Positions 1 to 64,000 of a stretch of 64,000 nt of DNA are shown one piece after another (position 1 is the stretch's first letter; each line of letters opens with the position of its first letter). The position numbers were made by a program, and so were the translations under genes. Below the pieces are notes generated by a model. The model was not told where the DNA came from. It saw only the letters and a list, made by a program, of their open reading frames with translations, and made no database searches. Origin of the DNA: Hyphococcus sp. (GTDB taxonomy: Bacteria > Pseudomonadota > Alphaproteobacteria > Caulobacterales > Parvularculaceae); the NCBI GenBank assembly GCA_021776415.1, contig JAJFFY010000044.1:62001-126000 (forward strand). Direction: 5' to 3'.

Positions 1-100
1 GGTTGTCAAGCATTTCGTCTGGCTCAACCGCCAAAGTCGGCTCAACAGAAGCGACGGCGAATATCAGCGCCAGCGCTGCGGAGATAATGCTACGGAGCAT
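1..100 (-). CDS. ccmH: Cytochrome c maturation protein CcmH, 5' end only (partial)
   Basis: Only the first 33 or so codons lie in the window; the gene runs off the left edge. The protein starts with a hydrophobic signal peptide followed by AVEPDEMLDN, which matches the start of the mature CcmH/NrfF domain just before the RCxxC haem-handling motif expected outside the window. CcmH reduces apocytochrome c cysteines and works with CcmF and CcmG in the periplasm. There are two ATGs in tandem (103 and 100). An AGGAGGG ribosome site overlapping the end of ccmG sits about 6 bases from the second, so 100 is preferred. It overlaps the ccmG stop, as expected for a coupled ccmFGH operon. Confidence 0.85.
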   Translation of the reverse strand, partial: MLRSIISAALALIFAVASVEPTLAVEPDEMLDN

Positions 101-638
101 CATCGCCCTCCTTGCGCAGTTTCTCCACCAGGGGTTTTAAGTCCCGCTGCCAAATTTGCGGCGTAATCGGGCCGGCATAGCGATAACGAACGCGGCCTTT
201 GTGATCGATGATAAAAGTTTCCGGCGCGCCGGTAATGCCAAAATCGATGGCGGTGCGGCCCGAAGGATCATCGCCAATAAACACGTAGGGATTGCCGCGC
301 TGATCGAGCCAGCTTTTGCCGGCGCCCGGTTTGTCCTTCCAGTCGATGCCGGCAATGACAACGCCTTCGCGCGCGGCGATGTCCATCAATACCGGGTGCT
401 CGATAATGCAGCTGATGCACCAGGAGCCAAAGAAATTGATCAGCGCAACCTCGCCGTCAAGGTCGCTGGTCGCAAAGCCGCGGGTCTCGCCTTCAATCGC
501 CGCCAGGTCAAATTCTGGCAGCGGCTTGTCTATAAGCGCTGAAGGCATATGCGATGGATCGCGCGTCAGACCGACGGCGAAATAAATCCCGAGAACAACA
601 AACAGCGCCAGCGGTACAAGAAACAAGATACGCTTCAT
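90..638 (-). CDS. ccmG: Thiol:disulfide interchange protein CcmG/DsbE
   Basis: A 182-residue membrane-anchored thioredoxin-like protein of the cytochrome c maturation system. Residues 4-23 form the N-terminal signal anchor. The thioredoxin fold follows, with the redox pair C74 and C77 in the motif FGSWCISC and the usual acidic GIDWKD stretch of CcmG proteins. The cis-proline loop is GAPETFIID. The CXXC middle residues are I-S, whereas most CcmG proteins have a proline before the second cysteine. It passes reductant to CcmH and apocytochrome c on the periplasmic side. It overlaps ccmF by 4 bases upstream and ccmH downstream, so translation is probably coupled. Confidence 0.93.
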   Translation of the reverse strand: MKRILFLVPLALFVVLGIYFAVGLTRDPSHMPSALIDKPLPEFDLAAIEGETRGFATSDLDGEVALINFFGSWCISCIIEHPVLMDIAAREGVVIAGIDWKDKPGAGKSWLDQRGNPYVFIGDDPSGRTAIDFGITGAPETFIIDHKGRVRYRYAGPITPQIWQRDLKPLVEKLRKEGDDAP

Positions 639-2626
639 GTGCTGGCTCCTTGCGGTGCAGCGATGGCGGCGCCGGGGTCAATGGTTGGCGCCCGGCGCAT
701 GAGCCGTCGTGGCGCGTCGGTAGCGGCGACGCCGCCGCCCAGCGCCATCAGGCCGGCGCCAATCCACATCCATACCGCAAATGGATTGAAGAAGGCGCGC
801 ACCGCCCAGCCGGCGGCTTCTGATTTCTCGCCAAGCGTTAGATACAAATCTCCCCGCGCCATGGTCCAGATCCCCGCTTCCGTGGTTTGCATGCCGCGCA
901 CCGGATAAAACCGGCGCTCGGTGGTCAGATCGCGTAACGCGGCGCCTTCTCGTTCAACAGAAAAGACTGCGCGCTCAGCGGTATAATTCGGTCCGGCCTC
1001 GACTATCACCCTTTCAAGGCGTGCATCAAACCCGCCGATCGAGATCACGTCGCCTTCAGCCATGAAGCGCACAATTTCCGTGCGCCAGACGCCGGCGCCC
1101 ATGACGCCGATTATCACCACCGCCAGCCCGAGATGAGCGATGGTCATGCCGAGATAGGCGCGCGGCAGATTGGCGGCGCGGATAAATGCGGCGCCTGGCG
1201 GAGAGGAGAAGGCTTTTATCCGTATAAGGAGATCGACGATCGCGCCGCCGCCCGCCCAGATGGCGAGCCCGGCGCCGAGTGCGGCGGCGATCGGTCCAGG
1301 CCATGACAGCCAGGCCGCGATCACGCCAATTGCGCCCGCCGCCGCCAGCGCCGGCCATAGCCGTCCTATCGTAGCTTTGAGGCGGCCTTTCTTCCAGGCG
1401 AGCGCCGCGCCCGGCGCAAGGAAGACCAGCATCAACGCCATGAACGGCAGGAAGGAGGCGTTAAAATAAGGCGCGCCGACGGAAATCCGCGTCCCGGTGA
1501 GGACGTCGATAAACAACGGATAGAACGTGCCGATAAACACCGTCGCGCAGGCGGTGACCAAAAAGACGTTGTTGAGGAGGATGGCGCCTTCACGACTGAC
1601 CGGTTGAAAGGTTGCATGGCTTTGCAATAACGGCGCGCGCAACGCAAACAGCAATAACGAGCCGCCAGTGACGGCGGCAAGGATGGCAAGGATGAAAACC
1701 CCGCGCGTCGGGTCAACCGCAAAGGCGTGTACGGATGTTAAAACGCCCGAGCGGACTAAAAATGTGCCGACAAGACTGAGCGAGAAGGCTAAGATTGCGA
1801 GCAGCACCGTCCAGACCTTCAAGGCTTCACGCTTTTCGACCACGCGGAGAGAGTGGATGAGGGCGGTCCCCGCAAGCCACGGCATGAACGATGCGTTCTC
1901 CACCGGGTCCCAGGCCCAAAAGCCGCCCCAGCCTAGCTCGTAATATGCCCACCACGAGCCGAGCGCGATGCCGATGGTCAAGAACACCCAGGCGGCAAGC
2001 GCCCAGGGCCGCACAGCGCGCGCCCAGGCAGCATCGACTTTTCCTGTAATCAATCCGGCGACGGCATAGGCGAAGGTCAGCGAAAAGCCGACATAGCCGA
2101 GATATAAAAACGGCGGATGGATCGCCAGACCAGGGTCTTGCAAAAGCGGGTTGAGGTCCATGCCGTCCGCCGGCGCCGGAAAGCTGCGCGCAAACGGATT
2201 TGACGTGAACAGAATAAAGGCGATGAAAGCTGAGGCGATCATGCCTTGCACCGAAAGCGTCAGCGTCTTGAGGGTCGATGCGCGGTCAGAGACCGCCAGC
2301 GCCGCGCCGTAAAGCGCAAGGATCAGCGCCCACAACAGCATGGACCCCTCATGGTTTCCCCAAACGCCGCTGAGCTTATAAGCGAACGGTTTTGCCGAAT
2401 GAGAATTTTCAACCACATTGACGACGGAAAAATCCGAAATCGCATGGACATAGGTGAGGCATAAAAATGCAATCAGGATCAGCCCGCCCTGGACCAGCGT
2501 AGCGACGCGAATGGACGCCTGAAGCGGAGAGGTGCTGAATTGGCCGCCAAGAAGCGGCGCTGCGCCCTGAAAAAGCGCCGTCAAAAATGCCAGAATGAGC
2601 GCCAGTTGACCGATTTCCGCCGCCAT
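635..2626 (-). CDS. ccmF: Haem lyase subunit CcmF
   Basis: A 663-residue polytopic inner-membrane protein of full family length. The WWD haem-binding signature WGGFWAWDPVEN lies at residues 233-244. Conserved histidines flank it in IHPPFLYLGYVG (169-180) and in ALIHSLR after the signature. CcmF, with CcmH, ligates haem delivered by CcmE to apocytochrome c cysteines at the periplasmic face. It is first in the minus-strand ccmF-ccmG-ccmH operon. Unusually, neither ccmE nor ccmABC is upstream; instead a divergent ccmD on the other strand follows a gap of about 225 bp that must hold both promoters. Confidence 0.96.
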   Translation of the reverse strand: MAAEIGQLALILAFLTALFQGAAPLLGGQFSTSPLQASIRVATLVQGGLILIAFLCLTYVHAISDFSVVNVVENSHSAKPFAYKLSGVWGNHEGSMLLWALILALYGAALAVSDRASTLKTLTLSVQGMIASAFIAFILFTSNPFARSFPAPADGMDLNPLLQDPGLAIHPPFLYLGYVGFSLTFAYAVAGLITGKVDAAWARAVRPWALAAWVFLTIGIALGSWWAYYELGWGGFWAWDPVENASFMPWLAGTALIHSLRVVEKREALKVWTVLLAILAFSLSLVGTFLVRSGVLTSVHAFAVDPTRGVFILAILAAVTGGSLLLFALRAPLLQSHATFQPVSREGAILLNNVFLVTACATVFIGTFYPLFIDVLTGTRISVGAPYFNASFLPFMALMLVFLAPGAALAWKKGRLKATIGRLWPALAAAGAIGVIAAWLSWPGPIAAALGAGLAIWAGGGAIVDLLIRIKAFSSPPGAAFIRAANLPRAYLGMTIAHLGLAVVIIGVMGAGVWRTEIVRFMAEGDVISIGGFDARLERVIVEAGPNYTAERAVFSVEREGAALRDLTTERRFYPVRGMQTTEAGIWTMARGDLYLTLGEKSEAAGWAVRAFFNPFAVWMWIGAGLMALGGGVAATDAPRRLMRRAPTIDPGAAIAAPQGAST

Positions 2627-2852
2627 ATGGGGTTCTGCCTCGTTGCCTCGCTGCGACGATATGATTGCGCCGGATCGCCGGAAAATAACATGGCGCCCAG
2701 TGTGAAAAACGGGTTATTCTAGGCGAAATGTCGCAGCGCCATTGGGTATAGATCTGCCGGTCCGACGACAATGCCGCTGCCGTTCGCTTTTTGCCATCAG
2801 CGATGATATTTCTGTCGAGTGCAAACCTATCACCTCAACTGGACAGCCCAAT

Positions 2853-3026
2853 ATGCGCGAATTTCTACAGATGGGCGGATACGCCCACTTTGTTTGGCCA
2901 GCCTATATTGTATCCGCGCTGGTCCTTGGCGGTCTGTCTTTGGCGATATGGCGTCGCGGACGCGCCTTGCAGCAGCGGTTGTCCCAATTTGAGGGCGGCG
3001 GCGGCGCTGTAAGGCGGCCAACTTGA
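2853..3026 (+). CDS. ccmD: Haem exporter protein CcmD (small membrane subunit)
   Basis: A 57-residue single-span protein. It has the CcmD hallmark MGGYAHFVWPAY at residues 7-18, one membrane segment (about 13-33) and a basic cytoplasmic tail starting WRRGRAL. CcmD is needed to release holo-CcmE from the CcmABC complex. The ATG at 2853 is chosen because an upstream in-frame ATG would add residues unlike the family. No strong ribosome site is visible. It normally sits between ccmC and ccmE, but here it stands alone, divergent from ccmF and just before tRNA-His. Confidence 0.82.
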   Translation: MREFLQMGGYAHFVWPAYIVSALVLGGLSLAIWRRGRALQQRLSQFEGGGGAVRRPT

Positions 3027-3160
3027 TATGTGATTTACATCATCGGCCGGGTCCGCTATTCGGAGCCGCCATTCGGTCCGGGGAAGAGAGTTGACGCCGG
3101 TAAGATATGGGAGCAGCGAATGAGGGTTATACCCTTGTTTTTGCTTTGAGAAATTTGTGA

Positions 3161-3237
3161 GCCGCCTTAGCTCAGTTGGTTAGAGCGCTTGATTGTGGAT
3201 CAAGAGGTCCCCCGTTCAATCCGGGGAGGCGGTACCA
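3161..3237 (+). tRNA. tRNA-His (anticodon GTG)
   Basis: The cloverleaf folds completely. The acceptor arm is GCCGCCT against AGGCGGT, the D arm GCTC/GAGC, and the anticodon arm CTTGA/TCAAG around loop TTGTGGA, giving anticodon GTG. The T arm is CCCCG/CGGGG with loop TTCAATC. CCA is encoded at 3235-3237. The base before G1 is A, so the usual extra G-1 is not encoded; the first pair is G1:U72 and the discriminator is A73. This is the derived tRNA-His identity known from many alphaproteobacteria, recognised by their divergent histidyl-tRNA synthetase. Confidence 0.98.
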
Positions 3238-3313
3238 TTAACAAATCCTTACAAAATAGGCTTCAAACTGGCGCAGGTCTCGCATGCGCGCGGCGTATGT
3301 TTAGTGGTGCTTT

Positions 3314-4543
3314 ATGAAAATCGCTTTCCTCTCGCCGGCATGGCCCGCGGCGCATGCTCAAAACGGTATCGCGACTTATGTGGATATCATGACCAGAGCG
3401 CTGCGAAAGGCCGGCCATGAATGCGTAGTCATCACTCCGAAATTGATGGAAAATGAAAATGAGAGTGATGTTTTCCAGATCGGTTCTGTAAAGCAGCCGA
3501 TTTGGGAAAAGGCCGCCAAGGCCATTCGCCGCCGAATAAGCGGCGCGCAAGTGTTCGACAACAAACCATATGTGCGCGCCATAGCGGAAACACTTGATAA
3601 GGCATCGCAAACCGGCCCCTTTGATATTGTCGAAATTGAGGAGTCGTTTGGCCACTCATACTATTTACAAAAACTATTGAATGTACCGGTCGTAACCCGC
3701 CTTCATGGGCCGCATTTTCTAGTTCATCAGGGGCAGATTGAAGCGCGCGATCGCCAACGCATCAATGCGGAAGGCGTTGCAATACGCGCGAGCCAAGCCG
3801 TTTCCTGCCCGTCGCAATCGGTTCTCGACAAGGTTGCATCCTATTATGATCTGGATAAACCCTTCGGAACCGCGATCCCGAACCCGGTGGAAATCGCAGA
3901 GGAGGCGATGACTTGGCGCCTTGATGCGTGCGATCAGAATATGTTGCTGTATGTCGGCCGATTTGATTCAATTAAAGGCGCCGACATCATGCTTGCAGCA
4001 TTTTCCGGTTTGGCGTCTCGTCATGCGGATTTGAAACTGGTTATGATTGGGAAAGATGTTGGTATTGATAAGGGCTATGGGCGTGTTCAGCATTTTGAAG
4101 ATTATGCGATCGCCAATCTCGACGATGATGTTCGCGCCCGTATTGACTTTCTGGGACCGGTAAGTCATGCGCGTGCCAACGAGTTACGTCGAGAGGCATT
4201 GCTTAGCATTTCCGCTTCGCGATTTGAGTGCTTTTCCTATGCGGTTACCGAAGCACTTGCGCTTGGGTGCGCTGTTGTTGCGCCGGCAACAGATGGTTTA
4301 ACAGAATATCTTTGTGCAGACGAAGATTTGTTGTTCATAAGGATCAATGATTCGGAGTCTCTGGAGGCGCGTATTTCGTTGTTAATTGAGCATCCGGAAA
4401 GAGCGCGACAGCTGGGCGCCGCAGGGCGGCAAGCCGCTATCACGCAACTGTCGCCCGAAAAAGTCGCGATGGAGACATTGAGCTTTTATCAGCAAGTTAT
4501 CGCAGACTATCCGACTGAGGGCGTCGGGGCAGTGCTCCAATAA
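3314..4543 (+). CDS. Glycosyltransferase family 4 (GT-B), surface polysaccharide
   Basis: A 409-residue protein with a two-domain GT-B fold. The N-terminal Rossmann-like domain begins MKIAFLSPAWP and has the acceptor-loop pattern NGIATYVDIM (residues 17-26). The C-terminal Glycos_transf_1 domain opens at LLYVGRFDSIKGADIML and carries the nucleotide-sugar motif SRFECFSYAVTEALALGC, equivalent to the family's E-x7-E. It is predicted to be cytoplasmic, adding a sugar from a nucleotide donor to a lipid-linked glycan. It lies 76 bp after tRNA-His and 22 bp before the Wzy-like gene, so probably leads a three-gene operon. Donor and acceptor cannot be told from sequence. Confidence 0.9.
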   Translation: MKIAFLSPAWPAAHAQNGIATYVDIMTRALRKAGHECVVITPKLMENENESDVFQIGSVKQPIWEKAAKAIRRRISGAQVFDNKPYVRAIAETLDKASQTGPFDIVEIEESFGHSYYLQKLLNVPVVTRLHGPHFLVHQGQIEARDRQRINAEGVAIRASQAVSCPSQSVLDKVASYYDLDKPFGTAIPNPVEIAEEAMTWRLDACDQNMLLYVGRFDSIKGADIMLAAFSGLASRHADLKLVMIGKDVGIDKGYGRVQHFEDYAIANLDDDVRARIDFLGPVSHARANELRREALLSISASRFECFSYAVTEALALGCAVVAPATDGLTEYLCADEDLLFIRINDSESLEARISLLIEHPERARQLGAAGRQAAITQLSPEKVAMETLSFYQQVIADYPTEGVGAVLQ

Positions 4544-4565
4544 TGAGTAAGGGGACGGTCTAAAT

Positions 4566-6131
4566 ATGGGTGGCGGACTGATAAGCATCTTTTTTACGGC
4601 CGCCTCAACGTTGGCCGCCTTTGTATCGGCGCCGCGCGGAGGGGGGTATTGCCTTGTCAGAATCATCGCCGTCTGGGTATCAATAGCAGTCTTTGGGTTC
4701 TTAATTGGAAACAAATGGCTGGTATTTGCGCTGATTGGCGTCACGCTGTTTATTGCAGCGCCGGCGCGATCGGCTGAAAGGGTCTACCTTTATATCGGCG
4801 TGATGGTTGCTATCCCCATTAGCCTCAGTTTGAACATACCATTTCCGGGGCTGAATTACCTGATTAGTCTCGACTATGCCAAGATGACGACAATTATTTT
4901 ATTGGGCCCGGTTTTTGTCAAAAATATTTTTTCTCGGCCGCCTCAGCAGCTTAAAATAGTTGGCAGATTATTGGTTATATTCGTGTTGCTGACCGGCATA
5001 ATGTCTATTCGAGATGTGTCGTTTACCAGCATGTTAAGAGCGTTGCTTGATCAGTTTTTGCTCGTGGTCATACCTTATATAGCGATCAGTCGCTCATTGA
5101 CGACTCAAAATGAAATAGAAAACGCCATCAGGGCGTTGTTTGTGAGCGCAATTATTCTTGCCGGTATTGGCGTCTTCTCTACGCTTTGGAGTTGGAACTA
5201 TTATGTTCATTTAAGCGACCATATAATCGCTAAATCGTTTACGGAGTACCGCAACGGATTTTTAAGAATCAGCGCGACCTTAGGGGCGACGCTTCTTGGG
5301 TTTGTGATGGGCGCCGCCATCATGGCAGCGTTTGTTTTTCAGGCTGCAAAAGAGTATCCGAAGATTATTGCGATCGCTCAAATGTGTGTATTCGGGTTCG
5401 TATTGTTCACCACTGGCGCCAGGGGCGGATGGTTGGCGGCTGCACTGATCATTGGAGCATATTTTCTACTTTCAAAATTGAAAAAATCCGGGCGTCAATT
5501 ATTATTGGCTTCGCTTGCTGTGTGTGTTGTCACAATCATGGTCTTGGTTTTTCAAGAAAGCGCATATCTTAACGACGCGTATGGCAGTATTGATTATCGT
5601 GCGGACTTGTTGCGTACGAGCATGCGTCAGATTGCCGAACGGCCGTTATTTGGTTCCGCGGATTTTTTAGAGTCGTCGCGTTTTGCTCATTTGCGCCAGG
5701 GAGAGGGCATCATCGATCTAGTGAACGTCTATCTCCAGCTTTCCTTACATTATGGGCTCGTTGGATTTTCACTTTTCGTCGGAGCAAATTTGCTGGCGTT
5801 GCGCGGTGGTTTGGCGACGTTGGAGCGATTACCAATTGGTCGTGATGTTGACGCTGATGCGGCTGCTGCGCGCAGGACTGTTGCATTGTTGATCGCAACG
5901 CAAATCGGTTATCTTGGAATGATCGCGACGATCAGTTGGGTTTCGTATATCTGGCATTATGGGTTTGTTATTCTCGGACTCATGGTGGCTCAGGTGCGGG
6001 TTGGCGCGCTCCCTTGTGTCACGCCTGAACGACAGCACGAAATTCCGCCAGCGCAAGAACCGCCGCCGCCGAACGCATCTGTTTCAAGTGCGCCACTACC
6101 CTATGGAGCTCGGTTTGTCCGTCGTTCTTGA
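4566..6131 (+). CDS. O-antigen ligase/polymerase (Wzy-like) membrane protein
   Basis: A 521-residue protein with about 12 predicted membrane spans. The large periplasmic loop typical of Wzy_C (O-antigen ligase) proteins lies after the motif TTGARGGWLA (about residues 280-290) and continues through DYRADLLRTSMRQI. Such proteins polymerise undecaprenyl-linked repeat units or ligate glycan to lipid A or another acceptor at the periplasmic face. The C-terminal 40 residues are proline-rich and overlap the start of the flippase gene by 29 bases. Between a GT4 gene and a Wzx-like gene, polymerase is the likelier role. The ATG at 4566 follows GGGGACGG as a plausible ribosome site. Confidence 0.85.
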   Translation: MGGGLISIFFTAASTLAAFVSAPRGGGYCLVRIIAVWVSIAVFGFLIGNKWLVFALIGVTLFIAAPARSAERVYLYIGVMVAIPISLSLNIPFPGLNYLISLDYAKMTTIILLGPVFVKNIFSRPPQQLKIVGRLLVIFVLLTGIMSIRDVSFTSMLRALLDQFLLVVIPYIAISRSLTTQNEIENAIRALFVSAIILAGIGVFSTLWSWNYYVHLSDHIIAKSFTEYRNGFLRISATLGATLLGFVMGAAIMAAFVFQAAKEYPKIIAIAQMCVFGFVLFTTGARGGWLAAALIIGAYFLLSKLKKSGRQLLLASLAVCVVTIMVLVFQESAYLNDAYGSIDYRADLLRTSMRQIAERPLFGSADFLESSRFAHLRQGEGIIDLVNVYLQLSLHYGLVGFSLFVGANLLALRGGLATLERLPIGRDVDADAAAARRTVALLIATQIGYLGMIATISWVSYIWHYGFVILGLMVAQVRVGALPCVTPERQHEIPPAQEPPPPNASVSSAPLPYGARFVRRS

Positions 6132-7488
6132 TCCCCGCGGGCTTACCTCGCGCGTAAGGCCATATTTGGGCGACGGGTCCAGTTTGTTAATCGCCTTGCA
6201 GGCCGTGACTAGCGTTCTGCGTCTTGGCAGCAACCTCATCTTGACGCGGCTTCTGGTTCCCGAAGCATTTGGCGTCGTCGCGATTGTGGGGTCGATTTGG
6301 TATGTGCTGGTGATGCTGTCTGACCTCGGGTTGCGGGCCTATGTGACGCGGCACCCGACGGCGGAGGACGAACTTGTTCAGACCGTTTGGACGATACGGT
6401 TTATCCGCAATATCGTACTGGCTACCATCATGTTTGTTGGCGCAGGTTTTTTTGCAAACCTCTATTCAGCGCCAGAAGTGAGCCCGGCGATAAGGGTGGC
6501 GACGGCATTTATTCTTCTTGAAGGCCTTACGTCATTGGCGTTTTTAACCAGTGAACGTGAGCGCAGGGTTATTCGGCTGACGCTGATCGATTTTGTGAAA
6601 TTTCTGTTTATCAGCATTGTCACTATTATAGCCGCGTATTTTCTCAGAAATTTCTGGGCGATCATTATTTCTATGTTCGTAAGTTCTGTTTTCACGTTGG
6701 TGGCGAGTTATACGCTGGTTAAAGGCCCGCCGATCCGCTTTCGGCTGCAGCGCGAACATGTCATCGACCTATGGCGGTTTTGTCGGTTTGTTATTCCGTC
6801 AAGTATGATCAGCATTATTCTGACGCAGACGGATAAATTTTTTCTTGCAAAATTTTTTCCACTTGCGGAGTTGGGAAAATTTATGCTGGCGTCGGCGCTT
6901 GCGATGGCTATTTCCACGGTCATAAATGAATATGTTATGCGGGTTTTTTATCCACGCTTTGCTCAGGTGAACCGTGAGGCGCCAGAAACAGCGGTGGATG
7001 TATTTTATGCATCGCGCAGGCAGGTAATGCTTTTTCTGGCATTCGGCGCCGGCGGCGTCATTGGCGCAGCTGAACTTGTTGTCAGGATTCTTTTTAACGA
7101 CCTTTACCTTGGCGCCGGATTTTACCTGGCGATCTTGTGTCTGAGCCCGCTTGCCAGGTTGAGTTCGTTTCCCGCCGAGCAGGCGCTGATCGCAAAGGGT
7201 TTTATTCGGATAACGCTGGTCGCGAATATTTTGAGGCTGGTCTGGGTGTTGGGCGCAGCGCCGGTCGCTTATTTCCAGATCGGACCGCTGGCCGTCATTG
7301 TTGTGATGAGCTTGACGGAAGTCGTGTTGCTGCCGTTTTTCTGGTGGCAACAACGCCGCCGCGGGCTAATGAAAGTTTCTGAAGAATTGTTCATCTTTGG
7401 CGCGGCGGCGATCGGATATAGCATTGGATATGTCGTTGACCGGGCGGCGCACGCAGCGATTGCCGCTGGGCTTATTCCGGCCTTCTGA
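6103..7488 (+). CDS. Oligosaccharide flippase (Wzx/PST family)
   Basis: A membrane protein of 461 residues from the ATG at 6103, with about 12-14 spans. The N-terminal pattern GSNLILTRLLVPEAFGVVAIV is the usual start of polysaccharide flippases (LTRLL.PE.FG). Later spans such as SMISIILTQTDKFFLAKFFP match the D-x-F loop of Polysacc_synt proteins. It would flip lipid-linked oligosaccharide to the periplasm for the Wzy-like protein encoded just upstream. An ATG at 5959 is in frame but would overlap the upstream gene by 170 bases and add a non-membrane arginine-rich leader, so 6103 is preferred. Confidence 0.87.
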   Translation: MELGLSVVLDPRGLTSRVRPYLGDGSSLLIALQAVTSVLRLGSNLILTRLLVPEAFGVVAIVGSIWYVLVMLSDLGLRAYVTRHPTAEDELVQTVWTIRFIRNIVLATIMFVGAGFFANLYSAPEVSPAIRVATAFILLEGLTSLAFLTSERERRVIRLTLIDFVKFLFISIVTIIAAYFLRNFWAIIISMFVSSVFTLVASYTLVKGPPIRFRLQREHVIDLWRFCRFVIPSSMISIILTQTDKFFLAKFFPLAELGKFMLASALAMAISTVINEYVMRVFYPRFAQVNREAPETAVDVFYASRRQVMLFLAFGAGGVIGAAELVVRILFNDLYLGAGFYLAILCLSPLARLSSFPAEQALIAKGFIRITLVANILRLVWVLGAAPVAYFQIGPLAVIVVMSLTEVVLLPFFWWQQRRRGLMKVSEELFIFGAAAIGYSIGYVVDRAAHAAIAAGLIPAF

Positions 7489-7801
7489 CGCCATTTCCGC
7501 TATTTTACCAAGAAAAACATGCGGCTCGCCGATAGGCAGGGGCCGTCATGCGGAGGCAGTGAAATCAACCAACCGCTATTGATACCGGACCGAAGCACTT
7601 TATTAAAAACTGTTTAAAAGCGTTGCGAGAATCTTTTAACAAAATTTCATGCCTCGCTTTAGCCTGAAACCGTTGACCAACCGGCCTGATTAAACCTTTG
7701 TCAGCGATAAATGCCTATCACTGGATTCGTTAAGCTTAACGTTTTCCTGCCAAGGGCATGTGTCGTTTGGTTCAACTCGTATTATGACCAGTGGGTGGTT
7801 T
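7489..7801. other. Intergenic region before the type I secretion operon
   Basis: About 310 bp without a credible gene. The middle part (7600-7740) is AT-richer than its surroundings. It contains an imperfect inverted repeat, TTAAAAG...CTTTTAA, around 7612-7644 and the perfect palindrome listed separately. I infer it holds the promoter and an operator for the secretion operon. No convincing -35/-10 pair stands out. Confidence 0.5.
7728..7741. promoter_or_regulatory. Perfect 14-bp palindrome upstream of the type I secretion operon
   Basis: CGTTAAGCTTAACG is identical to its reverse complement. It lies 60 bp before the predicted start of the TolC-like gene in an otherwise gene-free stretch. It has no loop and no U-run, so it is not a terminator. 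A dimeric repressor or activator site is the simplest reading. No known regulator was recognised. Confidence 0.4.
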
Positions 7802-9343
7802 ATGGCCGCGCGTAAATTTAGCTTGCTGATGGGCGCATCAATTTCAGGAATTATGCTTGGGTCGGGCGCCAATGCGGAGGCTCAAACCGCTGCTGAGGGG
7901 GCTTTGTATCCGGCCGATATCGTGGCGCCACTGCGTGTTGCTGAAACCCAAGAGGTTAAGGCGAGCTCTGAAGGCGCGGCGTCGACCCGGATATTGCCAT
8001 CGCCGGCTACGTTGAGAGCCAATCCTGAACTTGCCGCGGCTCTAGGTCCGGCGGCGTTTGTCCTCAATGCATCCGGCGCAGGAGAAAAATTTCGCGCGCA
8101 GATACGCCGCGCCGTTGGGCGTCATCCCGCCTATCACCGTCAGGTTTCTACACTCGATGAAACCAAGGCCGGTGCGCGGCGTGCGCGCTCGGCGCTCTAT
8201 CCGCAATTGTCTGCGCAGCTAACTGGCGATTACGTGCTGACCCGCGATTTTGACGCCGCGACGGACAATGTGGTTGAATCGCTGCGGCCGCGCGAGCAGT
8301 TCAAAGCGGGTGTTTCTGCATCCCAACTTGTTTTTGATGGCGGCGCGACATTCCAGCGCATTAAAAGCGCGCGGGCGCGCCATTCTGAATTTAAAAATTC
8401 AATTAGCACGCGCATCAATGATTTGTCATTTACGGCGCTGGGCGTCTATCATGACCTCCTGACCCAGCAGGCGTTATTGGCGCTGGGAAATGCATTTATT
8501 CGCCGCCATGAAAAAATTCTCAGTGACGTCAGGGAGCGCGAACGCCTGGGCGCCAGCGCGCGCGCGGATATCACGCGCACTGTCGGCCGTCTTGCTGCGG
8601 CGCGGGCCCGTGTCTCTGAAATCCGGGAAGGCCAGCGATTGGCGGAAATTCGTTATGAGGAATTCTTCACTGACAAGCCCGACGCCCTGACACGTCCGTC
8701 CTTTGACGCCGTAATGGTGAAAAGCCGCGAACAGGCGGCCACTGCGGCGGTTCAGCATAATCCGGAAATCGCCGTCGCCACCGCCCGAGCTGACGCCTCA
8801 CGCGCCGAATACAAAGCCGCAAAAGGCGCGCGGCTTCCCGAGGTGCGGGTATCGGTCAACGCGACTAAGTTCGATGTGTTTGACACTGGCGATGATTTTG
8901 ACGTTCGCGCCGGCGTCAACCTCAATTACGACATCTTCGGCGGCGGCGCTCGGGCGGCGGATATTGCGCAGGCTAGTTCGCGAGCGCGCCAGGCGAAGTT
9001 TGGCGAAGACCAGGCGCGCCGGGAAATCGCCCGTGATGCGGCGATTGCATTTGAGCGCCGCGAAGGCGCTGCGGCGCGTCTTGAAGCGCTCGAAGTCGCG
9101 GTTATCGCCAATGACCAAACTCGCGAGCTTGTCCTGGAGCGGTATCGCGTTGCTCGCGGCGACCTCATAGATGTTTTGCAGGCGGAAAACGACTATTTCG
9201 AATCCGGGGTCGCCTATCTTATCGGTCTGGCCAATCGTGATATGGCGACTTACGGGCTGATGGAGCACACTGGCGATCTGTTGCGGTTTTTTTCCCCGAT
9301 GAATGAGTATGCAGACGTAATAAGCGAGGGCGTAGATGGCTAA
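7802..9343 (+). CDS. TolC-family outer-membrane protein of a type I secretion system
   Basis: From the ATG at 7802 the protein has 513 residues and starts with a signal peptide (MAARKFSLLMG... cleaved near ANAEA). ATGs at 7760 and 7784 are in frame but would place polar residues before it. An alanine/serine-rich spacer of about 80 residues precedes two OEP repeats, with the typical helices AVGRHPAYHRQVSTLDETKAG and YPQLSAQLTGDYVLTRD, then the second pseudo-repeat near HNPEIAVATARADASRAEYKAAKGARLPEV. It resembles LapE/AggA-type channels. It overlaps the ABC transporter gene by 8 bases and forms the outer-membrane exit duct for the inner-membrane pair encoded downstream. Confidence 0.93.
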   Translation: MAARKFSLLMGASISGIMLGSGANAEAQTAAEGALYPADIVAPLRVAETQEVKASSEGAASTRILPSPATLRANPELAAALGPAAFVLNASGAGEKFRAQIRRAVGRHPAYHRQVSTLDETKAGARRARSALYPQLSAQLTGDYVLTRDFDAATDNVVESLRPREQFKAGVSASQLVFDGGATFQRIKSARARHSEFKNSISTRINDLSFTALGVYHDLLTQQALLALGNAFIRRHEKILSDVRERERLGASARADITRTVGRLAAARARVSEIREGQRLAEIRYEEFFTDKPDALTRPSFDAVMVKSREQAATAAVQHNPEIAVATARADASRAEYKAAKGARLPEVRVSVNATKFDVFDTGDDFDVRAGVNLNYDIFGGGARAADIAQASSRARQAKFGEDQARREIARDAAIAFERREGAAARLEALEVAVIANDQTRELVLERYRVARGDLIDVLQAENDYFESGVAYLIGLANRDMATYGLMEHTGDLLRFFSPMNEYADVISEGVDG

Positions 9344-11114
9344 GCCTGGCGCATTCATTAACGCTCTTATTCCAACGAAGCACTGGCTGTTTGGGCCGTT
9401 GCGCAATAACGCAAAAATTTACGGACAGACCATCCTTGCGGCGGCGATCATCAATATGCTTGCCCTTGTATCGTCGTTTTTTATCATGACCGTTTATGAT
9501 CGCGTGCTGCCGAACCAGGCGATTGAATCTCTGGTGGTGTTGACGATCGGCGTTCTTATCGCGCATCTTTTTGATTTCGTGCTGAAATCATTGCGGGGGT
9601 ATTTCATCGACATCGCCGGCCAGCGGCTCGACGCAACGGTGGGCGCGACGATTTTCGACAATTTGATGGATATGAAGCTTGAGGCGCGGCGCGGCGCGAC
9701 TGGCGCAGTCGCGGGGCTGGTTAAAGAGTTTGAAAACTTGCGTGACTTTTTCAGCTCGGCAACGCTGGTTGCGATTGTCGATCTGCCGTTTATTTTTCTG
9801 TTTATCGCGGTTATCGCCATGGTCGGCGGGCCCATTGCGCTGGTGCCGCTGACTGGTGTTTTGATGGCGATCGGCGCCGGCGTCATAATCCAGCCGTTGA
9901 TTATGCAGCGCACCAAGCAGGCGATGGGGGAAGGCCACCAAAAACACGCTGTCCTGATCGAGACCATTGCTGGACTTGAGACGGTCAAGAGCGTCGATGC
10001 CGGGAAACTAATGCGCACGCGCTGGCGTACGGGCGTGATGCGGCAGGCAAAAACCTCGACCATCGGGCGGTTTTTAAATCAGTTCGCCGTTAATGTCGCT
10101 GGCTTTGCCCAGCAGTTCAGTCAGGTCGGTGTTGTCGTTATCGGCGTCTTTCTGGTCGGCGCAAACGAGATCACCATGGGCGCTCTGATTGCAAGCGTCA
10201 TCCTGACTGGCCGCGCCATGGGCCCGCTGGCTCAGGTCGCCTCGCTTCTGAGCCGCGTGAATGGCGCGCTCGCTTCTTATAAATCGCTCAATGAGTTGAT
10301 GACGGCGAAGTCGGAGATCGATCCTAAACGTAACTATCTCGCCCGCCCTAAACTTACTGGCAAAATAGAATTCCGCGAAGTCAGTTTTGCTTACCCAGGC
10401 CAGACCGCGCGTGCGCTAGATGAGATTTCTTTTACTATTGAGCCCGGCGAGCGTGTCGCCATTCTCGGCAAGAACGGCTCCGGTAAGAGTACAATTGTTC
10501 GGCAAATTACCGGCCTTTATCAGCCTGCGGAAGGATCTGTTCTGGTTGATGATACGGACATTCGGCAAATCCGGCCGACCGATTTGCGCGCTAATATTGG
10601 CACTGTGTTGCAGGACGTGTGTCTGTTTTCCGGGTCAATTAAGGAAAATATCGCGCTCGGCCTGGAACATGTGTCCGATGATGATGTTTTGGAGGCGGCT
10701 AAAATTGCTGGCGTGCACGAGTTTATCGGCGCTTCGTCGGGAGGGTATGATCAATTTTTGGCAGAACGCGGCGAGGGCCTGTCCGGCGGCCAGCGCCAGG
10801 CGATTGCGCTGGCGAGGGCGTTGGCGCCCAAGCCGTCGGTCCTGCTGCTTGATGAGCCGTCCAGCGCCCTCGACAGTCATGCAGAAGCGGCGCTGATCGC
10901 TCGGCTGAACAAGGCGACGCACGGGCGAACGCTCCTGGTCGTCACCCACCGCATGTCGATGGTGCGGTTGGTGGACCGTATTATTGTTTTGGATAGGGGC
11001 CGAATAATTGTCGATGGCGCCAGAGATACAGTGTTAAGCGCCATGTCGTCGGCACGCCAGCTCAAGACGCGGCGGCGCGAGGCGCCGAAGCTTGTTGATA
11101 CGAGGGCTGCGTGA
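9336..11114 (+). CDS. Type I secretion permease/ATPase (LapB/HlyB-like ABC transporter)
   Basis: A 592-residue half-transporter. The ABC membrane domain spans roughly residues 25-310 (FFIMTVYDRVLPNQA is a type I secretion signature). The ATPase domain has Walker A GKNGSGKST at 378-386, signature LSGGQ at 482-486, Walker B LLLDEP at 503-508 and the H-loop histidine at 538. It lacks the N-terminal C39 or C39-like domain of HlyB/LapB, so is shorter than the usual 700 or so residues and closer to PrtD/AprD in layout, although its membrane domain resembles the LssB/LapB group. It exports an unfolded protein together with the TolC-like and HlyD-like neighbours. Its stop overlaps the next start (TGATG). 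Confidence 0.95.
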   Translation: MAKPGAFINALIPTKHWLFGPLRNNAKIYGQTILAAAIINMLALVSSFFIMTVYDRVLPNQAIESLVVLTIGVLIAHLFDFVLKSLRGYFIDIAGQRLDATVGATIFDNLMDMKLEARRGATGAVAGLVKEFENLRDFFSSATLVAIVDLPFIFLFIAVIAMVGGPIALVPLTGVLMAIGAGVIIQPLIMQRTKQAMGEGHQKHAVLIETIAGLETVKSVDAGKLMRTRWRTGVMRQAKTSTIGRFLNQFAVNVAGFAQQFSQVGVVVIGVFLVGANEITMGALIASVILTGRAMGPLAQVASLLSRVNGALASYKSLNELMTAKSEIDPKRNYLARPKLTGKIEFREVSFAYPGQTARALDEISFTIEPGERVAILGKNGSGKSTIVRQITGLYQPAEGSVLVDDTDIRQIRPTDLRANIGTVLQDVCLFSGSIKENIALGLEHVSDDDVLEAAKIAGVHEFIGASSGGYDQFLAERGEGLSGGQRQAIALARALAPKPSVLLLDEPSSALDSHAEAALIARLNKATHGRTLLVVTHRMSMVRLVDRIIVLDRGRIIVDGARDTVLSAMSSARQLKTRRREAPKLVDTRAA

Positions 11115-12436
11115 TGGGCGACGCGCGAGAAGTCGTCGCCGTTGACGTCGATGTTGATGACGTTCTCTTGATCGAGCCTGCGCGTGCGGCGCAATATCTT
11201 CTTTATACGGTTGCTGCGCTGTTTCTGACGACGCTGGTATGGGCGTCGGTCGCAAAGCTTGACCGCGTCACCCGCGGTACTGGCAAGGTTGTAACCTCGA
11301 ACCAGTTGCAGGAGGTGCAGTATTATGAAGGCGGCATCGTCAAGGAGATACTGGTGTCCGCGGGCGAAGAGGTGAGCGCCGGTCAGCTTCTGGTGAGGCT
11401 CGACCCGACACAGATGAATGTTGAATTCACCAAAGGCCGCGAGGGCTACAATGTGTTGGCGGCGCAGATTGCGAGGCTTGAAGCTGAAGCCTCGCTAATG
11501 CCGGCCGTCTTTGCGCGCGAGCTTGTCGCCGTCGCGCCGCGCATAGTTGCTAACGAGCGCGCGCTTTACGAAGCGCGGCGCGCAGAGATGGAAGCCGCGC
11601 TCGGGGTTGAGCAAAACAAACTTGATCAACGTCGTGAGGCCTATCAGGATGCAAAAGTATCTTTTGCGACGGCGAAAGAAGCACTGGCGTTTGCCAGTCA
11701 GGAGATGCAGATGTTGCAGCGCCTGGTTGAAAAGGGAATTGAGCCCCGGGTCGAACTCCTGCGCGCTCAACAGCGTGAGGCCGCCTCGCGCGGCGAGATG
11801 CAGCGCGCTGAGATTGCCGTCAAGCGATCTGCGTTTGAGGTGCGTGAAGCGGAAGGCGAAGTTGACCGAATTCGCAAAACTTTTTCTGCTGTCGCTATCG
11901 ATGAGCTTAACAAGGCAAAAGCCAAGCTTGAGGATCTGAAAGGTGAATTACCTGCGCTTGAAGACAAGGTGATGCGCACGGAAGTTCGAGCACCGGTCTC
12001 CGGCATTGTAAACCGGGTGCTGGTCTCGACGATTGGCGGTGTGGTTGCGCCGGGCGAAACCATTGTTGAGGTGGTTCCGAGTGAAGATGCGCTGATTGTC
12101 CAGGCGAAGATCAAGCCATCCGATATTGGCTTTTTGCAGGTTGGCCAGGACGCAAAAGTCTCGATCACCGCTTATGATTCGTCGGTTTACGGGTCGATGA
12201 AAGGCTATATTGAGACCATCAGCCCCGATGCGATAGAAGACGAGAAAACCGGCGAGAGCTTTTACAATATTGTCGTGCGTACGCACACGGCGGCGCTGGA
12301 GAGCAAGCGCGGCAACCTCAATATTCTTCCCGGCATGGCCGCCGAGGTCGCCATCCTGAACGGCAAACGCACGGTCCTCGCCTATATTATGAAGCCGCTT
12401 GCAGATGTCAGCCATAAGGCGCTGCAGGACAAATAA
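11114..12436 (+). CDS. HlyD-family membrane-fusion protein of type I secretion
   Basis: A 440-residue periplasmic adaptor. A short cytoplasmic N-terminus is followed by one membrane segment (about 28-46), then a lipoyl/biotinyl-like half-motif GGIVKEILVSAGEEVSAGQL, a long coiled-coil hairpin (about 110-275, rich in E, K, R and Q), and a returning half-motif RAPVSGIVNRVLVSTIGGVV. The C-terminal beta-barrel includes the HlyD signature around GQDAKVSITAYDSSVYGSM. It bridges the ABC transporter and the TolC-like channel. The ATG at 11114 overlaps the upstream stop; a GTG at 11111 is also possible. It ends the three-gene operon. Confidence 0.94.
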   Translation: MGDAREVVAVDVDVDDVLLIEPARAAQYLLYTVAALFLTTLVWASVAKLDRVTRGTGKVVTSNQLQEVQYYEGGIVKEILVSAGEEVSAGQLLVRLDPTQMNVEFTKGREGYNVLAAQIARLEAEASLMPAVFARELVAVAPRIVANERALYEARRAEMEAALGVEQNKLDQRREAYQDAKVSFATAKEALAFASQEMQMLQRLVEKGIEPRVELLRAQQREAASRGEMQRAEIAVKRSAFEVREAEGEVDRIRKTFSAVAIDELNKAKAKLEDLKGELPALEDKVMRTEVRAPVSGIVNRVLVSTIGGVVAPGETIVEVVPSEDALIVQAKIKPSDIGFLQVGQDAKVSITAYDSSVYGSMKGYIETISPDAIEDEKTGESFYNIVVRTHTAALESKRGNLNILPGMAAEVAILNGKRTVLAYIMKPLADVSHKALQDK

Positions 12437-12550
12437 CCGCCATTTTCCCGTGCATTTTGTTCGGGCGCGCCCCTTGCATGGCATATCGTTTCGTCGGCAT
12501 TGTCGGGCGCAAGGGCGATGTCAGCCTGTTTATTGTCGGAGCAGTTTACT

Positions 12551-14377
12551 ATGTGCGGGATCATCGGCGTTTTGGGCCACAAAGAGGTGACGCCAGCCAT
12601 TTTGAAGGGGCTGAAGCGGCTTGAATATCGGGGGTATGATTCCGCCGGCGTCTCCTGCGTCAATGATGGCGCCCTCACGCGTCGGCGCGCCGCCGGCAAG
12701 CTTTCGGTTCTGGCGACATTGCTTGAAAAAGAGCCGCTGGCAGGCGCCTCTGGCATTGGCCACACGCGCTGGGCGACCCATGGTGCGGCGACCGATGAAA
12801 ATGCGCACCCCCATGCAACTGAACATCTTGCTCTGGTTCACAATGGCATCATCGAGAATTTTGCAGAGTTGCGCCAAGAGCTGGTCGGCCATGGGCGCGC
12901 CTTCGCCTCGCAAACCGATACGGAAGTTTGCGCCCAGCTGATCACGCATTATCTGGAAAGCGAAAACCTTGCCCCTCGCGAAGCGTTTGCCAAAGCGCTG
13001 AAGCGTTTGCGCGGCGCTTTTGCGATCGCTGCGATATTTGAAGGCGAAGATGACCTTATACTGGTTGCCCGGCGCGGCAGTCCGCTGGCGATCGGGCGCG
13101 GCGACGGAGAAATGTTTATCGGCTCGGACGCGTTTGCGCTCGCACCGTTTACCAACCGCATCACCTATCTCGAAGATGGCGACTGGGCGGCCGTGACGCG
13201 TGCAGGGTTTGAAATTTTTGACAATACTGATCGCAAGGTTGAGCGCCCGGAGACCATATCCTCCGCATCGGATGCAATGGTCGACAAGGATGGCCATCGC
13301 CATTTCATGGCCAAGGAAATTCACGAGCAGCCGGAAGTGATTGCCCACACATTGTCCCGCTATGTCGATCCGGTAACCAAAATGCTTGAGCCGTTGAGCC
13401 ATGCGTTTGACTTTTCCAAGCTTGACCGGTTGACGGTTTCCGCCTGCGGCACGGCATATTACGCCGGGATGATCGCCAAATACTGGTTCGAGACCTGGGC
13501 GCGGCTGCCGGTTGAGATCGATGTTGCTTCCGAATTGCGCTATCGCGATGTTCCCTATGCGGCAAAGGGCGGCGCGCTGTTCATTTCACAGTCTGGCGAG
13601 ACCGCCGACACGCTGGCGGCGTTGAGCGATGCGAAGACCCATGGCCAGAAGATCGGTGTTGTCGTCAATGTTGCTGAATCGAGTATCGCCCGCGCGGCGG
13701 ACGTCGTCTTTCCAACTACGGCGGGGCCGGAGATCGGCGTTGCCTCGACCAAGGCGTTCACCTGCCAGCTGACGACGCTTGCCTGTATCGCTATTGCCGC
13801 CGGGCGTCAGCGCGGCGCCCTTACGGAGGATGATGAACAGCGCTTGGTTGGCGCGCTTCTGGAAATCCCACGTTTGGTTGCCGAAGCGCTCGCCCATGAA
13901 CAGGCTATTGCACACATCGCCTCGGACATCGCCAAGTGCGATGATATTCTTTACGTTGGCCGCGGCGTCAGTTTTCCCATTGCGATGGAGGGAGCGCTTA
14001 AGCTGAAAGAAATTTCCTACATTCATGCGGAAGGTTACGCCGCCGGCGAGTTAAAGCACGGACCCATAGCTCTCATCGACGAAACCGTGCCGGTGGTTGT
14101 GGTGGCGCCCAGCGACCGGCACTATGAGAAAACCATTTCAAACATGCACGAGATTATTGCCCGCGGCGGCAAGCCGCTGTTGATTTCTGACAAAAAAGGC
14201 ATTGCTGCGGCGGGAGATGGGGTTTGGGCGGCGATTGAAACGCCTGATACCGATGCGTTGCTGTCGCCTATTGTCTATGCGGCGTCGGTTCAACTCCTCG
14301 CCTATTATACGGCGACGACCAAAGGCACTGATGTTGATCAACCGCGCAATCTCGCTAAATCGGTGACCGTCGAATAG
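12551..14377 (+). CDS. glmS: Glutamine--fructose-6-phosphate aminotransferase (isomerising)
   Basis: A 608-residue enzyme making glucosamine-6-phosphate from fructose-6-P and glutamine, the entry step to UDP-GlcNAc. The ATG at 12551 places the catalytic cysteine at position 2 (MCGIIGVLG), as required of this Ntn-type glutaminase; upstream in-frame ATGs would bury it. The glutaminase domain covers about 1-230 (RGYDSAG, HTRWATHG, HNGIIEN). Two SIS domains follow (SACGTAYYAG, ISQSGETADTL, VGRGVSFPIAMEGALKLKE, AEGYAAGELKHGPIALID). The C-terminus DQPRNLAKSVTVE is the standard ending. Its place in a polysaccharide region suggests precursor supply, though it is also a housekeeping gene for cell wall and lipid A. 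Confidence 0.98.
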   Translation: MCGIIGVLGHKEVTPAILKGLKRLEYRGYDSAGVSCVNDGALTRRRAAGKLSVLATLLEKEPLAGASGIGHTRWATHGAATDENAHPHATEHLALVHNGIIENFAELRQELVGHGRAFASQTDTEVCAQLITHYLESENLAPREAFAKALKRLRGAFAIAAIFEGEDDLILVARRGSPLAIGRGDGEMFIGSDAFALAPFTNRITYLEDGDWAAVTRAGFEIFDNTDRKVERPETISSASDAMVDKDGHRHFMAKEIHEQPEVIAHTLSRYVDPVTKMLEPLSHAFDFSKLDRLTVSACGTAYYAGMIAKYWFETWARLPVEIDVASELRYRDVPYAAKGGALFISQSGETADTLAALSDAKTHGQKIGVVVNVAESSIARAADVVFPTTAGPEIGVASTKAFTCQLTTLACIAIAAGRQRGALTEDDEQRLVGALLEIPRLVAEALAHEQAIAHIASDIAKCDDILYVGRGVSFPIAMEGALKLKEISYIHAEGYAAGELKHGPIALIDETVPVVVVAPSDRHYEKTISNMHEIIARGGKPLLISDKKGIAAAGDGVWAAIETPDTDALLSPIVYAASVQLLAYYTATTKGTDVDQPRNLAKSVTVE

Positions 14378-14393
14378 TGACGGATCCCCTGAT

Positions 14394-15389
14394 ATGACAC
14401 AAATCTCGGCCCCACGCGTTACGGTTATCATCGTCAATTACAATGCCGGCGACCGGCTGCGGCGCTGCCTTGATTGCCTGGCCGCGCAGACCTTTCAAGA
14501 TTTCGAGACTATCCTTGTCGATAATGGGTCTACGGATAACTCACTCGAACATGTGCGCGGCGCAGAGCTGCCGGTGTTGATTGACGAGGCGGGCGCAAAC
14601 CTTGGTTTCGCCGCCGCCAATAACCGCGCTGCGAAGACAGCGAGGGGTGAATGGCTCGCCTTTCTCAACCCGGACGCTTATCCGGAACCGGGTTGGCTGG
14701 CGGCGTTACTGGCTGCAGCAGAGCGCCATCCCGGCGTTGATGCCTTTGGCTCCACACAGATTGACGCTATGAGCCCGGACAAGCTCGACGGCGCTGGCGA
14801 TGCTTATCATTTTTCGGGCGTGCCTTATCGCGGCCATCATGGCTGGCCGGTTGCATCCTTGCCGCCGGAAGGCGAATGCTTCGCTCCTTGCGCGGCGGCG
14901 GCGATGTACCGCCGCTCGACTTTCTCAGCGCTTGGCGGATTTGAGGAAAGCTTTTTTTGTTATTGCGAGGATGTTGATCTCGGCTTCCGCCTGCGTCTGG
15001 CCGGCGGGCGGGCGATGCAAATTCCGGTTGCGCGGGTGCTGCATGAGGGCTCGGGCGTCACCGGTCGGCGCAGCGATTTCACCGTCTATCACGGTCACCG
15101 CAACCGGATTTGGGCTTATTATCGAAATATGCCTTTGGCGCTGCTTTTCGTCAGCGCACCGTTTCAGGTGTTTGCAAATATTTATTTGTTGGCGCGCTTT
15201 ATATTTCTCGGTGAAGCGAAGCCCTATCTGCGCGCCATGCGCGACGGCTTTGCCGGTCTGCCGGCGCAAACGGCTGCTCGCCTGAAAATTCAGCGAACCC
15301 GAAAAATATCTCTTGGCAAACTTGTGAAAACCTTGACATGGTCGCCTATAAAGCTGTTCCGGAAGCAGGCGGATATTTTCGGCGCATAA
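14394..15389 (+). CDS. Glycosyltransferase family 2 (WbbL/rhamnosyltransferase-like)
   Basis: A 331-residue GT-A enzyme. The N-terminus VTVIIVNYNAGD and VDNGSTDNS (42-50) form the nucleotide-binding part of GT2 proteins. The metal-binding DxD equivalent is in FLNPDAYPEPGW, and the catalytic acid region is EDVDLGFRLRLAGGR. The C-terminal HEGSGVTGRRSDFTVYHGHRNRIW block is typical of WbbL-type rhamnosyltransferases, which fits the rfbA and rfbC genes elsewhere in the window. It follows glmS by 16 bp and faces the aminotransferase gene convergently 19 bp away. Rhamnose as donor is an inference from the motif group only. Confidence 0.88.
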   Translation: MTQISAPRVTVIIVNYNAGDRLRRCLDCLAAQTFQDFETILVDNGSTDNSLEHVRGAELPVLIDEAGANLGFAAANNRAAKTARGEWLAFLNPDAYPEPGWLAALLAAAERHPGVDAFGSTQIDAMSPDKLDGAGDAYHFSGVPYRGHHGWPVASLPPEGECFAPCAAAAMYRRSTFSALGGFEESFFCYCEDVDLGFRLRLAGGRAMQIPVARVLHEGSGVTGRRSDFTVYHGHRNRIWAYYRNMPLALLFVSAPFQVFANIYLLARFIFLGEAKPYLRAMRDGFAGLPAQTAARLKIQRTRKISLGKLVKTLTWSPIKLFRKQADIFGA

Positions 15390-15408
15390 ATACACGCGCG
15401 GTCATATT

Positions 15409-16569
15409 TCAACCGTTAAATCCACGAATGGCCTCAACAATTCGGTCTTGTGTTTCTTCATCAAGGTAGGGGTGCATAGGCAGCGACATGACGCTGCCAG
15501 CTTTTTCTTCTGTGACTTTGAGCGTGCCTGGCGTCGGCGCAAATTCCTTATAGGCGGGACTGGCATGCATCGGCGCTGGATAATAAACCGCGGTCGGGAT
15601 GCCTGATGAGGCAAGGTGATCACGCAAGCCGTCGCGGTTGTTATTTTCGATAGTATATTGCGCCCAGATCGAAACATGCCCGTCTTTGACAAATGGCGTC
15701 GACGAAACATGGGGCGCCAGAAGCACATTATATCGCGCCGCAACCTTATTGCGTAATTCGATCTCGTCAGCGAAGATTGCCAGCTTTTCAAGCAAAATGG
15801 CCGCCTGAATGCTATCGAGGCGCGAGTTCATGCCGATACGCATATTGAGGTATTTCGGATCGTGCTCGAATGTGCGCCCTTCAAGATCGGCGGCAATCGC
15901 TTTGCCGTGCACATGTAGACTATCCAAAATATCCGCAAGCGCGCTGTCATTGGTAAGAACGGCGCCGCCATCGCCATAACATCCAAGCGGCTTTGCCGGA
16001 AAGAAACTGGTGGTCACCACATCGGCAAAATCGCTTGGATGGCGCCCGCCAATGGTCGCGCCAAACCCTTGGGCGCTATCGGCAATTAGTTTGAGGCCGT
16101 ATTTGTCGGCAATCTCACGCAGCTTCGGGTAATTTGCAGCCTGGCCGAAGAGACATACGCCGATGATGACTTTCGGCGTCAGCCTTCCCTCGCGAATAGT
16201 TTGCTCAATTGCGCGTTCGAGGTCGCCCGGATCAATGTTGTATGTGTCCGGCTCGATTTCGACAAATACAGGCGATGCGCCAAACCACGGGATAACTTCG
16301 CCTGTCGCACAGAACGTAAAGCTGGGGCAGAAGACGGCGTCATTTGATTTCACCTCCCAGGCCATCAGCGCTAGAGCGATCGCATCGGTACCGCTGGCGC
16401 AGGCGACAGCGTGTTTGGCGCCTGAAAACGCAGCAAGCTGGCGTTCGAGTTCGCCGACCTCCGGCCCCATAACAAAAGCACCATGCTCAAGGACAGTTTG
16501 GACCGCAGAATTGATCTTGTCCGTAATCCGGCGCCGTTGCGCTTGAAGGTCGATGAACGGCATACTCAT
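15409..16569 (-). CDS. DegT/DnrJ/EryC1/StrS sugar aminotransferase (WbpE/WlbC-like)
   Basis: A 386-residue PLP-dependent enzyme of fold type I. It begins FIDLQAQRRRI and has GTDAIALALMA, DSAQGFGAT and the PLP-lysine motif SFFPAKPLGCYGDGGA. That last motif and HGAFVMGPEV are especially close to WbpE/WlbC, which aminate UDP-3-keto-GlcNAc-uronic acid, so a 3-amino sugar is the likely product. A partner C3-dehydrogenase and acetyltransferase are not obvious in the window. A GGAG ribosome site 9 bases before the ATG at 16569 supports that start. It is last in the minus-strand run headed by wzm or the DUF115 gene. Confidence 0.9.
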   Translation of the reverse strand: MSMPFIDLQAQRRRITDKINSAVQTVLEHGAFVMGPEVGELERQLAAFSGAKHAVACASGTDAIALALMAWEVKSNDAVFCPSFTFCATGEVIPWFGASPVFVEIEPDTYNIDPGDLERAIEQTIREGRLTPKVIIGVCLFGQAANYPKLREIADKYGLKLIADSAQGFGATIGGRHPSDFADVVTTSFFPAKPLGCYGDGGAVLTNDSALADILDSLHVHGKAIAADLEGRTFEHDPKYLNMRIGMNSRLDSIQAAILLEKLAIFADEIELRNKVAARYNVLLAPHVSSTPFVKDGHVSIWAQYTIENNNRDGLRDHLASSGIPTAVYYPAPMHASPAYKEFAPTPGTLKVTEEKAGSVMSLPMHPYLDEETQDRIVEAIRGFNG

Positions 16570-16642
16570 TTACAGAAATCTCCAATCACAAGGCCTTAAG
16601 TTTATTGAAAGGCGGGCCGAGATTCAAACTTAGAAGTCCGGT

Positions 16643-18172
16643 TTATCGCCGCATTGCCCAGAAGTTCAGTGTGCCCATATCGCCGACATAAGACATCGGT
16701 TTTGTCTTGGTTTTTTTTGCATAGTTTCCGGATTTTCCGATTTGATAGTCAAAGCCGTGTTTACTAAGAAGCGTCAAAATCTGATCAAGTCGCACGGTTT
16801 CTTCGTTTCCCGGAAGCATATGCCACTCGACACACATTTGTTTGATCAGGGAGAGCTTGTCACCGAGCTCAAGCAGGACTTCACCTTCGCTGCCTTCGAT
16901 GTCGAGTTTCAGGAAATCGACTTCGCGGTCAATATAGTCACTGAGCGGAACAGTTTCAATCAGCAGTTCTTCAATTTCATCGCCGAATTTTACGCGCCGG
17001 TCCGTGAGAGAGCCCGCCATACTATACTCTCGCGATAGATAAAAACGCGCTTCGCCTTTGTTTGATGAAAGTCCTTTTTCGACAACCTCGACATTCGCGT
17101 AACCGTTCGTCTCGACATTAGAGACAGCCAACTTGTACAGCGAGGGAACCGGTTCAAACGCCAACACGCGAGCCTTGGGATAAAGCTGCTTGAAATAAAT
17201 TGTCGACATGCCGAAATTTGCGCCGCAGTCGATGATGAAGGGTTCATCATTGTCGCTTTCGAAGTAATATTCCTGATCGACCAAAATTTCGTTGATTAAC
17301 GTCCAAATCGCATGTTCATCGACGATTTGAAGCTTTGCATCGCGCATATGAAATATTTTGCCGTCGCAGAGATGCGCACAGAGAAAGTCGCGTAGATGTA
17401 CGTCACTGGGGAAACCTTCGGTCGGAATCGGCGCTGAGGTAAGTCGGTCTATGGCTTCGCAATCGCCATAATATTCCTGCAGCCTGTCAAGGAGGGTGAG
17501 ATATTGGTTGAACCCGTTTAGTTGTCGCCGCCTGTTGTGCCAGTTGGCTGATAGCATTTTCACGGAGATTTCTTCACTAGGAGAAGTAAATTCTTGAAAT
17601 GCTTCATGAACACGAGCGTCTTGATAGAATGTAGAGCGATGTTGGTCCGTCAATGATGAGGAAATTAAAAACCGCACATCCTGAGCGATCTCCTTGCGTA
17701 TGGACGTAAAGGATGCTGCGGCTTTGCGAATGCGCCCGTCGCTGAAGAATTTTTTCTTCCGACCATCATTCAGGGCGGCGTTTACAAGAAAATCCAGATT
17801 CTGGACGACTTCATTCTGGATGGATGTAAAAGAGGCCGCCGTCTCGCGGATGCCTTTGGCGCCAAAGAAACGTTTTCGATTGCTGTCTGTTTGAGCGGAT
17901 GCAACTAAAAACTCTATGTCGCGCGCTAGCTGGCCTCGAATTCCCGCATTCGCCGCAACCGCTTCCGCTAGGTCGGGAGCGCCTTCGATCAAGGAGAAAA
18001 TAGTCTTGATCAGCTCTTCCTGAGTCAGGCCTTCCTTAAGGAGGGCGGCGAGACGTTGGCGTGCATATAAGAACCGTATATATCGCTCCGGCCCTATGAT
18101 AGCAGAAGGCAATGCGGCGAACTTGATGCTTGTGTGGGCCGATTTGTTTTTTGACTGCACGTTTCTTCTCAA
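16643..18172 (-). CDS. FkbM-family methyltransferase with N-terminal triple repeat
   Basis: A 509-residue protein in two parts. The C-terminal half (about 305-500) is an FkbM-type SAM methyltransferase: IIDCGANFGMSTIYF at 313-327 is the SAM-binding loop, then LAFEPVPSLYKLAVSNVETN and DFLKLDIEGSEGEVL, the FkbM hallmark. Such enzymes O-methylate sugars. The N-terminal half has no recognised domain but holds three tandem 40-residue helical repeats (residues 86-205), listed separately. It is followed by the aminotransferase and preceded, after 63 bp, by the Wzt gene, so may cap or modify the chain exported by Wzm/Wzt. Chain-terminating methylation recognised by Wzt is known in other ABC-dependent systems; that role here is inference. 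Confidence 0.88.
   Translation of the reverse strand: MRRNVQSKNKSAHTSIKFAALPSAIIGPERYIRFLYARQRLAALLKEGLTQEELIKTIFSLIEGAPDLAEAVAANAGIRGQLARDIEFLVASAQTDSNRKRFFGAKGIRETAASFTSIQNEVVQNLDFLVNAALNDGRKKKFFSDGRIRKAAASFTSIRKEIAQDVRFLISSSLTDQHRSTFYQDARVHEAFQEFTSPSEEISVKMLSANWHNRRRQLNGFNQYLTLLDRLQEYYGDCEAIDRLTSAPIPTEGFPSDVHLRDFLCAHLCDGKIFHMRDAKLQIVDEHAIWTLINEILVDQEYYFESDNDEPFIIDCGANFGMSTIYFKQLYPKARVLAFEPVPSLYKLAVSNVETNGYANVEVVEKGLSSNKGEARFYLSREYSMAGSLTDRRVKFGDEIEELLIETVPLSDYIDREVDFLKLDIEGSEGEVLLELGDKLSLIKQMCVEWHMLPGNEETVRLDQILTLLSKHGFDYQIGKSGNYAKKTKTKPMSYVGDMGTLNFWAMRR
17558..17917 (-). repeat. Three tandem 40-codon repeats inside the FkbM gene
   Basis: Residues 86-125, 126-165 and 166-205 of the protein align without gaps. 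Each unit runs (I/L/V)xFLVxxAxxD...R..FF..(G/A)(R/K)(I/V)R.AAASFTSI...(I/V)(A/V). The first two units are most alike (both contain AASFTSI); the third is more diverged but keeps FLI, the aromatic pair FY and the EEI end. The copies are clearly diverged at DNA level, so the duplication is old and kept at protein level. The pattern suggests amphipathic helices for protein contact. Confidence 0.85.
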
Positions 18173-18235
18173 AAATTATGATCGGCTGTTAAACAGGTTA
18201 GAGTTAATCACTATCGCTACCTAACTACCGCTTAC

Positions 18236-19663
18236 CTAACCATCGGCAACATCATACACATTGTACCGATATTTCAGGCTTATCTGATTCCAGACCATAA
18301 ATCGATTGGGGGATATGCGAAAAGCCAATATGGCGTCGCGCCATAGATAAGCGCTGCCCTCATGGATTGATGCTGTCACGACGTATGATCCGGGTGCAAA
18401 GCACAGATCCTCAATATCGATTTTACAGAGGATGCGGCCATCCGTCGTCTTTTTCAGTAGGTTGCCGTTAAGCGTTGATATGGTCGACAGGCGCTTGCCG
18501 TCTTCGGTAAGAAAGACAAGCGAAATATTCAGGTCGGACACCTGCCGCGTCAGGCGGAAGCCATATTCGATAGAAAATGATTCGTTAACACCCACGGTTT
18601 CGTCCGGGTTGTTATCGACAAGCAGCACGCATGAGAACTCCTCAATGCCGGAGGGCTCAATATAACCGCCATATAGTTCATCAACATATTGTTTTGAAAT
18701 AGCCGGACGGTTCCATGAAAATTGCTGGTTGCGGGCAAGGAAGCTGGCGGCGTCTTTTGTTGGATTGGTTGCGGCGCTAGCCGTTTCCACATTGACATAA
18801 AAACGAGGCGCACAAGCGCGCCAGGTCTCGCCAGTATTTTCAGCCTTGGCGATTTGTGGCGCCGCCTGCTTATCTTGGATAGGCGAAGGTTTTTGCGTTT
18901 GCTGTTCCATGAATAGAAGATAGTCCGCGGTTACATCTTCAGCCGGGCCGTCGCTGCGGACTTTCCCTTCGTGAAGCCAGATCGCTCGGTCACAGAATTG
19001 CTTAATGCTGGTCATAGAATGTGACACAAGCAGCATTGCGACGCCTTTTTGCTTCATCGCCTGAAGCTGAAATTTGCATTTATTCTGAAACGCGATGTCG
19101 CCGACGGATAAAGCCTCGTCGATCACGATTAAGTCCGGTTCAAGAAAAGCGCAGAGCGAAAAACCCAGCCGCGACTTCATGCCTGAGCTGTAGGTTTCCA
19201 CCGGACTGTCTATAAACGGGCCGATTTCGGAAAAGTCGATGATACGATCAAACAGATCGGCGCTTTTCTTGACGTTAAGACCGCGCAAGGCGATGCCGTT
19301 GATGACGTTTTCACGCCCGCTGAGGCGTTGGTTAAACCCGGCTCCGAGGTTAATCAGTGCTTGAATCTGACCGTTAATATTGATGCTGCCTCTGCTCGGC
19401 GTAATCAGGCCGGCGAGCATTTTCATCAGCGTTGTCTTGCCGCCGCCATTGCGGCCGATAATGCCAATCGCATCACCAGGATAAATGTCAAGCGATACCT
19501 TTTCAACCGCCCAGAACTCCTGTTCGTCGCGATCAAAGGATAATGGCAAGCATGCGATGTTGCGAAGAATGTCTGCGACGCCACGCGAGACGTTTTGGCG
19601 TGGATTGCGGACAAAATTTTTGCCAACGCCGACGGCGGAGATAATTGGGAGCGTGCGGGTCAT
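18236..19663 (-). CDS. wzt: Polysaccharide ABC exporter ATPase with C-terminal glycan-binding domain (Wzt)
   Basis: A 475-residue protein. The ABC domain (about 1-250) has Walker A GRNGGGKTT at 70-78, signature YSSGM at 158-162, Walker B LIVIDEA and H-loop SHSMTSIKQFC. A linker at about 255-330 leads to a C-terminal beta-sandwich (about 340-470; VGVNESFSIEYGFRLTRQ and FAPGSYVVTASIHEG), the carbohydrate-recognition domain of Wzt proteins that export terminally modified chains. It starts one base after the wzm stop. It therefore energises export of a lipid-linked polysaccharide whose end, perhaps capped by the neighbouring FkbM enzyme, it may recognise. Confidence 0.94.
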   Translation of the reverse strand: MTRTLPIISAVGVGKNFVRNPRQNVSRGVADILRNIACLPLSFDRDEQEFWAVEKVSLDIYPGDAIGIIGRNGGGKTTLMKMLAGLITPSRGSININGQIQALINLGAGFNQRLSGRENVINGIALRGLNVKKSADLFDRIIDFSEIGPFIDSPVETYSSGMKSRLGFSLCAFLEPDLIVIDEALSVGDIAFQNKCKFQLQAMKQKGVAMLLVSHSMTSIKQFCDRAIWLHEGKVRSDGPAEDVTADYLLFMEQQTQKPSPIQDKQAAPQIAKAENTGETWRACAPRFYVNVETASAATNPTKDAASFLARNQQFSWNRPAISKQYVDELYGGYIEPSGIEEFSCVLLVDNNPDETVGVNESFSIEYGFRLTRQVSDLNISLVFLTEDGKRLSTISTLNGNLLKKTTDGRILCKIDIEDLCFAPGSYVVTASIHEGSAYLWRDAILAFRISPNRFMVWNQISLKYRYNVYDVADG

Positions 19664-19664
19664 T

Positions 19665-20480
19665 TTAGAGAAACGTCCGCATGGTTCGGTGAAAGGCGAA
19701 GGCGGCGAAAATAAATATTCCTATTACAAGGAGAGTTACAATCGTCAGGGCTGACGTGTCGACAAACTGTCCGTTGATTAAATAAAGCCTCAGATTTTCG
19801 ATTATGACCGCAACCGGATTGTAGTGGCGGAAAATTTCAAGCCCGCCGGTCAGCGGAAAGATCGCGCCGCTCAAATACATGAGGGGGCGGCTAACCACGC
19901 CGACAGCGATTTTAAGATCTGCAGACGCCAGGGTGAATGGAGCGATCAATAGACCAAGAGCAAGACCGGCAAACATGGCGATGGGCGACAGAAAAATGAA
20001 ACTTACCGTATTCGCCCAGTTAAAAAAACCAAAGGCTACAGTCAGCCCGACAATGATCGGTAGGCGCATTGCCAACATGAATAGTGAGCGCAGCGCCATT
20101 GAAGTGACCAGGCTTTCTGGCGCCACCGCGTAGTTGCCGATCAAGTTTCCCGCGCGCTGCAATGAAGACAACGACAGCATAAGGCTGTCAAAAAAAGTCT
20201 GCCAGATCAAAATTCCGCATACCGCGAACAGTGCGAACGGCATATTCAGCCCGTTAATTTCAAGAATGCCGTTACGGCGCAGGGCGACGAAGATGAAGGC
20301 GAGGACCAGCGGTTCGATAAAGGCCCAGAAGAGCCCAAGCTTGGTCTGGACATATTCGATGCGGATATCGCGAACCGCGAGATGCCAGCCCTGCGAGGGA
20401 GCGGAATTTAGGCCGCGCCGCATACTGGTCAGGGTCTGACGCGCTGTCTGTAAAACGCCGCTTGCCAATTTCAACAACAC
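19665..20480 (-). CDS. wzm: Polysaccharide ABC exporter permease (Wzm)
   Basis: A 271-residue ABC-2 type permease with six predicted spans. The conserved cytoplasmic start LAVRDIRIEYVQTKLGLFWAF is typical of Wzm/KpsM proteins (R-D-x4-Y-x2-S-x-LG in relatives), and the ABC-2 motif lies near PLMYLSGAIFPLTGGL. It pairs with the Wzt ATPase encoded immediately downstream. A 140-bp gap upstream, before the 6-phosphogluconolactonase gene, could hold its own promoter. Size and order match standard wzm-wzt pairs. Confidence 0.94.
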   Translation of the reverse strand: MLLKLASGVLQTARQTLTSMRRGLNSAPSQGWHLAVRDIRIEYVQTKLGLFWAFIEPLVLAFIFVALRRNGILEINGLNMPFALFAVCGILIWQTFFDSLMLSLSSLQRAGNLIGNYAVAPESLVTSMALRSLFMLAMRLPIIVGLTVAFGFFNWANTVSFIFLSPIAMFAGLALGLLIAPFTLASADLKIAVGVVSRPLMYLSGAIFPLTGGLEIFRHYNPVAVIIENLRLYLINGQFVDTSALTIVTLLVIGIFIFAAFAFHRTMRTFL

Positions 20481-20620
20481 CTATCGAATTTGATGAGTGT
20501 AATACGTGCGGGCGCGCGCCTTATGCGCATCTAAAGCCCTGCGTGTGATATGACATATCCCGCCAAAAGCAAACGGTTACAGCTCGCCTTTAGGTATGTT
20601 AATTTGGGCAAGGCGTGATC

Positions 20621-21331
20621 TCAAGCGAGGACGGCGTTGGCGCAACCCTGATCCATCAGGATTTCGACGCCGGCGCGATGCCCGCATGCGCGCGCAAAAG
20701 GGGGCAAAGCGTCAGAAGGCATGCCGCCTCCGGCGATTACTGGCTTGACGATTGGGGCTTTTTCTGCGCCCCAGGCCAGAACCACATGGCGCTTGCAGCC
20801 TTTCAGGACTTCAAAAGTCACGGTGACGCGCGCCTCGCCATCCAAAGCCCTTGCGGGCGCGGCGAGGCTTGTTGCGTTGAGGGCGTCGTCGCCGGGAAAG
20901 AGCGAGGCGACATGTCCATCCGGGCCAACGCCAATAAGGGCCATGTCGAAGGCCGAAACGCCTCCGAATTGGGAGAGTTCTGCATCATAGGCGGTCGCCG
21001 CCTTTTCCGCGCCCATTGCGCCTTTGATGAGATGCACGTCGGCGCGACGCCAGAAATCGCCCAGATGTCGGCGCGCCAACCCCGCATTACTTCTCTCGTG
21101 GGTAATCGGGACGCATCGTTCGTCAATCCAAAAAAGCCGAAACTGCGCCGGATCAACCGACCCAAGCGAGGCCATTTCGCGTAGCCGGTCGAAAACAAGC
21201 GGCGGGCTGCTTCCTCCCGAGAGCGCCAGCTGAAACGGGCGCGCGCGCGGCTGCCGACTTGCTGCCGCAATGATTCGCGCGGCCTCATCGGCGGCGGCTT
21301 CGCGGTTGGCGAAGACCTGGTGTTCAGTCAT
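20621..21331 (-). CDS. pgl: 6-phosphogluconolactonase (NagB/RpiA-like fold)
   Basis: A 236-residue enzyme of the oxidative pentose phosphate/Entner-Doudoroff route, hydrolysing 6-phosphogluconolactone. Family motifs are LALSGGSSP (phosphate loop), FWIDERCVP and GVGPDGHVASLFPG. Length is normal. Its ATG overlaps the stop of the upstream GT4 gene (ATGA), so it is translationally coupled to a polysaccharide gene rather than sitting with zwf/edd. It may simply serve central metabolism, or act on a sugar lactone in this locus. The sequence alone cannot separate these. Confidence 0.93.
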   Translation of the reverse strand: MTEHQVFANREAAADEAARIIAAASRQPRARPFQLALSGGSSPPLVFDRLREMASLGSVDPAQFRLFWIDERCVPITHERSNAGLARRHLGDFWRRADVHLIKGAMGAEKAATAYDAELSQFGGVSAFDMALIGVGPDGHVASLFPGDDALNATSLAAPARALDGEARVTVTFEVLKGCKRHVVLAWGAEKAPIVKPVIAGGGMPSDALPPFARACGHRAGVEILMDQGCANAVLA

Positions 21332-22521
21332 TTCAACGAATTAATCATTTGAAGAATGCGCGCCGCGCTTTTTTTAACCGAGCGCGCCGCGATAACTCTG
21401 CGCGACAGGGCTGTGTCGGGCCCCTTCCAGGCTGCGGCCGTTTCACATGCGCGCGCGCCCATCGCGGATGCATCGAACCCGTCGATCACAGTTCCAGCAT
21501 TGAGATCGCGGATCAGATCAACTGCGCCGCCGCCGCCTTCGAAGGCGAGAATTTGTGCGCCCATTGCCGCCCCTTCGATGGCGACGCGGGGATAAGGGTC
21601 TTCGGTGGAGGTCACCATAACCGCCGCTGCCCGTCGGAACACAGGCAAAGGGTCAGGGATGGCGCCGGGGAAGAAAATCTGATCGTCAAGCCCCGCTGCA
21701 CGCGTGCGATCAAGCAGGCTGGAATGCATTTCTCCCTCGCCGAGCCAGACAAAGACCAGCCGTCCGGGGCCGTGGTATTTTTTCACCGCGCTTGCGGCGG
21801 CCGCAAAGAATAAATCCGGACCCTTGCGGGGCGTCAGGGTGCCTGCGCCCGCGATCAACCGGTCGTCTGCGGCAAGGCCAAAGCGAACTTCTGTTTCGTT
21901 TTTTTCTGTTGGCGTTCCTGGAACGTCACTCTCGCTAATGGCGACCGCCGGCGGTTCAACGCAAAGCCGATCCGGCGCGATGTGAAACTGTTTTTCAAGA
22001 TCGGTTGCAACGGCTTGCGACGCGCAGAAAAAGAACCGTGTTTTATCGAGACTGCTCTGCCGTCGCAGCGGATCCAGTGCGACAATGGTCGGCGCCAGTT
22101 CACGGACATGGGTGAAGATTGGAGCCGGCGTTTGCAGCAGGTCGATGACATCACCGCAATGGGTTGTGTTGGCGTAGATTGCATCGGGCGCCCATGCATT
22201 TACGGAGGCGACAATGCTATCGGCTGCGATTTGCTCGGTCTTGCTGAGGCAATAAGGACGGTCAGGGTTGCGCAGGCATTTGGCGCCCATGACCGGGCCG
22301 TATCGCCATGTTATGTTAGCGGCGTCGGCAAATGAAAATTGTGGGGACGTCCGCCAGACTGTCGTCGTTGCGATTTTCTCAAATTGTTGCGCAAGCACCC
22401 CGCCCCGGCGCAAGATGACTCGCAACTCTACGCCCAATTTTCTAAACTCGCGCGTAAGCTGGAGGCAACTGATCGGCGCGCCTGTGGTCTCTGCAGCATG
22501 GGAAATAATTAACAACCGCAT
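21328..22521 (-). CDS. Glycosyltransferase family 4, copy A of the DUF115-GT4 module
   Basis: A 397-residue GT-B protein. It starts MRLLIISHAAETTGAPIS with the acceptor-side GAPIS loop and has HVREL in the N-terminal domain. In the donor domain GAGTLTPRKGPDLFFAAA is followed by STEDPYPRVAIEGAAMGA, the E-x7-E equivalent. It closely parallels the GT4 at 38632-39843: same length class, same GAPIS and HVREL motifs, and the same position after a DUF115 gene. Its start overlaps the DUF115 stop by one base (TAATG) and its end overlaps pgl by four, giving a coupled DUF115-GT4-pgl unit. Confidence 0.88.
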   Translation of the reverse strand: MRLLIISHAAETTGAPISCLQLTREFRKLGVELRVILRRGGVLAQQFEKIATTTVWRTSPQFSFADAANITWRYGPVMGAKCLRNPDRPYCLSKTEQIAADSIVASVNAWAPDAIYANTTHCGDVIDLLQTPAPIFTHVRELAPTIVALDPLRRQSSLDKTRFFFCASQAVATDLEKQFHIAPDRLCVEPPAVAISESDVPGTPTEKNETEVRFGLAADDRLIAGAGTLTPRKGPDLFFAAAASAVKKYHGPGRLVFVWLGEGEMHSSLLDRTRAAGLDDQIFFPGAIPDPLPVFRRAAAVMVTSTEDPYPRVAIEGAAMGAQILAFEGGGGAVDLIRDLNAGTVIDGFDASAMGARACETAAAWKGPDTALSRRVIAARSVKKSAARILQMINSLK

Positions 22522-23405
22522 TATGCGTTGCTTTCAAACAGTTTGTTAAAGTCAATGCGCTCAAAGACTTCCAGCTTGCCGCCATGCGTTGCGTTTAAGA
22601 CGTTGCGGCCATCGCTCTCAAAAGCGGCCCTGGCGATTTCAAATGCTTGCGTTTGCAGGTCGACATTGGGAACGCCGATCATGTCGCCGATCTTATAGTA
22701 CTGGTCTGTGAAATGCGCTTTGTTAACCAGCGCTTGATTTTCAACCGTCACGGTTATTTTCCCGGGTGCAAAGTCGTCAGAGAGTCTACCATAATCATGG
22801 TCGACGCCGACAAGATAGACTGGATCGCAGCCCAGAAAATAAGCAAGCTGCAACGCGATATAAGTTATCGTTGAGCCAAGATAAACTGTCTGTGGGAAGT
22901 CGCGGGAAAATTGAATGCCGGGATCGTCCCAATACGCATCATCGGCGAGGCGGGCATTCATGAATAAAAGATCTTTCCAAGGGCGCGCAATAGCATATGC
23001 GTTGTGAAGCGCTGCGATTTTTAACGGCCCGTTTATGTGTCTGATTTCCGGTCCGCGAATTTCGGTCTGCTCGACATCTTCGAACAGAAGATAACTGGCC
23101 GCGAACCCCCAGTCATTAAACGCCTTATAGGCGCCGTTGGCGGCGATGGTGATTTCATTATTGAGCCGGAAGATGTCGGTTTGCTTAAGGCTGGGGCCGT
23201 TGCCGATAATGAAGCAGGGCTTGCCAGCGCCTGAGCCTTTCAAGGCGGCGATCCGGCTCTGATCCCCCGGAATCTTGCCGATGCGAAAACCGCGTTCGCT
23301 GCGTTTAACTCCAATCCGGTCGAAAAAACGCTGGCGCGCGCATAGCAAACGCCAATATCCCAAGGGATATTTCCATTTCGGAAATCGCGCCGACCATGCG
23401 ATCAT
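22521..23405 (-). CDS. MptE-like/DUF115 family protein, copy A (putative glycosyltransferase)
   Basis: A 294-residue protein with the family hallmark GNGPSLK at 68-74, followed by TIAANGAYKAF. Other strong blocks are YLLFEDVEQTE, GIQFSRDF, VYLGSTITYIALQLA, LGCDPVYLVGVDHDYG and YYKIGDMIGVPNV. The MptE-like/MAF_flag10 family includes archaeal pterin diphosphokinase and the catalytic domain of Maf flagellin glycosyltransferases, which transfer nonulosonic acids. Here, beside a CMP-sugar operon, a transferase role is more likely than pterin chemistry; this is inference. It shares a 108-bp divergent promoter region with the CMP-sugar synthetase gene, and a full-length paralogue lies at 39840-40721. 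Confidence 0.8.
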   Translation of the reverse strand: MIAWSARFPKWKYPLGYWRLLCARQRFFDRIGVKRSERGFRIGKIPGDQSRIAALKGSGAGKPCFIIGNGPSLKQTDIFRLNNEITIAANGAYKAFNDWGFAASYLLFEDVEQTEIRGPEIRHINGPLKIAALHNAYAIARPWKDLLFMNARLADDAYWDDPGIQFSRDFPQTVYLGSTITYIALQLAYFLGCDPVYLVGVDHDYGRLSDDFAPGKITVTVENQALVNKAHFTDQYYKIGDMIGVPNVDLQTQAFEIARAAFESDGRNVLNATHGGKLEVFERIDFNKLFESNA

Positions 23406-23513
23406 TCAACTGCTGCCACTTTTTATGTTCTGCTTCCGCGCCGGAATATTGTACAGTTTGAACCGAGAGGCTAGTGATCGTCGCCTCGAGGGTGCGAGGG
23501 TAGAGAATTAGTC

Positions 23514-24200
23514 ATGAAAATCGCCATGACGCCGGCCCGGCTCGGCAGTCAGCGTTTAAAGAAGAAAAACCTCGCGCCGCTGGCCGGAGTCGAGTTGGTT
23601 CGGCGCGCGGTCAGGCGTTGCAAGGCGGCGGATTGTTTCGACGCCATTTATATAAACTCTGAAAGTAATCTTTTCCGGCCGATCGCCGAGGAGGAGGGCG
23701 TGCTTTTTCATAAGCGGGCCGAAGCTTTGGCATCGAATACCGCGACAAGCGAGGATTTCGTTGCTGAGTTCATGGAAAGCCACCCTTGCGACAGGCTCTA
23801 TCAGGTTCATTCTATCGCGCCATTGGTCCCGGCCCGAGAAATTGCCGCATTTTCACAATTTGTGAAAACATCCGGCGCTGATACGGTGCTAAGTTGCGTC
23901 GAAGAACAGATCGAATGCGCCTATCAGGGCGCGCCGGTCAATTTTTCACTTACGGAGAAAACCAATTCGCAGGACCTTATCCCAATCCAGCGCATCACAT
24001 GGAGCCTGACGGCATGGACGCCTGCCATATTTCTCGCGGCGAAAGAGCGGGGCGAATGCGCGACTTATGCAGGCAAGGTCGCCTATTACGCCCTTGATAG
24101 GCCCTCTGGCATCATCATAAAAGTGCAGGAGGATCTTGATATGGCGGAAGCTCTTTTGGCCCAACTTGGCGACGGCCCTCAATATGGCGGCGGCAAATAA
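23514..24200 (+). CDS. CMP-sugar synthetase (acylneuraminate cytidylyltransferase family)
   Basis: A 228-residue nucleotidyltransferase. The N-terminal CTP-binding motif PARLGSQRLKKKNL at 7-20 matches the P-A-R-x-G-S-x2-(I/L)-x2-KN loop of NeuA/KdsB-type enzymes. Later VHSIAPLVP corresponds to the usual L-Q-x-T/S-x-P segment. Such enzymes join CMP to the anomeric carbon of a 2-keto sugar acid (sialic, legionaminic, pseudaminic acid or Kdo). The substrate here is unknown. The gene heads the seven-gene plus-strand operon 23514-29398 and is divergent from the DUF115-GT4-pgl unit. Confidence 0.85.
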   Translation: MKIAMTPARLGSQRLKKKNLAPLAGVELVRRAVRRCKAADCFDAIYINSESNLFRPIAEEEGVLFHKRAEALASNTATSEDFVAEFMESHPCDRLYQVHSIAPLVPAREIAAFSQFVKTSGADTVLSCVEEQIECAYQGAPVNFSLTEKTNSQDLIPIQRITWSLTAWTPAIFLAAKERGECATYAGKVAYYALDRPSGIIIKVQEDLDMAEALLAQLGDGPQYGGGK

Positions 24201-24225
24201 AGTTTGTTTTTACAAGGATATTTAA

Positions 24226-24795
24226 GTGACCAACGACAGTGAATTTTTGAAGGATTATTTTGGGCGACTGGAAACATTTGCGCATCTTGACGATGGCCTA
24301 TTTGAGCAGCTGACGGCAGTGCGCGACCTCTGGCTTAAGGCTAGGACGGCGGGCGGCAAAGTGATCTTTATTGGCAATGGCGGTTCGGCGGGCATTGCGG
24401 CGCATTTGGCGATTGACCTCGGCAAAAACGGCGGCGTTCCTGCGGCATGCTTTAACGATGGCGCGCAGATCACCTGTCTTGCCAATGATTACGGATTTGA
24501 AAACTGGATTGCTCATGCCTTGCGCATTCAAGGGCGCTCCAGCGACACGTTGGTTGCGATTAGTTCCTCCGGCCGCTCGCCAAATATTCTCAATGCGATC
24601 AAACAGGCGCGGGAAATGGGTGTCAGCGTTGTGACATGTTCGGCGATGGACGCGGGTAATCCTCTGCGCGCTTCTGGCGACATAAACCTTTGGGCCGACA
24701 GTTGCGCATATAATATCGTCGAAACCGTACATCAGTTCTGGATGATGTCGGTGATTGATTTGATCATCGGCAAAGCTGAATATCCAGCGAACTAG
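24226..24795 (+). CDS. SIS-domain phosphosugar isomerase (GmhA-like)
   Basis: A 189-residue single SIS domain. GNGGSAG at 50-56 and SSSGRSPN at 113-120 are the phosphosugar-binding loops; the pattern is that of GmhA, which converts sedoheptulose-7-P to a heptose-7-P. Length matches GmhA (about 190). The start is GTG at 24226 with AAGGA centred 7-8 bases upstream; no ATG fits. Dedicated heptose kinase and phosphatase genes (hldE/hddA, gmhB) are not nearby, so a heptose product is only one option. It is the second gene of the CMP-sugar operon, 25 bp after the synthetase. Confidence 0.85.
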   Translation: MTNDSEFLKDYFGRLETFAHLDDGLFEQLTAVRDLWLKARTAGGKVIFIGNGGSAGIAAHLAIDLGKNGGVPAACFNDGAQITCLANDYGFENWIAHALRIQGRSSDTLVAISSSGRSPNILNAIKQAREMGVSVVTCSAMDAGNPLRASGDINLWADSCAYNIVETVHQFWMMSVIDLIIGKAEYPAN

Positions 24796-24837
24796 ACAGC
24801 GCGTAGTAACGACTCTGGCGTCAGGGGTGCAACGGTC

Positions 24838-25890
24838 ATGGACAAATTGCGAATCGCAATTGTCGGTTATGGAAAGATGGGGCGTATAAGAAGCGCCACC
24901 ATTGACGCGCGTGACGATTGTGCGGTGACGGCAATCTATGATCCTTTTGTCGATCTTGGCGCAGAACGTGCGCGCGGTCTCAAAACCGGCGCCGACTGGA
25001 AGGCGTTGCTTGAAGACGACGACATAGACGCCGTCATTATCAGCTCCACCAATGACGTCATCCCGAAAGTTGCGGTTGCCGCCCTTAACAAGGGCCTTCA
25101 CGTTTTTTGTGAAAAACCGCCAGGCAGAAACGTCGCCGATATTGAAGCGATCATTACTGCGGCGCGAACGCAGCCAAGTGTTAAGTTAAAATTCGGGTTC
25201 AACCACCGTTACCACGAAGCCGTAGAGAGCGCGCGCAAGCTTGTCGATGGTGGGCGCATGGGCGACATTCTTTGGATGCGCGGCGTCTACGGAAAGGCTG
25301 GCGGCAAGGATTTCGATCACAACTGGCGCAACGATCCCAAGAAATCAGGAGGCGGAATATTGCTCGATCAGGGCATTCATATGCTCGATTTGTTTCATGA
25401 TTTTTGCGGCGAATTTGACGACGTAAAAAGCTTCATTGGGCGGCAATATTGGAATGTGCCAGTAGAAGATAATGCATTCGCAATGCTACGCAACGCTCGC
25501 GGGCAAGTGGCGACGATCCATTCTTCGGCTACGCAATGGCGCCACACGTTCAGGCTGGAGATTTATCTCGAAAAGGGCTTTTTGTCTCTTAACGGCATTT
25601 TATCATCAACCATGACCTACGGTAGGGAAAGCCTTACAGTCGCACGCACGCATTTCGACGACAATGGTTACCCGAACCCAAACCCAGAAGAAACGATTAG
25701 CTATTTCGAAGAAGACCGCTCTTGGGAAAAAGAAATGGAAGAATTCGTTACCGCTATTGGCGAGGATCGCGAGATCGTGATCGGCACGCCTGAGCATGCA
25801 TTGGCGGCGATGCGAGCGGTGGAACGGATTTACAAAAGCGATTCCGGTACGGATGTCTCTACTCTTGCAGACGGCGTGGTGAAAAAATGA
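24838..25890 (+). CDS. Gfo/Idh/MocA-family sugar oxidoreductase
   Basis: A 350-residue NAD(P)-dependent dehydrogenase. The N-terminal Rossmann fold has GYGKMG at 10-15, and the EKPP motif at 92-95 carries the catalytic lysine. The C-terminal substrate domain includes GGGILLDQGIHMLDLFHDFCG, with the D-x3-H catalytic pair typical of the family. It likely oxidises or reduces a sugar, sugar acid or nucleotide sugar. It does not resemble WlbA/WbpB closely by eye, so is not clearly the partner of the WbpE-like aminotransferase. It is the third gene of the CMP-sugar operon and overlaps the next gene by four bases (ATGA). Confidence 0.9.
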   Translation: MDKLRIAIVGYGKMGRIRSATIDARDDCAVTAIYDPFVDLGAERARGLKTGADWKALLEDDDIDAVIISSTNDVIPKVAVAALNKGLHVFCEKPPGRNVADIEAIITAARTQPSVKLKFGFNHRYHEAVESARKLVDGGRMGDILWMRGVYGKAGGKDFDHNWRNDPKKSGGGILLDQGIHMLDLFHDFCGEFDDVKSFIGRQYWNVPVEDNAFAMLRNARGQVATIHSSATQWRHTFRLEIYLEKGFLSLNGILSSTMTYGRESLTVARTHFDDNGYPNPNPEETISYFEEDRSWEKEMEEFVTAIGEDREIVIGTPEHALAAMRAVERIYKSDSGTDVSTLADGVVKK

Positions 25891-26891
25891 AAACAACGGT
25901 CCTTCTTGATGAACTGCATCTGTCCGATGTACGCCCCGACGCTGTGTCGCAGGAATATGCGCGGTTGCGGCGAGAAGAGGCGATCAGCCTTACCTGTGAT
26001 CCTGGCGTTGTCTGGACCGAGCGCGTTTTCCCGACGCCCGGCTGTTCACCTGAAGCGGTTTTCGAGAGTGACAGTCTCAAATTCCAGCACTGCGCGGATT
26101 GCGGCTCCCTTTACGCATCGCCGATCCCGGATCAGGCTACCCTCGATAGGCTTGCAAAAAATGGGGCCGCGTCGCGTTTGCGGCGGGACTATTACGCGCA
26201 GCGTTTTTCCGACCGTCAACGGTCGTCCATTCACGATCCCTTGTTGCGCTGGGCCAGTGAAATTGCCGATGAGTACGGGCTGGAAAAGCCCGCGATCGCT
26301 TTCGTCGGCAATGATGAGACTGGTGCGGCGGCGGCGATCGCGGACAAGCTTGATGCAACGCGCCTGGTGAAGGTCGCCTGCGTGTCCGGTCAGAAAGATC
26401 GTGATGGCGTTGAGACGTTTTCTGCTGATGACGCTCCGCACGCCGAATTTGACCTGGTTGTCGATCTTGGCTCGCTGGAGCGGGTCGCAGACCCTGCGGC
26501 GCGATTCTCGCTTTGGGCCCGCCTTTTGAAGCCGGAAGCGCTACTCGCATTCACGACGAGCAACGCCAGTGGGCTTGAATATCGGCTGCTTGGCGCGGCT
26601 GCGCCGAGCTTTCTCGCGCTTGACCGTTTGAACCTTTATTCCATCCCCGCATTACACGATGCGATTAAAGCAGCAGGCTTCGCTGCGGCGGAAATCTCAA
26701 CCCCCGGACGCATTGATGTTGAGCTGATTAAACACGCGCTGGAACAAAGTGAAAAACTGCCTTCAATGGATTTCTGGCGTCATGCTTTCACCTATGGCGG
26801 GCAAGAGATGGAAGCAGACCTTCAGATGTTCTTGCAACGGCGCCGGTTTTCCTCCTATGTCCGCGTGTTAGCGCGCCGTGCTGGCGCATAG
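25887..26891 (+). CDS. Methyltransferase-like protein with degenerate SAM-binding motif
   Basis: A 334-residue protein laid out like class I sugar C-/O-methyltransferases with an N-terminal metal-binding part. C69 and C72 (CADCGSLYASP) resemble the CxxC knuckle, and the helix TLDRLAKN follows. The central region reads AIAFVGNDETGAAAAI where a GxGxG loop is expected, then FDLVVDLGSLERVADP, the equivalent of the D-x-V...L-E-H...DP segment. Loss of the glycine motif makes catalysis doubtful; it could bind another ligand or be a structural homologue. It is the fourth gene of the operon, coupled to the oxidoreductase gene. Confidence 0.6.
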   Translation: MKTTVLLDELHLSDVRPDAVSQEYARLRREEAISLTCDPGVVWTERVFPTPGCSPEAVFESDSLKFQHCADCGSLYASPIPDQATLDRLAKNGAASRLRRDYYAQRFSDRQRSSIHDPLLRWASEIADEYGLEKPAIAFVGNDETGAAAAIADKLDATRLVKVACVSGQKDRDGVETFSADDAPHAEFDLVVDLGSLERVADPAARFSLWARLLKPEALLAFTTSNASGLEYRLLGAAAPSFLALDRLNLYSIPALHDAIKAAGFAAAEISTPGRIDVELIKHALEQSEKLPSMDFWRHAFTYGGQEMEADLQMFLQRRRFSSYVRVLARRAGA

Positions 26892-26933
26892 CGCTTAGGT
26901 TTTGTAGTCGGCTGCGGAGAAGGAATGTTGTCT

Positions 26934-27857
26934 ATGAATGCTGCAAAAGGCCGTATTCTGATTGGCCCGTCTAGTTATGGAGACGCAAGTGCAGCGCCTG
27001 TCGACCGTCTCAAAGCCGCTGGCTATGAGGTGATCGACAATCCTTTCAAGCGCCGGCTGACGCGCGAGGAGCTGCTTGAGTTGTTACCTGGAATCGTTGG
27101 GCTGATCGCCGGGCTAGAACCGCTAGATCATGACGTTCTTTCGAAGTGCGAATTGAAAGCCCTGGCGCGGGTCGGCTCAGGCATGACCAATGTCGATCAG
27201 GATGCAGCGCGCTCTCTTGGCGTTCGGGTGTCATCGACGCCAGACGGGCCGGTTCTGGCGGTGGCAGAGTTGACGGTAGGCTCGCTGTTGGCGCTGCTCA
27301 GGCAAACGCCAGCGATGGATAGAGCCATGCGCGCCGGCGGCTGGGAAAAACGCATGGGCCGCCAGCTCCGGGACTTGAAGGTTGTTATTGTCGGCTTTGG
27401 CCGCATCGGCCGTAAGACCGGCGAGCTTCTGCGCGCGCTCGGGGCGGAGGTCATGGTGTCCGATCCCTTCCTTGGGGCGGTGGCGGACGGTGTCGTGAAT
27501 ATTGCTCTCGATGAAGCGTTGAAGGAGGCGGATGCGATCGTCCTTCACGCCAGCGGTGAGGATGTTATTCTCGATCAGGCGGCGTTCGACTTGATGCGTG
27601 AGGGGGTTTATATTTTGAACCCCGGTCGCGGCGAGCTGATCGACTATAATGCTTTGTTCAAAGCGCTTGACGCAGGACGGGTCGCTGGCGTCTGGGCGGA
27701 CGCCCACCCGGAAGAACCCTATAAGGGCGATCTCCTTAATTACGAACAGGCTTTGTTGACGCCGCATATCGGGTCTTATTCGTTGGAAGGGCGCATCAAG
27801 ATGGAAATGGATGCGGCGGATAATCTGTTGGCGGACCTTTCCGCCGCCGGCGCTTAA
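26934..27857 (+). CDS. D-2-hydroxyacid dehydrogenase (3-phosphoglycerate dehydrogenase-like)
   Basis: A 307-residue NAD-dependent enzyme. The Rossmann loop VGFGRIG lies near 153-159. Catalytic residues are the arginine in NPGRGEL and the histidine in TPHIGSYS; the usual glutamate lies in the DAHPEEP segment. It lacks the ACT and ASB domains of housekeeping SerA, so it is the short form. It interconverts a 2-hydroxy acid and a 2-keto acid, which suits synthesis of a keto-acid sugar. The ATG at 26934 sits 9 bases after AGAAGGA; an ATG at 26925 would be only one base away from that site and is less likely. Confidence 0.85.
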   Translation: MNAAKGRILIGPSSYGDASAAPVDRLKAAGYEVIDNPFKRRLTREELLELLPGIVGLIAGLEPLDHDVLSKCELKALARVGSGMTNVDQDAARSLGVRVSSTPDGPVLAVAELTVGSLLALLRQTPAMDRAMRAGGWEKRMGRQLRDLKVVIVGFGRIGRKTGELLRALGAEVMVSDPFLGAVADGVVNIALDEALKEADAIVLHASGEDVILDQAAFDLMREGVYILNPGRGELIDYNALFKALDAGRVAGVWADAHPEEPYKGDLLNYEQALLTPHIGSYSLEGRIKMEMDAADNLLADLSAAGA

Positions 27858-27863
27858 GCGGTG

Positions 27864-28601
27864 ATGGACCTTCGGGAGCTTCTTGACGCCGCCAAGGCGG
27901 CCGCGTTGGAGGCGGGAGAGGCTTTGCGAGGCCGGGGAGAGGCGTTTCAGGGCGTCGCTGCTTCTCAAGGGCGTGATATCAAGCTGAATGCTGATAAAGC
28001 GGCGGAGAAGATCATTCTGCCGCGCCTTCGCGCCGCTGCGAATTATCCGATTCTTTCAGAAGAGGCGGGATGGACTGCTGCGAAAGCTGGTCGGTATTGG
28101 GTCGTTGACCCGCTTGACGGATCGGCCAATTACAATCGCCGGATTCCTTTATGCTGTGTATCGATCGCTCTGGTTGAAGACGATAAAGCGATCCTCGGAG
28201 TCATCAACCACTTCGACGTCGAGGACCTTTACGCAGGCGCGGTTGGCCATAGCGCAGAGATGAACGGCGCGCGGCTCCGCGTCAGCGGCGTGCATGATAC
28301 GGGGCAGGCGATCCTAATGACAGGCCTTCCTGTCTATCGCGATTTTTCTGATGATGCGCTTGCCGCCTTTGCCCGTGATTTTGCTCGTTGGAAGAAAGTG
28401 CGGATGATCGGCTCAGCGGCGCTCTCGATCGCTTTTGTCGCATCAGGAAAAGCCGATCGGTATGCTGAAGACTCTATCATGTTCTGGGATGTCGCTGCGG
28501 GTTGCGCTATCGCCGAAGCTGCGGGCGGGCGGGCGACCCTCTCTGCGGGGCCAATGGATGAGGCGAAGACTGTCTGTGTCGATAATGGGGCGTTGCCTTG
28601 A
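27864..28601 (+). CDS. Inositol-monophosphatase family phosphatase
   Basis: A 245-residue metal-dependent phosphatase. Metal sites are visible as SEE at 65-67 and DPLDGSANY at 82-90, with the later MFWDVAAG motif of the family. Members act on inositol phosphates, PAP or sugar phosphates. In this operon it would remove phosphate from a sugar-acid phosphate before CMP activation, as is needed for nonulosonic acids and Kdo. GTG at 27861 or ATG at 27864 could start it. It is the sixth gene of the operon and its stop overlaps the next start. Confidence 0.87.
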   Translation: MDLRELLDAAKAAALEAGEALRGRGEAFQGVAASQGRDIKLNADKAAEKIILPRLRAAANYPILSEEAGWTAAKAGRYWVVDPLDGSANYNRRIPLCCVSIALVEDDKAILGVINHFDVEDLYAGAVGHSAEMNGARLRVSGVHDTGQAILMTGLPVYRDFSDDALAAFARDFARWKKVRMIGSAALSIAFVASGKADRYAEDSIMFWDVAAGCAIAEAAGGRATLSAGPMDEAKTVCVDNGALP

Positions 28602-29398
28602 GGCCGGATGAAATTGCCGCCCTTTCAAAGCGTTTAGCGGGCGCGCGGCAGACGAAAAGCATTATCGAGCCAGACCGTGAAGCACTGGCGCCGGCCAACA
28701 TGAATGAGGCGCTTAAGGTCGCGCTGGCGTCCATGACTACCGAGCCAGCTGCATGGAAGCTTGGCGGAACCAATCAGGCCACGCGCGATGTTTTCGGCGT
28801 TACCGCCCCATATTTCGGGCCGCTCGCAGCTTCGGATATTTTTGAGAGCCAACAGACGATTTCGCGCGAGGCCTATCCAGAGCCGCTTTTCGCCGAGCCT
28901 GAAATCGCCGTCGCGTTCGATAGAACATTTGAGCCAAGCCAGGACCGGCGAGATGAAAAATACCTCCTCGCCGCCCTCGCATGGGTTGCGCCGGCGCTTG
29001 AGATGCCATCGACCTGCCTCGATAATGTTCAAGCGGCGGGTGTCAAATGGCTTGTGGCTGATCGTTGCGCTGCAGGCGCGCTTGTCGTTGGCGAAAGGTT
29101 TACTCCTGATCATCTGGGGTGGCTTGAAGCGTCTCTGTGCCGGGTTGTATGCGATGATGATACGCCTGTCGTTGGGCGCGAAGGGTTGATCGGAGGCGTT
29201 ATGGGCGCCGTCGCGGAAGCCCTTCTTGAGTTTGGCCGGTGCGGAATACCGGTGAACAAAAACGTCATTTTATCAACCGGTGGGCTGGCGCCTGCGGTTA
29301 ATGTCGGCGTCGCCCATTGCATTGCCGCAGTTTTTTCTGATCGATCCGGTTTGGAGTTCAAGGTTGAAGCCCGTTTCAGCGATATGCCCACTCAGTAA
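28598..29398 (+). CDS. 2-keto-4-pentenoate hydratase-like protein (FAH superfamily)
   Basis: A 266-residue protein of the MhpD/2-oxopent-4-enoate hydratase group. EPE at 100-102 (FAEPEIAVAF) supplies metal-binding carboxylates, and STGGLAPAVNVG near the C-terminus resembles the family's TG(S/G)...P end. Characterised members add water to, or decarboxylate, short 2-keto acids in aromatic degradation. No aromatic pathway is nearby. I infer hydration/dehydration of a 2-keto-3-deoxy sugar acid. The likely start is TTG at 28598, overlapping the phosphatase stop (TTGA). It is the last gene of the operon. Confidence 0.8.
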   Translation: MRPDEIAALSKRLAGARQTKSIIEPDREALAPANMNEALKVALASMTTEPAAWKLGGTNQATRDVFGVTAPYFGPLAASDIFESQQTISREAYPEPLFAEPEIAVAFDRTFEPSQDRRDEKYLLAALAWVAPALEMPSTCLDNVQAAGVKWLVADRCAAGALVVGERFTPDHLGWLEASLCRVVCDDDTPVVGREGLIGGVMGAVAEALLEFGRCGIPVNKNVILSTGGLAPAVNVGVAHCIAAVFSDRSGLEFKVEARFSDMPTQ

Positions 29399-29536
29399 AA
29401 TGATCAGTCCAGGCGAAATAAGAGATGCATGCACCCGTTAGGCGGGAGAATGGCCTCAGCAGATAATGATTAATAACGATTCTCAGAAGAAATCTTACTA
29501 ATATCGTGAAAAAAAAGAAAAAATCATTGATCTATA
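29399..29536. other. AT-rich intergenic stretch after the CMP-sugar operon
   Basis: The stretch is clearly AT-richer than its surroundings, with runs such as GAAAAAAAAGAAAAAATC around 29508-29525. No terminator hairpin with a U-run and no gene were found. It leads into the promoter of the CTERM-tailed protein. Confidence 0.5.
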
Positions 29537-29573
29537 GTAACTGTTTGACAATAATAGTTACGAGAATTTTAAG
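29537..29573 (+). promoter_or_regulatory. Sigma-70-type promoter with operator-like inverted repeat
   Basis: A perfect -35 hexamer TTGACA at 29545-29550 is followed by a 17-base spacer and TTTAAG at 29568-29573 (4 of 6 to TATAAT). The inverted repeat GTAACTGTT / AATAGTTAC (29537-29545 and 29553-29561, 8 of 9 paired, 7-base centre) covers the -35 box. A protein binding there would block RNA polymerase. Transcription would start near 29580, about 70 bases before the ATG at 29651. Confidence 0.6.
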
Positions 29574-29650
29574 AGTGGCGTGTGGTTCGGATAGTTGGGA
29601 TCAGAAGCGTCGCTCCAATTTTAGTGGCGTTTCTAGGTGGGAGTACAGTG

Positions 29651-30319
29651 ATGTTTAAGAAAGGTTTAATTGGGGCCACGGTGTCCTTAGCGGTTATGTT
29701 CGGTGTTGCCGCGGCGGCGCCTATAACTTTTGGCACTGTAACGACAGATGTAGCTAATTATGCGGATCGGGTTTCTCTGGTTTCAGGATCATCTCAGCTG
29801 TTTGAGATTGATGGTCTAGCTAACGGAAACGCAAACAGCACAGTCGGCCGGGAAGGTCCTAATCTGGATGTCATCGCGTGTCGCGGCGATATGGGGTGCT
29901 CTTTTGACATCTTTTTTAATGGCGGTGTCGAGAATCAGGCTGGCGACGATCTTGCCATTTTTGGGCTTGGCGGCGACGGTACGATTGCTGAGACATTTAG
30001 CCTTATCATTAACGGCATTACGGTTTCCGGTCTTGAGCTGGTTCAATCAAACGTAGTTGTCGGAACCGACCTGCGGCCTGAGGGATACAATATTAAGCAG
30101 TTATTGATTAACCTTGACCTGTTTAACCTTGCCCTCAGTGAAACCATCACTGGCATTCGTGTTGTTGTTGATGGCGGTGTCAACCCTGAAGAATTTGCAG
30201 CGTTTGCATCTTTGAATGCGGAATATTCAGAAATTCCGCTTCCAGCCGCCTTCCTGTTTTTCCTAAGCGGCGCCGCCGGTCTTTTGGGGGCTAGCCGCAA
30301 AAAGAAACGTGCTAGCTGA
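29651..30319 (+). CDS. Secreted protein with VPLPA-CTERM-type sorting tail
   Basis: A 222-residue exported protein of unknown function. An N-terminal signal peptide (MFKKGLIGATVSLAVMFGVAAAA) is followed by a beta-rich body with no recognised domain and by a C-terminal sorting signal: EIPLPA at 194-199, a hydrophobic span, and the basic end SRKKKRAS. This three-part tail is the VPLPA-CTERM/PEP-CTERM type cleaved by exosortase-like enzymes, usually in exopolysaccharide-producing bacteria. No exosortase gene is in the window. The ATG at 29651 has GGTGGGAG about 7 bases upstream and starts the signal peptide directly, so the in-frame start at 29582 is rejected. Confidence 0.85.
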   Translation: MFKKGLIGATVSLAVMFGVAAAAPITFGTVTTDVANYADRVSLVSGSSQLFEIDGLANGNANSTVGREGPNLDVIACRGDMGCSFDIFFNGGVENQAGDDLAIFGLGGDGTIAETFSLIINGITVSGLELVQSNVVVGTDLRPEGYNIKQLLINLDLFNLALSETITGIRVVVDGGVNPEEFAAFASLNAEYSEIPLPAAFLFFLSGAAGLLGASRKKKRAS

Positions 30320-30440
30320 TTATTAATACTCGGCATCGTTCCAAACTCGACGCCTATATGCCGGTATTTCCCATTACTGCGAAAATCAACACAGACGGAC
30401 TCAAATTAGCTTTGGCTGAGACCGGTCGGGCGATTTGGGT

Positions 30441-30737
30441 TCACTCTTCTTCTACCAGCCCGAACTGCGCATTCCATGCATAAAACGCTGCGTCCTTCTC
30501 CGGCAGCGCTCTTAGTTGTAGACGGGCGCATAATCTGATTGTGCTTAAACTTATATTCCAGCTCGTATTTTCGGGGCGTGGCGTCGAACGCCATTTTTTC
30601 GCCCCGAGTTCCGGATTTTCCGAGCCGCAATCACGAGCGATGCTGATAATTACCTCGCATGACACGTAAGCCCAAAGATAAATGCTGGCCTTGACCGTTG
30701 TTCCTTGCAGAATTTTAAATGCGTCGTTTCTTTTCAT
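30441..30737 (-). CDS. Hypothetical protein, doubtful or decayed
   Basis: A 98-codon open frame with no recognised motif and no ribosome site. Parts read like ordinary protein (ASIYLWAYVSCEVIISIARD near the start, EKDAAFYAWNAQFGLVEEE at the end) while the middle does not; a second minus-strand frame (30406-30630) has the more protein-like stretch MAFDATPRKYELEYKFKHNQ there. That is what two compensating frameshifts in an old gene would give. It may equally be chance. Confidence 0.25.
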   Translation of the reverse strand: MKRNDAFKILQGTTVKASIYLWAYVSCEVIISIARDCGSENPELGAKKWRSTPRPENTSWNISLSTIRLCARLQLRALPEKDAAFYAWNAQFGLVEEE

Positions 30738-31086
30738 CATGGACGTATGGGGCGGGTAGGCGGATTGAGGCCGCCTGACGCTGTCCGCTAGGCGCTATCG
30801 CCACACTGTTAGTAACCTCGGCGGGCGGGTCGCTACCCAGCTTTCAAAGCCGTTGGTCGGGAAAGACGAAACCGGAACGCCGCTCAAAACAACATGATTT
30901 CCGACGGTTTCTTAAAGTAAGGGCTCCGCGTGGGCGCCTAGAATGAAGCAACCACGCACTGCTGTTATGTGCTTTTAAGACAACTCTATACATCGGAGTG
31001 AACCAGTCAGATAATGGGCGTCATTGATGGTTATAGACCACGGCCATTGGCTGATGCTGGAAAGCATGTTGCGCGTTTCACTCCGC
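30738..31086. other. Intergenic stretch without recognised features
   Basis: About 350 bp with no credible gene. A short inverted repeat AGGCGG/CCGCCT occurs near 30758-30776 but has no U-run after it. Nothing else stands out. Confidence 0.4.
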
Positions 31087-32088
31087 CTATAAGGTCTTGC
31101 GGAAGTTCTGATACCACTTTACGAAATTTCGCAAACCGGCTTCTAGCGAGATTTTCGGAGCGAAGCCATAATCTTGAGAGATCGCGTCGATATTTGCATA
31201 GGTGGCGGTAACGTCGCCCGCTTGCATCGGCTCCATTTGCTTAATGGCCTCGCGACCGATCTCACGTTCAAGGATTTCGATAAAACTCATAAGACGTTCT
31301 GGCTTGTTGTTGCCGATATTATAGATTTTGTGCGGCGGCCCGGAGGCGAATGATGCGGGTTGCAGCGCGGTAGCGATAACGCCGTCGACGATGTCATCAA
31401 TATAGGTGAAGTCACGCATCATGTCGCCATGATTGAAGACGCGGATGGGTTTGCCGGATAGAATATTCTCTGTAAACGTCCAATAGGCCATGTCGGGGCG
31501 GCCCCAGGGTCCGTATACTGTGAAGAACCGTAGGCCGATCTGCTCAAGGTCATAAAGCTTGGCGTAGGATTCGCTCAAAAGCTCGTCTGACCGTTTCGTT
31601 GCCGCGTAAAGTGAAACGGGGTGTATCACCTCATCCTTTTCGGAAAAGGGCACTTTCGTGTTGCCGCCATATACTGAACTCGACGATGCATAGATTAGGC
31701 GAGGCATCTTTTTGGCATGTCGAACCAGCTCTAGAATCGCTAGGTGTCCGACGAGATTGGATGCGGCGTAAGCGAACGGGTTTTCCAGTGAATATCGAAC
31801 GCCTGCCTGCGCGGCGAGGTGAATGACAATATCCGTGTCGGCGATTTCAGCAATAGTTTTTAGGGCTTCATAGTCGGCTATATCGACCTTATGAAAGGTG
31901 AAGTTGTCGCGTGCGTTCAACCTCTCAAGACGCATTTTCTTGAGAATGGGAATGTAGTAATCATTCATATTGTCAATGCCGATGACCCGCACATCCCGGT
32001 CGAGCAGAGCGTGCGCGACATATGAGCCAATGAATCCAGCCGCACCGGTGACTACTGCGCATTTGATATTTGTGTGCTGCGTATTCAT
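31087..32088 (-). CDS. UDP-glucuronate 4-epimerase
   Basis: A 333-residue extended short-chain dehydrogenase. The NAD-binding loop GAAGFIG lies at 15-21 and the catalytic Y-x3-K at 161-165 (YAATK). The blocks AGVRYSLENPFAY, YASSSSVYGGNTKVPFSE, FFTVYGPWGRPDMAYW and RDFTYIDDIVDGV are diagnostic for the CapI/LspL-type enzymes that convert UDP-glucuronate to UDP-galacturonate. It supplies an acidic sugar for the polysaccharide. It stands alone on the minus strand, with about 350 bp of non-coding sequence upstream that should hold its promoter. Confidence 0.93.
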   Translation of the reverse strand: MNTQHTNIKCAVVTGAAGFIGSYVAHALLDRDVRVIGIDNMNDYYIPILKKMRLERLNARDNFTFHKVDIADYEALKTIAEIADTDIVIHLAAQAGVRYSLENPFAYAASNLVGHLAILELVRHAKKMPRLIYASSSSVYGGNTKVPFSEKDEVIHPVSLYAATKRSDELLSESYAKLYDLEQIGLRFFTVYGPWGRPDMAYWTFTENILSGKPIRVFNHGDMMRDFTYIDDIVDGVIATALQPASFASGPPHKIYNIGNNKPERLMSFIEILEREIGREAIKQMEPMQAGDVTATYANIDAISQDYGFAPKISLEAGLRNFVKWYQNFRKTL

Positions 32089-32440
32089 AACCTTGATTGT
32101 CGGTTTCTCTAATTTAACGGGCGAAGTTTGGCTTTGGAAACGAACAAATCATAGACCGTAGCCTTCCTTCTTCGTCGCCAGTTAAAGTATTTTTATCGCA
32201 TGCGGCAAGACATTTTCCGTCTAATTTGTGGCACAGTAAAGGTGATAGCACACTCTATCAAAAGCGCAATTTGCCTGCGAAATGCCGAATAAATGGCTTT
32301 TTCATATCTGATGCTATTCTCTGAGTCGGATCAGCTTACTGCCATTGATGGTGCGGTCGGCCGTTGCCTAGTTTAGATTTTCAGCTTCATGCAAGCCGGC
32401 ATGCCCATACCTGAGGCTAGCCAGCAAAGTTTACGCTGTC
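32089..32440. other. Intergenic stretch upstream of the epimerase gene
   Basis: About 350 bp, moderately AT-rich, with no credible gene on either strand. It should contain the promoter for the minus-strand epimerase gene and the end of the acylation operon's transcript. No clear promoter hexamers or terminator were seen. Confidence 0.4.
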
Positions 32441-33397
32441 TTAGTGTGAAAGATGCGATGAAAGCGCCGCAGCGATTTTCTTTGAATGGATGGTCTGGCA
32501 TTCTTCGTTCAGGTGTTCGCGGGAGTCGAAAAAACAGCCCTTCGAATACTGATTTAAATTATCAAGAACAAAAAACTCCGCGGTGTCCGAGGTGGCATAC
32601 CAGGATTGAATTTTCCCGATCGCTTTTTGATCGGGCGCAGTGGTGTCAAAAGATGACGGCAGCGTGCCAAGAACGCGAATATTGCGTGCTTCAGCCCACT
32701 TAAAAAAGGCCATCAATCGGCTGGGCGGGGTTTCAAGCGCCGCGATTTTCGGCATTTCCTCTGCAGAGGAGTGAAAGTCGTCGATTTTATCGCGGAACTT
32801 TTCACCTGCGTTGGCAGTGTGTCCCTGATAATCTCCTTGCGGGGTTAGTCGCCCCTCTTTATCGAAGCTGTGGCGGTGGCCGCCCATGTAGCGACTGGTC
32901 TCGGCGAGGGCGTTGAAAAGATATTTAAGATCGAAATAAAAAAGCGCTTCGAGGAAATGGTCAGCACCCAAAGCCGGCGCGAGCTGTTTTTCATGCCTGA
33001 TGATATAGGGGAACGAAATGCGCGCGCGCATTTCATCCGCATCGAGAAAGTACATGCGGAATTCCCAGGGCAGGAGAACCGTGTCGCCGGGTTTGGCGAC
33101 TTGCTTGACCTGTTCCAAAATAGTCTCGCGCCCCAGCGCTACTGCGATCGAGATGTTAACGCAGGGAATGCCTGTTTCCTTTTCTATTGTTTCGCAACGT
33201 ACGCTAAAGAATGGGCCGCTGCCGCCAGCGACAACGATTTTGGGCGCTTTAATAGCATCGCCATAGGCGCGCTTGGCTGAGTAAACGCGATCGAAGATAC
33301 CCACCGAGAGCGGCTTGTCGATCAGAACGCCAAAGAAAAACGTATAAACTAGGATGCCGGTGACAATCGAGGCGATGACTTTTAAAATTGCGGCCAT
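32441..33397 (-). CDS. SGNH/AlgJ-like partner of an MBOAT O-acyltransferase (putative)
   Basis: A protein of 318 residues from the ATG at 33397. One N-terminal membrane anchor (about 3-25) precedes a periplasmic domain. GGSGPFFSVRC near residue 60 could hold the serine of an SGNH-type fold, and DSREHLNEECQTIH near the C-terminus resembles the D-x-x-H end of such hydrolases. Proteins like this follow AlgI-type MBOAT genes and complete acyl transfer to the glycan. The alternative ATG at 33412 directly abuts the MBOAT stop; the later one is preferred because GGGAG lies just before it. The assignment rests mostly on context. Confidence 0.6.
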   Translation of the reverse strand: MAAILKVIASIVTGILVYTFFFGVLIDKPLSVGIFDRVYSAKRAYGDAIKAPKIVVAGGSGPFFSVRCETIEKETGIPCVNISIAVALGRETILEQVKQVAKPGDTVLLPWEFRMYFLDADEMRARISFPYIIRHEKQLAPALGADHFLEALFYFDLKYLFNALAETSRYMGGHRHSFDKEGRLTPQGDYQGHTANAGEKFRDKIDDFHSSAEEMPKIAALETPPSRLMAFFKWAEARNIRVLGTLPSSFDTTAPDQKAIGKIQSWYATSDTAEFFVLDNLNQYSKGCFFDSREHLNEECQTIHSKKIAAALSSHLSH

Positions 33398-33412
33398 ACC
33401 GCTCCCTTTCAT

Positions 33413-34924
33413 TTAGAATTGGAAGTAGATGAACTCTTCCGACGCCTTACCAAAAAATACGGCCTGAATAACAAGTCCGACAACGAGCGCCACGATGATC
33501 AGGCGCCCTCTCTGTGATCCGCGCAAAGCAGTTTGTGACAACGCCACGGCGAGCCCGAGCAGGACGTAGCCGGTTGATGCCAATAGCTCGTTCCACATTG
33601 CCTTGTCGGCGAAGAGGCTCGTGCCGGGCGCCGCGAAATCGAAACTCTCTTGCACCATTCCGAACATCGCCAGCAATTGCGGCGGCGCGTAGACGCCGTT
33701 GAAGCCGAGATACCCGGCGGCGATATTCATCGCGGCATCGAAACTCTCCGCCCGAAAAAAAATCCAGGCGAGGCCCACCGCCCAAAAAGTCAACGCCCAT
33801 CCTGCTAGTTTGGTCACCCGTGAAGCGAAGAACCGCTCCGCCCCGCGCATGCGCATGGCGACAGAATTGAATAGATGGTTGACCGCCAAATACGCCCCGT
33901 GCAGGCCGCCCCAGACAACAAAAGTCCAGGCTGCGCCGTGCCAGAGCCCGCCGAGCAGCATGGTCGCCATCAGATTGATATAGCGCCGCGCCCGTCCGTG
34001 GCGATTGCCGCCGAGAGGGATATAAAGATAATCGCGCAGGAAGGTCGACAGGGTGATATGCCAGCGCCGCCAGAAATCAATAATGCTGGTTGAGCGATAG
34101 GGCGCAGCGAAATTTTCAGGCATTTTCAACCCGAACAGCAGGCCGAGTCCGACCGCAATATCTGAATACCCGGAAAAGTCGAAGTAAATCTGCCCGGCGA
34201 AAGCAAGGGTGGCAAGCCATGCCTCCAAGAGCGTAAGCGTTGCGCCCGCCGCAGCTTCGCCAAACATCAGATCGACGGTCGGCGATAGCCCGTCGGCGAG
34301 CACGGATTTTTTAAACAGCCCGATAATAATTATTGTAAGTCCGGCTGCAAACATTTCCCCGGTTGGCCGCGCAAACCGTTTTTCTTTCAGTTGCGGGACA
34401 AAGTCATTGTGATGGACGATCGGTCCGGCGATGAGTTGCGGAAAGAAGGAAATAAACACTGCATAGTCGATAAAACTATAATTTAAAATATGTTTGCGTT
34501 TATTACTGTCGGCGAGAAATGCGATCTGCTGGAAAGTGAAGAATGAAATACCGAGCGGCAGAACGATTTTGAAGACGTTGATATCGAAACCGAACATAAA
34601 TTCGATATTGTTGATGAAGAAGTCGAAATATTTAAAGACGAATAACAGGCCGAGGTTAAAGGCGATGCCTGTGATAAACATCATGCGTCGTTGAGGGTGG
34701 CCATCCTCAAGAAGGTCGAGTTTGCGGCCGATAAAAAAATTGACGGCGATCGATCCGAATAGAAGGGTCAGGTAGGGCCAGTCCCAATACCCATAGAAAA
34801 CTGCCGAGGCGCCAAGCAACCATAGTTTGCAGGCCTCAACATTCCACCAGCGGCGCAGCGTCAGGGCGCCGATCAGTGTTACGGGAAGGAAATAGACAAG
34901 AAACGGGACCGAACTGAAAAGCAT
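33413..34924 (-). CDS. MBOAT-family O-acyltransferase (AlgI-like)
   Basis: A 503-residue membrane protein. Family motifs are GQIYFDFSGYSDIAVGLG (about 245-262), NFAAPYRSTSIIDFWRRWHITL with H289, LRDYLYIPLGG, and the catalytic histidine H329 in LLGGLWHGAAW. AlgI/PatA-type MBOATs move acetyl groups across the membrane for O-acetylation of alginate, peptidoglycan or exopolysaccharide. The partner SGNH-like gene follows directly. It sits among glycosyltransferase genes, so the exported polysaccharide is the likely acceptor. Confidence 0.94.
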   Translation of the reverse strand: MLFSSVPFLVYFLPVTLIGALTLRRWWNVEACKLWLLGASAVFYGYWDWPYLTLLFGSIAVNFFIGRKLDLLEDGHPQRRMMFITGIAFNLGLLFVFKYFDFFINNIEFMFGFDINVFKIVLPLGISFFTFQQIAFLADSNKRKHILNYSFIDYAVFISFFPQLIAGPIVHHNDFVPQLKEKRFARPTGEMFAAGLTIIIIGLFKKSVLADGLSPTVDLMFGEAAAGATLTLLEAWLATLAFAGQIYFDFSGYSDIAVGLGLLFGLKMPENFAAPYRSTSIIDFWRRWHITLSTFLRDYLYIPLGGNRHGRARRYINLMATMLLGGLWHGAAWTFVVWGGLHGAYLAVNHLFNSVAMRMRGAERFFASRVTKLAGWALTFWAVGLAWIFFRAESFDAAMNIAAGYLGFNGVYAPPQLLAMFGMVQESFDFAAPGTSLFADKAMWNELLASTGYVLLGLAVALSQTALRGSQRGRLIIVALVVGLVIQAVFFGKASEEFIYFQF

Positions 34925-34995
34925 GCTTTCGCCTGTGGCAAAGCGCGGAATCTAGGTTGCGCCGAAGGTGCTGGCAAACGCTTTTCGCGCAAGGA

Positions 34996-35970
34996 TCACT
35001 CGCGAGGTGGAAATTTGCGCCGCCAGCGTTCTAGCGCCGGCGGCGCGATCTCGCGCAGGAGCTGCCACTGCGATAGAACGCGCAATTTCAGCGTGCGCAG
35101 CAGCGGATTACGCGGCGGGTTGTTTGTATCGAGGCCAAGGCCGCGGGGGCGGCGGTCGAAAATCGCAAGGTTGATGTGGTTGACGCCGGTACGCCAGAAC
35201 TTCACGCCGAGCCTGTGTTCATTGACTATGTTGCGCACCTTGGCGCGGAAAAGGTCGAAGGTCTCCTCATTAAGCTCATAGCCGCGTTTGTCATCGCGCT
35301 TCCAGACCCGTCGCTGATGGTCAAGCAGAAATTTACGATAATTCTCAGACAAAGGTGCATCCGCGCGGAACGGCGCCATGGCGCCGGTGCGGACAAAGAG
35401 ATCGTCCAACTCTGTCACTGAAGTCATCGGGGATATGGCTGCAAAGATCTTAGCTGGCGCCAAGAAAAAGGTCGTACATAACCATTTGCGACATGGTTCG
35501 CCATAGAGCCGCATCGGGTGTCGGATTGTGTCGAGAGGGTCGGGATTAACGCGGGCGAACGTATCAACCCAGCCGAGCACCGTGTTTTGTTTAGCTAGTT
35601 GGGCGATTAAATCTGCGTCAAGAGCGTCGAGCGCCGCCAGCGGCTTAGAGTTCATAAGCGCATCATTGACGACCAGCACCAGATCCCATTGCTGCGGCAA
35701 ATGTGTTTGCGCCTCGCGCCAGCCGTGGTCCCAGCCGGTGAATTCATGCGCGCGATTGTCGCCGCCGACCTGAAAGGCTTCGCAAGGCCAGCGTCCTTCC
35801 GATGCTGGCGTCCATGGCGCTTCAACATCAGCATTGTCGATTTCTACCACTGTGAAGGAAAGCGCATCATGTGCGGAGAAAAAATCACTGAGCGCCTTGC
35901 GCACCCGGGCCTTCTTTTCACGGTCAAAGGTGAGGAAAAGAACAAGAACGCGTGTGGCTTTATGTGTCAC
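34996..35970 (-). CDS. Putative glycosyltransferase of unknown family
   Basis: A protein of 324 residues from GTG at 35970. No standard glycosyltransferase signature is certain, but HEFTGWDHGWREAQ followed by WDLVLVVNDALMNS resembles the (N/H)-x-EFGxW-x-x-G ... yDyxxxxND layout of RgpF-like and related transferases, where ND stands for the metal-binding DxD. The GTG start is favoured over the ATG at 36039: CCAGGA lies just upstream, and it gives an 11-base overlap with the GT4 gene before it (GTGACACATAA) instead of 80. The coupling suggests the two proteins act together. Confidence 0.5.
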   Translation of the reverse strand: MTHKATRVLVLFLTFDREKKARVRKALSDFFSAHDALSFTVVEIDNADVEAPWTPASEGRWPCEAFQVGGDNRAHEFTGWDHGWREAQTHLPQQWDLVLVVNDALMNSKPLAALDALDADLIAQLAKQNTVLGWVDTFARVNPDPLDTIRHPMRLYGEPCRKWLCTTFFLAPAKIFAAISPMTSVTELDDLFVRTGAMAPFRADAPLSENYRKFLLDHQRRVWKRDDKRGYELNEETFDLFRAKVRNIVNEHRLGVKFWRTGVNHINLAIFDRRPRGLGLDTNNPPRNPLLRTLKLRVLSQWQLLREIAPPALERWRRKFPPRE

Positions 35971-37591
35971 GGTTCCTGGTCCCCCGAAAATCACCACGCA
36001 TAGTTTGCCTGCTGTTCTCTCCGTTGGGCGCGCATTCATCGCCGTGTTTTACAGATCGGATAATTTCAGGCGTTTCGGTTGTCTCGCGCAAAGCGGACTG
36101 TGCATTTTCATGTGTGATCACTTCCGGCAACAGTTCTATACCTTCACGACTAAGCATGACATGTTTTAAAAACGATCTATTCTGGCGAATTAGCCGCGAC
36201 AGGGGTTTGGCGTCTGTGAACAGATGACTTGAAGTCTGTTTGTCGTCGAGGATGCGTTGAAGGTTTTTCGGATGAAACAACGCATGTGCGACGATCCTGC
36301 GAAGTGGACTGATTGAGGCGAATAGTTTTGCAAGAGCGCTGACGAGCGACAGGGCAATTCGACTTTTAATGGTTTGCGCTTTTGGTGCGACTGTAGTCTT
36401 TCTGACCAGCCGAGAGGCATGGGCTGCGTCGAGCTGCGACAGTAGCGAAATGGCAGCGTCAACCTTCTCCGCAACGACACTTGCCAATATGGAGACTCCA
36501 GGGGGCTTTTCGGAGAGAATTTTTGCCAAATGTTCCTTGTAAGCATCAAATGTAAAGCGATGCCTGTCCAGCGTGGCCAAGCGTTGTTTGTGGGCGTCCA
36601 GATTTTGTAGACTATCTGCAATGTGTGCGCTTAGCGCCTCCGGTTTGGATAACGGAACATACGACAACGCATCGCCGCTGACTTCGCGCAACACCGGCAG
36701 GTCGTAAACGATGCAGGGCAGGCCGCAGTATATAGCTTCGACCGGCGGATAGCCGAAGCCTTCGAATCGGGACAGGAAGATCATCAGATCCGCTTGTTTT
36801 AATAGCTGGAACTTTTCTGCATCTGTGGCGCGATGTTGAAATTTGACTTCTACGTCGTGGCGCCCTCCCCAGGCGAGATAATCACGGCGGTCGTGTTCGG
36901 GGATGTTCTTGGTGCCGACAATAAAGGTCAGCGAGCACCCAGCGAGCTCATCGCCGACAAAGTCCAAAATTTCCCTTCCGCCCTTATGGCCATGGCTGTT
37001 GCCGAAACGGGTGATGCAGACGACGGATTTGCGTGCGCTTTTCTCATCCGCCATAGGGATGCTGTCGGCGACGCGGTCGTTGATGGGCGGGTTGCAGTAA
37101 GCGTAGTGCGTTGCTGGCGTAGTTGCGCGGAAATACTCTTGCGCATGCTTCAGCCCCTCGTTGGTGGATGCAAGGATCAGATCCACAAACGGGGCGACAA
37201 TTGTCCATGCGCGCCAAGCGTCGGGATCTATCGGTGTTGTTTTTTCAATCCAATTTGGGGTCTCGAAATTGAGCAGCCCCAATTTGGCGTTGGTGTCGTG
37301 GGCAATTTCAAGAGCGCGGCGAAACACATGATGGGGCGGGTTCTTGTGTGGGATCAGCCAAACAAAATCCCAATTTTCTCCCGGCGCTTCCGCAAAGTCG
37401 GAGGTCAATATGAGGCGTATGTGGTCATGCGCAGCAAAGTCGATAAAATCATCAAGGAAGATGGGTTTGTTATTGGTCCAGAACGTGACCTCGTGGCCAA
37501 GCGCCGCGAAGGCTTCGGCCATCATCCATGCGTGATAGCGCCCGCCCGAATAGGCTTGCGCCGGCATTATTCCACAAATCAGTATACGCAT
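35960..37591 (-). CDS. Glycosyltransferase family 4 with long C-terminal extension
   Basis: A 543-residue protein. The GT-B part fills about residues 1-375. It starts MRILICGIMPAQAYSGGRYH, has the donor-domain start VVCITRFGNSHGHKGGREIL, and the catalytic glutamate region SRFEGFGYPPVEAIYCGLP. Beyond it come about 165 mostly helical, charged residues with no recognised domain, which may bind a partner. The end overlaps the next gene by 11 bases. It follows the methyltransferase gene by 40 bp on the minus strand. Confidence 0.87.
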   Translation of the reverse strand: MRILICGIMPAQAYSGGRYHAWMMAEAFAALGHEVTFWTNNKPIFLDDFIDFAAHDHIRLILTSDFAEAPGENWDFVWLIPHKNPPHHVFRRALEIAHDTNAKLGLLNFETPNWIEKTTPIDPDAWRAWTIVAPFVDLILASTNEGLKHAQEYFRATTPATHYAYCNPPINDRVADSIPMADEKSARKSVVCITRFGNSHGHKGGREILDFVGDELAGCSLTFIVGTKNIPEHDRRDYLAWGGRHDVEVKFQHRATDAEKFQLLKQADLMIFLSRFEGFGYPPVEAIYCGLPCIVYDLPVLREVSGDALSYVPLSKPEALSAHIADSLQNLDAHKQRLATLDRHRFTFDAYKEHLAKILSEKPPGVSILASVVAEKVDAAISLLSQLDAAHASRLVRKTTVAPKAQTIKSRIALSLVSALAKLFASISPLRRIVAHALFHPKNLQRILDDKQTSSHLFTDAKPLSRLIRQNRSFLKHVMLSREGIELLPEVITHENAQSALRETTETPEIIRSVKHGDECAPNGENSRQTMRGDFRGTRNRDT

Positions 37592-37631
37592 GTCTATTCC
37601 GGTACAGGGCCGATAAACACAGAAAAAACAG

Positions 37632-38597
37632 TCAAGCAGTGGTTTCCTCTGGCGCTATGGCGCGGCGTTTAAGCCAGATGCTGGCGCCGAGGTTTTTCAG
37701 GCAAAGCGCGAGGTTTTCTTCAAAGAACGGTCGGTGAAAAGCTTGCATGAACGTGTTGGAAAAAACGATCTCGAAATCACTGTTGAACTCTAAAAATGCC
37801 CGCAGAAGATAGTTTTCAGTCCAGCCGCGGCCTTCATAGACCCAGTGCTTGGGGTATTCAAACGGGTAATGAATATCGTGAAAGTGGATATGCACGCCCT
37901 TGTTCAGTATCGGTAGTATTTCGAAGAAAAGATGGTTTACGTCGCTTCCGGCTCGCGAGACATGAGTTGAATCGACAAATAAAATATCGTTCTCACCGAG
38001 GGTTTTGAAAAGTTCCAGGGGAACACCCTGTAGTCGCTTTTCATGGATCGGCCAGCGTTTGAGGTCTTCGTTGCGAATAAGCGATTTTAACAATCGCGGA
38101 TAGGGCTCGATAAACGCCATATCGATTTTGTTATCAAAAAACTGCTCGTTAGTATCGAGCATACAGCAGGACGAATAGCCCGATCCAACCTCAATGATGC
38201 GCGTCGGTTTCAATCGGCGGATCATGGAATAAAGACAAATGGCGTCAGAATAAGAGTAGCCGCCATTTTTATAACCATATCGCATCTGTTCGGTTGGCTC
38301 GTCGGCAAATGGAAGCTCGCTATAAGTCGCTGCGAACTCTTCCATAACTTGCATTTGTTCAGGCTCGTTTAACTTGATCCCGGGCAAGGTGCGCCGGCTG
38401 CGGTCAAAGATACGATCTTCGTCGGGTTTGAGGTCTTCTATGTTATGGATTGGCGAATAAAAGTGCCCGAGCGGGCGCCAGAGCGGAGTTTTTGCAAGAT
38501 CCACCTCAGCTTTTTTCGCCGTTTCCTGCAGGTCTTTAACGCGTTTTTTTAACGTCTTAATCTCATTTGTTGCGGATGCGTTGTCTGTCATCGTCAC
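37632..38597 (-). CDS. SAM-dependent methyltransferase (Methyltransf_24-like) with coiled-coil start
   Basis: A 321-residue protein. Residues 10-35 (EIKTLKKRVKDLQETAKKAE) form a short coiled coil. The class I methyltransferase core starts at RIIEVGSGYSSCCMLD, with FIEPYPRLL (acidic SAM ribose contact) and DILFVDSTHVSRAG after it, typical of cephalosporin-hydroxylase/Methyltransf_24 proteins in polysaccharide loci. The start is GTG at 38597, nine bases after AAGGA; the leader AAGGATATTTAA is also found before the GTG of the SIS gene at 24226. Substrate is probably a sugar hydroxyl; not provable here. Confidence 0.83.
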   Translation of the reverse strand: MTMTDNASATNEIKTLKKRVKDLQETAKKAEVDLAKTPLWRPLGHFYSPIHNIEDLKPDEDRIFDRSRRTLPGIKLNEPEQMQVMEEFAATYSELPFADEPTEQMRYGYKNGGYSYSDAICLYSMIRRLKPTRIIEVGSGYSSCCMLDTNEQFFDNKIDMAFIEPYPRLLKSLIRNEDLKRWPIHEKRLQGVPLELFKTLGENDILFVDSTHVSRAGSDVNHLFFEILPILNKGVHIHFHDIHYPFEYPKHWVYEGRGWTENYLLRAFLEFNSDFEIVFSNTFMQAFHRPFFEENLALCLKNLGASIWLKRRAIAPEETTA

Positions 38598-38631
38598 TTT
38601 AAATATCCTTGGTGGTCACGCCCATCATTGG

Positions 38632-39843
38632 TCAATCAAAATTTCGGGGCCGTGCTAGCATGCTGTCCAAAAAGGCGGCGGCCCGCGCGCCGATCACGCC
38701 CGTATTGTATTCTTCGCGTGCTTTTCGCCGTCCTGCAATTGAAAACCGTTCGCTCAGGTCAGGTTCCGCCATCAGGCGCGTAAGCGCGCCAGCCATATCT
38801 TCGGCGCTGAGGCTGTCAAGGACGACCCCGGCGTCATCGGCGACGAATTCCGCCGCGCCGCCGGCCTCCCTGAAGCAGATGATCGGCGCGCCGAAGGCCG
38901 CCATTTCCATCACGCTGCGTGGGAAAGGATCATCGCGGGAGGTCATCAGCCCGATGTTGAAAATTTTCAGATAAGGGTAAGGATTTTTGCGCTCGCCCGT
39001 AAAGATAATTTTTCCTTGCAGGCCGGCCTTAGCGATTTTCTGCTCCATACCCTCACGCATGCCGCCGGCGCCAACCCAGACGAAGCGGATGTCTTTATCG
39101 TTTGGTTTAGCTAGAATTGTCTGTGCGGCCTCAACAAACAGATCGACGCCTTTGCGCGCATCGACCGAACCAATACCGCCTATAACTATAGCGTTTTGTG
39201 GCAGGCCCATCTCTGCGCGTATCTCGTCTTCGGTTTTCTCTCTGGCGAGGGCGTCAAACTGCTCCGGTTCGACCGAGCCGGGCACAATATCGATATGCTC
39301 GCGTGGAATAGCATGTTCCTGATGCAGATAGTTTTTGACAAATTCAGAGACGGCGAAATAACGAATGTTCGGGTTGGAAAACACCGCACGCTGGGTCTTG
39401 TTATAAAGATCGACCGTTGTCCACAATTCGCGAACGTGAACTAGCACCGGCGTCTTTGATCGCAGCCCTTTTAAGATATCGCCGTTTACGGATGTGTTGG
39501 AATAGATCAGGTCAGGGTTATACGCGTGCACCCATTGCCGCAAACTCTCTTCGTGTCGCCATTGTTTGATCCGTTTTTTGACTCCGTCTAATCCTGATAG
39601 TTTGGGGCCCGCGTCGCCGACGGGGCGCATGTCACCGGGGTCGAGATAGTGTTGATAGTACACCTTCGTCGGCGCCAGCTTTTCATATTCTGCACGCAAT
39701 GGGCCGGCTTTGCGCATGATCATGTGAAATTCCCAGTCGCGATGGTTTGCGAAATGCTTCATCAATGTCAGTAAGCTGATCGGTGCGCCGCTCAACGTAC
39801 CGTGGTGGGATATAAAAAGAATGCGCGGGGGGCTCGTGGTCAT
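38632..39843 (-). CDS. Glycosyltransferase family 4, copy B of the DUF115-GT4 module
   Basis: A 403-residue GT-B enzyme. Motifs in order are ILFISHHGTLSGAPISLL, LVHVRELW, GIGSVDARKGVDLFVEAAQ and the donor-site SRDDPFPRSVMEMAAFGAPI. It parallels the GT4 at 21328-22521 in length, GAPIS and HVREL motifs and gene context, so the two are paralogues. Its start overlaps the stop of the DUF115 gene by four bases (ATGA). Unlike copy A it is followed, 34 bp on, by a methyltransferase gene rather than pgl. Confidence 0.89.
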   Translation of the reverse strand: MTTSPPRILFISHHGTLSGAPISLLTLMKHFANHRDWEFHMIMRKAGPLRAEYEKLAPTKVYYQHYLDPGDMRPVGDAGPKLSGLDGVKKRIKQWRHEESLRQWVHAYNPDLIYSNTSVNGDILKGLRSKTPVLVHVRELWTTVDLYNKTQRAVFSNPNIRYFAVSEFVKNYLHQEHAIPREHIDIVPGSVEPEQFDALAREKTEDEIRAEMGLPQNAIVIGGIGSVDARKGVDLFVEAAQTILAKPNDKDIRFVWVGAGGMREGMEQKIAKAGLQGKIIFTGERKNPYPYLKIFNIGLMTSRDDPFPRSVMEMAAFGAPIICFREAGGAAEFVADDAGVVLDSLSAEDMAGALTRLMAEPDLSERFSIAGRRKAREEYNTGVIGARAAAFLDSMLARPRNFD

Positions 39844-40721
39844 GATTTTTTGAAAATGGCCTGAAAGTCGGTTCTGGGAAAAACATTGAGCTCGCTGTTA
39901 ACGCCGGCATTGTAAATTTTACGCCCATGCTGCGCATAGGTCTCCGCGGCGAGCGCGTAGGCTTGGTCTTGAAGCGCCACATTCGGTACGCCGATCACGT
40001 CGCCGATCTTGTAATAGTCGGGATTGACGTGACATTGGCGCACCAGCTCGTAATTTTCAGCCGTCACTTCAATTTTGCCGGGGGGGAAGCGCCTGGCCAG
40101 TTCGCCATAAGTGTGATCGACGCCAATCAGATAGACAGGGTCGCAGCCCAGATGGAAGGCGAGCTGCAGGGCGATATAGGTGATAGTCGATCCGAGATAG
40201 ACGATATGTGCGAAATCACGGGAAAATTGAATCCCGAGCTCATCAAAATAATAAGGGTCAGCGCGGCGCGCATTAAAGAAGATCGTGTCCTTGAAATTCT
40301 TGAAGCAATAAGCGTTGTAAATCGCAGCAAGCTTGGTCGGTCCCTTTACTTGATGAATTTCATGGCGGCGCAGTTCGGTCTGCTCGGTGTCTTCGAATAA
40401 AAGATATTTGGTGTGAAACCCCCACTGATCAAACATTTGGTAAATGCCATTGGCCCCGAAGGTGATTTGATTTTTAAGGGGCGACAGATCCATTTCCTTT
40501 AGGCTCGGCCCGTTGCCGAGAATAAAGCCCGGCTTGCCGGCGTGAGTATTTCGCATGTGCCGCAGCACAGTCTGAAAACCCGGTCGGCGCAACAGTCGTA
40601 ATTGACCGGCGCCATTCCTCACAGGCTTGATCTGATCGAAGTAATTTGCTCGCGCGCGCACAAGGCGCAGATAGCCGCGAAGCTTTTCTTTTTCCGGAAA
40701 ATTCTTTGTCCATACAATCAT
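39840..40721 (-). CDS. MptE-like/DUF115 family protein, copy B (putative glycosyltransferase)
   Basis: A 293-residue paralogue of the protein at 22521-23405. By eye about half the residues are identical over the full length. GNGPSLK lies at 69-75, and the blocks YLLFED.EQTE, GIQFSRDF, VYLGSTITYIALQLA, LGCDPVYL.GVDH.YG and YYKIGD.IGVPNV are shared. Both begin with a short basic region reading W....FP..k..lgY.RL..AR...FD. It heads a minus-strand run of glycosylation genes after a 291-bp gap. Family knowledge (Maf flagellin transferases) suggests transfer of a keto-acid sugar; the actual acceptor is unknown. Confidence 0.8.
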   Translation of the reverse strand: MIVWTKNFPEKEKLRGYLRLVRARANYFDQIKPVRNGAGQLRLLRRPGFQTVLRHMRNTHAGKPGFILGNGPSLKEMDLSPLKNQITFGANGIYQMFDQWGFHTKYLLFEDTEQTELRRHEIHQVKGPTKLAAIYNAYCFKNFKDTIFFNARRADPYYFDELGIQFSRDFAHIVYLGSTITYIALQLAFHLGCDPVYLIGVDHTYGELARRFPPGKIEVTAENYELVRQCHVNPDYYKIGDVIGVPNVALQDQAYALAAETYAQHGRKIYNAGVNSELNVFPRTDFQAIFKKS

Positions 40722-41012
40722 GGGCGGGATTTGATTCTTGCTTGCTGGGCGTTGCGATAATCTACGGTCTGTAAGAGTCTAAATGAGCGACGCTTTTTCG
40801 ACGTACTGGCGATAATATGACATTTATAACAACGATATGAAATCCCTTACTTGTTTTATCGATCTTATCGGCGCGAGGCATAGTTGATCTCTTTGCAAGT
40901 CGCAACCTGATATCACGCTTTTCACATTTGCAGCCGAAACCGACCAAGCCATGACCGGGCGGGGCTGAGATTAATCGGAAACACTGGCGGAGAAGATCTC
41001 GAATCTGGGCAT
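40722..41012. other. Intergenic region upstream of DUF115 copy B
   Basis: About 290 bp without a credible gene. It should carry the promoter of the minus-strand operon that starts with DUF115 copy B. No convincing hexamer pair or terminator was seen. Confidence 0.4.
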
Positions 41013-42974
41013 TTACTGCGGGCGAAATAATTCAGGATGCTGCTGTATGATCCGATCGGTAACGAGATCTACCCCATTCAAACTAAGATGTGATCCATCC
41101 CATACAAGAACGTTATTTTTATTAATGAGAAAATCGCATGTAGATTCCGAGCAAATCGTGTTTGTTCGCGAAACATAAGAAATGGTTGGGAGCTTTTCAA
41201 CAATTTTCAAAGATAGTGCGTCTATTTCATTTGCGTACGAATAGAAATTTTCATATGCGATGGCGTTGATGTCGCTAACGCTGCGTCCTTGCTGAAGCAT
41301 TCTGATAGCTTCGTGATGGAAATTTCTTCCGAAGCCTACGGTCTTACCCATAAACACGATATTCAAAGAGTCGCTGCTTCTGTTGACTTTGGCGATTAGT
41401 TGCATAAAGCGATTTAAATATTCTAGGTCTTCTGTACTATACCAATTTGCAATAACGATGATATCTGCGGTCGCTGCCGTCAGCGCTTTTGAGTAACGAT
41501 TCAGTTGTTCTCGGCAATCCGTTTGCGCCCACTCTTTTTCGTCTAACAGGCTGACTTTCCAGCATTTCTCATCGACGTTTAAAACTCTAACCTGGAAGTC
41601 TGGGCTTAGTTTTCTGTGTAGTCCATTCGATATATCTGTCGCATGACTATCTCCGACTACAAGAGTTCTATTCTTGGCTACGGTGAATGTTGGGTACACG
41701 ATATTCTGTCTATTGTAAGCGATTGTCTGCTGCCTTAGGGCATCAAGCTTCAGGATGTCGGAATCTTCTATGCCAGCAAAGCGCCAAGGCCAGCCATTGT
41801 TCGCCCAAACATTGGCGGCAGGGAATATGACCACGAGCGCGAGAAACAGACAAGAGATTGCAAAGCCGCCAGATGACAACGACCTTTGTCCGGGTGCTCG
41901 TCGCCTGAACGGTTTTTCAATATATCGAAACATTAACCAGGCGCCGACGACAGAAATCAGGCAAACCAAAATGCGCTCAATTCCAGACAGGTCGCTAAGT
42001 TTGTAATACTTATAAAATACTATAATAGGCCAGTGAATAAGATATAGCGAGTAACTTATCAGGCCTATAAGGACGGCGGCCCGGTTGTTTAAAATCCGCC
42101 CTGCATATTGGGCGCCGGCGCCACTATAAATCAATAGGGCCGCACCCATGCAGGGCATGATTGCGTTATATGTCGGGAATAGAGTTTCTTCCGTATAGAC
42201 AAATAATGGATAGGCGATCAACGCCAGTCCAATTATCACAAACGGTTCTAGGATAATTTTGTTTCGTGGTTGATGAGGTGCAATCCAGACAAGTAACGCG
42301 CCTATGACAAATTCAAACACACGGAAGGGCGTCAGGTAGAAAATTGTCGCCCGGCCGTCGAGGGCCCCACTTGTCTGAGACGGAAAAATACTTGAAGCAA
42401 GAGCGCTTTTACCGTCGGCAAATTCAATATTTAACAGAAAACTGAAGACGCCGATCGCGGATAAAGCAATTAACGGCCCGGCTTTTTTTGTTTTCAGTAA
42501 TAAGAGCCAGATGAGAAAGGGCCAAGTTAAATAGAATTGTTCTTCAACGCTGAGCGACCACGTATGCAGGAGTGGTTTAATGCTCGCAGTAGCATCAAAA
42601 TATCCGCTTTCATTCCAAAAATAAAAATTCGACAGGCTCATTACTGCATGCAACAAGGCGCCGCCAAACCGTTCTAAATCCGGGGGAGAAAACAAGATTA
42701 CAGCAAGCAACATCGATACAGAGAGTGTAAAAAAGAGGCTGGGAAAAAGTCGCCGCGCTCTTCGAGCATAAAATTCTAAAAACCGAAAACGGCCAGTCTC
42801 AAGTAGTTCGTCTTTAATCAACCGTGTAATGAGAAAACCGCTAATAACGAAAAAAACGTCTACCCCGATAAATCCACCTTTGAAGACGCTAAAGCCGACG
42901 TGATAAAAAAGCACGCTCAGCACAGCAATCGCTCGGAGGCCATCGATATCGGGACGGTATTTCACAGGGGTCAT
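41013..42974 (-). CDS. OafA/YrhL-type acyltransferase with C-terminal SGNH domain
   Basis: A 653-residue protein. The acyltransferase-3 domain (about 1-360, ten spans) begins YRPDIDGLRAIAVLSVLFYH with the conserved R and H, then GVDVFFVISGFLIT and HTWSLSVEEQFYL. A periplasmic SGNH domain (about 430-650) has GDSHATD at 441-447 as the serine block and WDGSHLSLNG as the C-terminal D-x-x-H. Such proteins O-acetylate O-antigen, capsule or other glycans. Codon and base composition look AT-richer than in neighbouring genes, a possible sign of transfer. It stands alone between gaps of 291 and 95 bp. Confidence 0.95.
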   Translation of the reverse strand: MTPVKYRPDIDGLRAIAVLSVLFYHVGFSVFKGGFIGVDVFFVISGFLITRLIKDELLETGRFRFLEFYARRARRLFPSLFFTLSVSMLLAVILFSPPDLERFGGALLHAVMSLSNFYFWNESGYFDATASIKPLLHTWSLSVEEQFYLTWPFLIWLLLLKTKKAGPLIALSAIGVFSFLLNIEFADGKSALASSIFPSQTSGALDGRATIFYLTPFRVFEFVIGALLVWIAPHQPRNKIILEPFVIIGLALIAYPLFVYTEETLFPTYNAIMPCMGAALLIYSGAGAQYAGRILNNRAAVLIGLISYSLYLIHWPIIVFYKYYKLSDLSGIERILVCLISVVGAWLMFRYIEKPFRRRAPGQRSLSSGGFAISCLFLALVVIFPAANVWANNGWPWRFAGIEDSDILKLDALRQQTIAYNRQNIVYPTFTVAKNRTLVVGDSHATDISNGLHRKLSPDFQVRVLNVDEKCWKVSLLDEKEWAQTDCREQLNRYSKALTAATADIIVIANWYSTEDLEYLNRFMQLIAKVNRSSDSLNIVFMGKTVGFGRNFHHEAIRMLQQGRSVSDINAIAYENFYSYANEIDALSLKIVEKLPTISYVSRTNTICSESTCDFLINKNNVLVWDGSHLSLNGVDLVTDRIIQQHPELFRPQ

Positions 42975-43069
42975 TAGCGAGGGGCTGGTTTGGGGCCGTA
43001 TGAAAAAGAAATGTTGTGCGATTTAGACAATAAAGAGTGATCTGCGCGGATAACCGCTTTATCCGTGTG

Positions 43070-44059
43070 TTAGTCGGAAATAGTCTCCCCAATCTCCTCA
43101 AACAGAGGCCTGTAGGCTGCGCGCATCGCCGGGTTGAGCGCCCAGTTTTTCCAGCCGGCGGCGAGGCGCGGGTTCATCTCTACGGTTTTGATGACGGCAA
43201 CCGCCTCGTCTGCGAAGCCTGATTTACACAAATGTAAGGCCTTTGCGCATTTTAGCCGCTCCAGGACCGGCCCTTCGAGAGGCGCGAGAATCGTTTCCCA
43301 AACATCCTCGATCGAACATTTGTCCCATTGTTGATTAAGGACGGCGTCGAATTCGACATCTTCCGGGGTCAATGGCTGTTCCAGCGTGAAGCTGACGGTG
43401 CCGCCCGATGTCAAGGCATGGGATAGTTTGACCTTCTCTTTCAGCAGCGCGAAACACAGCGGCGTTTCGTATGAGGGCGGGTGCTGATAATCCTGGCACA
43501 CAAGATATGATCGCCCAGGCATCAACGCCGTTGCAAATGTCCGCATCGCTCCTTTAAGAAGTTTTGCTGTCTTGGGTCCATCAAGAAACAGAATTTCGAC
43601 AGGTTGGTCCGCTGGCCAGTCAAGTTTTAGAAAATTCGCTTTTCGCGCTTGGATGAAAGGCGCGAGCGATTTTGTGAATTCGAGAAACTTCGGCATGAAG
43701 TCGTCGCCCCTGGCGAGGTCGAGACCGGATTTGTCATTATCCAGCCCGCCTCCCCAGACAAAAGCGTCGAATGTGTGGACTTTTTCACTCTTGACGCCAG
43801 GCGCATGGGAGTCGCGAAGTCCGGCGGCCAGGAAAACCGTGCTTAACCCAAGCCATGCGCCTAGTTCCACAACCGCACCCTCGCCGCGATACAGATGACT
43901 CACAAGGGCATAAATGTAGCGTTGTTCGCCATTAGAAATCTGTCCGGGTACGGGTGGGATGTCCGTCGGAAGAACCACATCAGTAAAGTCGGAATGGCGC
44001 GGCGCTCCCGGCAATATTGAAGACGGCGGAGAGGCGCTAAGGCGTGTAGTGTTGTTCAT
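43070..44059 (-). CDS. Class I SAM-dependent methyltransferase-like protein
   Basis: A 329-residue protein. VVELGAWLGLSTVFLA (about 63-78) matches the SAM-binding loop of Methyltransf_24-type enzymes, with VHTFDAFVWGGG as the acidic ribose-binding strand and VEILFLDGPKT as the following strand, where an aspartate sits in the catalytic-metal position. A helical tail of about 100 residues follows (VLERLKCAKALHLCKSGFADEAVAVIK reads like a single TPR-like hairpin). A sugar methyltransferase role is plausible from context. It is on the minus strand between the acyltransferase gene and rfbC, with gaps of 95 and 154 bp. Confidence 0.75.
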   Translation of the reverse strand: MNNTTRLSASPPSSILPGAPRHSDFTDVVLPTDIPPVPGQISNGEQRYIYALVSHLYRGEGAVVELGAWLGLSTVFLAAGLRDSHAPGVKSEKVHTFDAFVWGGGLDNDKSGLDLARGDDFMPKFLEFTKSLAPFIQARKANFLKLDWPADQPVEILFLDGPKTAKLLKGAMRTFATALMPGRSYLVCQDYQHPPSYETPLCFALLKEKVKLSHALTSGGTVSFTLEQPLTPEDVEFDAVLNQQWDKCSIEDVWETILAPLEGPVLERLKCAKALHLCKSGFADEAVAVIKTVEMNPRLAAGWKNWALNPAMRAAYRPLFEEIGETISD

Positions 44060-44213
44060 TTGATCCAGTTGTTAATTGAAAAGCGAGGTACTATGAGCGA
44101 GTAGTTCCGTCAGCGCCTTTTTGAGCTGCGTCGCTAGCTTTGAGGTATTTTTATACATTAAAAGCGCCGCTCGACGAAAAGCAAGAACCCGTTATCATAG
44201 TTCATCATGACAA

Positions 44214-44765
44214 TCAAAATGGCGACCGGAAGGCTTTCCACGACAGTGCTTTGGAATCCTTGTTTGAAACCATCATATCGCCGCCGTCTACGCCCCAGTC
44301 GATTGCAAGCTCAGGATCGTCCCATTTAACGGAACCGTCGCTCGCCTGGTCGTAATAATTGTCGACCTTATAGGCGACATGAGTGTTGAGCTGGAGCGTG
44401 ACAAAGCCGTGGAGAAAACCGGCGGGTACAAAAATCTGAACGCCGTTTTCCGCGCTTAGTTCGGCTTTTACCCACTTGCCATATGTCGGTGAGGCCTTGC
44501 GCGCATCGACGGCGACATCAACAATGGCGCCGCTCAAGACACGTACAAGCTTTGCTTGGGCGAAGAGCGGCGCCTGATAGTGGAGCCCACGCAACGTGCC
44601 TTTGCTGGCCGAATAGGACTGATTGTCCTGGACGAAATTACAACAGATCCCGGCCTGCTTGAAGGCTCTGGCGTTGTAGGTCTCGCAGAAATACCCGCGC
44701 GCATCGCCAATCCGCTTTGGCGTGATAAGTTTTACTTCGGGAATGCTGAGAGCATCGACTTGCAT
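44214..44765 (-). CDS. rfbC: dTDP-4-dehydrorhamnose 3,5-epimerase
   Basis: A 183-residue cupin-fold enzyme of normal length, third step of dTDP-L-rhamnose synthesis. The motifs are FCETYNARAF, NQSYSASKGTLRGLHYQ (with the catalytic histidine), VFVPAGFLHGFVTLQ-like VPAGFLHGFVTL, and the YKVDNYYDQASDGSVKWDDP block before the C-terminus. rfbA is 2.3 kb away on the same strand, but rfbB and rfbD are not in the window. It is divergent from nrdB, and the shared upstream region holds NrdR boxes that belong to nrdB. Confidence 0.95.
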   Translation of the reverse strand: MQVDALSIPEVKLITPKRIGDARGYFCETYNARAFKQAGICCNFVQDNQSYSASKGTLRGLHYQAPLFAQAKLVRVLSGAIVDVAVDARKASPTYGKWVKAELSAENGVQIFVPAGFLHGFVTLQLNTHVAYKVDNYYDQASDGSVKWDDPELAIDWGVDGGDMMVSNKDSKALSWKAFRSPF

Positions 44766-44925
44766 GCGGCATATAATCCTTGGGCGGGGCGAGATGTGCG
44801 TAGTGGGTTCAGTTTTCGCTTTATCCGGCGAGCCTCAGCTGGATGCAACCGGTTTGGCGCTTTCAATGGGGGCGAATCCGCCCATAGATTGAGTGCGCGG
44901 GGAAAACTCCGTGGAAAACTACCAA

Positions 44926-44972
44926 ACACCATATCTTGCGTTTTTTGCTGGCTTGCGCGCAATATGCTGTGG
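44926..44972 (+). promoter_or_regulatory. Paired NrdR boxes upstream of nrdB
   Basis: Two 16-base sites resemble the NrdR consensus ACACwATATATwGTGT: ACACCATATCTTGCGT at 44926-44941 (13 of 16) and GCGCAATATGCTGTGG at 44957-44972 (11 of 16). Their starts are 31 bp apart, three helical turns, which is the spacing NrdR sites normally have. They lie 47-93 bp before the nrdB start. Repression of ribonucleotide reductase by NrdR bound to ATP/dATP is expected. Confidence 0.75.
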
Positions 44973-45018
44973 TAATCATCGCCCCAGGGCGACACTTTGT
45001 GAACGGGGAAACCGACTG

Positions 45019-46059
45019 ATGTCTGATGCTGCCGAAACGACCCATCCGCTGCCTGGCCTGTTGACGTCCTCTCGCGGCTACAAGCCGTTTCGCTACCCTT
45101 GGGCCTATGATTTCTGGAAGCGCCAGCAACAGGTTCACTGGATGCCGGAAGAGGTGCCCCTGGGTGAGGACTGCAAGGACTGGGCGAATAACATCACCGA
45201 CGCCGAGCGCAATCTCCTGACCCAGATTTTCCGGTTTTTCACGCAAGGCGATATCGAGGTCAACGATAACTACATGGAGCACTACGCCCGGGTGTTCAAA
45301 CCGGTTGAAGTGAAAATGATGTTGTCGGCGTTTTCCAACATGGAGACCGTCCACATCGCCGCCTATGCGTTGTTATTGGAAACGGTGGGCATGCCGGATT
45401 CAGAATTTTCCGCGTTTATGGAATATGAATCCATGGCCGCCAAACACAATTACATTCAGGAATTCGGCACAGGGACGAACGAAGACATCGCCCGCTCGAT
45501 TGCGATGTTTGGCGGGTTTACCGAAGGCCTGCAATTATTCGCCTCCTTCGCCATGCTGATGAATTTCCCGCGCTTTAACAAAATGAAGGGCATGGGCCAG
45601 ATCGTGACCTGGTCGATCCGCGATGAGTCACTGCATTGCGAGGGCATGATCCAGCTCTATCATGCGTTTGCACGTGAGACCGGTTGCGTCACCAAATCCG
45701 TTGCTGACGATATTATCGATTGCTGCAAAACCGTTGTTGGTCTGGAAGACAAGTTCATCGATCTCGCCTTCGAGATGGGGCCGGTGGAAGGCATGACCGC
45801 AGACGACATCAAGCAATATATCCGCTATATCGCTGACTGGCGCCTCAGTCAGCTTGATCTGCCGAAAGTCTATGGCGTTGAAAAACACCCGCTGCCCTGG
45901 CTCACTGAAATTTTGAACGGCGTCGAGCACGCAAACTTTTTCGAGGCGCGTGCAACCGAATATTCAAAAGCCGCCACTCGCGGCGAATGGCACGGCGGCG
46001 ATGGCGTGTGGGCGAATTTTGATCAGATGATGGACAAGCGCAAAGAGACGGCGGTTTAA
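45019..46059 (+). CDS. nrdB: Ribonucleotide reductase class Ia, beta subunit
   Basis: A 346-residue ferritin-like R2 subunit that holds the diiron-tyrosyl radical for dNTP synthesis. SNMETVHIAAYALLL supplies ligands E109 and H112 and the likely radical tyrosine Y116; SIRDESLHCEGM gives the second E-x2-H pair, and the ligand glutamate of helix C lies in RNLLTQIFRFFTQGDIEVND. The ATG at 45019 gives the standard N-terminus; the in-frame start at 44893 would run through the NrdR boxes. nrdA is not in the window. A small unknown gene follows after 144 bp. Confidence 0.97.
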   Translation: MSDAAETTHPLPGLLTSSRGYKPFRYPWAYDFWKRQQQVHWMPEEVPLGEDCKDWANNITDAERNLLTQIFRFFTQGDIEVNDNYMEHYARVFKPVEVKMMLSAFSNMETVHIAAYALLLETVGMPDSEFSAFMEYESMAAKHNYIQEFGTGTNEDIARSIAMFGGFTEGLQLFASFAMLMNFPRFNKMKGMGQIVTWSIRDESLHCEGMIQLYHAFARETGCVTKSVADDIIDCCKTVVGLEDKFIDLAFEMGPVEGMTADDIKQYIRYIADWRLSQLDLPKVYGVEKHPLPWLTEILNGVEHANFFEARATEYSKAATRGEWHGGDGVWANFDQMMDKRKETAV

Positions 46060-46203
46060 AATTTTGCGATTACAGCCGCGACTTTGCCCGCCTAACTTTG
46101 CCGGTCCGAAAGCCGCCGCCCGGTGTGGACAAGCCTGCCGCGTGCGGCCATATTCCGGTTGAATTTTGTGATAATCCAATCGCGAGCCTGAGAAAGAAAA
46201 TCC

Positions 46204-46425
46204 ATGTCCAACGATCCCGAACGCATTACCATTCTCGCCCGCGAATTCACCGTGGCGGCTCTCGAATTTCATCGCGGACGCATGGCTGAAAAGGGCTATC
46301 GCATGGAAGGCTCGATCACGCCGCGCGCGTTTAAGATGATCGAGGGCATGGATGCGCCAAAGGATCTGTTTGATGGCGAGCCGCTGTTCTCAGTAACCTT
46401 CGTCAAGCGCGACGTCATCGATTGA
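46204..46425 (+). CDS. Small conserved-looking hypothetical protein
   Basis: A 73-residue soluble protein without a signal peptide or membrane segment: helix at about 5-28 (ERITILAREFTVAALEFHRGRMAEKG), then a strand-rich end (EPLFSVTFVKRDVID). It is preceded by GAGAAAGAAA, a weak ribosome site. Its codon use is like its neighbours and it lies between nrdB and a DsbA-like gene on the same strand, 8 bp before the latter, so it is probably real and co-transcribed. No function is recognised. Confidence 0.65.
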   Translation: MSNDPERITILAREFTVAALEFHRGRMAEKGYRMEGSITPRAFKMIEGMDAPKDLFDGEPLFSVTFVKRDVID

Positions 46426-46433
46426 TTTTGCCC

Positions 46434-47075
46434 ATGGCCAAGCTCGACATTTACTGGTCATTTCGCAGCCCTTATTCATACCTGGCTGTTGACCGGCTGG
46501 TTGGGATTGCGCGCGATTTTGACGTCGATATAGATTTTCGCCCGGTGCGGCCGCTGGCGATGCGCGAGCCGGATTTTTTTGAGCGCGGCCGCAAACAATT
46601 TCTGCCATATCTTTTCAACGATTTTCCGCGCGAGGCGGAACAGTTGGGCATAAGTTGCGCCATGCCCAATCCGGACCCGATCAAAATGGATATGACGTCC
46701 GGCAAGGTCGATCCGGATCAACCGATCATGAACCAGTTGATGGAGCTTGCAATTGCCGCTTGCGCAGAAAATCGCGGGCTCGACTTTGCGCAAGTCGTCG
46801 GCGCTTCAATCTGGGGCGGCCAACCGAACTGGAATGAACCAAGCGCACTCGCAGCGACATTAAAAAGCGCCGGGTTTGACCTGGCTGCGCTGTCGCAATG
46901 GGCGGCGGACAACCCATCGGCCATTAAAGAGGCCACCGAGCGCAATGAAGCCGAGCAACTCAAACATCATTGGGGTGTGCCGCTGATGGTGCTGGATGGC
47001 GAAGCATTTTTTGGCCAGGACCGTTTGGGTTCGCTGGTCTGGCGGTTGGAGCAACGCGGGCTTCGGCGCGACTAG
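46434..47075 (+). CDS. 2-hydroxychromene-2-carboxylate isomerase-like protein (DsbA/GST-kappa fold)
   Basis: A 213-residue thioredoxin-like protein. The active-site loop IYWSFRSPYSYLAV has the serine typical of HCCA isomerases in place of the DsbA cysteines. GVPLMVLDGEAFFGQDRL is the cis-proline region and conserved end. Members isomerise hydroxychromene carboxylate with glutathione in naphthalene breakdown, but many homologues have other, unknown glutathione-linked roles, and no aromatic-degradation genes are near. The ATG at 46434 is preferred to a TTG at 46422 that overlaps the previous stop. Confidence 0.88.
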   Translation: MAKLDIYWSFRSPYSYLAVDRLVGIARDFDVDIDFRPVRPLAMREPDFFERGRKQFLPYLFNDFPREAEQLGISCAMPNPDPIKMDMTSGKVDPDQPIMNQLMELAIAACAENRGLDFAQVVGASIWGGQPNWNEPSALAATLKSAGFDLAALSQWAADNPSAIKEATERNEAEQLKHHWGVPLMVLDGEAFFGQDRLGSLVWRLEQRGLRRD

Positions 47076-47093
47076 CCGGGGCGCGATTAGCGG

Positions 47094-47966
47094 TTAAGTT
47101 TTTTCAGCCGCAACTTGCTCCAGATATTGACCATAACCGGTTTTTGACAGTGGCTTGGCGAGGTCGTTCAGCGCAGCGGCGTCAATATGGCCGAGCCGAT
47201 AGGCGATTTCCTCAAGGCAGGCGATTTTCAATCCTTGGCGTGCTTCTATGGTTTGCACAAAATGCGCCGCTTCCAGCAGGGAAGCGTGGGTTCCGGTGTC
47301 GAGCCAGGCAAAGCCGCGACCCATAATCTGGGCGCGCAGCTCTCCGTCGTTCATATACATTTCATTCAGCGTCGTAATTTCCAACTCTCCGCGAGCGGAG
47401 GGTTTAACTGCGCGTGCCCGCTCGCACACGGTTTCATCATAAAAATATAAGCCGGTCGCAGCAAAGGCAGATTTTGGTTCGATCGGTTTTTCTTCAATGC
47501 TGATAACTTTGCCATCATTGCCGAATTCAATGACGCCGTAGCGCTCGGGGTCGGCAACATGGTACCCGAAAATTTCAGCGCCCGTTTGCAGCCTTGCTGA
47601 TTTTTGCAGCATTTCCGCAAGCCCGTGGCCGTAGAAAATATTGTCGCCAAGCACCAGCGCGCATTTATCGCCGGCAATAAATTCCTCACCGATAATGAAC
47701 GCCTGGGCGAGGCCCTCGGGCTTGGGTTGCGCCGCATATTGAAATTGCATGCCGAGCGTTGCGCCGTCGCCGAGCAGCCGCTCAAATGAGGCCTGATCCT
47801 CCGGGGTCGTAATAATCAAAATATCGCGGATCCCCGCGAGCATCAGTGCGCTCAACGGATAATAGATCATCGGCTTGTCGAAGATCGGCAATAGCTGTTT
47901 GGATACCCCGCGCGTGATCGGGTGCAGCCGCGTGCCGGAGCCTCCTGCCAGAACTATGCCTTTCAT
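47094..47966 (-). CDS. rfbA: Glucose-1-phosphate thymidylyltransferase
   Basis: A 290-residue enzyme making dTDP-glucose, first step of the dTDP-rhamnose pathway. The nucleotide-binding signature [14 protein letters not shown] lies at 3-16, followed by [30 protein letters not shown] and [11 protein letters not shown]. Length is typical. It is on the same strand as rfbC but separated from it by nrdB and two other plus-strand genes. rfbB and rfbD must be elsewhere. It converges on the HCCA isomerase-like gene, with 18 bp between stops. Confidence 0.96.
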
Positions 47967-48143
47967 GCCGTTTCCTTCTCAAACTGGTTTGCGCTCGCGG
48001 AGCCCTTCTATGACACGGTTGCGGCGCCGGGCTCAAATCGCTTTTATACTAGGAATATGCGGATTGACGCCGGGTTAAGGCCCGCGTGGACGTGGGCTTG
48101 CGATCACCCTATGCTCGCGGCTGGATTTTACAGGAGGGGTGAG

Positions 48144-48449
48144 ATGCGCCTTACAGTTGTTGTTGCACTGATATTATTTATAGCCGCTTGCGCGACGACG
48201 TCGCCGCGGGCGCAAATCGCTGACCGATTTGTTGAATTCGGGGTTTCTCAAGAGCGCGCCGATTGCCTCGCTTCCGAGCTTGATGAGCGGCTTGAGCGAG
48301 ATGACCTTAATGATGTTGCCGACTATATCGGAGGCCTCAATGAGGCGACTAGCGCAGGGGAGGCGCTTGATGCGCTTTTAAGAATTGGAAATCCACGCGC
48401 CGCCGCCGCCATCGCGCGGGCGAGCCTTGCCTGTGCTTTGGGCCGCTAG
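48144..48449 (+). CDS. Small lipoprotein, unknown function
   Basis: A 101-residue protein starting with a lipoprotein signal peptide: MRLTVVVALILFIAAC, with Cys16 as the lipidation site (lipobox IAAC). The mature part is helical and acidic (ERADCLASELDERLERDDLNDVADY). Two further cysteines, in ERADCLAS and ASLACALGR, may form a disulphide. The ATG at 48144 follows AGGAGGGG at 48132-48139, a strong ribosome site; the earlier in-frame start at 47922 lies inside rfbA and is rejected. The serine hydrolase gene follows after 45 bp. Confidence 0.8.
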   Translation: MRLTVVVALILFIAACATTSPRAQIADRFVEFGVSQERADCLASELDERLERDDLNDVADYIGGLNEATSAGEALDALLRIGNPRAAAAIARASLACALGR

Positions 48450-48494
48450 AATTTAACTACGCCCCCGGCGCCAGTCTATGGATAAGGACATTTC

Positions 48495-49634
48495 ATGAGT
48501 TGGACTGACGCCCGCGCGCCGAATTCCTCGGGCGCGCTGCGCGAGATATTTCTTAGCGTTGGCGATGCATTTTGCGATAATTTCACCGAAGGGTTGGAGT
48601 TAGGCGCCTCCTTTGCGGTTGTGGTTGATGAGGAAGTTGTCGTCGATATTCGCGGCGGCTATGTTGATCGAGCGAGAGAGCAGCCCTGGACGGAGGATAC
48701 GCTCGTTTGCGTTTATTCCACCGGCAAGGCGGTGTTGGCGCTGCTAATTGCGCAAGCGGTTAGCGGCGGCAAATTGGATTATGATGCTCCGGTTGCACAA
48801 TACTGGCCGGAGTTTGCACAGGCCGGCAAAGACCGAGTGACTGTCGCGCAGTTGCTGTCGCATCAGGCGGGTCTTTGCGGCATTGCCGATGAAATGCCGC
48901 CTGAAACGTGGCTTGACTGGGACGAAGTCACTCGCCGCCTTGCCGCTATGGCGCCCCTTTGGGAGCCGGGAACCGCGAACGGCTATCACCCGCAGACATT
49001 CGGGTTCCTTGCCGGAGAATTGCTCCGGCGGGTGACTGGAAAGTCCGTTGGTGAATTGATTGGCGCACTGCGCGAGGCCCACGAGCTGGAAGTTTATTGT
49101 GGGCTGACGCTGCGCGAAATGCAGCGCGCTGCGTACATGCCAAAGCCGCCGACGGCGCCGGATCTTGGCGACCTCAATGAATATACGCAGCTTGCCTTCC
49201 TGAAAAAGTGGTCCGCTCCCTCGGGCGTTTCTCGCGAGGCGTGGATGGCGGCGGAAATTCCGGCGTCAAACATGCATGCCGACGCCCGTGCGCTGGCGCG
49301 CATCGTTCAGCCTATTGCCAACGCTGGAAAATTGGATGGCGCACAATATCTGACATCACAAGCGATTGACGGTGCGCTAAAAGAACGTATTCACGGTGAC
49401 GATTTGGTGCTGCCGTTTCACCTTTCCTGGACCGCTGGTCTTATGCGTAATATCAACCGTCATCTTGGGCCTAATGAGGCGGCCTACGGCCATGCTGGTT
49501 TTGGCGGATCATGTGTTTTAATTGATCCGCAAAACCGGCTGACCGCAGCCTATGTGATGAATAAAATGTCACCCTATCTGGTTGGTGATCCGCGCGCATT
49601 ACGATTAATCAATGCGGTTTATGACAGCCTTTAG
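48495..49634 (+). CDS. Serine hydrolase of the class C beta-lactamase/EstB family
   Basis: A 379-residue enzyme. The S-x-x-K motif is S75-T-G-K78 (CVYSTGKAV); the tyrosine of the second motif is probably in GYHPQTFGFLAGELLRRVTGKS, and HAGFGGSCVLIDP is the third-motif region. Family VIII carboxylesterases (EstB) have this layout and cleave short-chain esters. There is no signal peptide, so it is likely cytoplasmic. It follows the small lipoprotein gene and converges on a small secreted-protein gene. Substrate unknown. Confidence 0.9.
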   Translation: MSWTDARAPNSSGALREIFLSVGDAFCDNFTEGLELGASFAVVVDEEVVVDIRGGYVDRAREQPWTEDTLVCVYSTGKAVLALLIAQAVSGGKLDYDAPVAQYWPEFAQAGKDRVTVAQLLSHQAGLCGIADEMPPETWLDWDEVTRRLAAMAPLWEPGTANGYHPQTFGFLAGELLRRVTGKSVGELIGALREAHELEVYCGLTLREMQRAAYMPKPPTAPDLGDLNEYTQLAFLKKWSAPSGVSREAWMAAEIPASNMHADARALARIVQPIANAGKLDGAQYLTSQAIDGALKERIHGDDLVLPFHLSWTAGLMRNINRHLGPNEAAYGHAGFGGSCVLIDPQNRLTAAYVMNKMSPYLVGDPRALRLINAVYDSL

Positions 49635-49675
49635 GGCGCCAGTCGATAAATAGGCATCGCCCGGCGCCATAGCGG

Positions 49676-49966
49676 TTAAAATTTTACGCGAAAATCAACG
49701 CTTACAAATGCCTGTTGCGGATAGCCGGGCAGCACTTTCGCCATTGACCGGCTTTCATAAAGGTAATCTTTGTGCAGCCGAGTATCGGCGCGCGCCCGCG
49801 CTGTCACCGCAAGCAATTCAATGCGCCGTTCGCCGAACGTCAACGCCGTAATCGGATGCGGCGTCGCCTGGCGTTCGGTGTATTGGCTGCGTGTTTGGCT
49901 CTGCGCAAGCGCGGGGCTGCTGTAAAAGATACATGCGCCCGTAGCTGCGATCATTCTGATCAACAT
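49676..49966 (-). CDS. Small secreted protein, unknown function
   Basis: A 96-residue protein with a signal peptide (LIRMIAATGACIFYSSPALAQ, cut after ALA) and a mature part of about 75 residues ending in VSVDFRVKF. The final phenylalanine and alternating pattern resemble the last strand of an outer-membrane barrel, but the protein is too short to make one. The second of two tandem ATGs (49966) is preferred because GGAGG lies six bases upstream. No family recognised. Confidence 0.6.
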   Translation of the reverse strand: MLIRMIAATGACIFYSSPALAQSQTRSQYTERQATPHPITALTFGERRIELLAVTARARADTRLHKDYLYESRSMAKVLPGYPQQAFVSVDFRVKF

Positions 49967-50072
49967 CATTCGCCTCCATCCCGTGAGCGCTAACGGTGCA
50001 TGGCGGAGGTATCGAAAAATTTATGCCGAACGCGCCAGTTTGCATCAAAATAGCCAGCGAAATTCCAGTAAA

Positions 50073-51044
50073 TTAGATAGAAATTTTCCGCTTCAGCCAA
50101 TCGATCAACAATGCGTTGAGCTCAGCCGGCTTTTCCCACATCAACCAATGGCCGCTGCCGCTGATGACATGTTTTTCAAGATCGGGAACGAGGGCTTTCA
50201 TACCGTCTGCGCTTTCCGGCGGCAAAAAAAGATCAAGCTCGGCGCCAATCCATAGACCCGGCGCACGGATGGTTTCATCGCGCCCCGCCATCAATTCCCA
50301 GTTGCGATCGACATTGCGGTAAAGATTGACGCCGCCATGAAAGCCGCTGCGTTTATATGCGTCGACATAAATCTGGATAGTGTCATCGCTAACAATAAGC
50401 TTATCCGGATTTGGTTCTTTTGCATGTTTGAACCGGCCGGGAAGGTCATAAATGCGCGGGATAAGCGCAGCCCATTGCTCCCGCGGCGGCGGCTTTTGAA
50501 ACATCATCTTTACGAAACGCTCAATGTCGGCCTCGAACAAATTTTCCGGCGTATCCGGTTCCTGGAACTGAACGAAATAATGTTTGTCGCCGAAACGCTT
50601 TTTAAAAATTGAGATTGGCGGCGCCGGCGGGCGCGGCCTGACCGGCGTGCAGACGCCGATAATCGCAGCAACGCGGTTTGCGCGCCACTGGCCCATGCTC
50701 CAGACGATAGAGCCGCCCCAGTCGTGACCGCAGAAAACCGCCCGCTCAATATCAAGTGCATCAAGGACAGCACAAAGGTCATTGGTAATGTGTTCGATAT
50801 CGTAAGCGCGCACGTCCCTCGGCGCATCGGAGCGGCCAAAGCCTTTCAGGTCGATGGCGATGGTGCGATATCCCGCTGCGGCCAGCGCATGGATTTGGTT
50901 GCGCCACGAATAGGCAATCTCCGGCCATCCATGAACGAGAATAATCGGAAGTCGTTCGCGATCCGCATCACCATCGGCCTCATAGACGGCGATTTTGACG
51001 CCGCCGGCGTCGATGAGTTGATGCTCTGGAAAGGGATGGTTCAT
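50073..51044 (-). CDS. Alpha/beta-hydrolase, epoxide hydrolase-like
   Basis: A 323-residue hydrolase from the ATG at 51044. HGWPE (39-42, oxyanion hole of epoxide hydrolases), the nucleophile D108 in GHDWGG, and the histidine in SGSGHWLMWEKP are all visible, as is a cap domain in between. Aspartate rather than serine as nucleophile points to epoxide or haloalkane hydrolysis. The longer frame up to 51167 would overlap the divergent thioesterase gene and has no family likeness, so it is not used. The divergent gap is 112 bp. Confidence 0.9.
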   Translation of the reverse strand: MNHPFPEHQLIDAGGVKIAVYEADGDADRERLPIILVHGWPEIAYSWRNQIHALAAAGYRTIAIDLKGFGRSDAPRDVRAYDIEHITNDLCAVLDALDIERAVFCGHDWGGSIVWSMGQWRANRVAAIIGVCTPVRPRPPAPPISIFKKRFGDKHYFVQFQEPDTPENLFEADIERFVKMMFQKPPPREQWAALIPRIYDLPGRFKHAKEPNPDKLIVSDDTIQIYVDAYKRSGFHGGVNLYRNVDRNWELMAGRDETIRAPGLWIGAELDLFLPPESADGMKALVPDLEKHVISGSGHWLMWEKPAELNALLIDWLKRKISI

Positions 51045-51156
51045 CGTCGGCAGGGTGGCGGCAATCACCTCCAAGCGCAATGGTATGGTGCAGCCGTCTC
51101 GCTGGCGCTGCTGATGCCTGTTTTCAATTTTGCTCAAGCTCGCTAAAGCCTGCTGC

Positions 51157-51585
51157 ATGACAGACAAACCAATATTGCCAGATGCGAAGCCTGCGCCAGA
51201 GGGGTGGGCGTTGCAGTCGCATCCGCAAACTTTTAGCGGCCATGCCGGGCCGTTTTATTTCCGTGAGGAAGGCGCCCCGCCAGGCGTTGGTTTTTTCTCC
51301 GAGCCACACCATGCAAATCTTGGCGGCGTCGTTCATGGCGGTGCGCTGATGACGCTGGCTGACATGTCGTTGTTCGACATTTTCTTCCGTGCGAAAGGCC
51401 GTATTCCTGCTGTCACCATGACAATGAATGCAGAGTTTTTATCGCCGGCGCCGTTGGATGATTTTATTATCGCGACCGGTGAGGTTATGAAAGCCGGTCG
51501 GACAATGGTTTTCGTTCGGGGTGTTGTCACCGCAAAAGAAAAACCGGTTTTAAGTTTTTCAGGGTCGCTTAAGCGGCTTTCATGA
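51157..51585 (+). CDS. PaaI-family thioesterase (hotdog fold)
   Basis: A 142-residue hotdog-fold protein. HHANLGGVVHGGALMTLADMS is the PaaI active-site helix with the N-x-x-G-x-x-HGG pattern; AVTMTMNAEFLSPAP is the next conserved strand. Members hydrolyse acyl- or aryl-CoA thioesters. The ATG at 51157 starts the normal-length protein. Its 3' end overlaps the convergent rarD-like gene by 17 bases. Confidence 0.9.
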   Translation: MTDKPILPDAKPAPEGWALQSHPQTFSGHAGPFYFREEGAPPGVGFFSEPHHANLGGVVHGGALMTLADMSLFDIFFRAKGRIPAVTMTMNAEFLSPAPLDDFIIATGEVMKAGRTMVFVRGVVTAKEKPVLSFSGSLKRLS

Positions 51586-52489
51586 TGCGTGCTGCGCGGT
51601 TGGCGCGCATGGCGTCGAAGCTGAAAATTGCCAGCGCTGTCCAGATCAGGCCAAAGCAAATCGCATGCGCGATGGTGAACGTCTCGCCGTAATAAATTGC
51701 CAACGCGAATTGAACAGTCGGGCCGATATATTGAAGGAACCCAACCGTCGACAGCTTCAAACGCCGCGCCGACAGCGCAAACAACACCAGCGGAATAACC
51801 GTAACCGGCCCGGCAAGCAGCAGTAGTATATCCTTGCTGGTAGATTGGTTTAAAAAGACCGCGGCGCCGGAATTCATCAGCCAAAAAAGGTAGACCAAAG
51901 CTATCGGCGCCAGCAGCGTGGTTTCAACGAACAGTCCCGGCATTGCGCCAACCGGTATGGTCTTGCGCAAATATCCGTAGACAGTGAATAATATCGCTAG
52001 CGCAAGCGACACCCATGGGAATACGCCCGCGCCGAGAGTGAGCACCAGAACGCCGGCAGTGGCGAGAATGACGGCGACGATCTGCGCCGCTCGCAAGCGC
52101 TCGCCGAGAACCAAGACGCCGACGCCGACATACATCAACGGATTAATATAGTAGCCGAGGCTGGCTTCCAAGATGCGGTCATTGATGACGGACCAGACAT
52201 AGATCAGCCAATTGCTGGAGATCGCCAGTGCGCTGACGCCAAGCAATAAGAGCACCCGCCGGGTTGTGAACGCGGTTTTGACCTCTGGCCACTGCCGGCG
52301 CAACGCGATCAGAAGCGCGCCAAACGGCACCGACCAGATGATGCGATGGGCGAGAATTTCCAGCGCCGAGACATCATCGAGAGTTTTTAAATAAGCGGGA
52401 AACAAACCCCAAAACGTATAGGCGGCAACGCCGGCTATAAGGCCGAATTGAACATCAGAATGCACTGATTTTTGATTGTCGCCGGACAT
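51569..52489 (-). CDS. rarD: EamA/RarD-family transporter
   Basis: A 306-residue protein with ten predicted membrane spans in two EamA repeats. The N-terminal pattern GLIAGVAAYTFWGLFPAYLK and LAHRIIWSVPF are typical of RarD, and LQYIGPTVQFALAIYYGE marks the end of the second repeat. RarD proteins are named for chloramphenicol sensitivity; their true substrates are uncertain. It is a single minus-strand gene about 75 bp downstream of asd. Confidence 0.92.
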   Translation of the reverse strand: MSGDNQKSVHSDVQFGLIAGVAAYTFWGLFPAYLKTLDDVSALEILAHRIIWSVPFGALLIALRRQWPEVKTAFTTRRVLLLLGVSALAISSNWLIYVWSVINDRILEASLGYYINPLMYVGVGVLVLGERLRAAQIVAVILATAGVLVLTLGAGVFPWVSLALAILFTVYGYLRKTIPVGAMPGLFVETTLLAPIALVYLFWLMNSGAAVFLNQSTSKDILLLLAGPVTVIPLVLFALSARRLKLSTVGFLQYIGPTVQFALAIYYGETFTIAHAICFGLIWTALAIFSFDAMRANRAARIMKAA

Positions 52490-52563
52490 ATGGAACCCTC
52501 AAAATTTGTTTGATCGTGTAGCGCGAAGGCAATCGCCCGCCGACCCGTTTCTTGTGCGGCGCC

Positions 52564-53589
52564 TTAGGCGGCAGTGCGCAAAAGCCTGCGGTTGAGTAAC
52601 AGCTCTGCGATTTGTACTGCGTTCAGAGCGGCGCCTTTACGCAGATTATCGCTAACGCACCAGAAGGCGAGGCCATTGTCGATTGTCGGGTCCACCCGCA
52701 GCCGGCTGATGAAGGTTGCAAATTCTCCAACGCACTCGACCGGCGTCACATAGCCGCCGTCTTCGCGTTTATCGACGATTAAAATGCCTGGCGCGGCGCG
52801 CAAAATTTCGCGGGCTTCATCGTCCGATAGCGGGTTTTCAAGTTCAATATTCACCGCCTCGGCATGGCCGACAAAGGTTGGCACGCGCACACACGTCGCC
52901 GTCAGTTTGATTTTGGGATCAAGAATTTTCTTGGTCTCCGCCATCATCTTCCATTCTTCTTTGGTGAAGCCGTCTTCCATGAAGGCGTCAATATGCGGAA
53001 TGACGTTGAAGGCTATCTGCTTGGTGAACTCCGTCGGCGAGGGTGTGTCGTTGACATAGATGCCCTTGGTTTGCGTGAACAACTCATCCATCGCCGCTTT
53101 GCCCTTGCCGGATGTCGACTGATAGGTGGAGACGACAACACGTTTGATGGTCGCGGCGTCATGCAGCGGCTTTAACGCGACAACCAGCTGCGCGGTTGAG
53201 CAATTCGGGTTGGCGATAATGTTCTTTTTGGAAAACCCCGCGACCGCGTCGGCGTTCACTTCCGGAACGACCAGCGGCACATCCGGGTCCATCCGGAAAT
53301 GTGACGAGTTGTCGATTACGATCGCGCCAGCCTTGGTGGCCTTTAGCGCCCATGTCTTGGACACTTCGCCTCCGGCGGCGAAAAGCGCGATATCGACTTT
53401 GGAGAAATCGAAAGTTTCAAGACCCTGGCATTTCAACGTTTTGTCGCCGAACGAAACCTCACGGCCAATTGACTGGCGCGAGGCGAGCGCGAAAGCCTCC
53501 TTTACCGGGAATTCCCGTTCATCGAGAATGACGAGAATTTCCTGCCCGACATTGCCGGTGGCGCCGACAAGAGCGACATTGACTTCCAT
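52564..53589 (-). CDS. asd: Aspartate-semialdehyde dehydrogenase
   Basis: A 341-residue enzyme of the lysine/threonine/methionine/diaminopimelate pathway. VALVGATGNVGQ is the NADP-binding loop near the start; the catalytic cysteine is in NPNCSTAQLV (C130 from this start), and SSHFRMDPDVPLVVPEVN is the family block before it. The ATG at 53589 gives the standard MEVNVALVG start; an in-frame TTG at 53601 is the only longer option. It lies 128 bp after a membrane-bound regulator gene on the same strand. Confidence 0.97.
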   Translation of the reverse strand: MEVNVALVGATGNVGQEILVILDEREFPVKEAFALASRQSIGREVSFGDKTLKCQGLETFDFSKVDIALFAAGGEVSKTWALKATKAGAIVIDNSSHFRMDPDVPLVVPEVNADAVAGFSKKNIIANPNCSTAQLVVALKPLHDAATIKRVVVSTYQSTSGKGKAAMDELFTQTKGIYVNDTPSPTEFTKQIAFNVIPHIDAFMEDGFTKEEWKMMAETKKILDPKIKLTATCVRVPTFVGHAEAVNIELENPLSDDEAREILRAAPGILIVDKREDGGYVTPVECVGEFATFISRLRVDPTIDNGLAFWCVSDNLRKGAALNAVQIAELLLNRRLLRTAA

Positions 53590-53717
53590 GATTTGTTCCA
53601 ATCTTTGGCAGGGCAGAGACGATCAAACTGGGCTCGTGTCAAGCCAGGCAGGGCTTAGGATTTCTGCGGTGTTTAGTAGATTAGGCTCACCATCGACGAA
53701 GGCGCTGAGGCGTCAGA

Positions 53718-54488
53718 TCAGGTGATTGTGAGCGGTGTAGAATTATTTGGGCTCGGAGCTGCGGGGCAGGCCCCGAAATCTATCCGCTCACGTGTTTTAA
53801 ATTCGAAGACGACCAATCTGCATCCATCGGCTTTTTCAACCCGCATAGCGAGCCGCCTGCCATCGTTTGAAAAGATGGGTGAATTCAGGCGGCCGCCGCT
53901 GGATGCCTTCAGAATAAACCGACAGCCTTCAAAATGATCGACGATAATGTCGGCGCCTTGGAAATGGGCGCTCGTGCCGTTTGTGGCGTTTATAGTCTGC
54001 TGCGGTGGGGGCCGGGTTAAATTTGGATTTGCAGAGAGCGTGGGGATTAATGTGGTGGCTATGGATATGCAAAACATAGCAGCCATCCCTGCCGCAACCA
54101 TCACCGGATGGTTCCATCGCGCTTTTGCGGGCGCGTTTATAATTGGCGTCGGTTTTGGCTGTGGGCCTATCCACTGATAGCCGCTGCGTGGAACAGTTTT
54201 AACGAAAGCGGGTGATTTAGCATTATCGCCGAGCGCAGAGCGAATACACCAGAGCGCATGGCTGAGCGCCTTGTCTCCGGTAGCGTAATTCCCACTCCAG
54301 ATACCATCGATCAGTTCTGCGCGGGTCACCGTTTCGGGCGCGGAGTCTATCAACACCATGAGAACACCCCAGGATTTATACTGGAGCGTTGTGCGCCGCC
54401 CGCCTGAAATGACGGTTTGCGACCGCGGTTCCAGCTGGAACCCGCGGCGATCGGTCGTCATTTCGGCGTCTTTTTCCAGCCCATTCAT
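53718..54488 (-). CDS. CadC-type membrane-bound winged-helix regulator, short form
   Basis: About 256 residues. The N-terminal OmpR/PhoB-type DNA-binding domain includes LQYKSWGVLMVLIDSAPETVT, DKALSHALWCIRSALGD and the wing TVPRSGYQWIG. One membrane span (about 120-142) follows, then a periplasmic part of about 110 residues with a single PD40/WD40-like motif (SNDGRRLAMRV). Related proteins carry a full TolB-like propeller or TPR domain; here only a remnant-size sensor remains. The start is uncertain (54488 or 54461), and no strong ribosome site is seen. It is divergent from the exported-protein gene at 54580, a likely target. Confidence 0.75.
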   Translation of the reverse strand: MNGLEKDAEMTTDRRGFQLEPRSQTVISGGRRTTLQYKSWGVLMVLIDSAPETVTRAELIDGIWSGNYATGDKALSHALWCIRSALGDNAKSPAFVKTVPRSGYQWIGPQPKPTPIINAPAKARWNHPVMVAAGMAAMFCISIATTLIPTLSANPNLTRPPPQQTINATNGTSAHFQGADIIVDHFEGCRFILKASSGGRLNSPIFSNDGRRLAMRVEKADGCRLVVFEFKTRERIDFGACPAAPSPNNSTPLTIT

Positions 54489-54579
54489 AAAATAGAGAAT
54501 AATAGATTTCTGGCGGTCGGCACAATGGCCATAGATCGGGGGCCTTAGCTCGGGCGCCATGCCTCAAAGGAGAATAGAT

Positions 54580-55377
54580 GTGATTGTGCGGATAACGGTT
54601 CTGGCGGTGCTGCTAACGGCTTCTTGCGCTGCGGCAAGCTCTACGCCTGTGGCGATGGGCGACGGCCAAATTGGTGGGGCCAAGATAAAGCCCTATGAAT
54701 TCACCTGGCGACAATGCGCATGGAATGAAGGGGACTGGGTCTCGACCAGCCCGCTAACTGAGCGCGCGGTGGTGATTGGCGATCATACATTGCGGGTGCG
54801 CCAAAACCTCATATCGCGGAAGGATCAGGAGATTGTTTCAACCACATATTTCGACCGGTCGTCACTATCGCCGCTACGCATGGAGCAAGATGTAAGGGCG
54901 ACGAAAGATCAACAAGCAATAAGCGTCGAGCATGTTTTAAGGCCTGATGGCTACTCCTCAGTGATGACGAGGGGTGGTGAAACCAAGGAAGTGGCCGGCG
55001 CCATTACTTCCGAAATGTTCCATGGCGCAATGTTGGGGTTGCCCCTGGTGACGCTTGATTGGGGGCAGGGGGCCTACACTTTTGAAGCGTCGATGGTGAG
55101 CATGAAGGCGAGTTATGCGGTGACTGCAACGCTCGCCGGCCGTGAAGTCATCTCCCATGACGGCAAGGAGCTGGAGGCTTTGTTGGTCGATGTAGAGTGG
55201 ACGCACAATGAGCTTGGCGATGTTTATCCGCCGGGTCCCGATGCTAGCGGCGGTCGCTATTGGCTGGCGCAAGATCCCCCTGTAGGCATGCCTTATGTGC
55301 TGCGCTACAAGACAGATACGTATACTGTGGAGTTTATCGGCGACACCTGTCCAGAGAGTAAGGCAAAAGCAGAATAG
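54580..55377 (+). CDS. Exported protein, possibly a lipoprotein, unknown function
   Basis: About 265 residues. A signal peptide (VIVRITVLAVLLTASCAAASS) could end at a weak lipobox (TASC). The mature part is beta-rich with W, Y and D repeats, such as EFTWRQCAWNEGDW, STTYFDRSSLSPLRMEQD and GGRYWLAQDPPVGMPYVLRY, resembling DUF3108-type proteins by eye. GTG at 54580 is preferred: AAAGGAGA lies about six bases upstream, while the ATG at 54559 precedes that site. It is divergent from the CadC-like regulator gene. Confidence 0.7.
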   Translation: MIVRITVLAVLLTASCAAASSTPVAMGDGQIGGAKIKPYEFTWRQCAWNEGDWVSTSPLTERAVVIGDHTLRVRQNLISRKDQEIVSTTYFDRSSLSPLRMEQDVRATKDQQAISVEHVLRPDGYSSVMTRGGETKEVAGAITSEMFHGAMLGLPLVTLDWGQGAYTFEASMVSMKASYAVTATLAGREVISHDGKELEALLVDVEWTHNELGDVYPPGPDASGGRYWLAQDPPVGMPYVLRYKTDTYTVEFIGDTCPESKAKAE

Positions 55378-55404
55378 GGCGTCGATGGCGGATGGGGAAA
55401 CCGG

Positions 55405-56250
55405 TTAAGATGGCTGGTTTGCCCCGAATGGCACCACCTTGTTGTCCGCGTCATGGCCTATATCGGCGCGGCCGAGATAGGCAACGCCGGCTCTGGCGCA
55501 CCAGTAGGCGACGATTTCTTCCTCGCTCTGGCCGAACGGGCGATCGTTTTCCGGGATGTCGCTGATGCGCCCGAGTTTTACACCCGCCGCATGGCGTAGT
55601 TTAGGGCTCGACAGGATGGCGAACATTGCCCGGTCAATGCTGTATAAATATTCCGACACATCTTCCAAGAGGACGATATGGCCTGAAAGGTCCGGCGCCC
55701 AATCTGCGGCGATGAGATGGCTGAGCACGGTGATATTGAACGCAACGGTTTTCCCGCCGGACTTTGCCGTCGCTTCCAGCGTCTCAGCGCCGCCGGTGAC
55801 GAGAAAATCGAGCGCGCGCGCGATTGCCTGTTCGCCGCCTGGCCGGGCGAGGTCCGTCGGCATTGGTCCGTGTACGGGCTTGCCGATCCCGCCCTGGTAG
55901 AGCCGCGCTAAAATCATCCCGGCGTCGGAATAGCCGAGATAGGTTTTCTCATGCGCGGTGGCGTTGAGTTTTGTAAACAGGCCATCATCCAGCCGGCAGG
56001 CGCCATAGCCGCCGCGCGCAAACCATACCGCGTCATATTTTGGATCGTTCGCAACCTCCAGAAAGGCGGCGCTCCGCTCCGCATCGCTGCCGGCAAAGTG
56101 GCCGGCTTCGACAAAGCACTGCGGATGGAAATGGAGCTGGGCACGCTCGCCAAAGCTTGCGGCCGCAATCTCGCTGGTTTTATTCGCAAGATCCCGGCTG
56201 ATCGGTCCGCCGGGGCAGACCAGGGCGATATGTTTTGTCTCTTCGCTCAT
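55405..56250 (-). CDS. ldcA: Murein LD-carboxypeptidase (peptidase S66)
   Basis: A 281-residue cytoplasmic serine peptidase. The family blocks are IALVCPGGPISRD, ARGGYGACRLDD, the nucleophile serine in TYLGYSDAGMIL, GPMPTDLARPGG, and the catalytic glutamate in IVLLEDVSEYLYSIDR. LdcA trims recycled murein tetrapeptide to tripeptide, the substrate of Mpl. An Mpl-like ligase gene is divergent, 93 bp away, which supports the recycling assignment. Length is somewhat below the 300 or so of E. coli LdcA. Confidence 0.9.
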   Translation of the reverse strand: MSEETKHIALVCPGGPISRDLANKTSEIAAASFGERAQLHFHPQCFVEAGHFAGSDAERSAAFLEVANDPKYDAVWFARGGYGACRLDDGLFTKLNATAHEKTYLGYSDAGMILARLYQGGIGKPVHGPMPTDLARPGGEQAIARALDFLVTGGAETLEATAKSGGKTVAFNITVLSHLIAADWAPDLSGHIVLLEDVSEYLYSIDRAMFAILSSPKLRHAAGVKLGRISDIPENDRPFGQSEEEIVAYWCARAGVAYLGRADIGHDADNKVVPFGANQPS

Positions 56251-56343
56251 AATTCAGCATTTAACCTAGCAAGACAGCGTAAATCAGACCCTAACCCTAT
56301 TGGTGACGCACTATAAACAAAATCACCCTATAGCGGTTGTCTG

Positions 56344-57744
56344 ATGGCTGACACAAAAGACTATTTCTTCTGCGGTATTGGCGGCTCGGGCATGTTGCCG
56401 CTGGCGATGATTGTGAGCGCGCGCGGGGATCATATGGAGGGCTCTGACCGGGCGTTGGATCAGGGACGCACGGCTGCAAAATTTGATTATTTGCGTTCGC
56501 TCGGCATTGCGCTTCATGCCCAGGACGGATCAGGTCTGACACGGCCCGGCCAAATTCTGGTCGCCTCGGCGGCGGTGGAAGACAGTGTGCCTGATGTCGT
56601 GGCGGCAAATAAAATCGGTGCAACGCGGCTTGCCCGCGCCGGATTGTTGGCGCAGCTTTTCAATGACGCTGTCTGCCCAATCGGCGTTGCCGGCACCAGC
56701 GGCAAGTCAACAACGACAGCGATGATCGGCTGGATCCTTCACCACGCAGACAAAGACCCGACAGTGATGAACGGCGCGGTGATGAAAAACTTTGTCCGCG
56801 AGGATGCATTATTCGCCAGTGCGCTGGTCGGTGGCGGCGCAGCATTTGTCAGCGAGGTTGACGAAAGCGACGGCTCGATTGCGGCGTTCAATCCGAAGAT
56901 TGCGGTATTGAACAATATCTCTCTTGATCACAAAACTATGGATGAGTTGCGCGCGCTGTTCGGCGGGTTTGTTGAGCGGGCGGAAACCGCTGTCTTGAAC
57001 TTAGATAATGAAGAAACCGCACGTATTGCGGCGGCTCGTGGAACAGGGTGCATCACCTATAGCCTTAAGGCCGGGAAAGCTGATTTGAGCGCATGCAATA
57101 TCCGCCCTGAGCCTTTCGGCGTCTCGTTTGATGTTGTGGCAAGCGAGGCAAATATTTCCGCGTCCGTGGCGCTGAACATGCCCGGCCGCCACAATGTCTC
57201 CAACGCTCTGGCGGCGATTGCCGCCGCTAGCGCCAGCGGCGTCACGGTCACAGATGCAGCGCAAGCTCTCTCATCGTTTGAGGGTGTTAAGCGCCGCCTT
57301 GAATTTGTTGGCGAGGGCGACGGCGTGACCGTCATCGACGATTTTGCCCATAACCCCGACAAGATCACCGCGAGCCTTAAAACCTTGCACGAATTTCCCG
57401 GCCGTTTGCTGGTGATGTTTCAGCCCCATGGCTATGGTCCGCTCAAAAAGATGAAGGCTGAATTCATCGCCTGTTTTACAGATAATTTGAACACGGACGA
57501 TATTTTATTCATGCCACAGCCGGTCTATTATGGCGGCAGCGTTGATCGCTCAGTGTCGAGCGCTGATATCGCGCAAGGCGTAGTCGCCGCCAGCCGTAAT
57601 GCTGAGGCCTTGCCTGACCGGGACGCTTGCGGCGCAAGGCTGCTGGAATGCGCGCGGCCAGGCGATCGGATTATCATTATGGGCGCGCGCGATGATACTC
57701 TGTCGACATTCGCCGCCGGGCTGGTCGAAAAGCTAATGCCCTAG
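56344..57744 (+). CDS. mpl: Mur-ligase family protein, probable murein tripeptide ligase Mpl
   Basis: A 466-residue ATP-dependent amide ligase. The N-terminal UDP-binding part reads [14 protein letters not shown] (8-21). The P-loop GTSGKSTT lies at 117-124, the carbamylated-lysine region is around [23 protein letters not shown] follows, and the C-terminal domain begins at [12 protein letters not shown]. It could be Mpl (attaches recycled tripeptide to UDP-MurNAc) or a MurC paralogue; length and the divergent ldcA gene favour Mpl. MurC would normally sit in the dcw cluster, which is absent here. Confidence 0.72.
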
Positions 57745-58044
57745 CGGAAAAATTCCCGCCCTTCGACCGCTTCGATAAATTTTTTGCCCTGGATGACATC
57801 AGCAGCGCTTACCAAGAGCGGGGGTCGGATATTTGGGCCGGCGTTCACGGAAAAACGGTCTTTTTTTTGATTTTGCGATGCACTCGCACTGATCGCGGAG
57901 GGGCGTGTAATTTTGCCCCATGCGCGCATTTGTGTCGCGACAATGTGTGCGTTGCGATCACGCAATATTGAACTACACCAACGGTGCGCTTAGGCGGCGC
58001 ATCCTCCGTGTGCGTAGAAAAAAGAAAATGAAAAGGGGTATCTA
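57745..58044. other. Intergenic region between mpl and the OmpW-like gene
   Basis: 300 bp without a credible gene. A run of eight T residues at 57863-57870 follows a weak CGTT/AACG hairpin and could end mpl transcription. The ompW promoter should lie between about 57900 and 58020. An open frame on the minus strand here was judged spurious. Confidence 0.4.
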
Positions 58045-58692
58045 ATGAGATCAATTCTCATTCTCGGAACAGTTTTGTGTTCGCTCATTTCACCAGCACT
58101 CGCTGAGCAGGGCGATTGGCTTGTGCGGTTGCGCGGGATCGTTGTTGCGCCAACTGGAGATGCGGGCCCGGTATTGCCGGCTTTTCCAACCGGCTCGGTG
58201 TCGGTCGAAGATGCGATCGTGCCGGAGCTCGATTTTACTTATTTCCTGACCGACAATATCGGCGCAGAGCTAATTCTCGCGACAAGCCCGCACGATATTT
58301 CAGGTGAGGGCGCGCTTTCCGGGCTTGGCGAAATAGCGGATGCTATGGCGCTGCCGCCGACATTAACGCTGCAATATCATTTTCTTCCAAATGCTCGCCT
58401 TCGTCCCTATGTCGGGGTTGGCGTCAACTGGACAATTTTTTACGATGACGACGCGAAAACTTCGCTCATCAATGCGCTCGGACCGACGACCGTCAATCTC
58501 GAAAATAGCGTTGGCGTCGCATTTCAGGCGGGTGTTGATTATCAGCTGAGCGACCGATATTTTCTGAATGCGGATATCAAATATATCGACATTGACACCA
58601 CCGCCGTTCTGAATACCGGCGGCGCCATCAACACAGTTGATGTCGACCTCGATCCGATTGTCGCCGGCATTGGCGTCGGCATGCGGTTTTGA
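58045..58692 (+). CDS. OmpW-family outer-membrane protein
   Basis: A 215-residue beta-barrel protein of usual OmpW size. A signal peptide (MRSILILGTVLCSLISPALA) is followed by GDWLVRLRGIVVAPTGD, LDFTYFLTDNIGAELILATSPHDI, LQYHFLPNARLRPYVGVGVNW and the C-terminal strand ending GVGMRF, with the final F needed for barrel assembly. OmpW forms an eight-stranded barrel for small hydrophobic compounds. AAGGGG lies 8-9 bases before the ATG. A hairpin after the gene may end its transcript. Confidence 0.93.
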   Translation: MRSILILGTVLCSLISPALAEQGDWLVRLRGIVVAPTGDAGPVLPAFPTGSVSVEDAIVPELDFTYFLTDNIGAELILATSPHDISGEGALSGLGEIADAMALPPTLTLQYHFLPNARLRPYVGVGVNWTIFYDDDAKTSLINALGPTTVNLENSVGVAFQAGVDYQLSDRYFLNADIKYIDIDTTAVLNTGGAINTVDVDLDPIVAGIGVGMRF

Positions 58693-58720
58693 GAATTGGC
58701 CCACCTATCCTAGATTGATT

Positions 58721-58742
58721 TCGCGCGCGTGTGAGCGCGCGA
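58721..58742 (+). terminator. GC-rich hairpin after the ompW-like gene
   Basis: TCGCGCGC and GCGCGCGA form a perfect 8-bp stem with a six-base loop (GTGTGA), followed by GATTATTT, a poor U-run. It is 28 bp after the ompW stop and 21 bp before the next gene. It is probably a terminator or transcript-stabilising hairpin. Confidence 0.45.
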
Positions 58743-58763
58743 GATTATTTATGAGGATAAGGC

Positions 58764-59456
58764 GTGCTGGACCAGCAACTGAATTTACTTGCGCAATGGC
58801 AAGGATGCGCCCGCCCGGCGATGCCGCATGTCAGCGGCGCTTTTGTGCAGATTGAGGCCTTTTCGCACGACCGCGATCGTGACGCGTTATTTGCGGCAAT
58901 TGATGGCGCGGGCAATGACGCCCTCTGGCGCTATATCCCGTTTGGCCCTTGCGCGTCAGCAGATGAACTGGCTGACGCCTTATCCTTTCTGGCCGATGCT
59001 CAAAGCTGGCAAACGCATATCATTCGCGCTCGCGAAACGGGGGAAGTGTTGGGTATGGCGAGCTATATGCGTATTCGCCCCGAGGCGGGGTCAGCGGAAA
59101 TCGGCTGCATTATCTTTTCAAAGCAGCTGCAAAGAACGCCTGCCGCCACCGAGGCGATGTATCTGCTGGCGCGGCATATTTTCGACGATCTCGGCTATCG
59201 CCGCTATGAATGGAAGTGTGACGATAGCAATGCCGCCTCAAAAAGCGCGGCAGAGCGTTTGGGCTTTAAGTTCGAGGGCGTCTTCCGCCAAGATATGGTC
59301 GTCAAGGGCAGGAACCGCGACACTGCCTGGTTCTCCATCATCGACAGCGATTGGCCGCACGTCAAAGCCGGGTTTGAAGCCTGGCTTGCGCCGGAGAATT
59401 TTGACGATGATGGCCGCCAACGGCGATCCCTTCATCAATGCCGGGGTGGCGTCTGA
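58764..59456 (+). CDS. GNAT-family N-acetyltransferase (RimJ/RimL-like)
   Basis: A 230-residue GCN5-type acetyltransferase. The fold starts with DRDALFAAIDGAG, then the strand VLGMASYMRIRPEAGSAEIGCIIFSKQLQRTPAATEAMYLL (acetyl-CoA region; the pyrophosphate loop is Q-R-T-P-A-A-T), then RYEWKCDDSNAASKSAAERLGFKFEG. This Acetyltransf_3 layout is common to RimJ/RimL and to small-molecule acetylases. The start is GTG at 58764 behind GAGGATAAGG. It lies 71 bp before sucC on the same strand. Substrate unknown. Confidence 0.9.
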   Translation: MLDQQLNLLAQWQGCARPAMPHVSGAFVQIEAFSHDRDRDALFAAIDGAGNDALWRYIPFGPCASADELADALSFLADAQSWQTHIIRARETGEVLGMASYMRIRPEAGSAEIGCIIFSKQLQRTPAATEAMYLLARHIFDDLGYRRYEWKCDDSNAASKSAAERLGFKFEGVFRQDMVVKGRNRDTAWFSIIDSDWPHVKAGFEAWLAPENFDDDGRQRRSLHQCRGGV

Positions 59457-59527
59457 GCCGAACAGTTGTTTAACCTTTCGGCGCAGTTATAACCGCACAA
59501 ACAACCCCAGCCGCCGGAGCCGCTTTC

Positions 59528-60721
59528 ATGAACATTCACGAATACCAAGCCAAACGCCTGTTGAAAGAATATGGCGCGCCGGTCTCCGATGGTCGCGCTG
59601 TTTTTAAAGCCAAAGAGGCGGAGGCGGCGGCTAAGGAGCTGCCGGGGCCGGTCTATGTGGTGAAAGCGCAAATCCACGCCGGTGGGCGCGGCAAGGGCAA
59701 GTTCAAGGAAGAAAGCGCTGGCGAGGCGGGCGGCGTGCGGATCGCTAAATCGCCGGAAGAAGCGTCGCAATTTGCCAAGCAAATGCTCGGTGCGACCCTC
59801 GTTACCAAACAGACCGGCGCCGCCGGCAAGACTGTCGGGCGGATTTATATTGAAAACGGCGCGGATATTGAGACCGAGCTGTATCTTTCGGCGCTGGTGG
59901 ACCGGGGGCAAGGGCGCATCGCCTTCATCGCTTCGACCGAAGGCGGGATGAATATCGAAGAGGTCGCCGAGCAAACGCCGGAGAAAATTGTCACTGTCAG
60001 CATTGACCCGGTGACCGGCTGCATGCCGCATCATTCCCGGCGCATTGCCCAGGCGCTTGGCCTTAAAGGCGCGGCGGCGAAGCAATGCGGCAAGTTGATT
60101 CCTACGCTTTATAAAGCGTTCACCGAAAAGGACATGAGCCTTCTGGAAATTAACCCGCTGGTGGTCACTAAAGCCGGCGATCTGTTGGTGCTCGACGCCA
60201 AGGTCGGGTTCGACCCCAATGCAATGTTCCGTCATCAGAACATTTTAGAAATGCGCGATGAGACGGAAGAAGACCCCATGGAGCTGAAAGCTTCTGAATA
60301 TGATTTGTCTTACGTCAAACTCGACGGCAATATCGGCTGCATGGTCAACGGCGCGGGTCTGGCTATGGCGACCATGGACATCATCAAGCATTATGGCGCG
60401 GAGCCCGCAAACTTCCTCGATGTCGGCGGCGGCGCCACCAAGGAAAAAGTCACCGAAGCCTTCAAGATCATCACCACCGACCCCGGCGTTAAAGGCATCC
60501 TGGTCAACATCTTTGGCGGCATCATGCGCTGTGATATCATCGCCGAAGGCATTGTTGCGGCGGTCAAAGAGGTCGGCCTTGAAGACCCGCTGGTGGTTCG
60601 CTTAGAGGGCACTAATGTCAATGAGGGCAAGGAAATCCTCGCCAATTCGGGCCTGAAAATTACCACTGCCGACGACCTGGAAGACGCCGCGAAGAAGGTT
60701 GTTGCTGCGGTGCAGGGATAA
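59528..60721 (+). CDS. sucC: Succinyl-CoA synthetase, beta subunit
   Basis: A 397-residue ATP-grasp subunit, close to the 388 of E. coli. [22 protein letters not shown] is the standard N-terminus; [41 protein letters not shown] and [15 protein letters not shown] are family blocks. With SucD it interconverts succinyl-CoA and succinate with NTP formation in the TCA cycle. The next gene downstream is a thioesterase, 15 bp on, not sucD, an unusual order. Confidence 0.98.
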
Positions 60722-60736
60722 GCCCTACAAAAGTCT

Positions 60737-61162
60737 ATGATACTGCAAGATGCTTTCACCTTCTCCCACCCCCTCCGCGTGCGGTGGGCCGAATGCGATG
60801 CCCAGGGCATTGTCTTTAACGTCAATTATTTTCTCTATTTCGATGTCGGGATGACGGAATATATGCGCGCGCTCGGTTTTATGGGCGATAAGATGGTGGA
60901 GTTCTTCACGGTCCATGCGGAGGCCGACTATCGTGCGCCGGCAAGGTTTGATGATGAGGTCGAGGTCGCCATTCGCTGTGTGCGGCTTGGCAAAACCTCG
61001 ATGACCCTGACGGCGGCGATCTTTCGCGGTGATGAAGTCCTGACGACAGGCTCGCTGACCTATGTTCATGCTGAGGCGGAAACACAAAAGAAATCGCCCT
61101 TACCCGCCGCCTTTGTGGAGCGTATTATCGACTTTGAAAAAACCTCGCCGGAGCGGAGTTAG
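60737..61162 (+). CDS. YbgC/4-hydroxybenzoyl-CoA thioesterase-family acyl-CoA thioesterase
   Basis: A 141-residue hotdog-fold enzyme. [26 protein letters not shown] carries the catalytic aspartate (AECDAQG) of the family, and [19 protein letters not shown] is the following conserved strand. Such enzymes hydrolyse short-chain or aromatic acyl-CoAs. It lies between sucC and a cupin gene with gaps of 15 and 2 bp, so is co-transcribed with the TCA genes. Whether it acts on a TCA-related CoA ester is unknown. Confidence 0.92.
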
Positions 61163-61164
61163 CC

Positions 61165-61539
61165 ATGAGCGCTGACAGTATCAAAAAACTAAACATCCCT
61201 TCTGCCTTCGACCGCATCAATGAGGCCTGGTCGCCGCATATTGCCGGGCGGGTGAACAATCAGGAAGTGCGGCTTGCCAAGATCGACGGCGCATTTGAGT
61301 GGCACCACCACGACAGCGTGGATGAGGCGTTTTTTGTGATTAAAGGCGGCTTCACCATGCGCTTCCGGGATCGCGACGTCACAATGGGCGAGGGGGATTT
61401 TATCGTTGTTCCCGCTGGCGTTGAGCATATGCCGGTCGCCGATGAGGAATGCTGGATCATGATGATTGAAAACGCTGGCACGGTGAATACCGGCGAGAAC
61501 GCCTCGGCGCGAACTAAACGCGACCTGCCCGAGCTTTAG
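61165..61539 (+). CDS. Small cupin-domain protein
   Basis: A 124-residue single-domain cupin. The metal-binding motif is FEWHHHDSVDEAFFVIKGG (histidines and glutamate of motif 1) with VVPAGVEHMPVADEEC as motif 2. Proteins of this size act as isomerases, mannose-6-P-type epimerases or sensors; function cannot be assigned. The ATG follows the thioesterase stop by two bases. A 108-bp gap separates it from sucD. Confidence 0.88.
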   Translation: MSADSIKKLNIPSAFDRINEAWSPHIAGRVNNQEVRLAKIDGAFEWHHHDSVDEAFFVIKGGFTMRFRDRDVTMGEGDFIVVPAGVEHMPVADEECWIMMIENAGTVNTGENASARTKRDLPEL

Positions 61540-61647
61540 GGCCGGCCGCCAGTAGCCTTCAGCCTTGTAAAGCTTTGCCGGTTGCTCCCGCAGTCGGGCG
61601 CAGTTAAGACCACGAGCCTATTCAAAGATCCCTCTCGCGGAGCCCCC

Positions 61648-62547
61648 ATGTCCATTCTCATCGACAAGAACACCAAAGTTATTTGCCAAGGCCTGACCGG
61701 CGATACCGGCACGTTCCACACCGAGCAGGCGATTGCCTATGGCACAAAGATGGTCGGCGGCGTGACCCCCGGAAAGGGCGGCCAGACATGGAAGGCCGGC
61801 GAGGCGGCCAATGGAGCAACGCTCCCGGTCTTTGATACAGTCGCCGAAGCGCGCGAGAAAACCGGCGCTGATGCATCGGTGATCTATGTGCCGCCGCCCT
61901 TCGCGGCGGATGCGATTTTAGAGACCATCGCGGCGGAAATCTCTCTGGCGATCTGCATCACCGAGGGCATTCCGGTGTTGGATATGGTCAAGGTGAAGCG
62001 CGCCCTTGATGGATCGAAGACCCGGCTAGTCGGGCCCAATTGCCCCGGCGTGATCACGCCTGATGAGTGCAAAATCGGTATCATGCCCGGCCATATTCAC
62101 CGCAAAGGCCATGTCGGCGTCATCTCCCGCTCGGGCACTTTGACTTATGAGGCGGTGCACCAGACGACGGTAGCCGGATTGGGGCAATCGACATGCGTCG
62201 GGATCGGCGGCGATCCGGTCAAGGGGACGGACTTTATCGAGATCCTGGATATGTTCCTCCACGACGAAGACACTCATTCGATCATCATGATTGGCGAGAT
62301 TGGCGGCTCTGCGGAGGCTGATGCGGCCAAGTTCCTCAAGGCCCACAAGATCAAAAAACCGACCGTAGGCTTCATCGCTGGCGTCACTGCGCCGCCGGGA
62401 CGGCGAATGGGCCATGCCGGGGCGCTGGTTTCAGGGGCTGAAGACACCGCTGAGGCGAAAATCGAGGCGATGAAATCAGCTGGAATCGCGGTTTCACCAA
62501 CGCCGGGCGCCATGGGCCGCACACTTCTGGAAATTCTTAAAAAATAA
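61648..62547 (+). CDS. sucD: Succinyl-CoA synthetase, alpha subunit
   Basis: A 299-residue subunit. [38 protein letters not shown]-type start (residues 1-38), CoA-binding [42 protein letters not shown] and the phosphorylated histidine in [12 protein letters not shown] are all present. It pairs with SucC. The ATG at 61648 gives the normal N-terminus; the frame extends upstream to 61582 but without family likeness. It is separated from sucC by two inserted genes and followed by sucA after 101 bp. Confidence 0.98.
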
Positions 62548-62648
62548 ACCACTCGATGGTTAATCTTGCACGTTTAGACATTGAATCGTCCGGGAGTTGG
62601 CGTATTTAGAAAAGCCAACGACGAACGACGAAAGAGTTGGAACGCGTA

Positions 62649-64000
62649 ATGGCAAAAGATGGAGCGGCGCCGCAAGACAGTAGGAGCGCCCCCGAACGAT
62701 CGATTTTATCCGGATCCAACGTCCACTATCTGGAGGCGCTTTATGCGCGCTTCGCCAAGGATCCGGCGTCGCTGAGCCCCGAATGGCGGGATTTTTTCGA
62801 GCGTGAAGGCGATCGCCTGAACGGGAGCGCGCAAATCGATGGCCCGAGCTGGGCGCGCCGCGACTGGCCCCCGACCCCAAATGGCGAATTGACGGCGGCG
62901 ATGGACGGCAATTGGGGTGATGCTGAAGAAATCCTGAAAACCAAGATTGAAGCGCGCGCACCCGCCGCGTCAACGCAAGACGATGTTCGCCAGGCAACCA
63001 AGGATTCCCTGCGTGCGCTGATGCTGATTCGCGCCTATCGCATCCGCGGTCACCTGATCGCCGATCTCGACCCGCTCGGGCTGCAGCAGAAGGAAATCCA
63101 TCCGGAGCTCGACCCGGCGACACTTGGCTTTACCGAAGCGGATATGGACCGGCCGATCTTTATCGACCATGTGCTTGGCCTTGAGATCGCGACATTGCGC
63201 GAAATTATGGCGATCCTCAACCGCACCTATTGTGGGACGTTCGCCGTTGAATTCATGCACATTACCGATCCGGAGCAAAAGGCATGGATACAAAATCGCA
63301 TTGAAGGTCCGGACAAGGACATTTCTTTTACGCCTGAAGGCAAAAAAGCCATCCTCAACAAGTTGATTGAGGCGGAAGGCTTTGAGAATTTTCTCAATGC
63401 CAAATATACTGGCACCAAGCGCTTCGGACTTGACGGCGCTGAAGCGCTGGCTCCGGCGATGGAACAGATCATCAAGCGCGGCGGCGCCCTCGGCGTTAAA
63501 GAGATCATTGTCGGCATGCCGCACCGCGGCCGCCTCAATGTTCTCGCCGCTGTGATGGGCAAACCCTATCATCACATCTTTCATGAATTTCAGGGCGGAT
63601 CGGTGACGCCGGATGATATTGGCGGGTCGGGGGATGTTAAATACCATCTCGGCGCCTCGTCGGACCGTGAATTTGACGGCAATAGGGTGCATCTGTCCTT
63701 AACCGCCAACCCCTCGCATCTCGAAGCGGTGAACCCCGTGGTTCTCGGTAAGTCGCGCTCGAAACAGGACCGGATTGAGCCGACTGATCTTGATGCGCCG
63801 CGCACCCATGTGTTGCCATTGTTGCTGCATGGCGATGCTGCGTTCGCAGGCCAGGGCATTGTCGCGGAGTGTTTCGGGTTTTCCGGACTTCGCGGTTACA
63901 ATACCGGCGGCACCATCCACTTTATTGTCAACAACCAAATCGGCTTTACCACCAGTCCGCAATTTTCCCGGTCCTCGCCATACCCATCCGACGTTGCCAA
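62649..64000 (+). CDS. sucA: 2-oxoglutarate dehydrogenase E1 component (partial, runs off the right edge)
   Basis: The first 450 or so codons are present. The N-terminal E1 segment LSGSNVHYLEALYARFAKDPASLSPEWRDFF is characteristic of SucA. RAYRIRGHLIADLDPLGL, GTFAVEFMHITDPEQKAWIQ, KRFGLDGAEALAPAMEQII and the thiamine-diphosphate domain motif IVGMPHRGRLNVLA follow, then LTANPSHLEAVNPVV. It decarboxylates 2-oxoglutarate in the TCA-cycle dehydrogenase complex. The ATG at 62649 is preceded by AAAGAGTTGGA, a weak ribosome site. The gap after sucD contains a GTTGGC/GCCAAC inverted repeat near 62594-62617. Confidence 0.97.
   Translation, partial: MAKDGAAPQDSRSAPERSILSGSNVHYLEALYARFAKDPASLSPEWRDFFEREGDRLNGSAQIDGPSWARRDWPPTPNGELTAAMDGNWGDAEEILKTKIEARAPAASTQDDVRQATKDSLRALMLIRAYRIRGHLIADLDPLGLQQKEIHPELDPATLGFTEADMDRPIFIDHVLGLEIATLREIMAILNRTYCGTFAVEFMHITDPEQKAWIQNRIEGPDKDISFTPEGKKAILNKLIEAEGFENFLNAKYTGTKRFGLDGAEALAPAMEQIIKRGGALGVKEIIVGMPHRGRLNVLAAVMGKPYHHIFHEFQGGSVTPDDIGGSGDVKYHLGASSDREFDGNRVHLSLTANPSHLEAVNPVVLGKSRSKQDRIEPTDLDAPRTHVLPLLLHGDAAFAGQGIVAECFGFSGLRGYNTGGTIHFIVNNQIGFTTSPQFSRSSPYPSDVA

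Follow-up and report, generated by a model that had tools for sequence, protein, structure and literature searches.

A conserved gene cluster of Hyphococcus sp. that may make a CMP-activated ulosonic acid without a PEP-dependent synthase

The window, that is, the whole stretch of 64,000 nucleotides of Hyphococcus sp. DNA that was analysed, carries seven open reading frames, A to G, on the + strand between positions 23514 and 29398. The intergenic gaps, from A to G in order, are 25, 42, -4, 33, 3 and -4 bases. A Pfam search assigned genes A to F, in order, to CTP_transf_3, SIS_2, Gfo/Idh/MocA, Methyltransf_23, 2-Hacid_dh and Inositol_P, and left gene G without any family. In an NCBIfam search, none of the seven proteins (0/7) scored over any cut-off and gene D had no match. 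The seven-gene, one-strand operon with overlapping starts proposed in a preliminary description was thus borne out, with two overlaps of four bases and with the families of A to F identified by Pfam. Apart from B, all of them (A, C to G) have homologues with 41-70% identity in Maricaulis salignorans, arranged in the same order. Because this order is kept and because the set recurs in distant bacteria, A to G are considered as genuine genes.

The enzyme set recurs, often reshuffled, in other Alphaproteobacteria, in another class of the same phylum, in Paenibacillus and in genomes from the class of a Desulfobacterales MAG. Thirteen loci were compared. All 13 contain the Gfo/Idh dehydrogenase and a 2-hydroxyacid dehydrogenase (2-HADH), the latter being counted in some loci by family and position only. 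A GmhA-like isomerase is present in 12/13, and the CMP-sugar synthetase is NeuA-like in 12/13. An inositol-monophosphatase-family enzyme (IMPase) is found in nine loci; in the other four its place is taken by a cyclase resembling DHQ synthase, which matched TIGR04425 in both cases tested. IMPase and cyclase never occur together. By analogy with DHQ-synthase chemistry, the cyclase should itself expel phosphate. A Fisher test of IMPase versus cyclase gave p 0.0014, a descriptive value only, obtained from a hand-made table after the pattern had been seen and with relatedness ignored. Overall, the constant core is made of the synthetase, the 2-HADH, the Gfo/Idh enzyme and the isomerase, with either IMPase or cyclase. 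Joint conservation of the families, suggested as a check in the preliminary description, holds across phyla, in 13 loci with changing gene orders. It concerns A, B, C and E; the hydratase G, found in 5/13 loci, all of Alphaproteobacteria, does not belong to the core, and D is present in 7/13. A reading with G as the key step was dropped because 8/13 loci have no hydratase.

Searches with the synthetase retrieved 19 distinct loci beyond the window. A 2-HADH gene lies within about 10 kb in 11 of them; in two more it shares the contig with the synthetase gene at a distance of about 36 kb. In L028, L029 and L031, the synthetase gene is instead immediately preceded by the gene of an Ldh_2 dehydrogenase, which is not homologous to the 2-HADH, and three others (L005, L006, L081) have neither dehydrogenase. 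In the reverse search of 242 genomes, the best 2-HADH matches were all near a CMP-sugar synthetase (7/7, two of which were in the query profile), as compared to 1/11 for the other 2-HADH matches (within about 9 kb, by profile).

Gene A (23514-24200, + strand) encodes a cytidylyltransferase resembling CMP-ulosonate synthetases, as judged from its CTP_transf_3 domain, an AlphaFold model (pLDDT 88.9), Foldseek and individual residues. The 17 best Foldseek matches in the PDB were all CMP-nonulosonate synthetases, with TM values of about 0.7-0.8; IspD structures were also matched, ranking below NeuA and among KdsB. As modelled, A has a NeuA-like fold. Its scores on the four KdsB models that it matched were 24.8-38.7 bits, under the cut-offs of 193-281. 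Ile201 and Lys203 of A occupy the positions of two Asp residues near the C-terminus that we take to be the metal site of NeuA. At the position equivalent to 203, our alignment shows Lys in 9/12 rows and Asp in 3/12. According to PMC3149649, KdsB has a counterpart of this C-terminal Asp pair.

Gene B (24226-24795, + strand) encodes an SIS isomerase resembling GmhA (sedoheptulose-7-phosphate isomerase), on the basis of its SIS_2 domain, profile comparison and solved structures. Its score on the NCBIfam GmhA equivalog, 81.3 bits, does not reach the cut-off of 209.45, and its best solved-structure matches are GmhA. In the window genome, B is the sole match to its own profile at E 1e-8. Met174 of B stands where GmhA has His180, presumably an active-site residue. 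This position is His in 7/9 aligned rows, Met in the window protein and Thr in L033; Met was also seen, by eye, in B of L139 and L140. Maricaulis and the relative G411 had been thought to be without the isomerase, an idea that was dropped as B lies on the same contigs, about 13 kb and about 20 kb off, respectively. Gene C (24838-25890, + strand) encodes, by Pfam, a Gfo/Idh/MocA dehydrogenase, a candidate for C1 oxidation of an aldose phosphate. A weaker homologue (37% identity) is found in a heptose-like operon of two Rhizobium plasmids. In the one operon tested, HddA-, GmhA- and GmhB-like proteins scored below their own cut-offs and a transaldolase above its cut-off. A search of E. coli genomes with the Gfo/Idh gene of L079, aimed at finding a serotype whose structure is known, gave no match.

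The product of gene D (25887-26891, + strand) is methyltransferase-like by Pfam and contains pairs of Cys residues. Its SAM motif is degenerate; as read from the sequences by eye, the usual motif seems lost in most copies. Gene E (26925-27857, + strand) encodes, by Pfam, a D-2-hydroxyacid dehydrogenase, a candidate for C2 oxidation of an aldonate phosphate. This assignment was tested with the Arg-Glu-His triad that we assume to be of the catalytic type in this family; Arg235, Glu264 and His281 are kept in 6/6 aligned rows. E proteins of L013, L032, L033, L079 and L080 are no nearer to window E than other 2-HADHs in two genomes. Gene F (27861-28601, + strand) encodes the IMPase, identified by Pfam, a candidate for removal of the terminal phosphate. 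Gene G (28598-29398, + strand) encodes an MhpD/2-keto-4-pentenoate-hydratase-like protein, a putative 2-keto-acid accessory enzyme. Its match to the NCBIfam 2-keto-4-pentenoate hydratase is weak (E 5.9e-9, 35.6 bits for a cut-off of 350). Glu100, Glu102 and Glu135 are invariant in 5/5 rows, and we take a Glu-x-Glu motif plus a further Glu to be the metal ligands of MhpD/FAH-like hydratases.

The locus probably extends to the divergent gene of an MptE-like protein and to the gene of a 6-phosphogluconolactonase-like protein, both on the - strand and both repeated at some other copies of the locus. The MptE-like gene (22521-23405, PF01973) is present in 7/13 loci. A profile of its product matched the CstII sialyltransferase with E 7e-6. 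Its model, with a pLDDT of only 70, gave Maf 5mu5 as best Foldseek match (E 1.5e-6, TM 0.50), followed by the archaeal pterin kinase HPPK. By sequence and model, it may thus resemble CMP-sialic acid (GT42) and Maf transferases and is a candidate CMP-sugar transferase. The lactonase-like gene (20621-21331, PF01182) encodes a candidate opener of aldonolactone phosphate, scoring 124.4 bits on TIGR01198, just below the cut-off of 124.45. Such a gene is present in 4/13 loci, including those of Maricaulis, G853 and G1191, in whose genomes it is the sole PF01182 match; the window genome has two further PF01182 genes elsewhere. At the Leisingera aquaemixtae locus no lactonase was found. Also on the - strand, a Glycos_transf_1-type glycosyltransferase gene identified by Pfam (21328-22521), whose Maricaulis homologue adjoins the lactonase-like gene, lies beside the MptE-like gene. 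A polysaccharide ABC exporter ATPase (18236-19663, - strand), with ABC_tran and Wzt_C over cut-off, lies next to a presumed permease without Pfam match (19665-20480, - strand); homologues of both lie side by side in L003 and L024.

No PEP-dependent synthase was found among the seven genes or the identified neighbours, in agreement with the preliminary description. Neither the window genome (85% complete) nor G411 (99% complete) gave a NeuB match, and each has one KdsA, one KdsB and one A; KdsA of the window genome is on another contig than the operon. The window genome thus has a KdsA, as do all nine of the genomes or records that were searched for it, eight of them with a score over the cut-off. 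NeuB occurs elsewhere in 8/11 genomes or records searched. Loci L028 and L029, of the Ldh_2 type, have their own NeuB and a second NeuA-type gene.

The cluster was compared to known systems. The Kdo pathway consists of KdsD, KdsA, KdsC and KdsB, and its product serves surface polysaccharide. It shares with the cluster an SIS-fold isomerase, a phosphatase and a CMP-ulosonate synthetase. However, the seven genes include none for a KdsA-type PEP condensation, two dehydrogenases with proposed oxidations standing in its place; the phosphatase of the cluster is of the IMPase rather than the HAD family, and its synthetase is most often NeuA-like. NeuB/NeuA pathways (Neu5Ac, Pse, Leg, Kdn) have in common with the cluster the NeuA-fold synthetase and, nearby, a protein with a possible likeness to GT42/Maf transferases, but NeuB is absent from the seven genes and from the window genome as sequenced, for which reason a classical Pse/Leg locus was discarded. 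UDP-sugar epimerase, aminotransferase and acetyltransferase are also absent from the seven genes. The pathway to GDP-D-glycero-D-manno-heptose (GmhA, HddA, GmhB, HddC) shares the GmhA-like isomerase, the proposed sedoheptulose-7-phosphate substrate and the C homologue of the Rhizobium heptose-like operon. In contrast, the seven genes include neither a heptose kinase nor an HddC-type nucleotidyltransferase, so that a plain GDP-heptose operon was discarded; the cluster would use CMP instead of GDP, and oxidation to an acid is proposed. Phosphonate activation was dropped as well, no PEP mutase having been noticed in passing. TIGR04425, an AroB-related putative cyclizing phospholyase, replaces the IMPase in the four loci mentioned above and is absent from the window locus. 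A literature search, going by titles and abstract openings, found the gene set nowhere described, in line with the earlier view that the set belongs to no described nonulosonate or Kdo pathway.

From the observed families, their co-conservation and the predicted fold of A, we infer the reactions of a route, with their order, direction and carbon number. Chances are about even, in our judgement, that the cluster makes a CMP-activated ulosonic acid for surface polysaccharide without a PEP-dependent synthase. B would convert a ketose phosphate, most likely sedoheptulose-7-phosphate, to an aldose phosphate, which C would oxidise at C1 to the aldonolactone phosphate. The lactonase-like enzyme would open this lactone to the aldonate phosphate, and E would oxidise C2 to yield the 2-keto-aldonate phosphate. 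F would then remove the phosphate, A would convert the ulosonic acid to CMP-ulosonate and the MptE-like protein may act as the transferase. G and D would modify the product or assist. The product would probably be C7, from sedoheptulose-7-phosphate. Co-conservation, the lactonase-like gene, the mutual exclusion of IMPase and cyclase, the Rhizobium C homologue, the lack of NeuB in the window genome and G411, the predicted fold of A and the likeness of the MptE-like neighbour to CMP-sugar transferases were counted for the route. The missing Asp pair of A, Met at the His180 place of B, the presence of the lactonase-like gene in 4/13 loci, the E proteins that are no nearer to window E than other 2-HADHs, KdsA in the incomplete window genome, NeuB elsewhere in most genomes or records and the aldolases of some loci were counted against it. 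The idea of a keto-acid sugar made by a new route is thus supported in part, by co-conservation and by the lack of a synthase in the operon.

Other readings bear on how the keto-acid skeleton arises. HpcH/HpaI aldolases lie near CMP-sugar synthetase and 2-HADH genes in L027 and L100 and in the E-bearing loci L101-L104 (by profile only in L103 and L104), and therefore C-C bond formation may belong to some variants. An unlikely possibility is that an aldolase, not aldose oxidation, builds the skeleton that the synthetase charges: the 2-HADH, given that E is related to phosphoglycerate dehydrogenase, would turn glycerate into hydroxypyruvate (or its phosphate), and the aldolase would add that, or pyruvate, to an aldehyde. 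However, no HpcH-type aldolase occurs in the scanned window region or in 11/13 loci, and the isomerase, the Gfo/Idh enzyme and the lactonase would be left without role. KdsA in every genome or record searched, the incompleteness of the window genome and NeuB elsewhere in most genomes or records, including G890 and G893 with a NeuB-like protein only a few kb from C and E, would suit A charging a PEP-derived acid (Kdo made through KdsA, or the product of a missed synthase) while the six other proteins only modify this acid or serve the synthesis of another sugar. This we hold to be unlikely, since the window genome and G411 each have their own KdsB for Kdo and since the set stays with the synthetase across phyla, including Paenibacillus, where the nearby NeuB of the plasmid record searched is PseI, adjoined by PseG and a separate KdsB-like cytidylyltransferase.

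The C-terminus of A raises the question of its chemistry. Lys203 and Ile/Val201 in place of the NeuA Asp pair give an IKxxxDL-like end, IspD presumably has Lys at the position matching Lys203, an L034 protein named IspD/TarI-like by eye has MKITTPTD near its C-terminus, and IspD structures are among the fold matches. Window-type A could then be IspD-like, transferring CMP onto a phosphate and not an anomeric hydroxyl, to give a CDP-linked sugar acid or polyol. Yet the same partner genes accompany an Asp-type A in L025, L030, L034 and L079 and a KdsB-type synthetase in L027 and L100, and therefore seem to serve a CMP-ulosonate synthetase; NeuA-type structures are, moreover, the best fold matches of A. 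The IspD-like reading is accordingly quite improbable. Very improbable is a polysaccharide locus joining two unrelated functions, for instance CMP-Kdo-like charging and a second activity in which the Gfo/Idh enzyme, methyltransferase and hydratase modify a sugar bound to UDP or dTDP. Gfo/Idh enzymes often use nucleotide sugars, and D and G are missing from many loci; C and E nevertheless accompany the synthetase in each of the 13 loci, B does so in 12, gene orders vary, and E alone as query retrieves synthetase loci.

A fuller form of the oxidative route, leading from sedoheptulose-7-phosphate to a CMP-activated non-deoxy hept-2-ulosonic acid across phyla and including a carbocyclic sister variant, is proposed as possible but doubtful. 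In the variant (G853, G1191, G1208, G753), the DHQ-synthase relative would cyclise heptulosonate-7-phosphate to a carbocyclic quinate-like acid. Its CMP activation would then give a carbasugar that parallels sialic acid or Kdo.

To our knowledge, the known ulosonic acids that are activated by CMP, namely Kdo and the sialic, pseudaminic and legionaminic acids, all derive their keto-acid end from PEP. If true, the PEP-free route would account for orphan NeuA-like genes where NeuB is missing, would be a warning that a NeuA-like gene by itself is no proof of sialic acid, and would be an enzyme source for the synthesis of non-deoxy ulosonic acids. It would represent a new way to build surface sugars of the sialic-acid kind, with oxidation of a sugar phosphate replacing PEP joining, and surface sugars of a class that retains the 3-hydroxyl would then be expected.

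Between positions 23514 and 29398 of the window, seven open reading frames follow one another on the + strand with successive gaps of 25, 42, -4, 33, 3 and -4 bases, in agreement with the same-strand, overlapping genes of the preliminary description. They encode a cytidylyltransferase (A), a SIS protein (B), a Gfo/Idh/MocA protein (C), a methyltransferase-like protein (D), a 2-hydroxyacid dehydrogenase (2-HADH; E), an IMPase (F) and a 2-keto-4-pentenoate-hydratase-like protein (G). The families of A to F were upheld by Pfam; G had no Pfam match and weak NCBIfam and PDB matches only. Because no NCBIfam cut-off was reached by any of the seven, no identity with a known enzyme can be assigned to them. 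Directly after the operon, positions 29582-30319 encode a secreted-looking protein with, by eye, a PEP-CTERM/VPLPA-like sorting tail and no Pfam match. An MBOAT acyltransferase (Pfam) and its partner lie at 32441-34924; similar proteins are found near the set in genome G411 (L013:1581-3242).

A search of genome contigs with A gave three loci, one in Maricaulis salignorans and two on separate contigs of one Desulfobacterales MAG. Maricaulis carries A, C, D, E, F and G in the order of the window at 41-70% identity, and both have a 6-phosphogluconolactonase-like gene (6PGL-like; window 20621-21331, - strand), a glycosyltransferase and an ABC exporter nearby. An absence of B from Maricaulis and G411 was considered and dropped: B lies with an MptE-like gene (Mpt) farther along the same contigs, about 13 and 20 kb off, respectively. 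Counting the source genome each time, A was found in 2 of 385 genomes of the class (E 1e-15), 3 of 299 of the order (E 1e-25), 4 of 398 of the phylum (E 1e-30) and 8 of 291 of the MAG's class (E 1e-25). No match was observed in the 20 same-genus genomes of the order search (E 1e-25). Among 72,556 plasmid records, three had A (E 1e-20) and all three carried the set. The A gene is rare and patchily distributed. Gene order is C, D, B, F, A, E with G nearby on the Leisingera aquaemixtae plasmid, E, C, B, G, F, A in Sinorhizobium fredii SMH12 and A, B, E, F, D, C in Paenibacillus cellulosilyticus; these differences argue for a shared pathway rather than mere common descent of the block. The preliminary description had proposed looking for the same families together in sequenced genomes, and they do recur, in Maricaulis, on plasmids including that of Paenibacillus and in the MAG's class.

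Presence was compiled by hand over 13 loci, each consisting of the regions on one contig (two contigs for G1191): the window, Maricaulis, G411, G737, G893 (L027), Leisingera, S. fredii, Paenibacillus, G890, G853, G1208, G1191 and G753 (L100). Left aside were L004 (a 3.5-kb contig with A, B and E), L026 (alike to L025) and L101-L104. The counts of A (12/13, L100 having a KdsB-like synthetase only) and E (13/13) are partly circular, 12 loci including the window having been entered through A and one through E; those of B (12/13), C (13/13) and F (9/13) are not. D occurs in seven loci, Mpt in seven, G in five, the 6PGL-like gene in four, a DHQ-synthase-like protein in four and an HpcH protein in two. 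As E of L013, L032, L033, L079 and L080 scored 168-193 bits, against 381-524 for the remaining full-length E, and two of the genomes encode further 2-HADHs (L011, L012) equally similar to the window protein, E was assigned in these five loci by position and family.

Besides the window, searches with A recovered 19 distinct loci, 11 of which have a 2-HADH within about 10 kb of A (L003, L004, L013, L024, L027, L030, L032, L033, L034, L079 and L080). In the mutually alike L025 and L026 (G890, G893), A, B, F and Mpt are grouped, C and E being found on the same contig about 36 kb away; L025:7219-15278 also holds a split transketolase, a radical SAM protein and a Methyltransf_23 protein alongside the synthetase, SIS and IMPase genes. 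A non-homologous Ldh_2-type 2-hydroxyacid dehydrogenase lies directly upstream of A, and a Gfo/Idh protein downstream, in L028 (7639-10599), L029 (7545-10505) and L031 (7667-10655, the Ldh_2-type gene split across two frames); Pfam confirmed the arrangement for L029 and L031. L027 combines both types, with Ldh_2 adjoining A (6099-9221) plus a block of D, a KdsB-like synthetase, C, B, E and F. This sister type of arrangement, with the Ldh_2-type gene ahead of the NeuA-like synthetase and a Gfo/Idh protein nearby, suggests a second PEP-free variant; L028 and L029, however, also hold NeuB and a separate NeuA-type gene. Neither dehydrogenase type was found in L005 (partial A at a contig end), L006 or L081, the last having NeuB and resembling an ordinary NeuA locus. 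L006:7252-17108, where an A-like synthetase accompanies an HMGL-like aldolase (Pfam) and, by eye, a KdsB-like synthetase and a HAD-like protein, is read as another orphan CMP-sugar set.

In the reverse search, six E proteins were combined into a profile (A9), which matched 18 of the 242 genomes screened from the order to which G737 belongs (E 1e-70); neighbourhoods were scanned about 9 kb either side with our own profiles. All seven best matches (L030, L024, L100-L104) lie near a CMP-sugar synthetase, five of them being independent since L030 and L024 are rows of the profile; among the weaker matches the count was 1 of 11 (L108, a 6-kb contig). In L100 the synthetase is KdsB-like and exceeds the kdsB cut-off; C, E, an SDR, an HpcH/HpaI aldolase and a DHQ-synthase-like protein are found with it. 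In L101-L104 the aldolase accompanies E and a CMP-sugar synthetase, KdsB- or NeuA-like across L100-L104; it was identified by Pfam in L100, L101 and L102 and by profile only in L103 and L104. A HAD protein is also present in L101 and L102. These five loci possibly make ulosonic acids by way of a pyruvate or hydroxypyruvate aldolase. As a control, the same profiles were applied to the neighbourhoods of ten NeuB and two KdsB genes, all 12 from set-carrying genomes. E and C occurred together in only two, L120 and L121, which belong to the mutually alike G890 and G893 loci described above, 3-4 kb from a 623-aa NeuB-like protein; the only other matches to B-G were a weak C in L125 (61 bits) and a weak D in L126 (31 bits). 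In L120 (3278-10185; G893), with A, B, F and Mpt about 36 kb away, the NeuB-type and PEP-free routes are possibly mixed.

Concerning the PEP-dependent synthases, NeuB (PF03102) was found in 8 of 11 genomes or records searched, and was not found in the window genome (85% complete), G411 (99% complete) or the small Leisingera plasmid. The NeuB near the set on the Paenibacillus plasmid is PseI over cut-off, with PseG over cut-off and its own KdsB-like protein. KdsA was found in each of the nine genomes or records examined for it, eight times over cut-off. As in the preliminary description, the operon itself holds no such synthase; beyond it, the 85%-complete window genome gave no NeuB match and has KdsA, together with a KdsB. 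Kdo may, as an alternative, be the substrate of A in the window genome and G411. In each, CTP_transf_3 matches A and just one other protein, which exceeds the kdsB cut-off, so that KdsA has its own KdsB and A is left without an obvious synthase. Murine CMP-Neu5Ac synthetase was the best match (E 1.9e-29) of a profile built from twelve A proteins. The AlphaFold model of A (pLDDT 88.9, pTM 0.84) had CMP-nonulosonate synthetases as its 17 best structural matches, followed by KdsB with IspD interspersed. In a tree, one supported group (97/99), separate from the NeuA and KdsB rows, took in A and all but one of 17 A-like relatives; inside this group several forks are left open and there are long branches. 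According to PMC3149649, Aquifex KdsB holds a magnesium ion by D219 and D95. Window-type A (23514-24200) carries an IspD-like Lys motif at residues 201-207, covering two metal-site Asp places of this NeuA-fold enzyme: Lys203 at the KdsB D219 place (nine of the 12 rows have Lys, the other three Asp) and Ile/Val201 at the other NeuA Asp. The exchange could denote an altered substrate; because Lys-type and Asp-type A are found with the same partner genes, we read it as an altered catalytic detail.

The best solved structures for B are GmhA, whose catalytic residues we take to be His61, Glu65 and His180. His60 and Asp64 of B are counterparts of the first two. At the His180 place, B has Met in the window, Thr in L033 and His in the other seven rows, with Met also, by eye, in Maricaulis and G411. 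At E 1e-8, nothing but B itself matches the B profile in G1191, G411, Maricaulis or the window genome; loss of isomerase activity in Alphaproteobacteria is therefore possible. D adjoins or sits near C in its seven loci; its SAM motif, by eye, seems intact in L027 only and degenerate elsewhere, and methylation is uncertain. G, confined within the 13 loci to alphaproteobacterial ones, keeps the three Glu expected as metal ligands in 5 of 5 copies and fits a 2-keto acid substrate. Mpt (PF01973; 22521-23405, - strand), the divergent neighbour of the operon, is a candidate CMP-sugar transferase. Its six-member profile matched CstII (GT42; 7e-6), archaeal HPPK (8e-4) and Maf (0.011); its model (pLDDT 70) best matched Maf (5mu5), then HPPK, then sialyltransferases (E 0.009 and weaker). 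As HPPK is also matched, this likeness is support, not proof.

On TIGR01198 (cut-off 124.45), the 6PGL-like proteins scored 124.4 (window), 140.9 (Maricaulis), 188.6 (G853) and 202.4 bits (G1191). They are the only PF01182 match of the genome in Maricaulis, G853 and G1191 (85% complete); the window genome has two others, and G411 has one, outside its locus. No locus holds both F and a DHQ-synthase-like protein (9 vs 4 of the 13), the G1191 contigs stopping inside the locus, where an IMPase could be missed. The DHQ-synthase-like proteins, AroB relatives found with an SDR in CMP-sugar loci, exceed the TIGR04425 cut-off in L030 (9353-10435) and L079 (11596-12660) and have DHQ-synthase domains in L100 (10879-11976) and L141 (12309-13436). 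That of L079 adjoins genes that look flagellar by eye. Since DHQ synthase expels the C7 phosphate of hept-2-ulosonate-7-phosphate, either protein could clear phosphate from the same kind of intermediate. A C homologue also sits in a heptose-like operon of two Rhizobium plasmids; in one (L142), HddA-, GmhA- and GmhB-like proteins fall below cut-offs, a transaldolase is over, and the nucleotidyltransferase scores higher on MurU than on HddC.

Consistent with the claim that no described pathway uses this set, no description of it was found in the literature searched, which mostly excluded subscription papers. Overall, the existence of a recurring set of genes directed at a CMP-activated acid sugar is well supported. 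Its most economical reading, to which we give about an even chance, is a PEP-free oxidative route. The alternation of IMPase and cyclase, the GmhA-like isomerase and the C homologue of the Rhizobium operon favour a C7 chain from sedoheptulose-7-phosphate, less certain than the PEP-free route; a carbocyclic sister product would be speculation.
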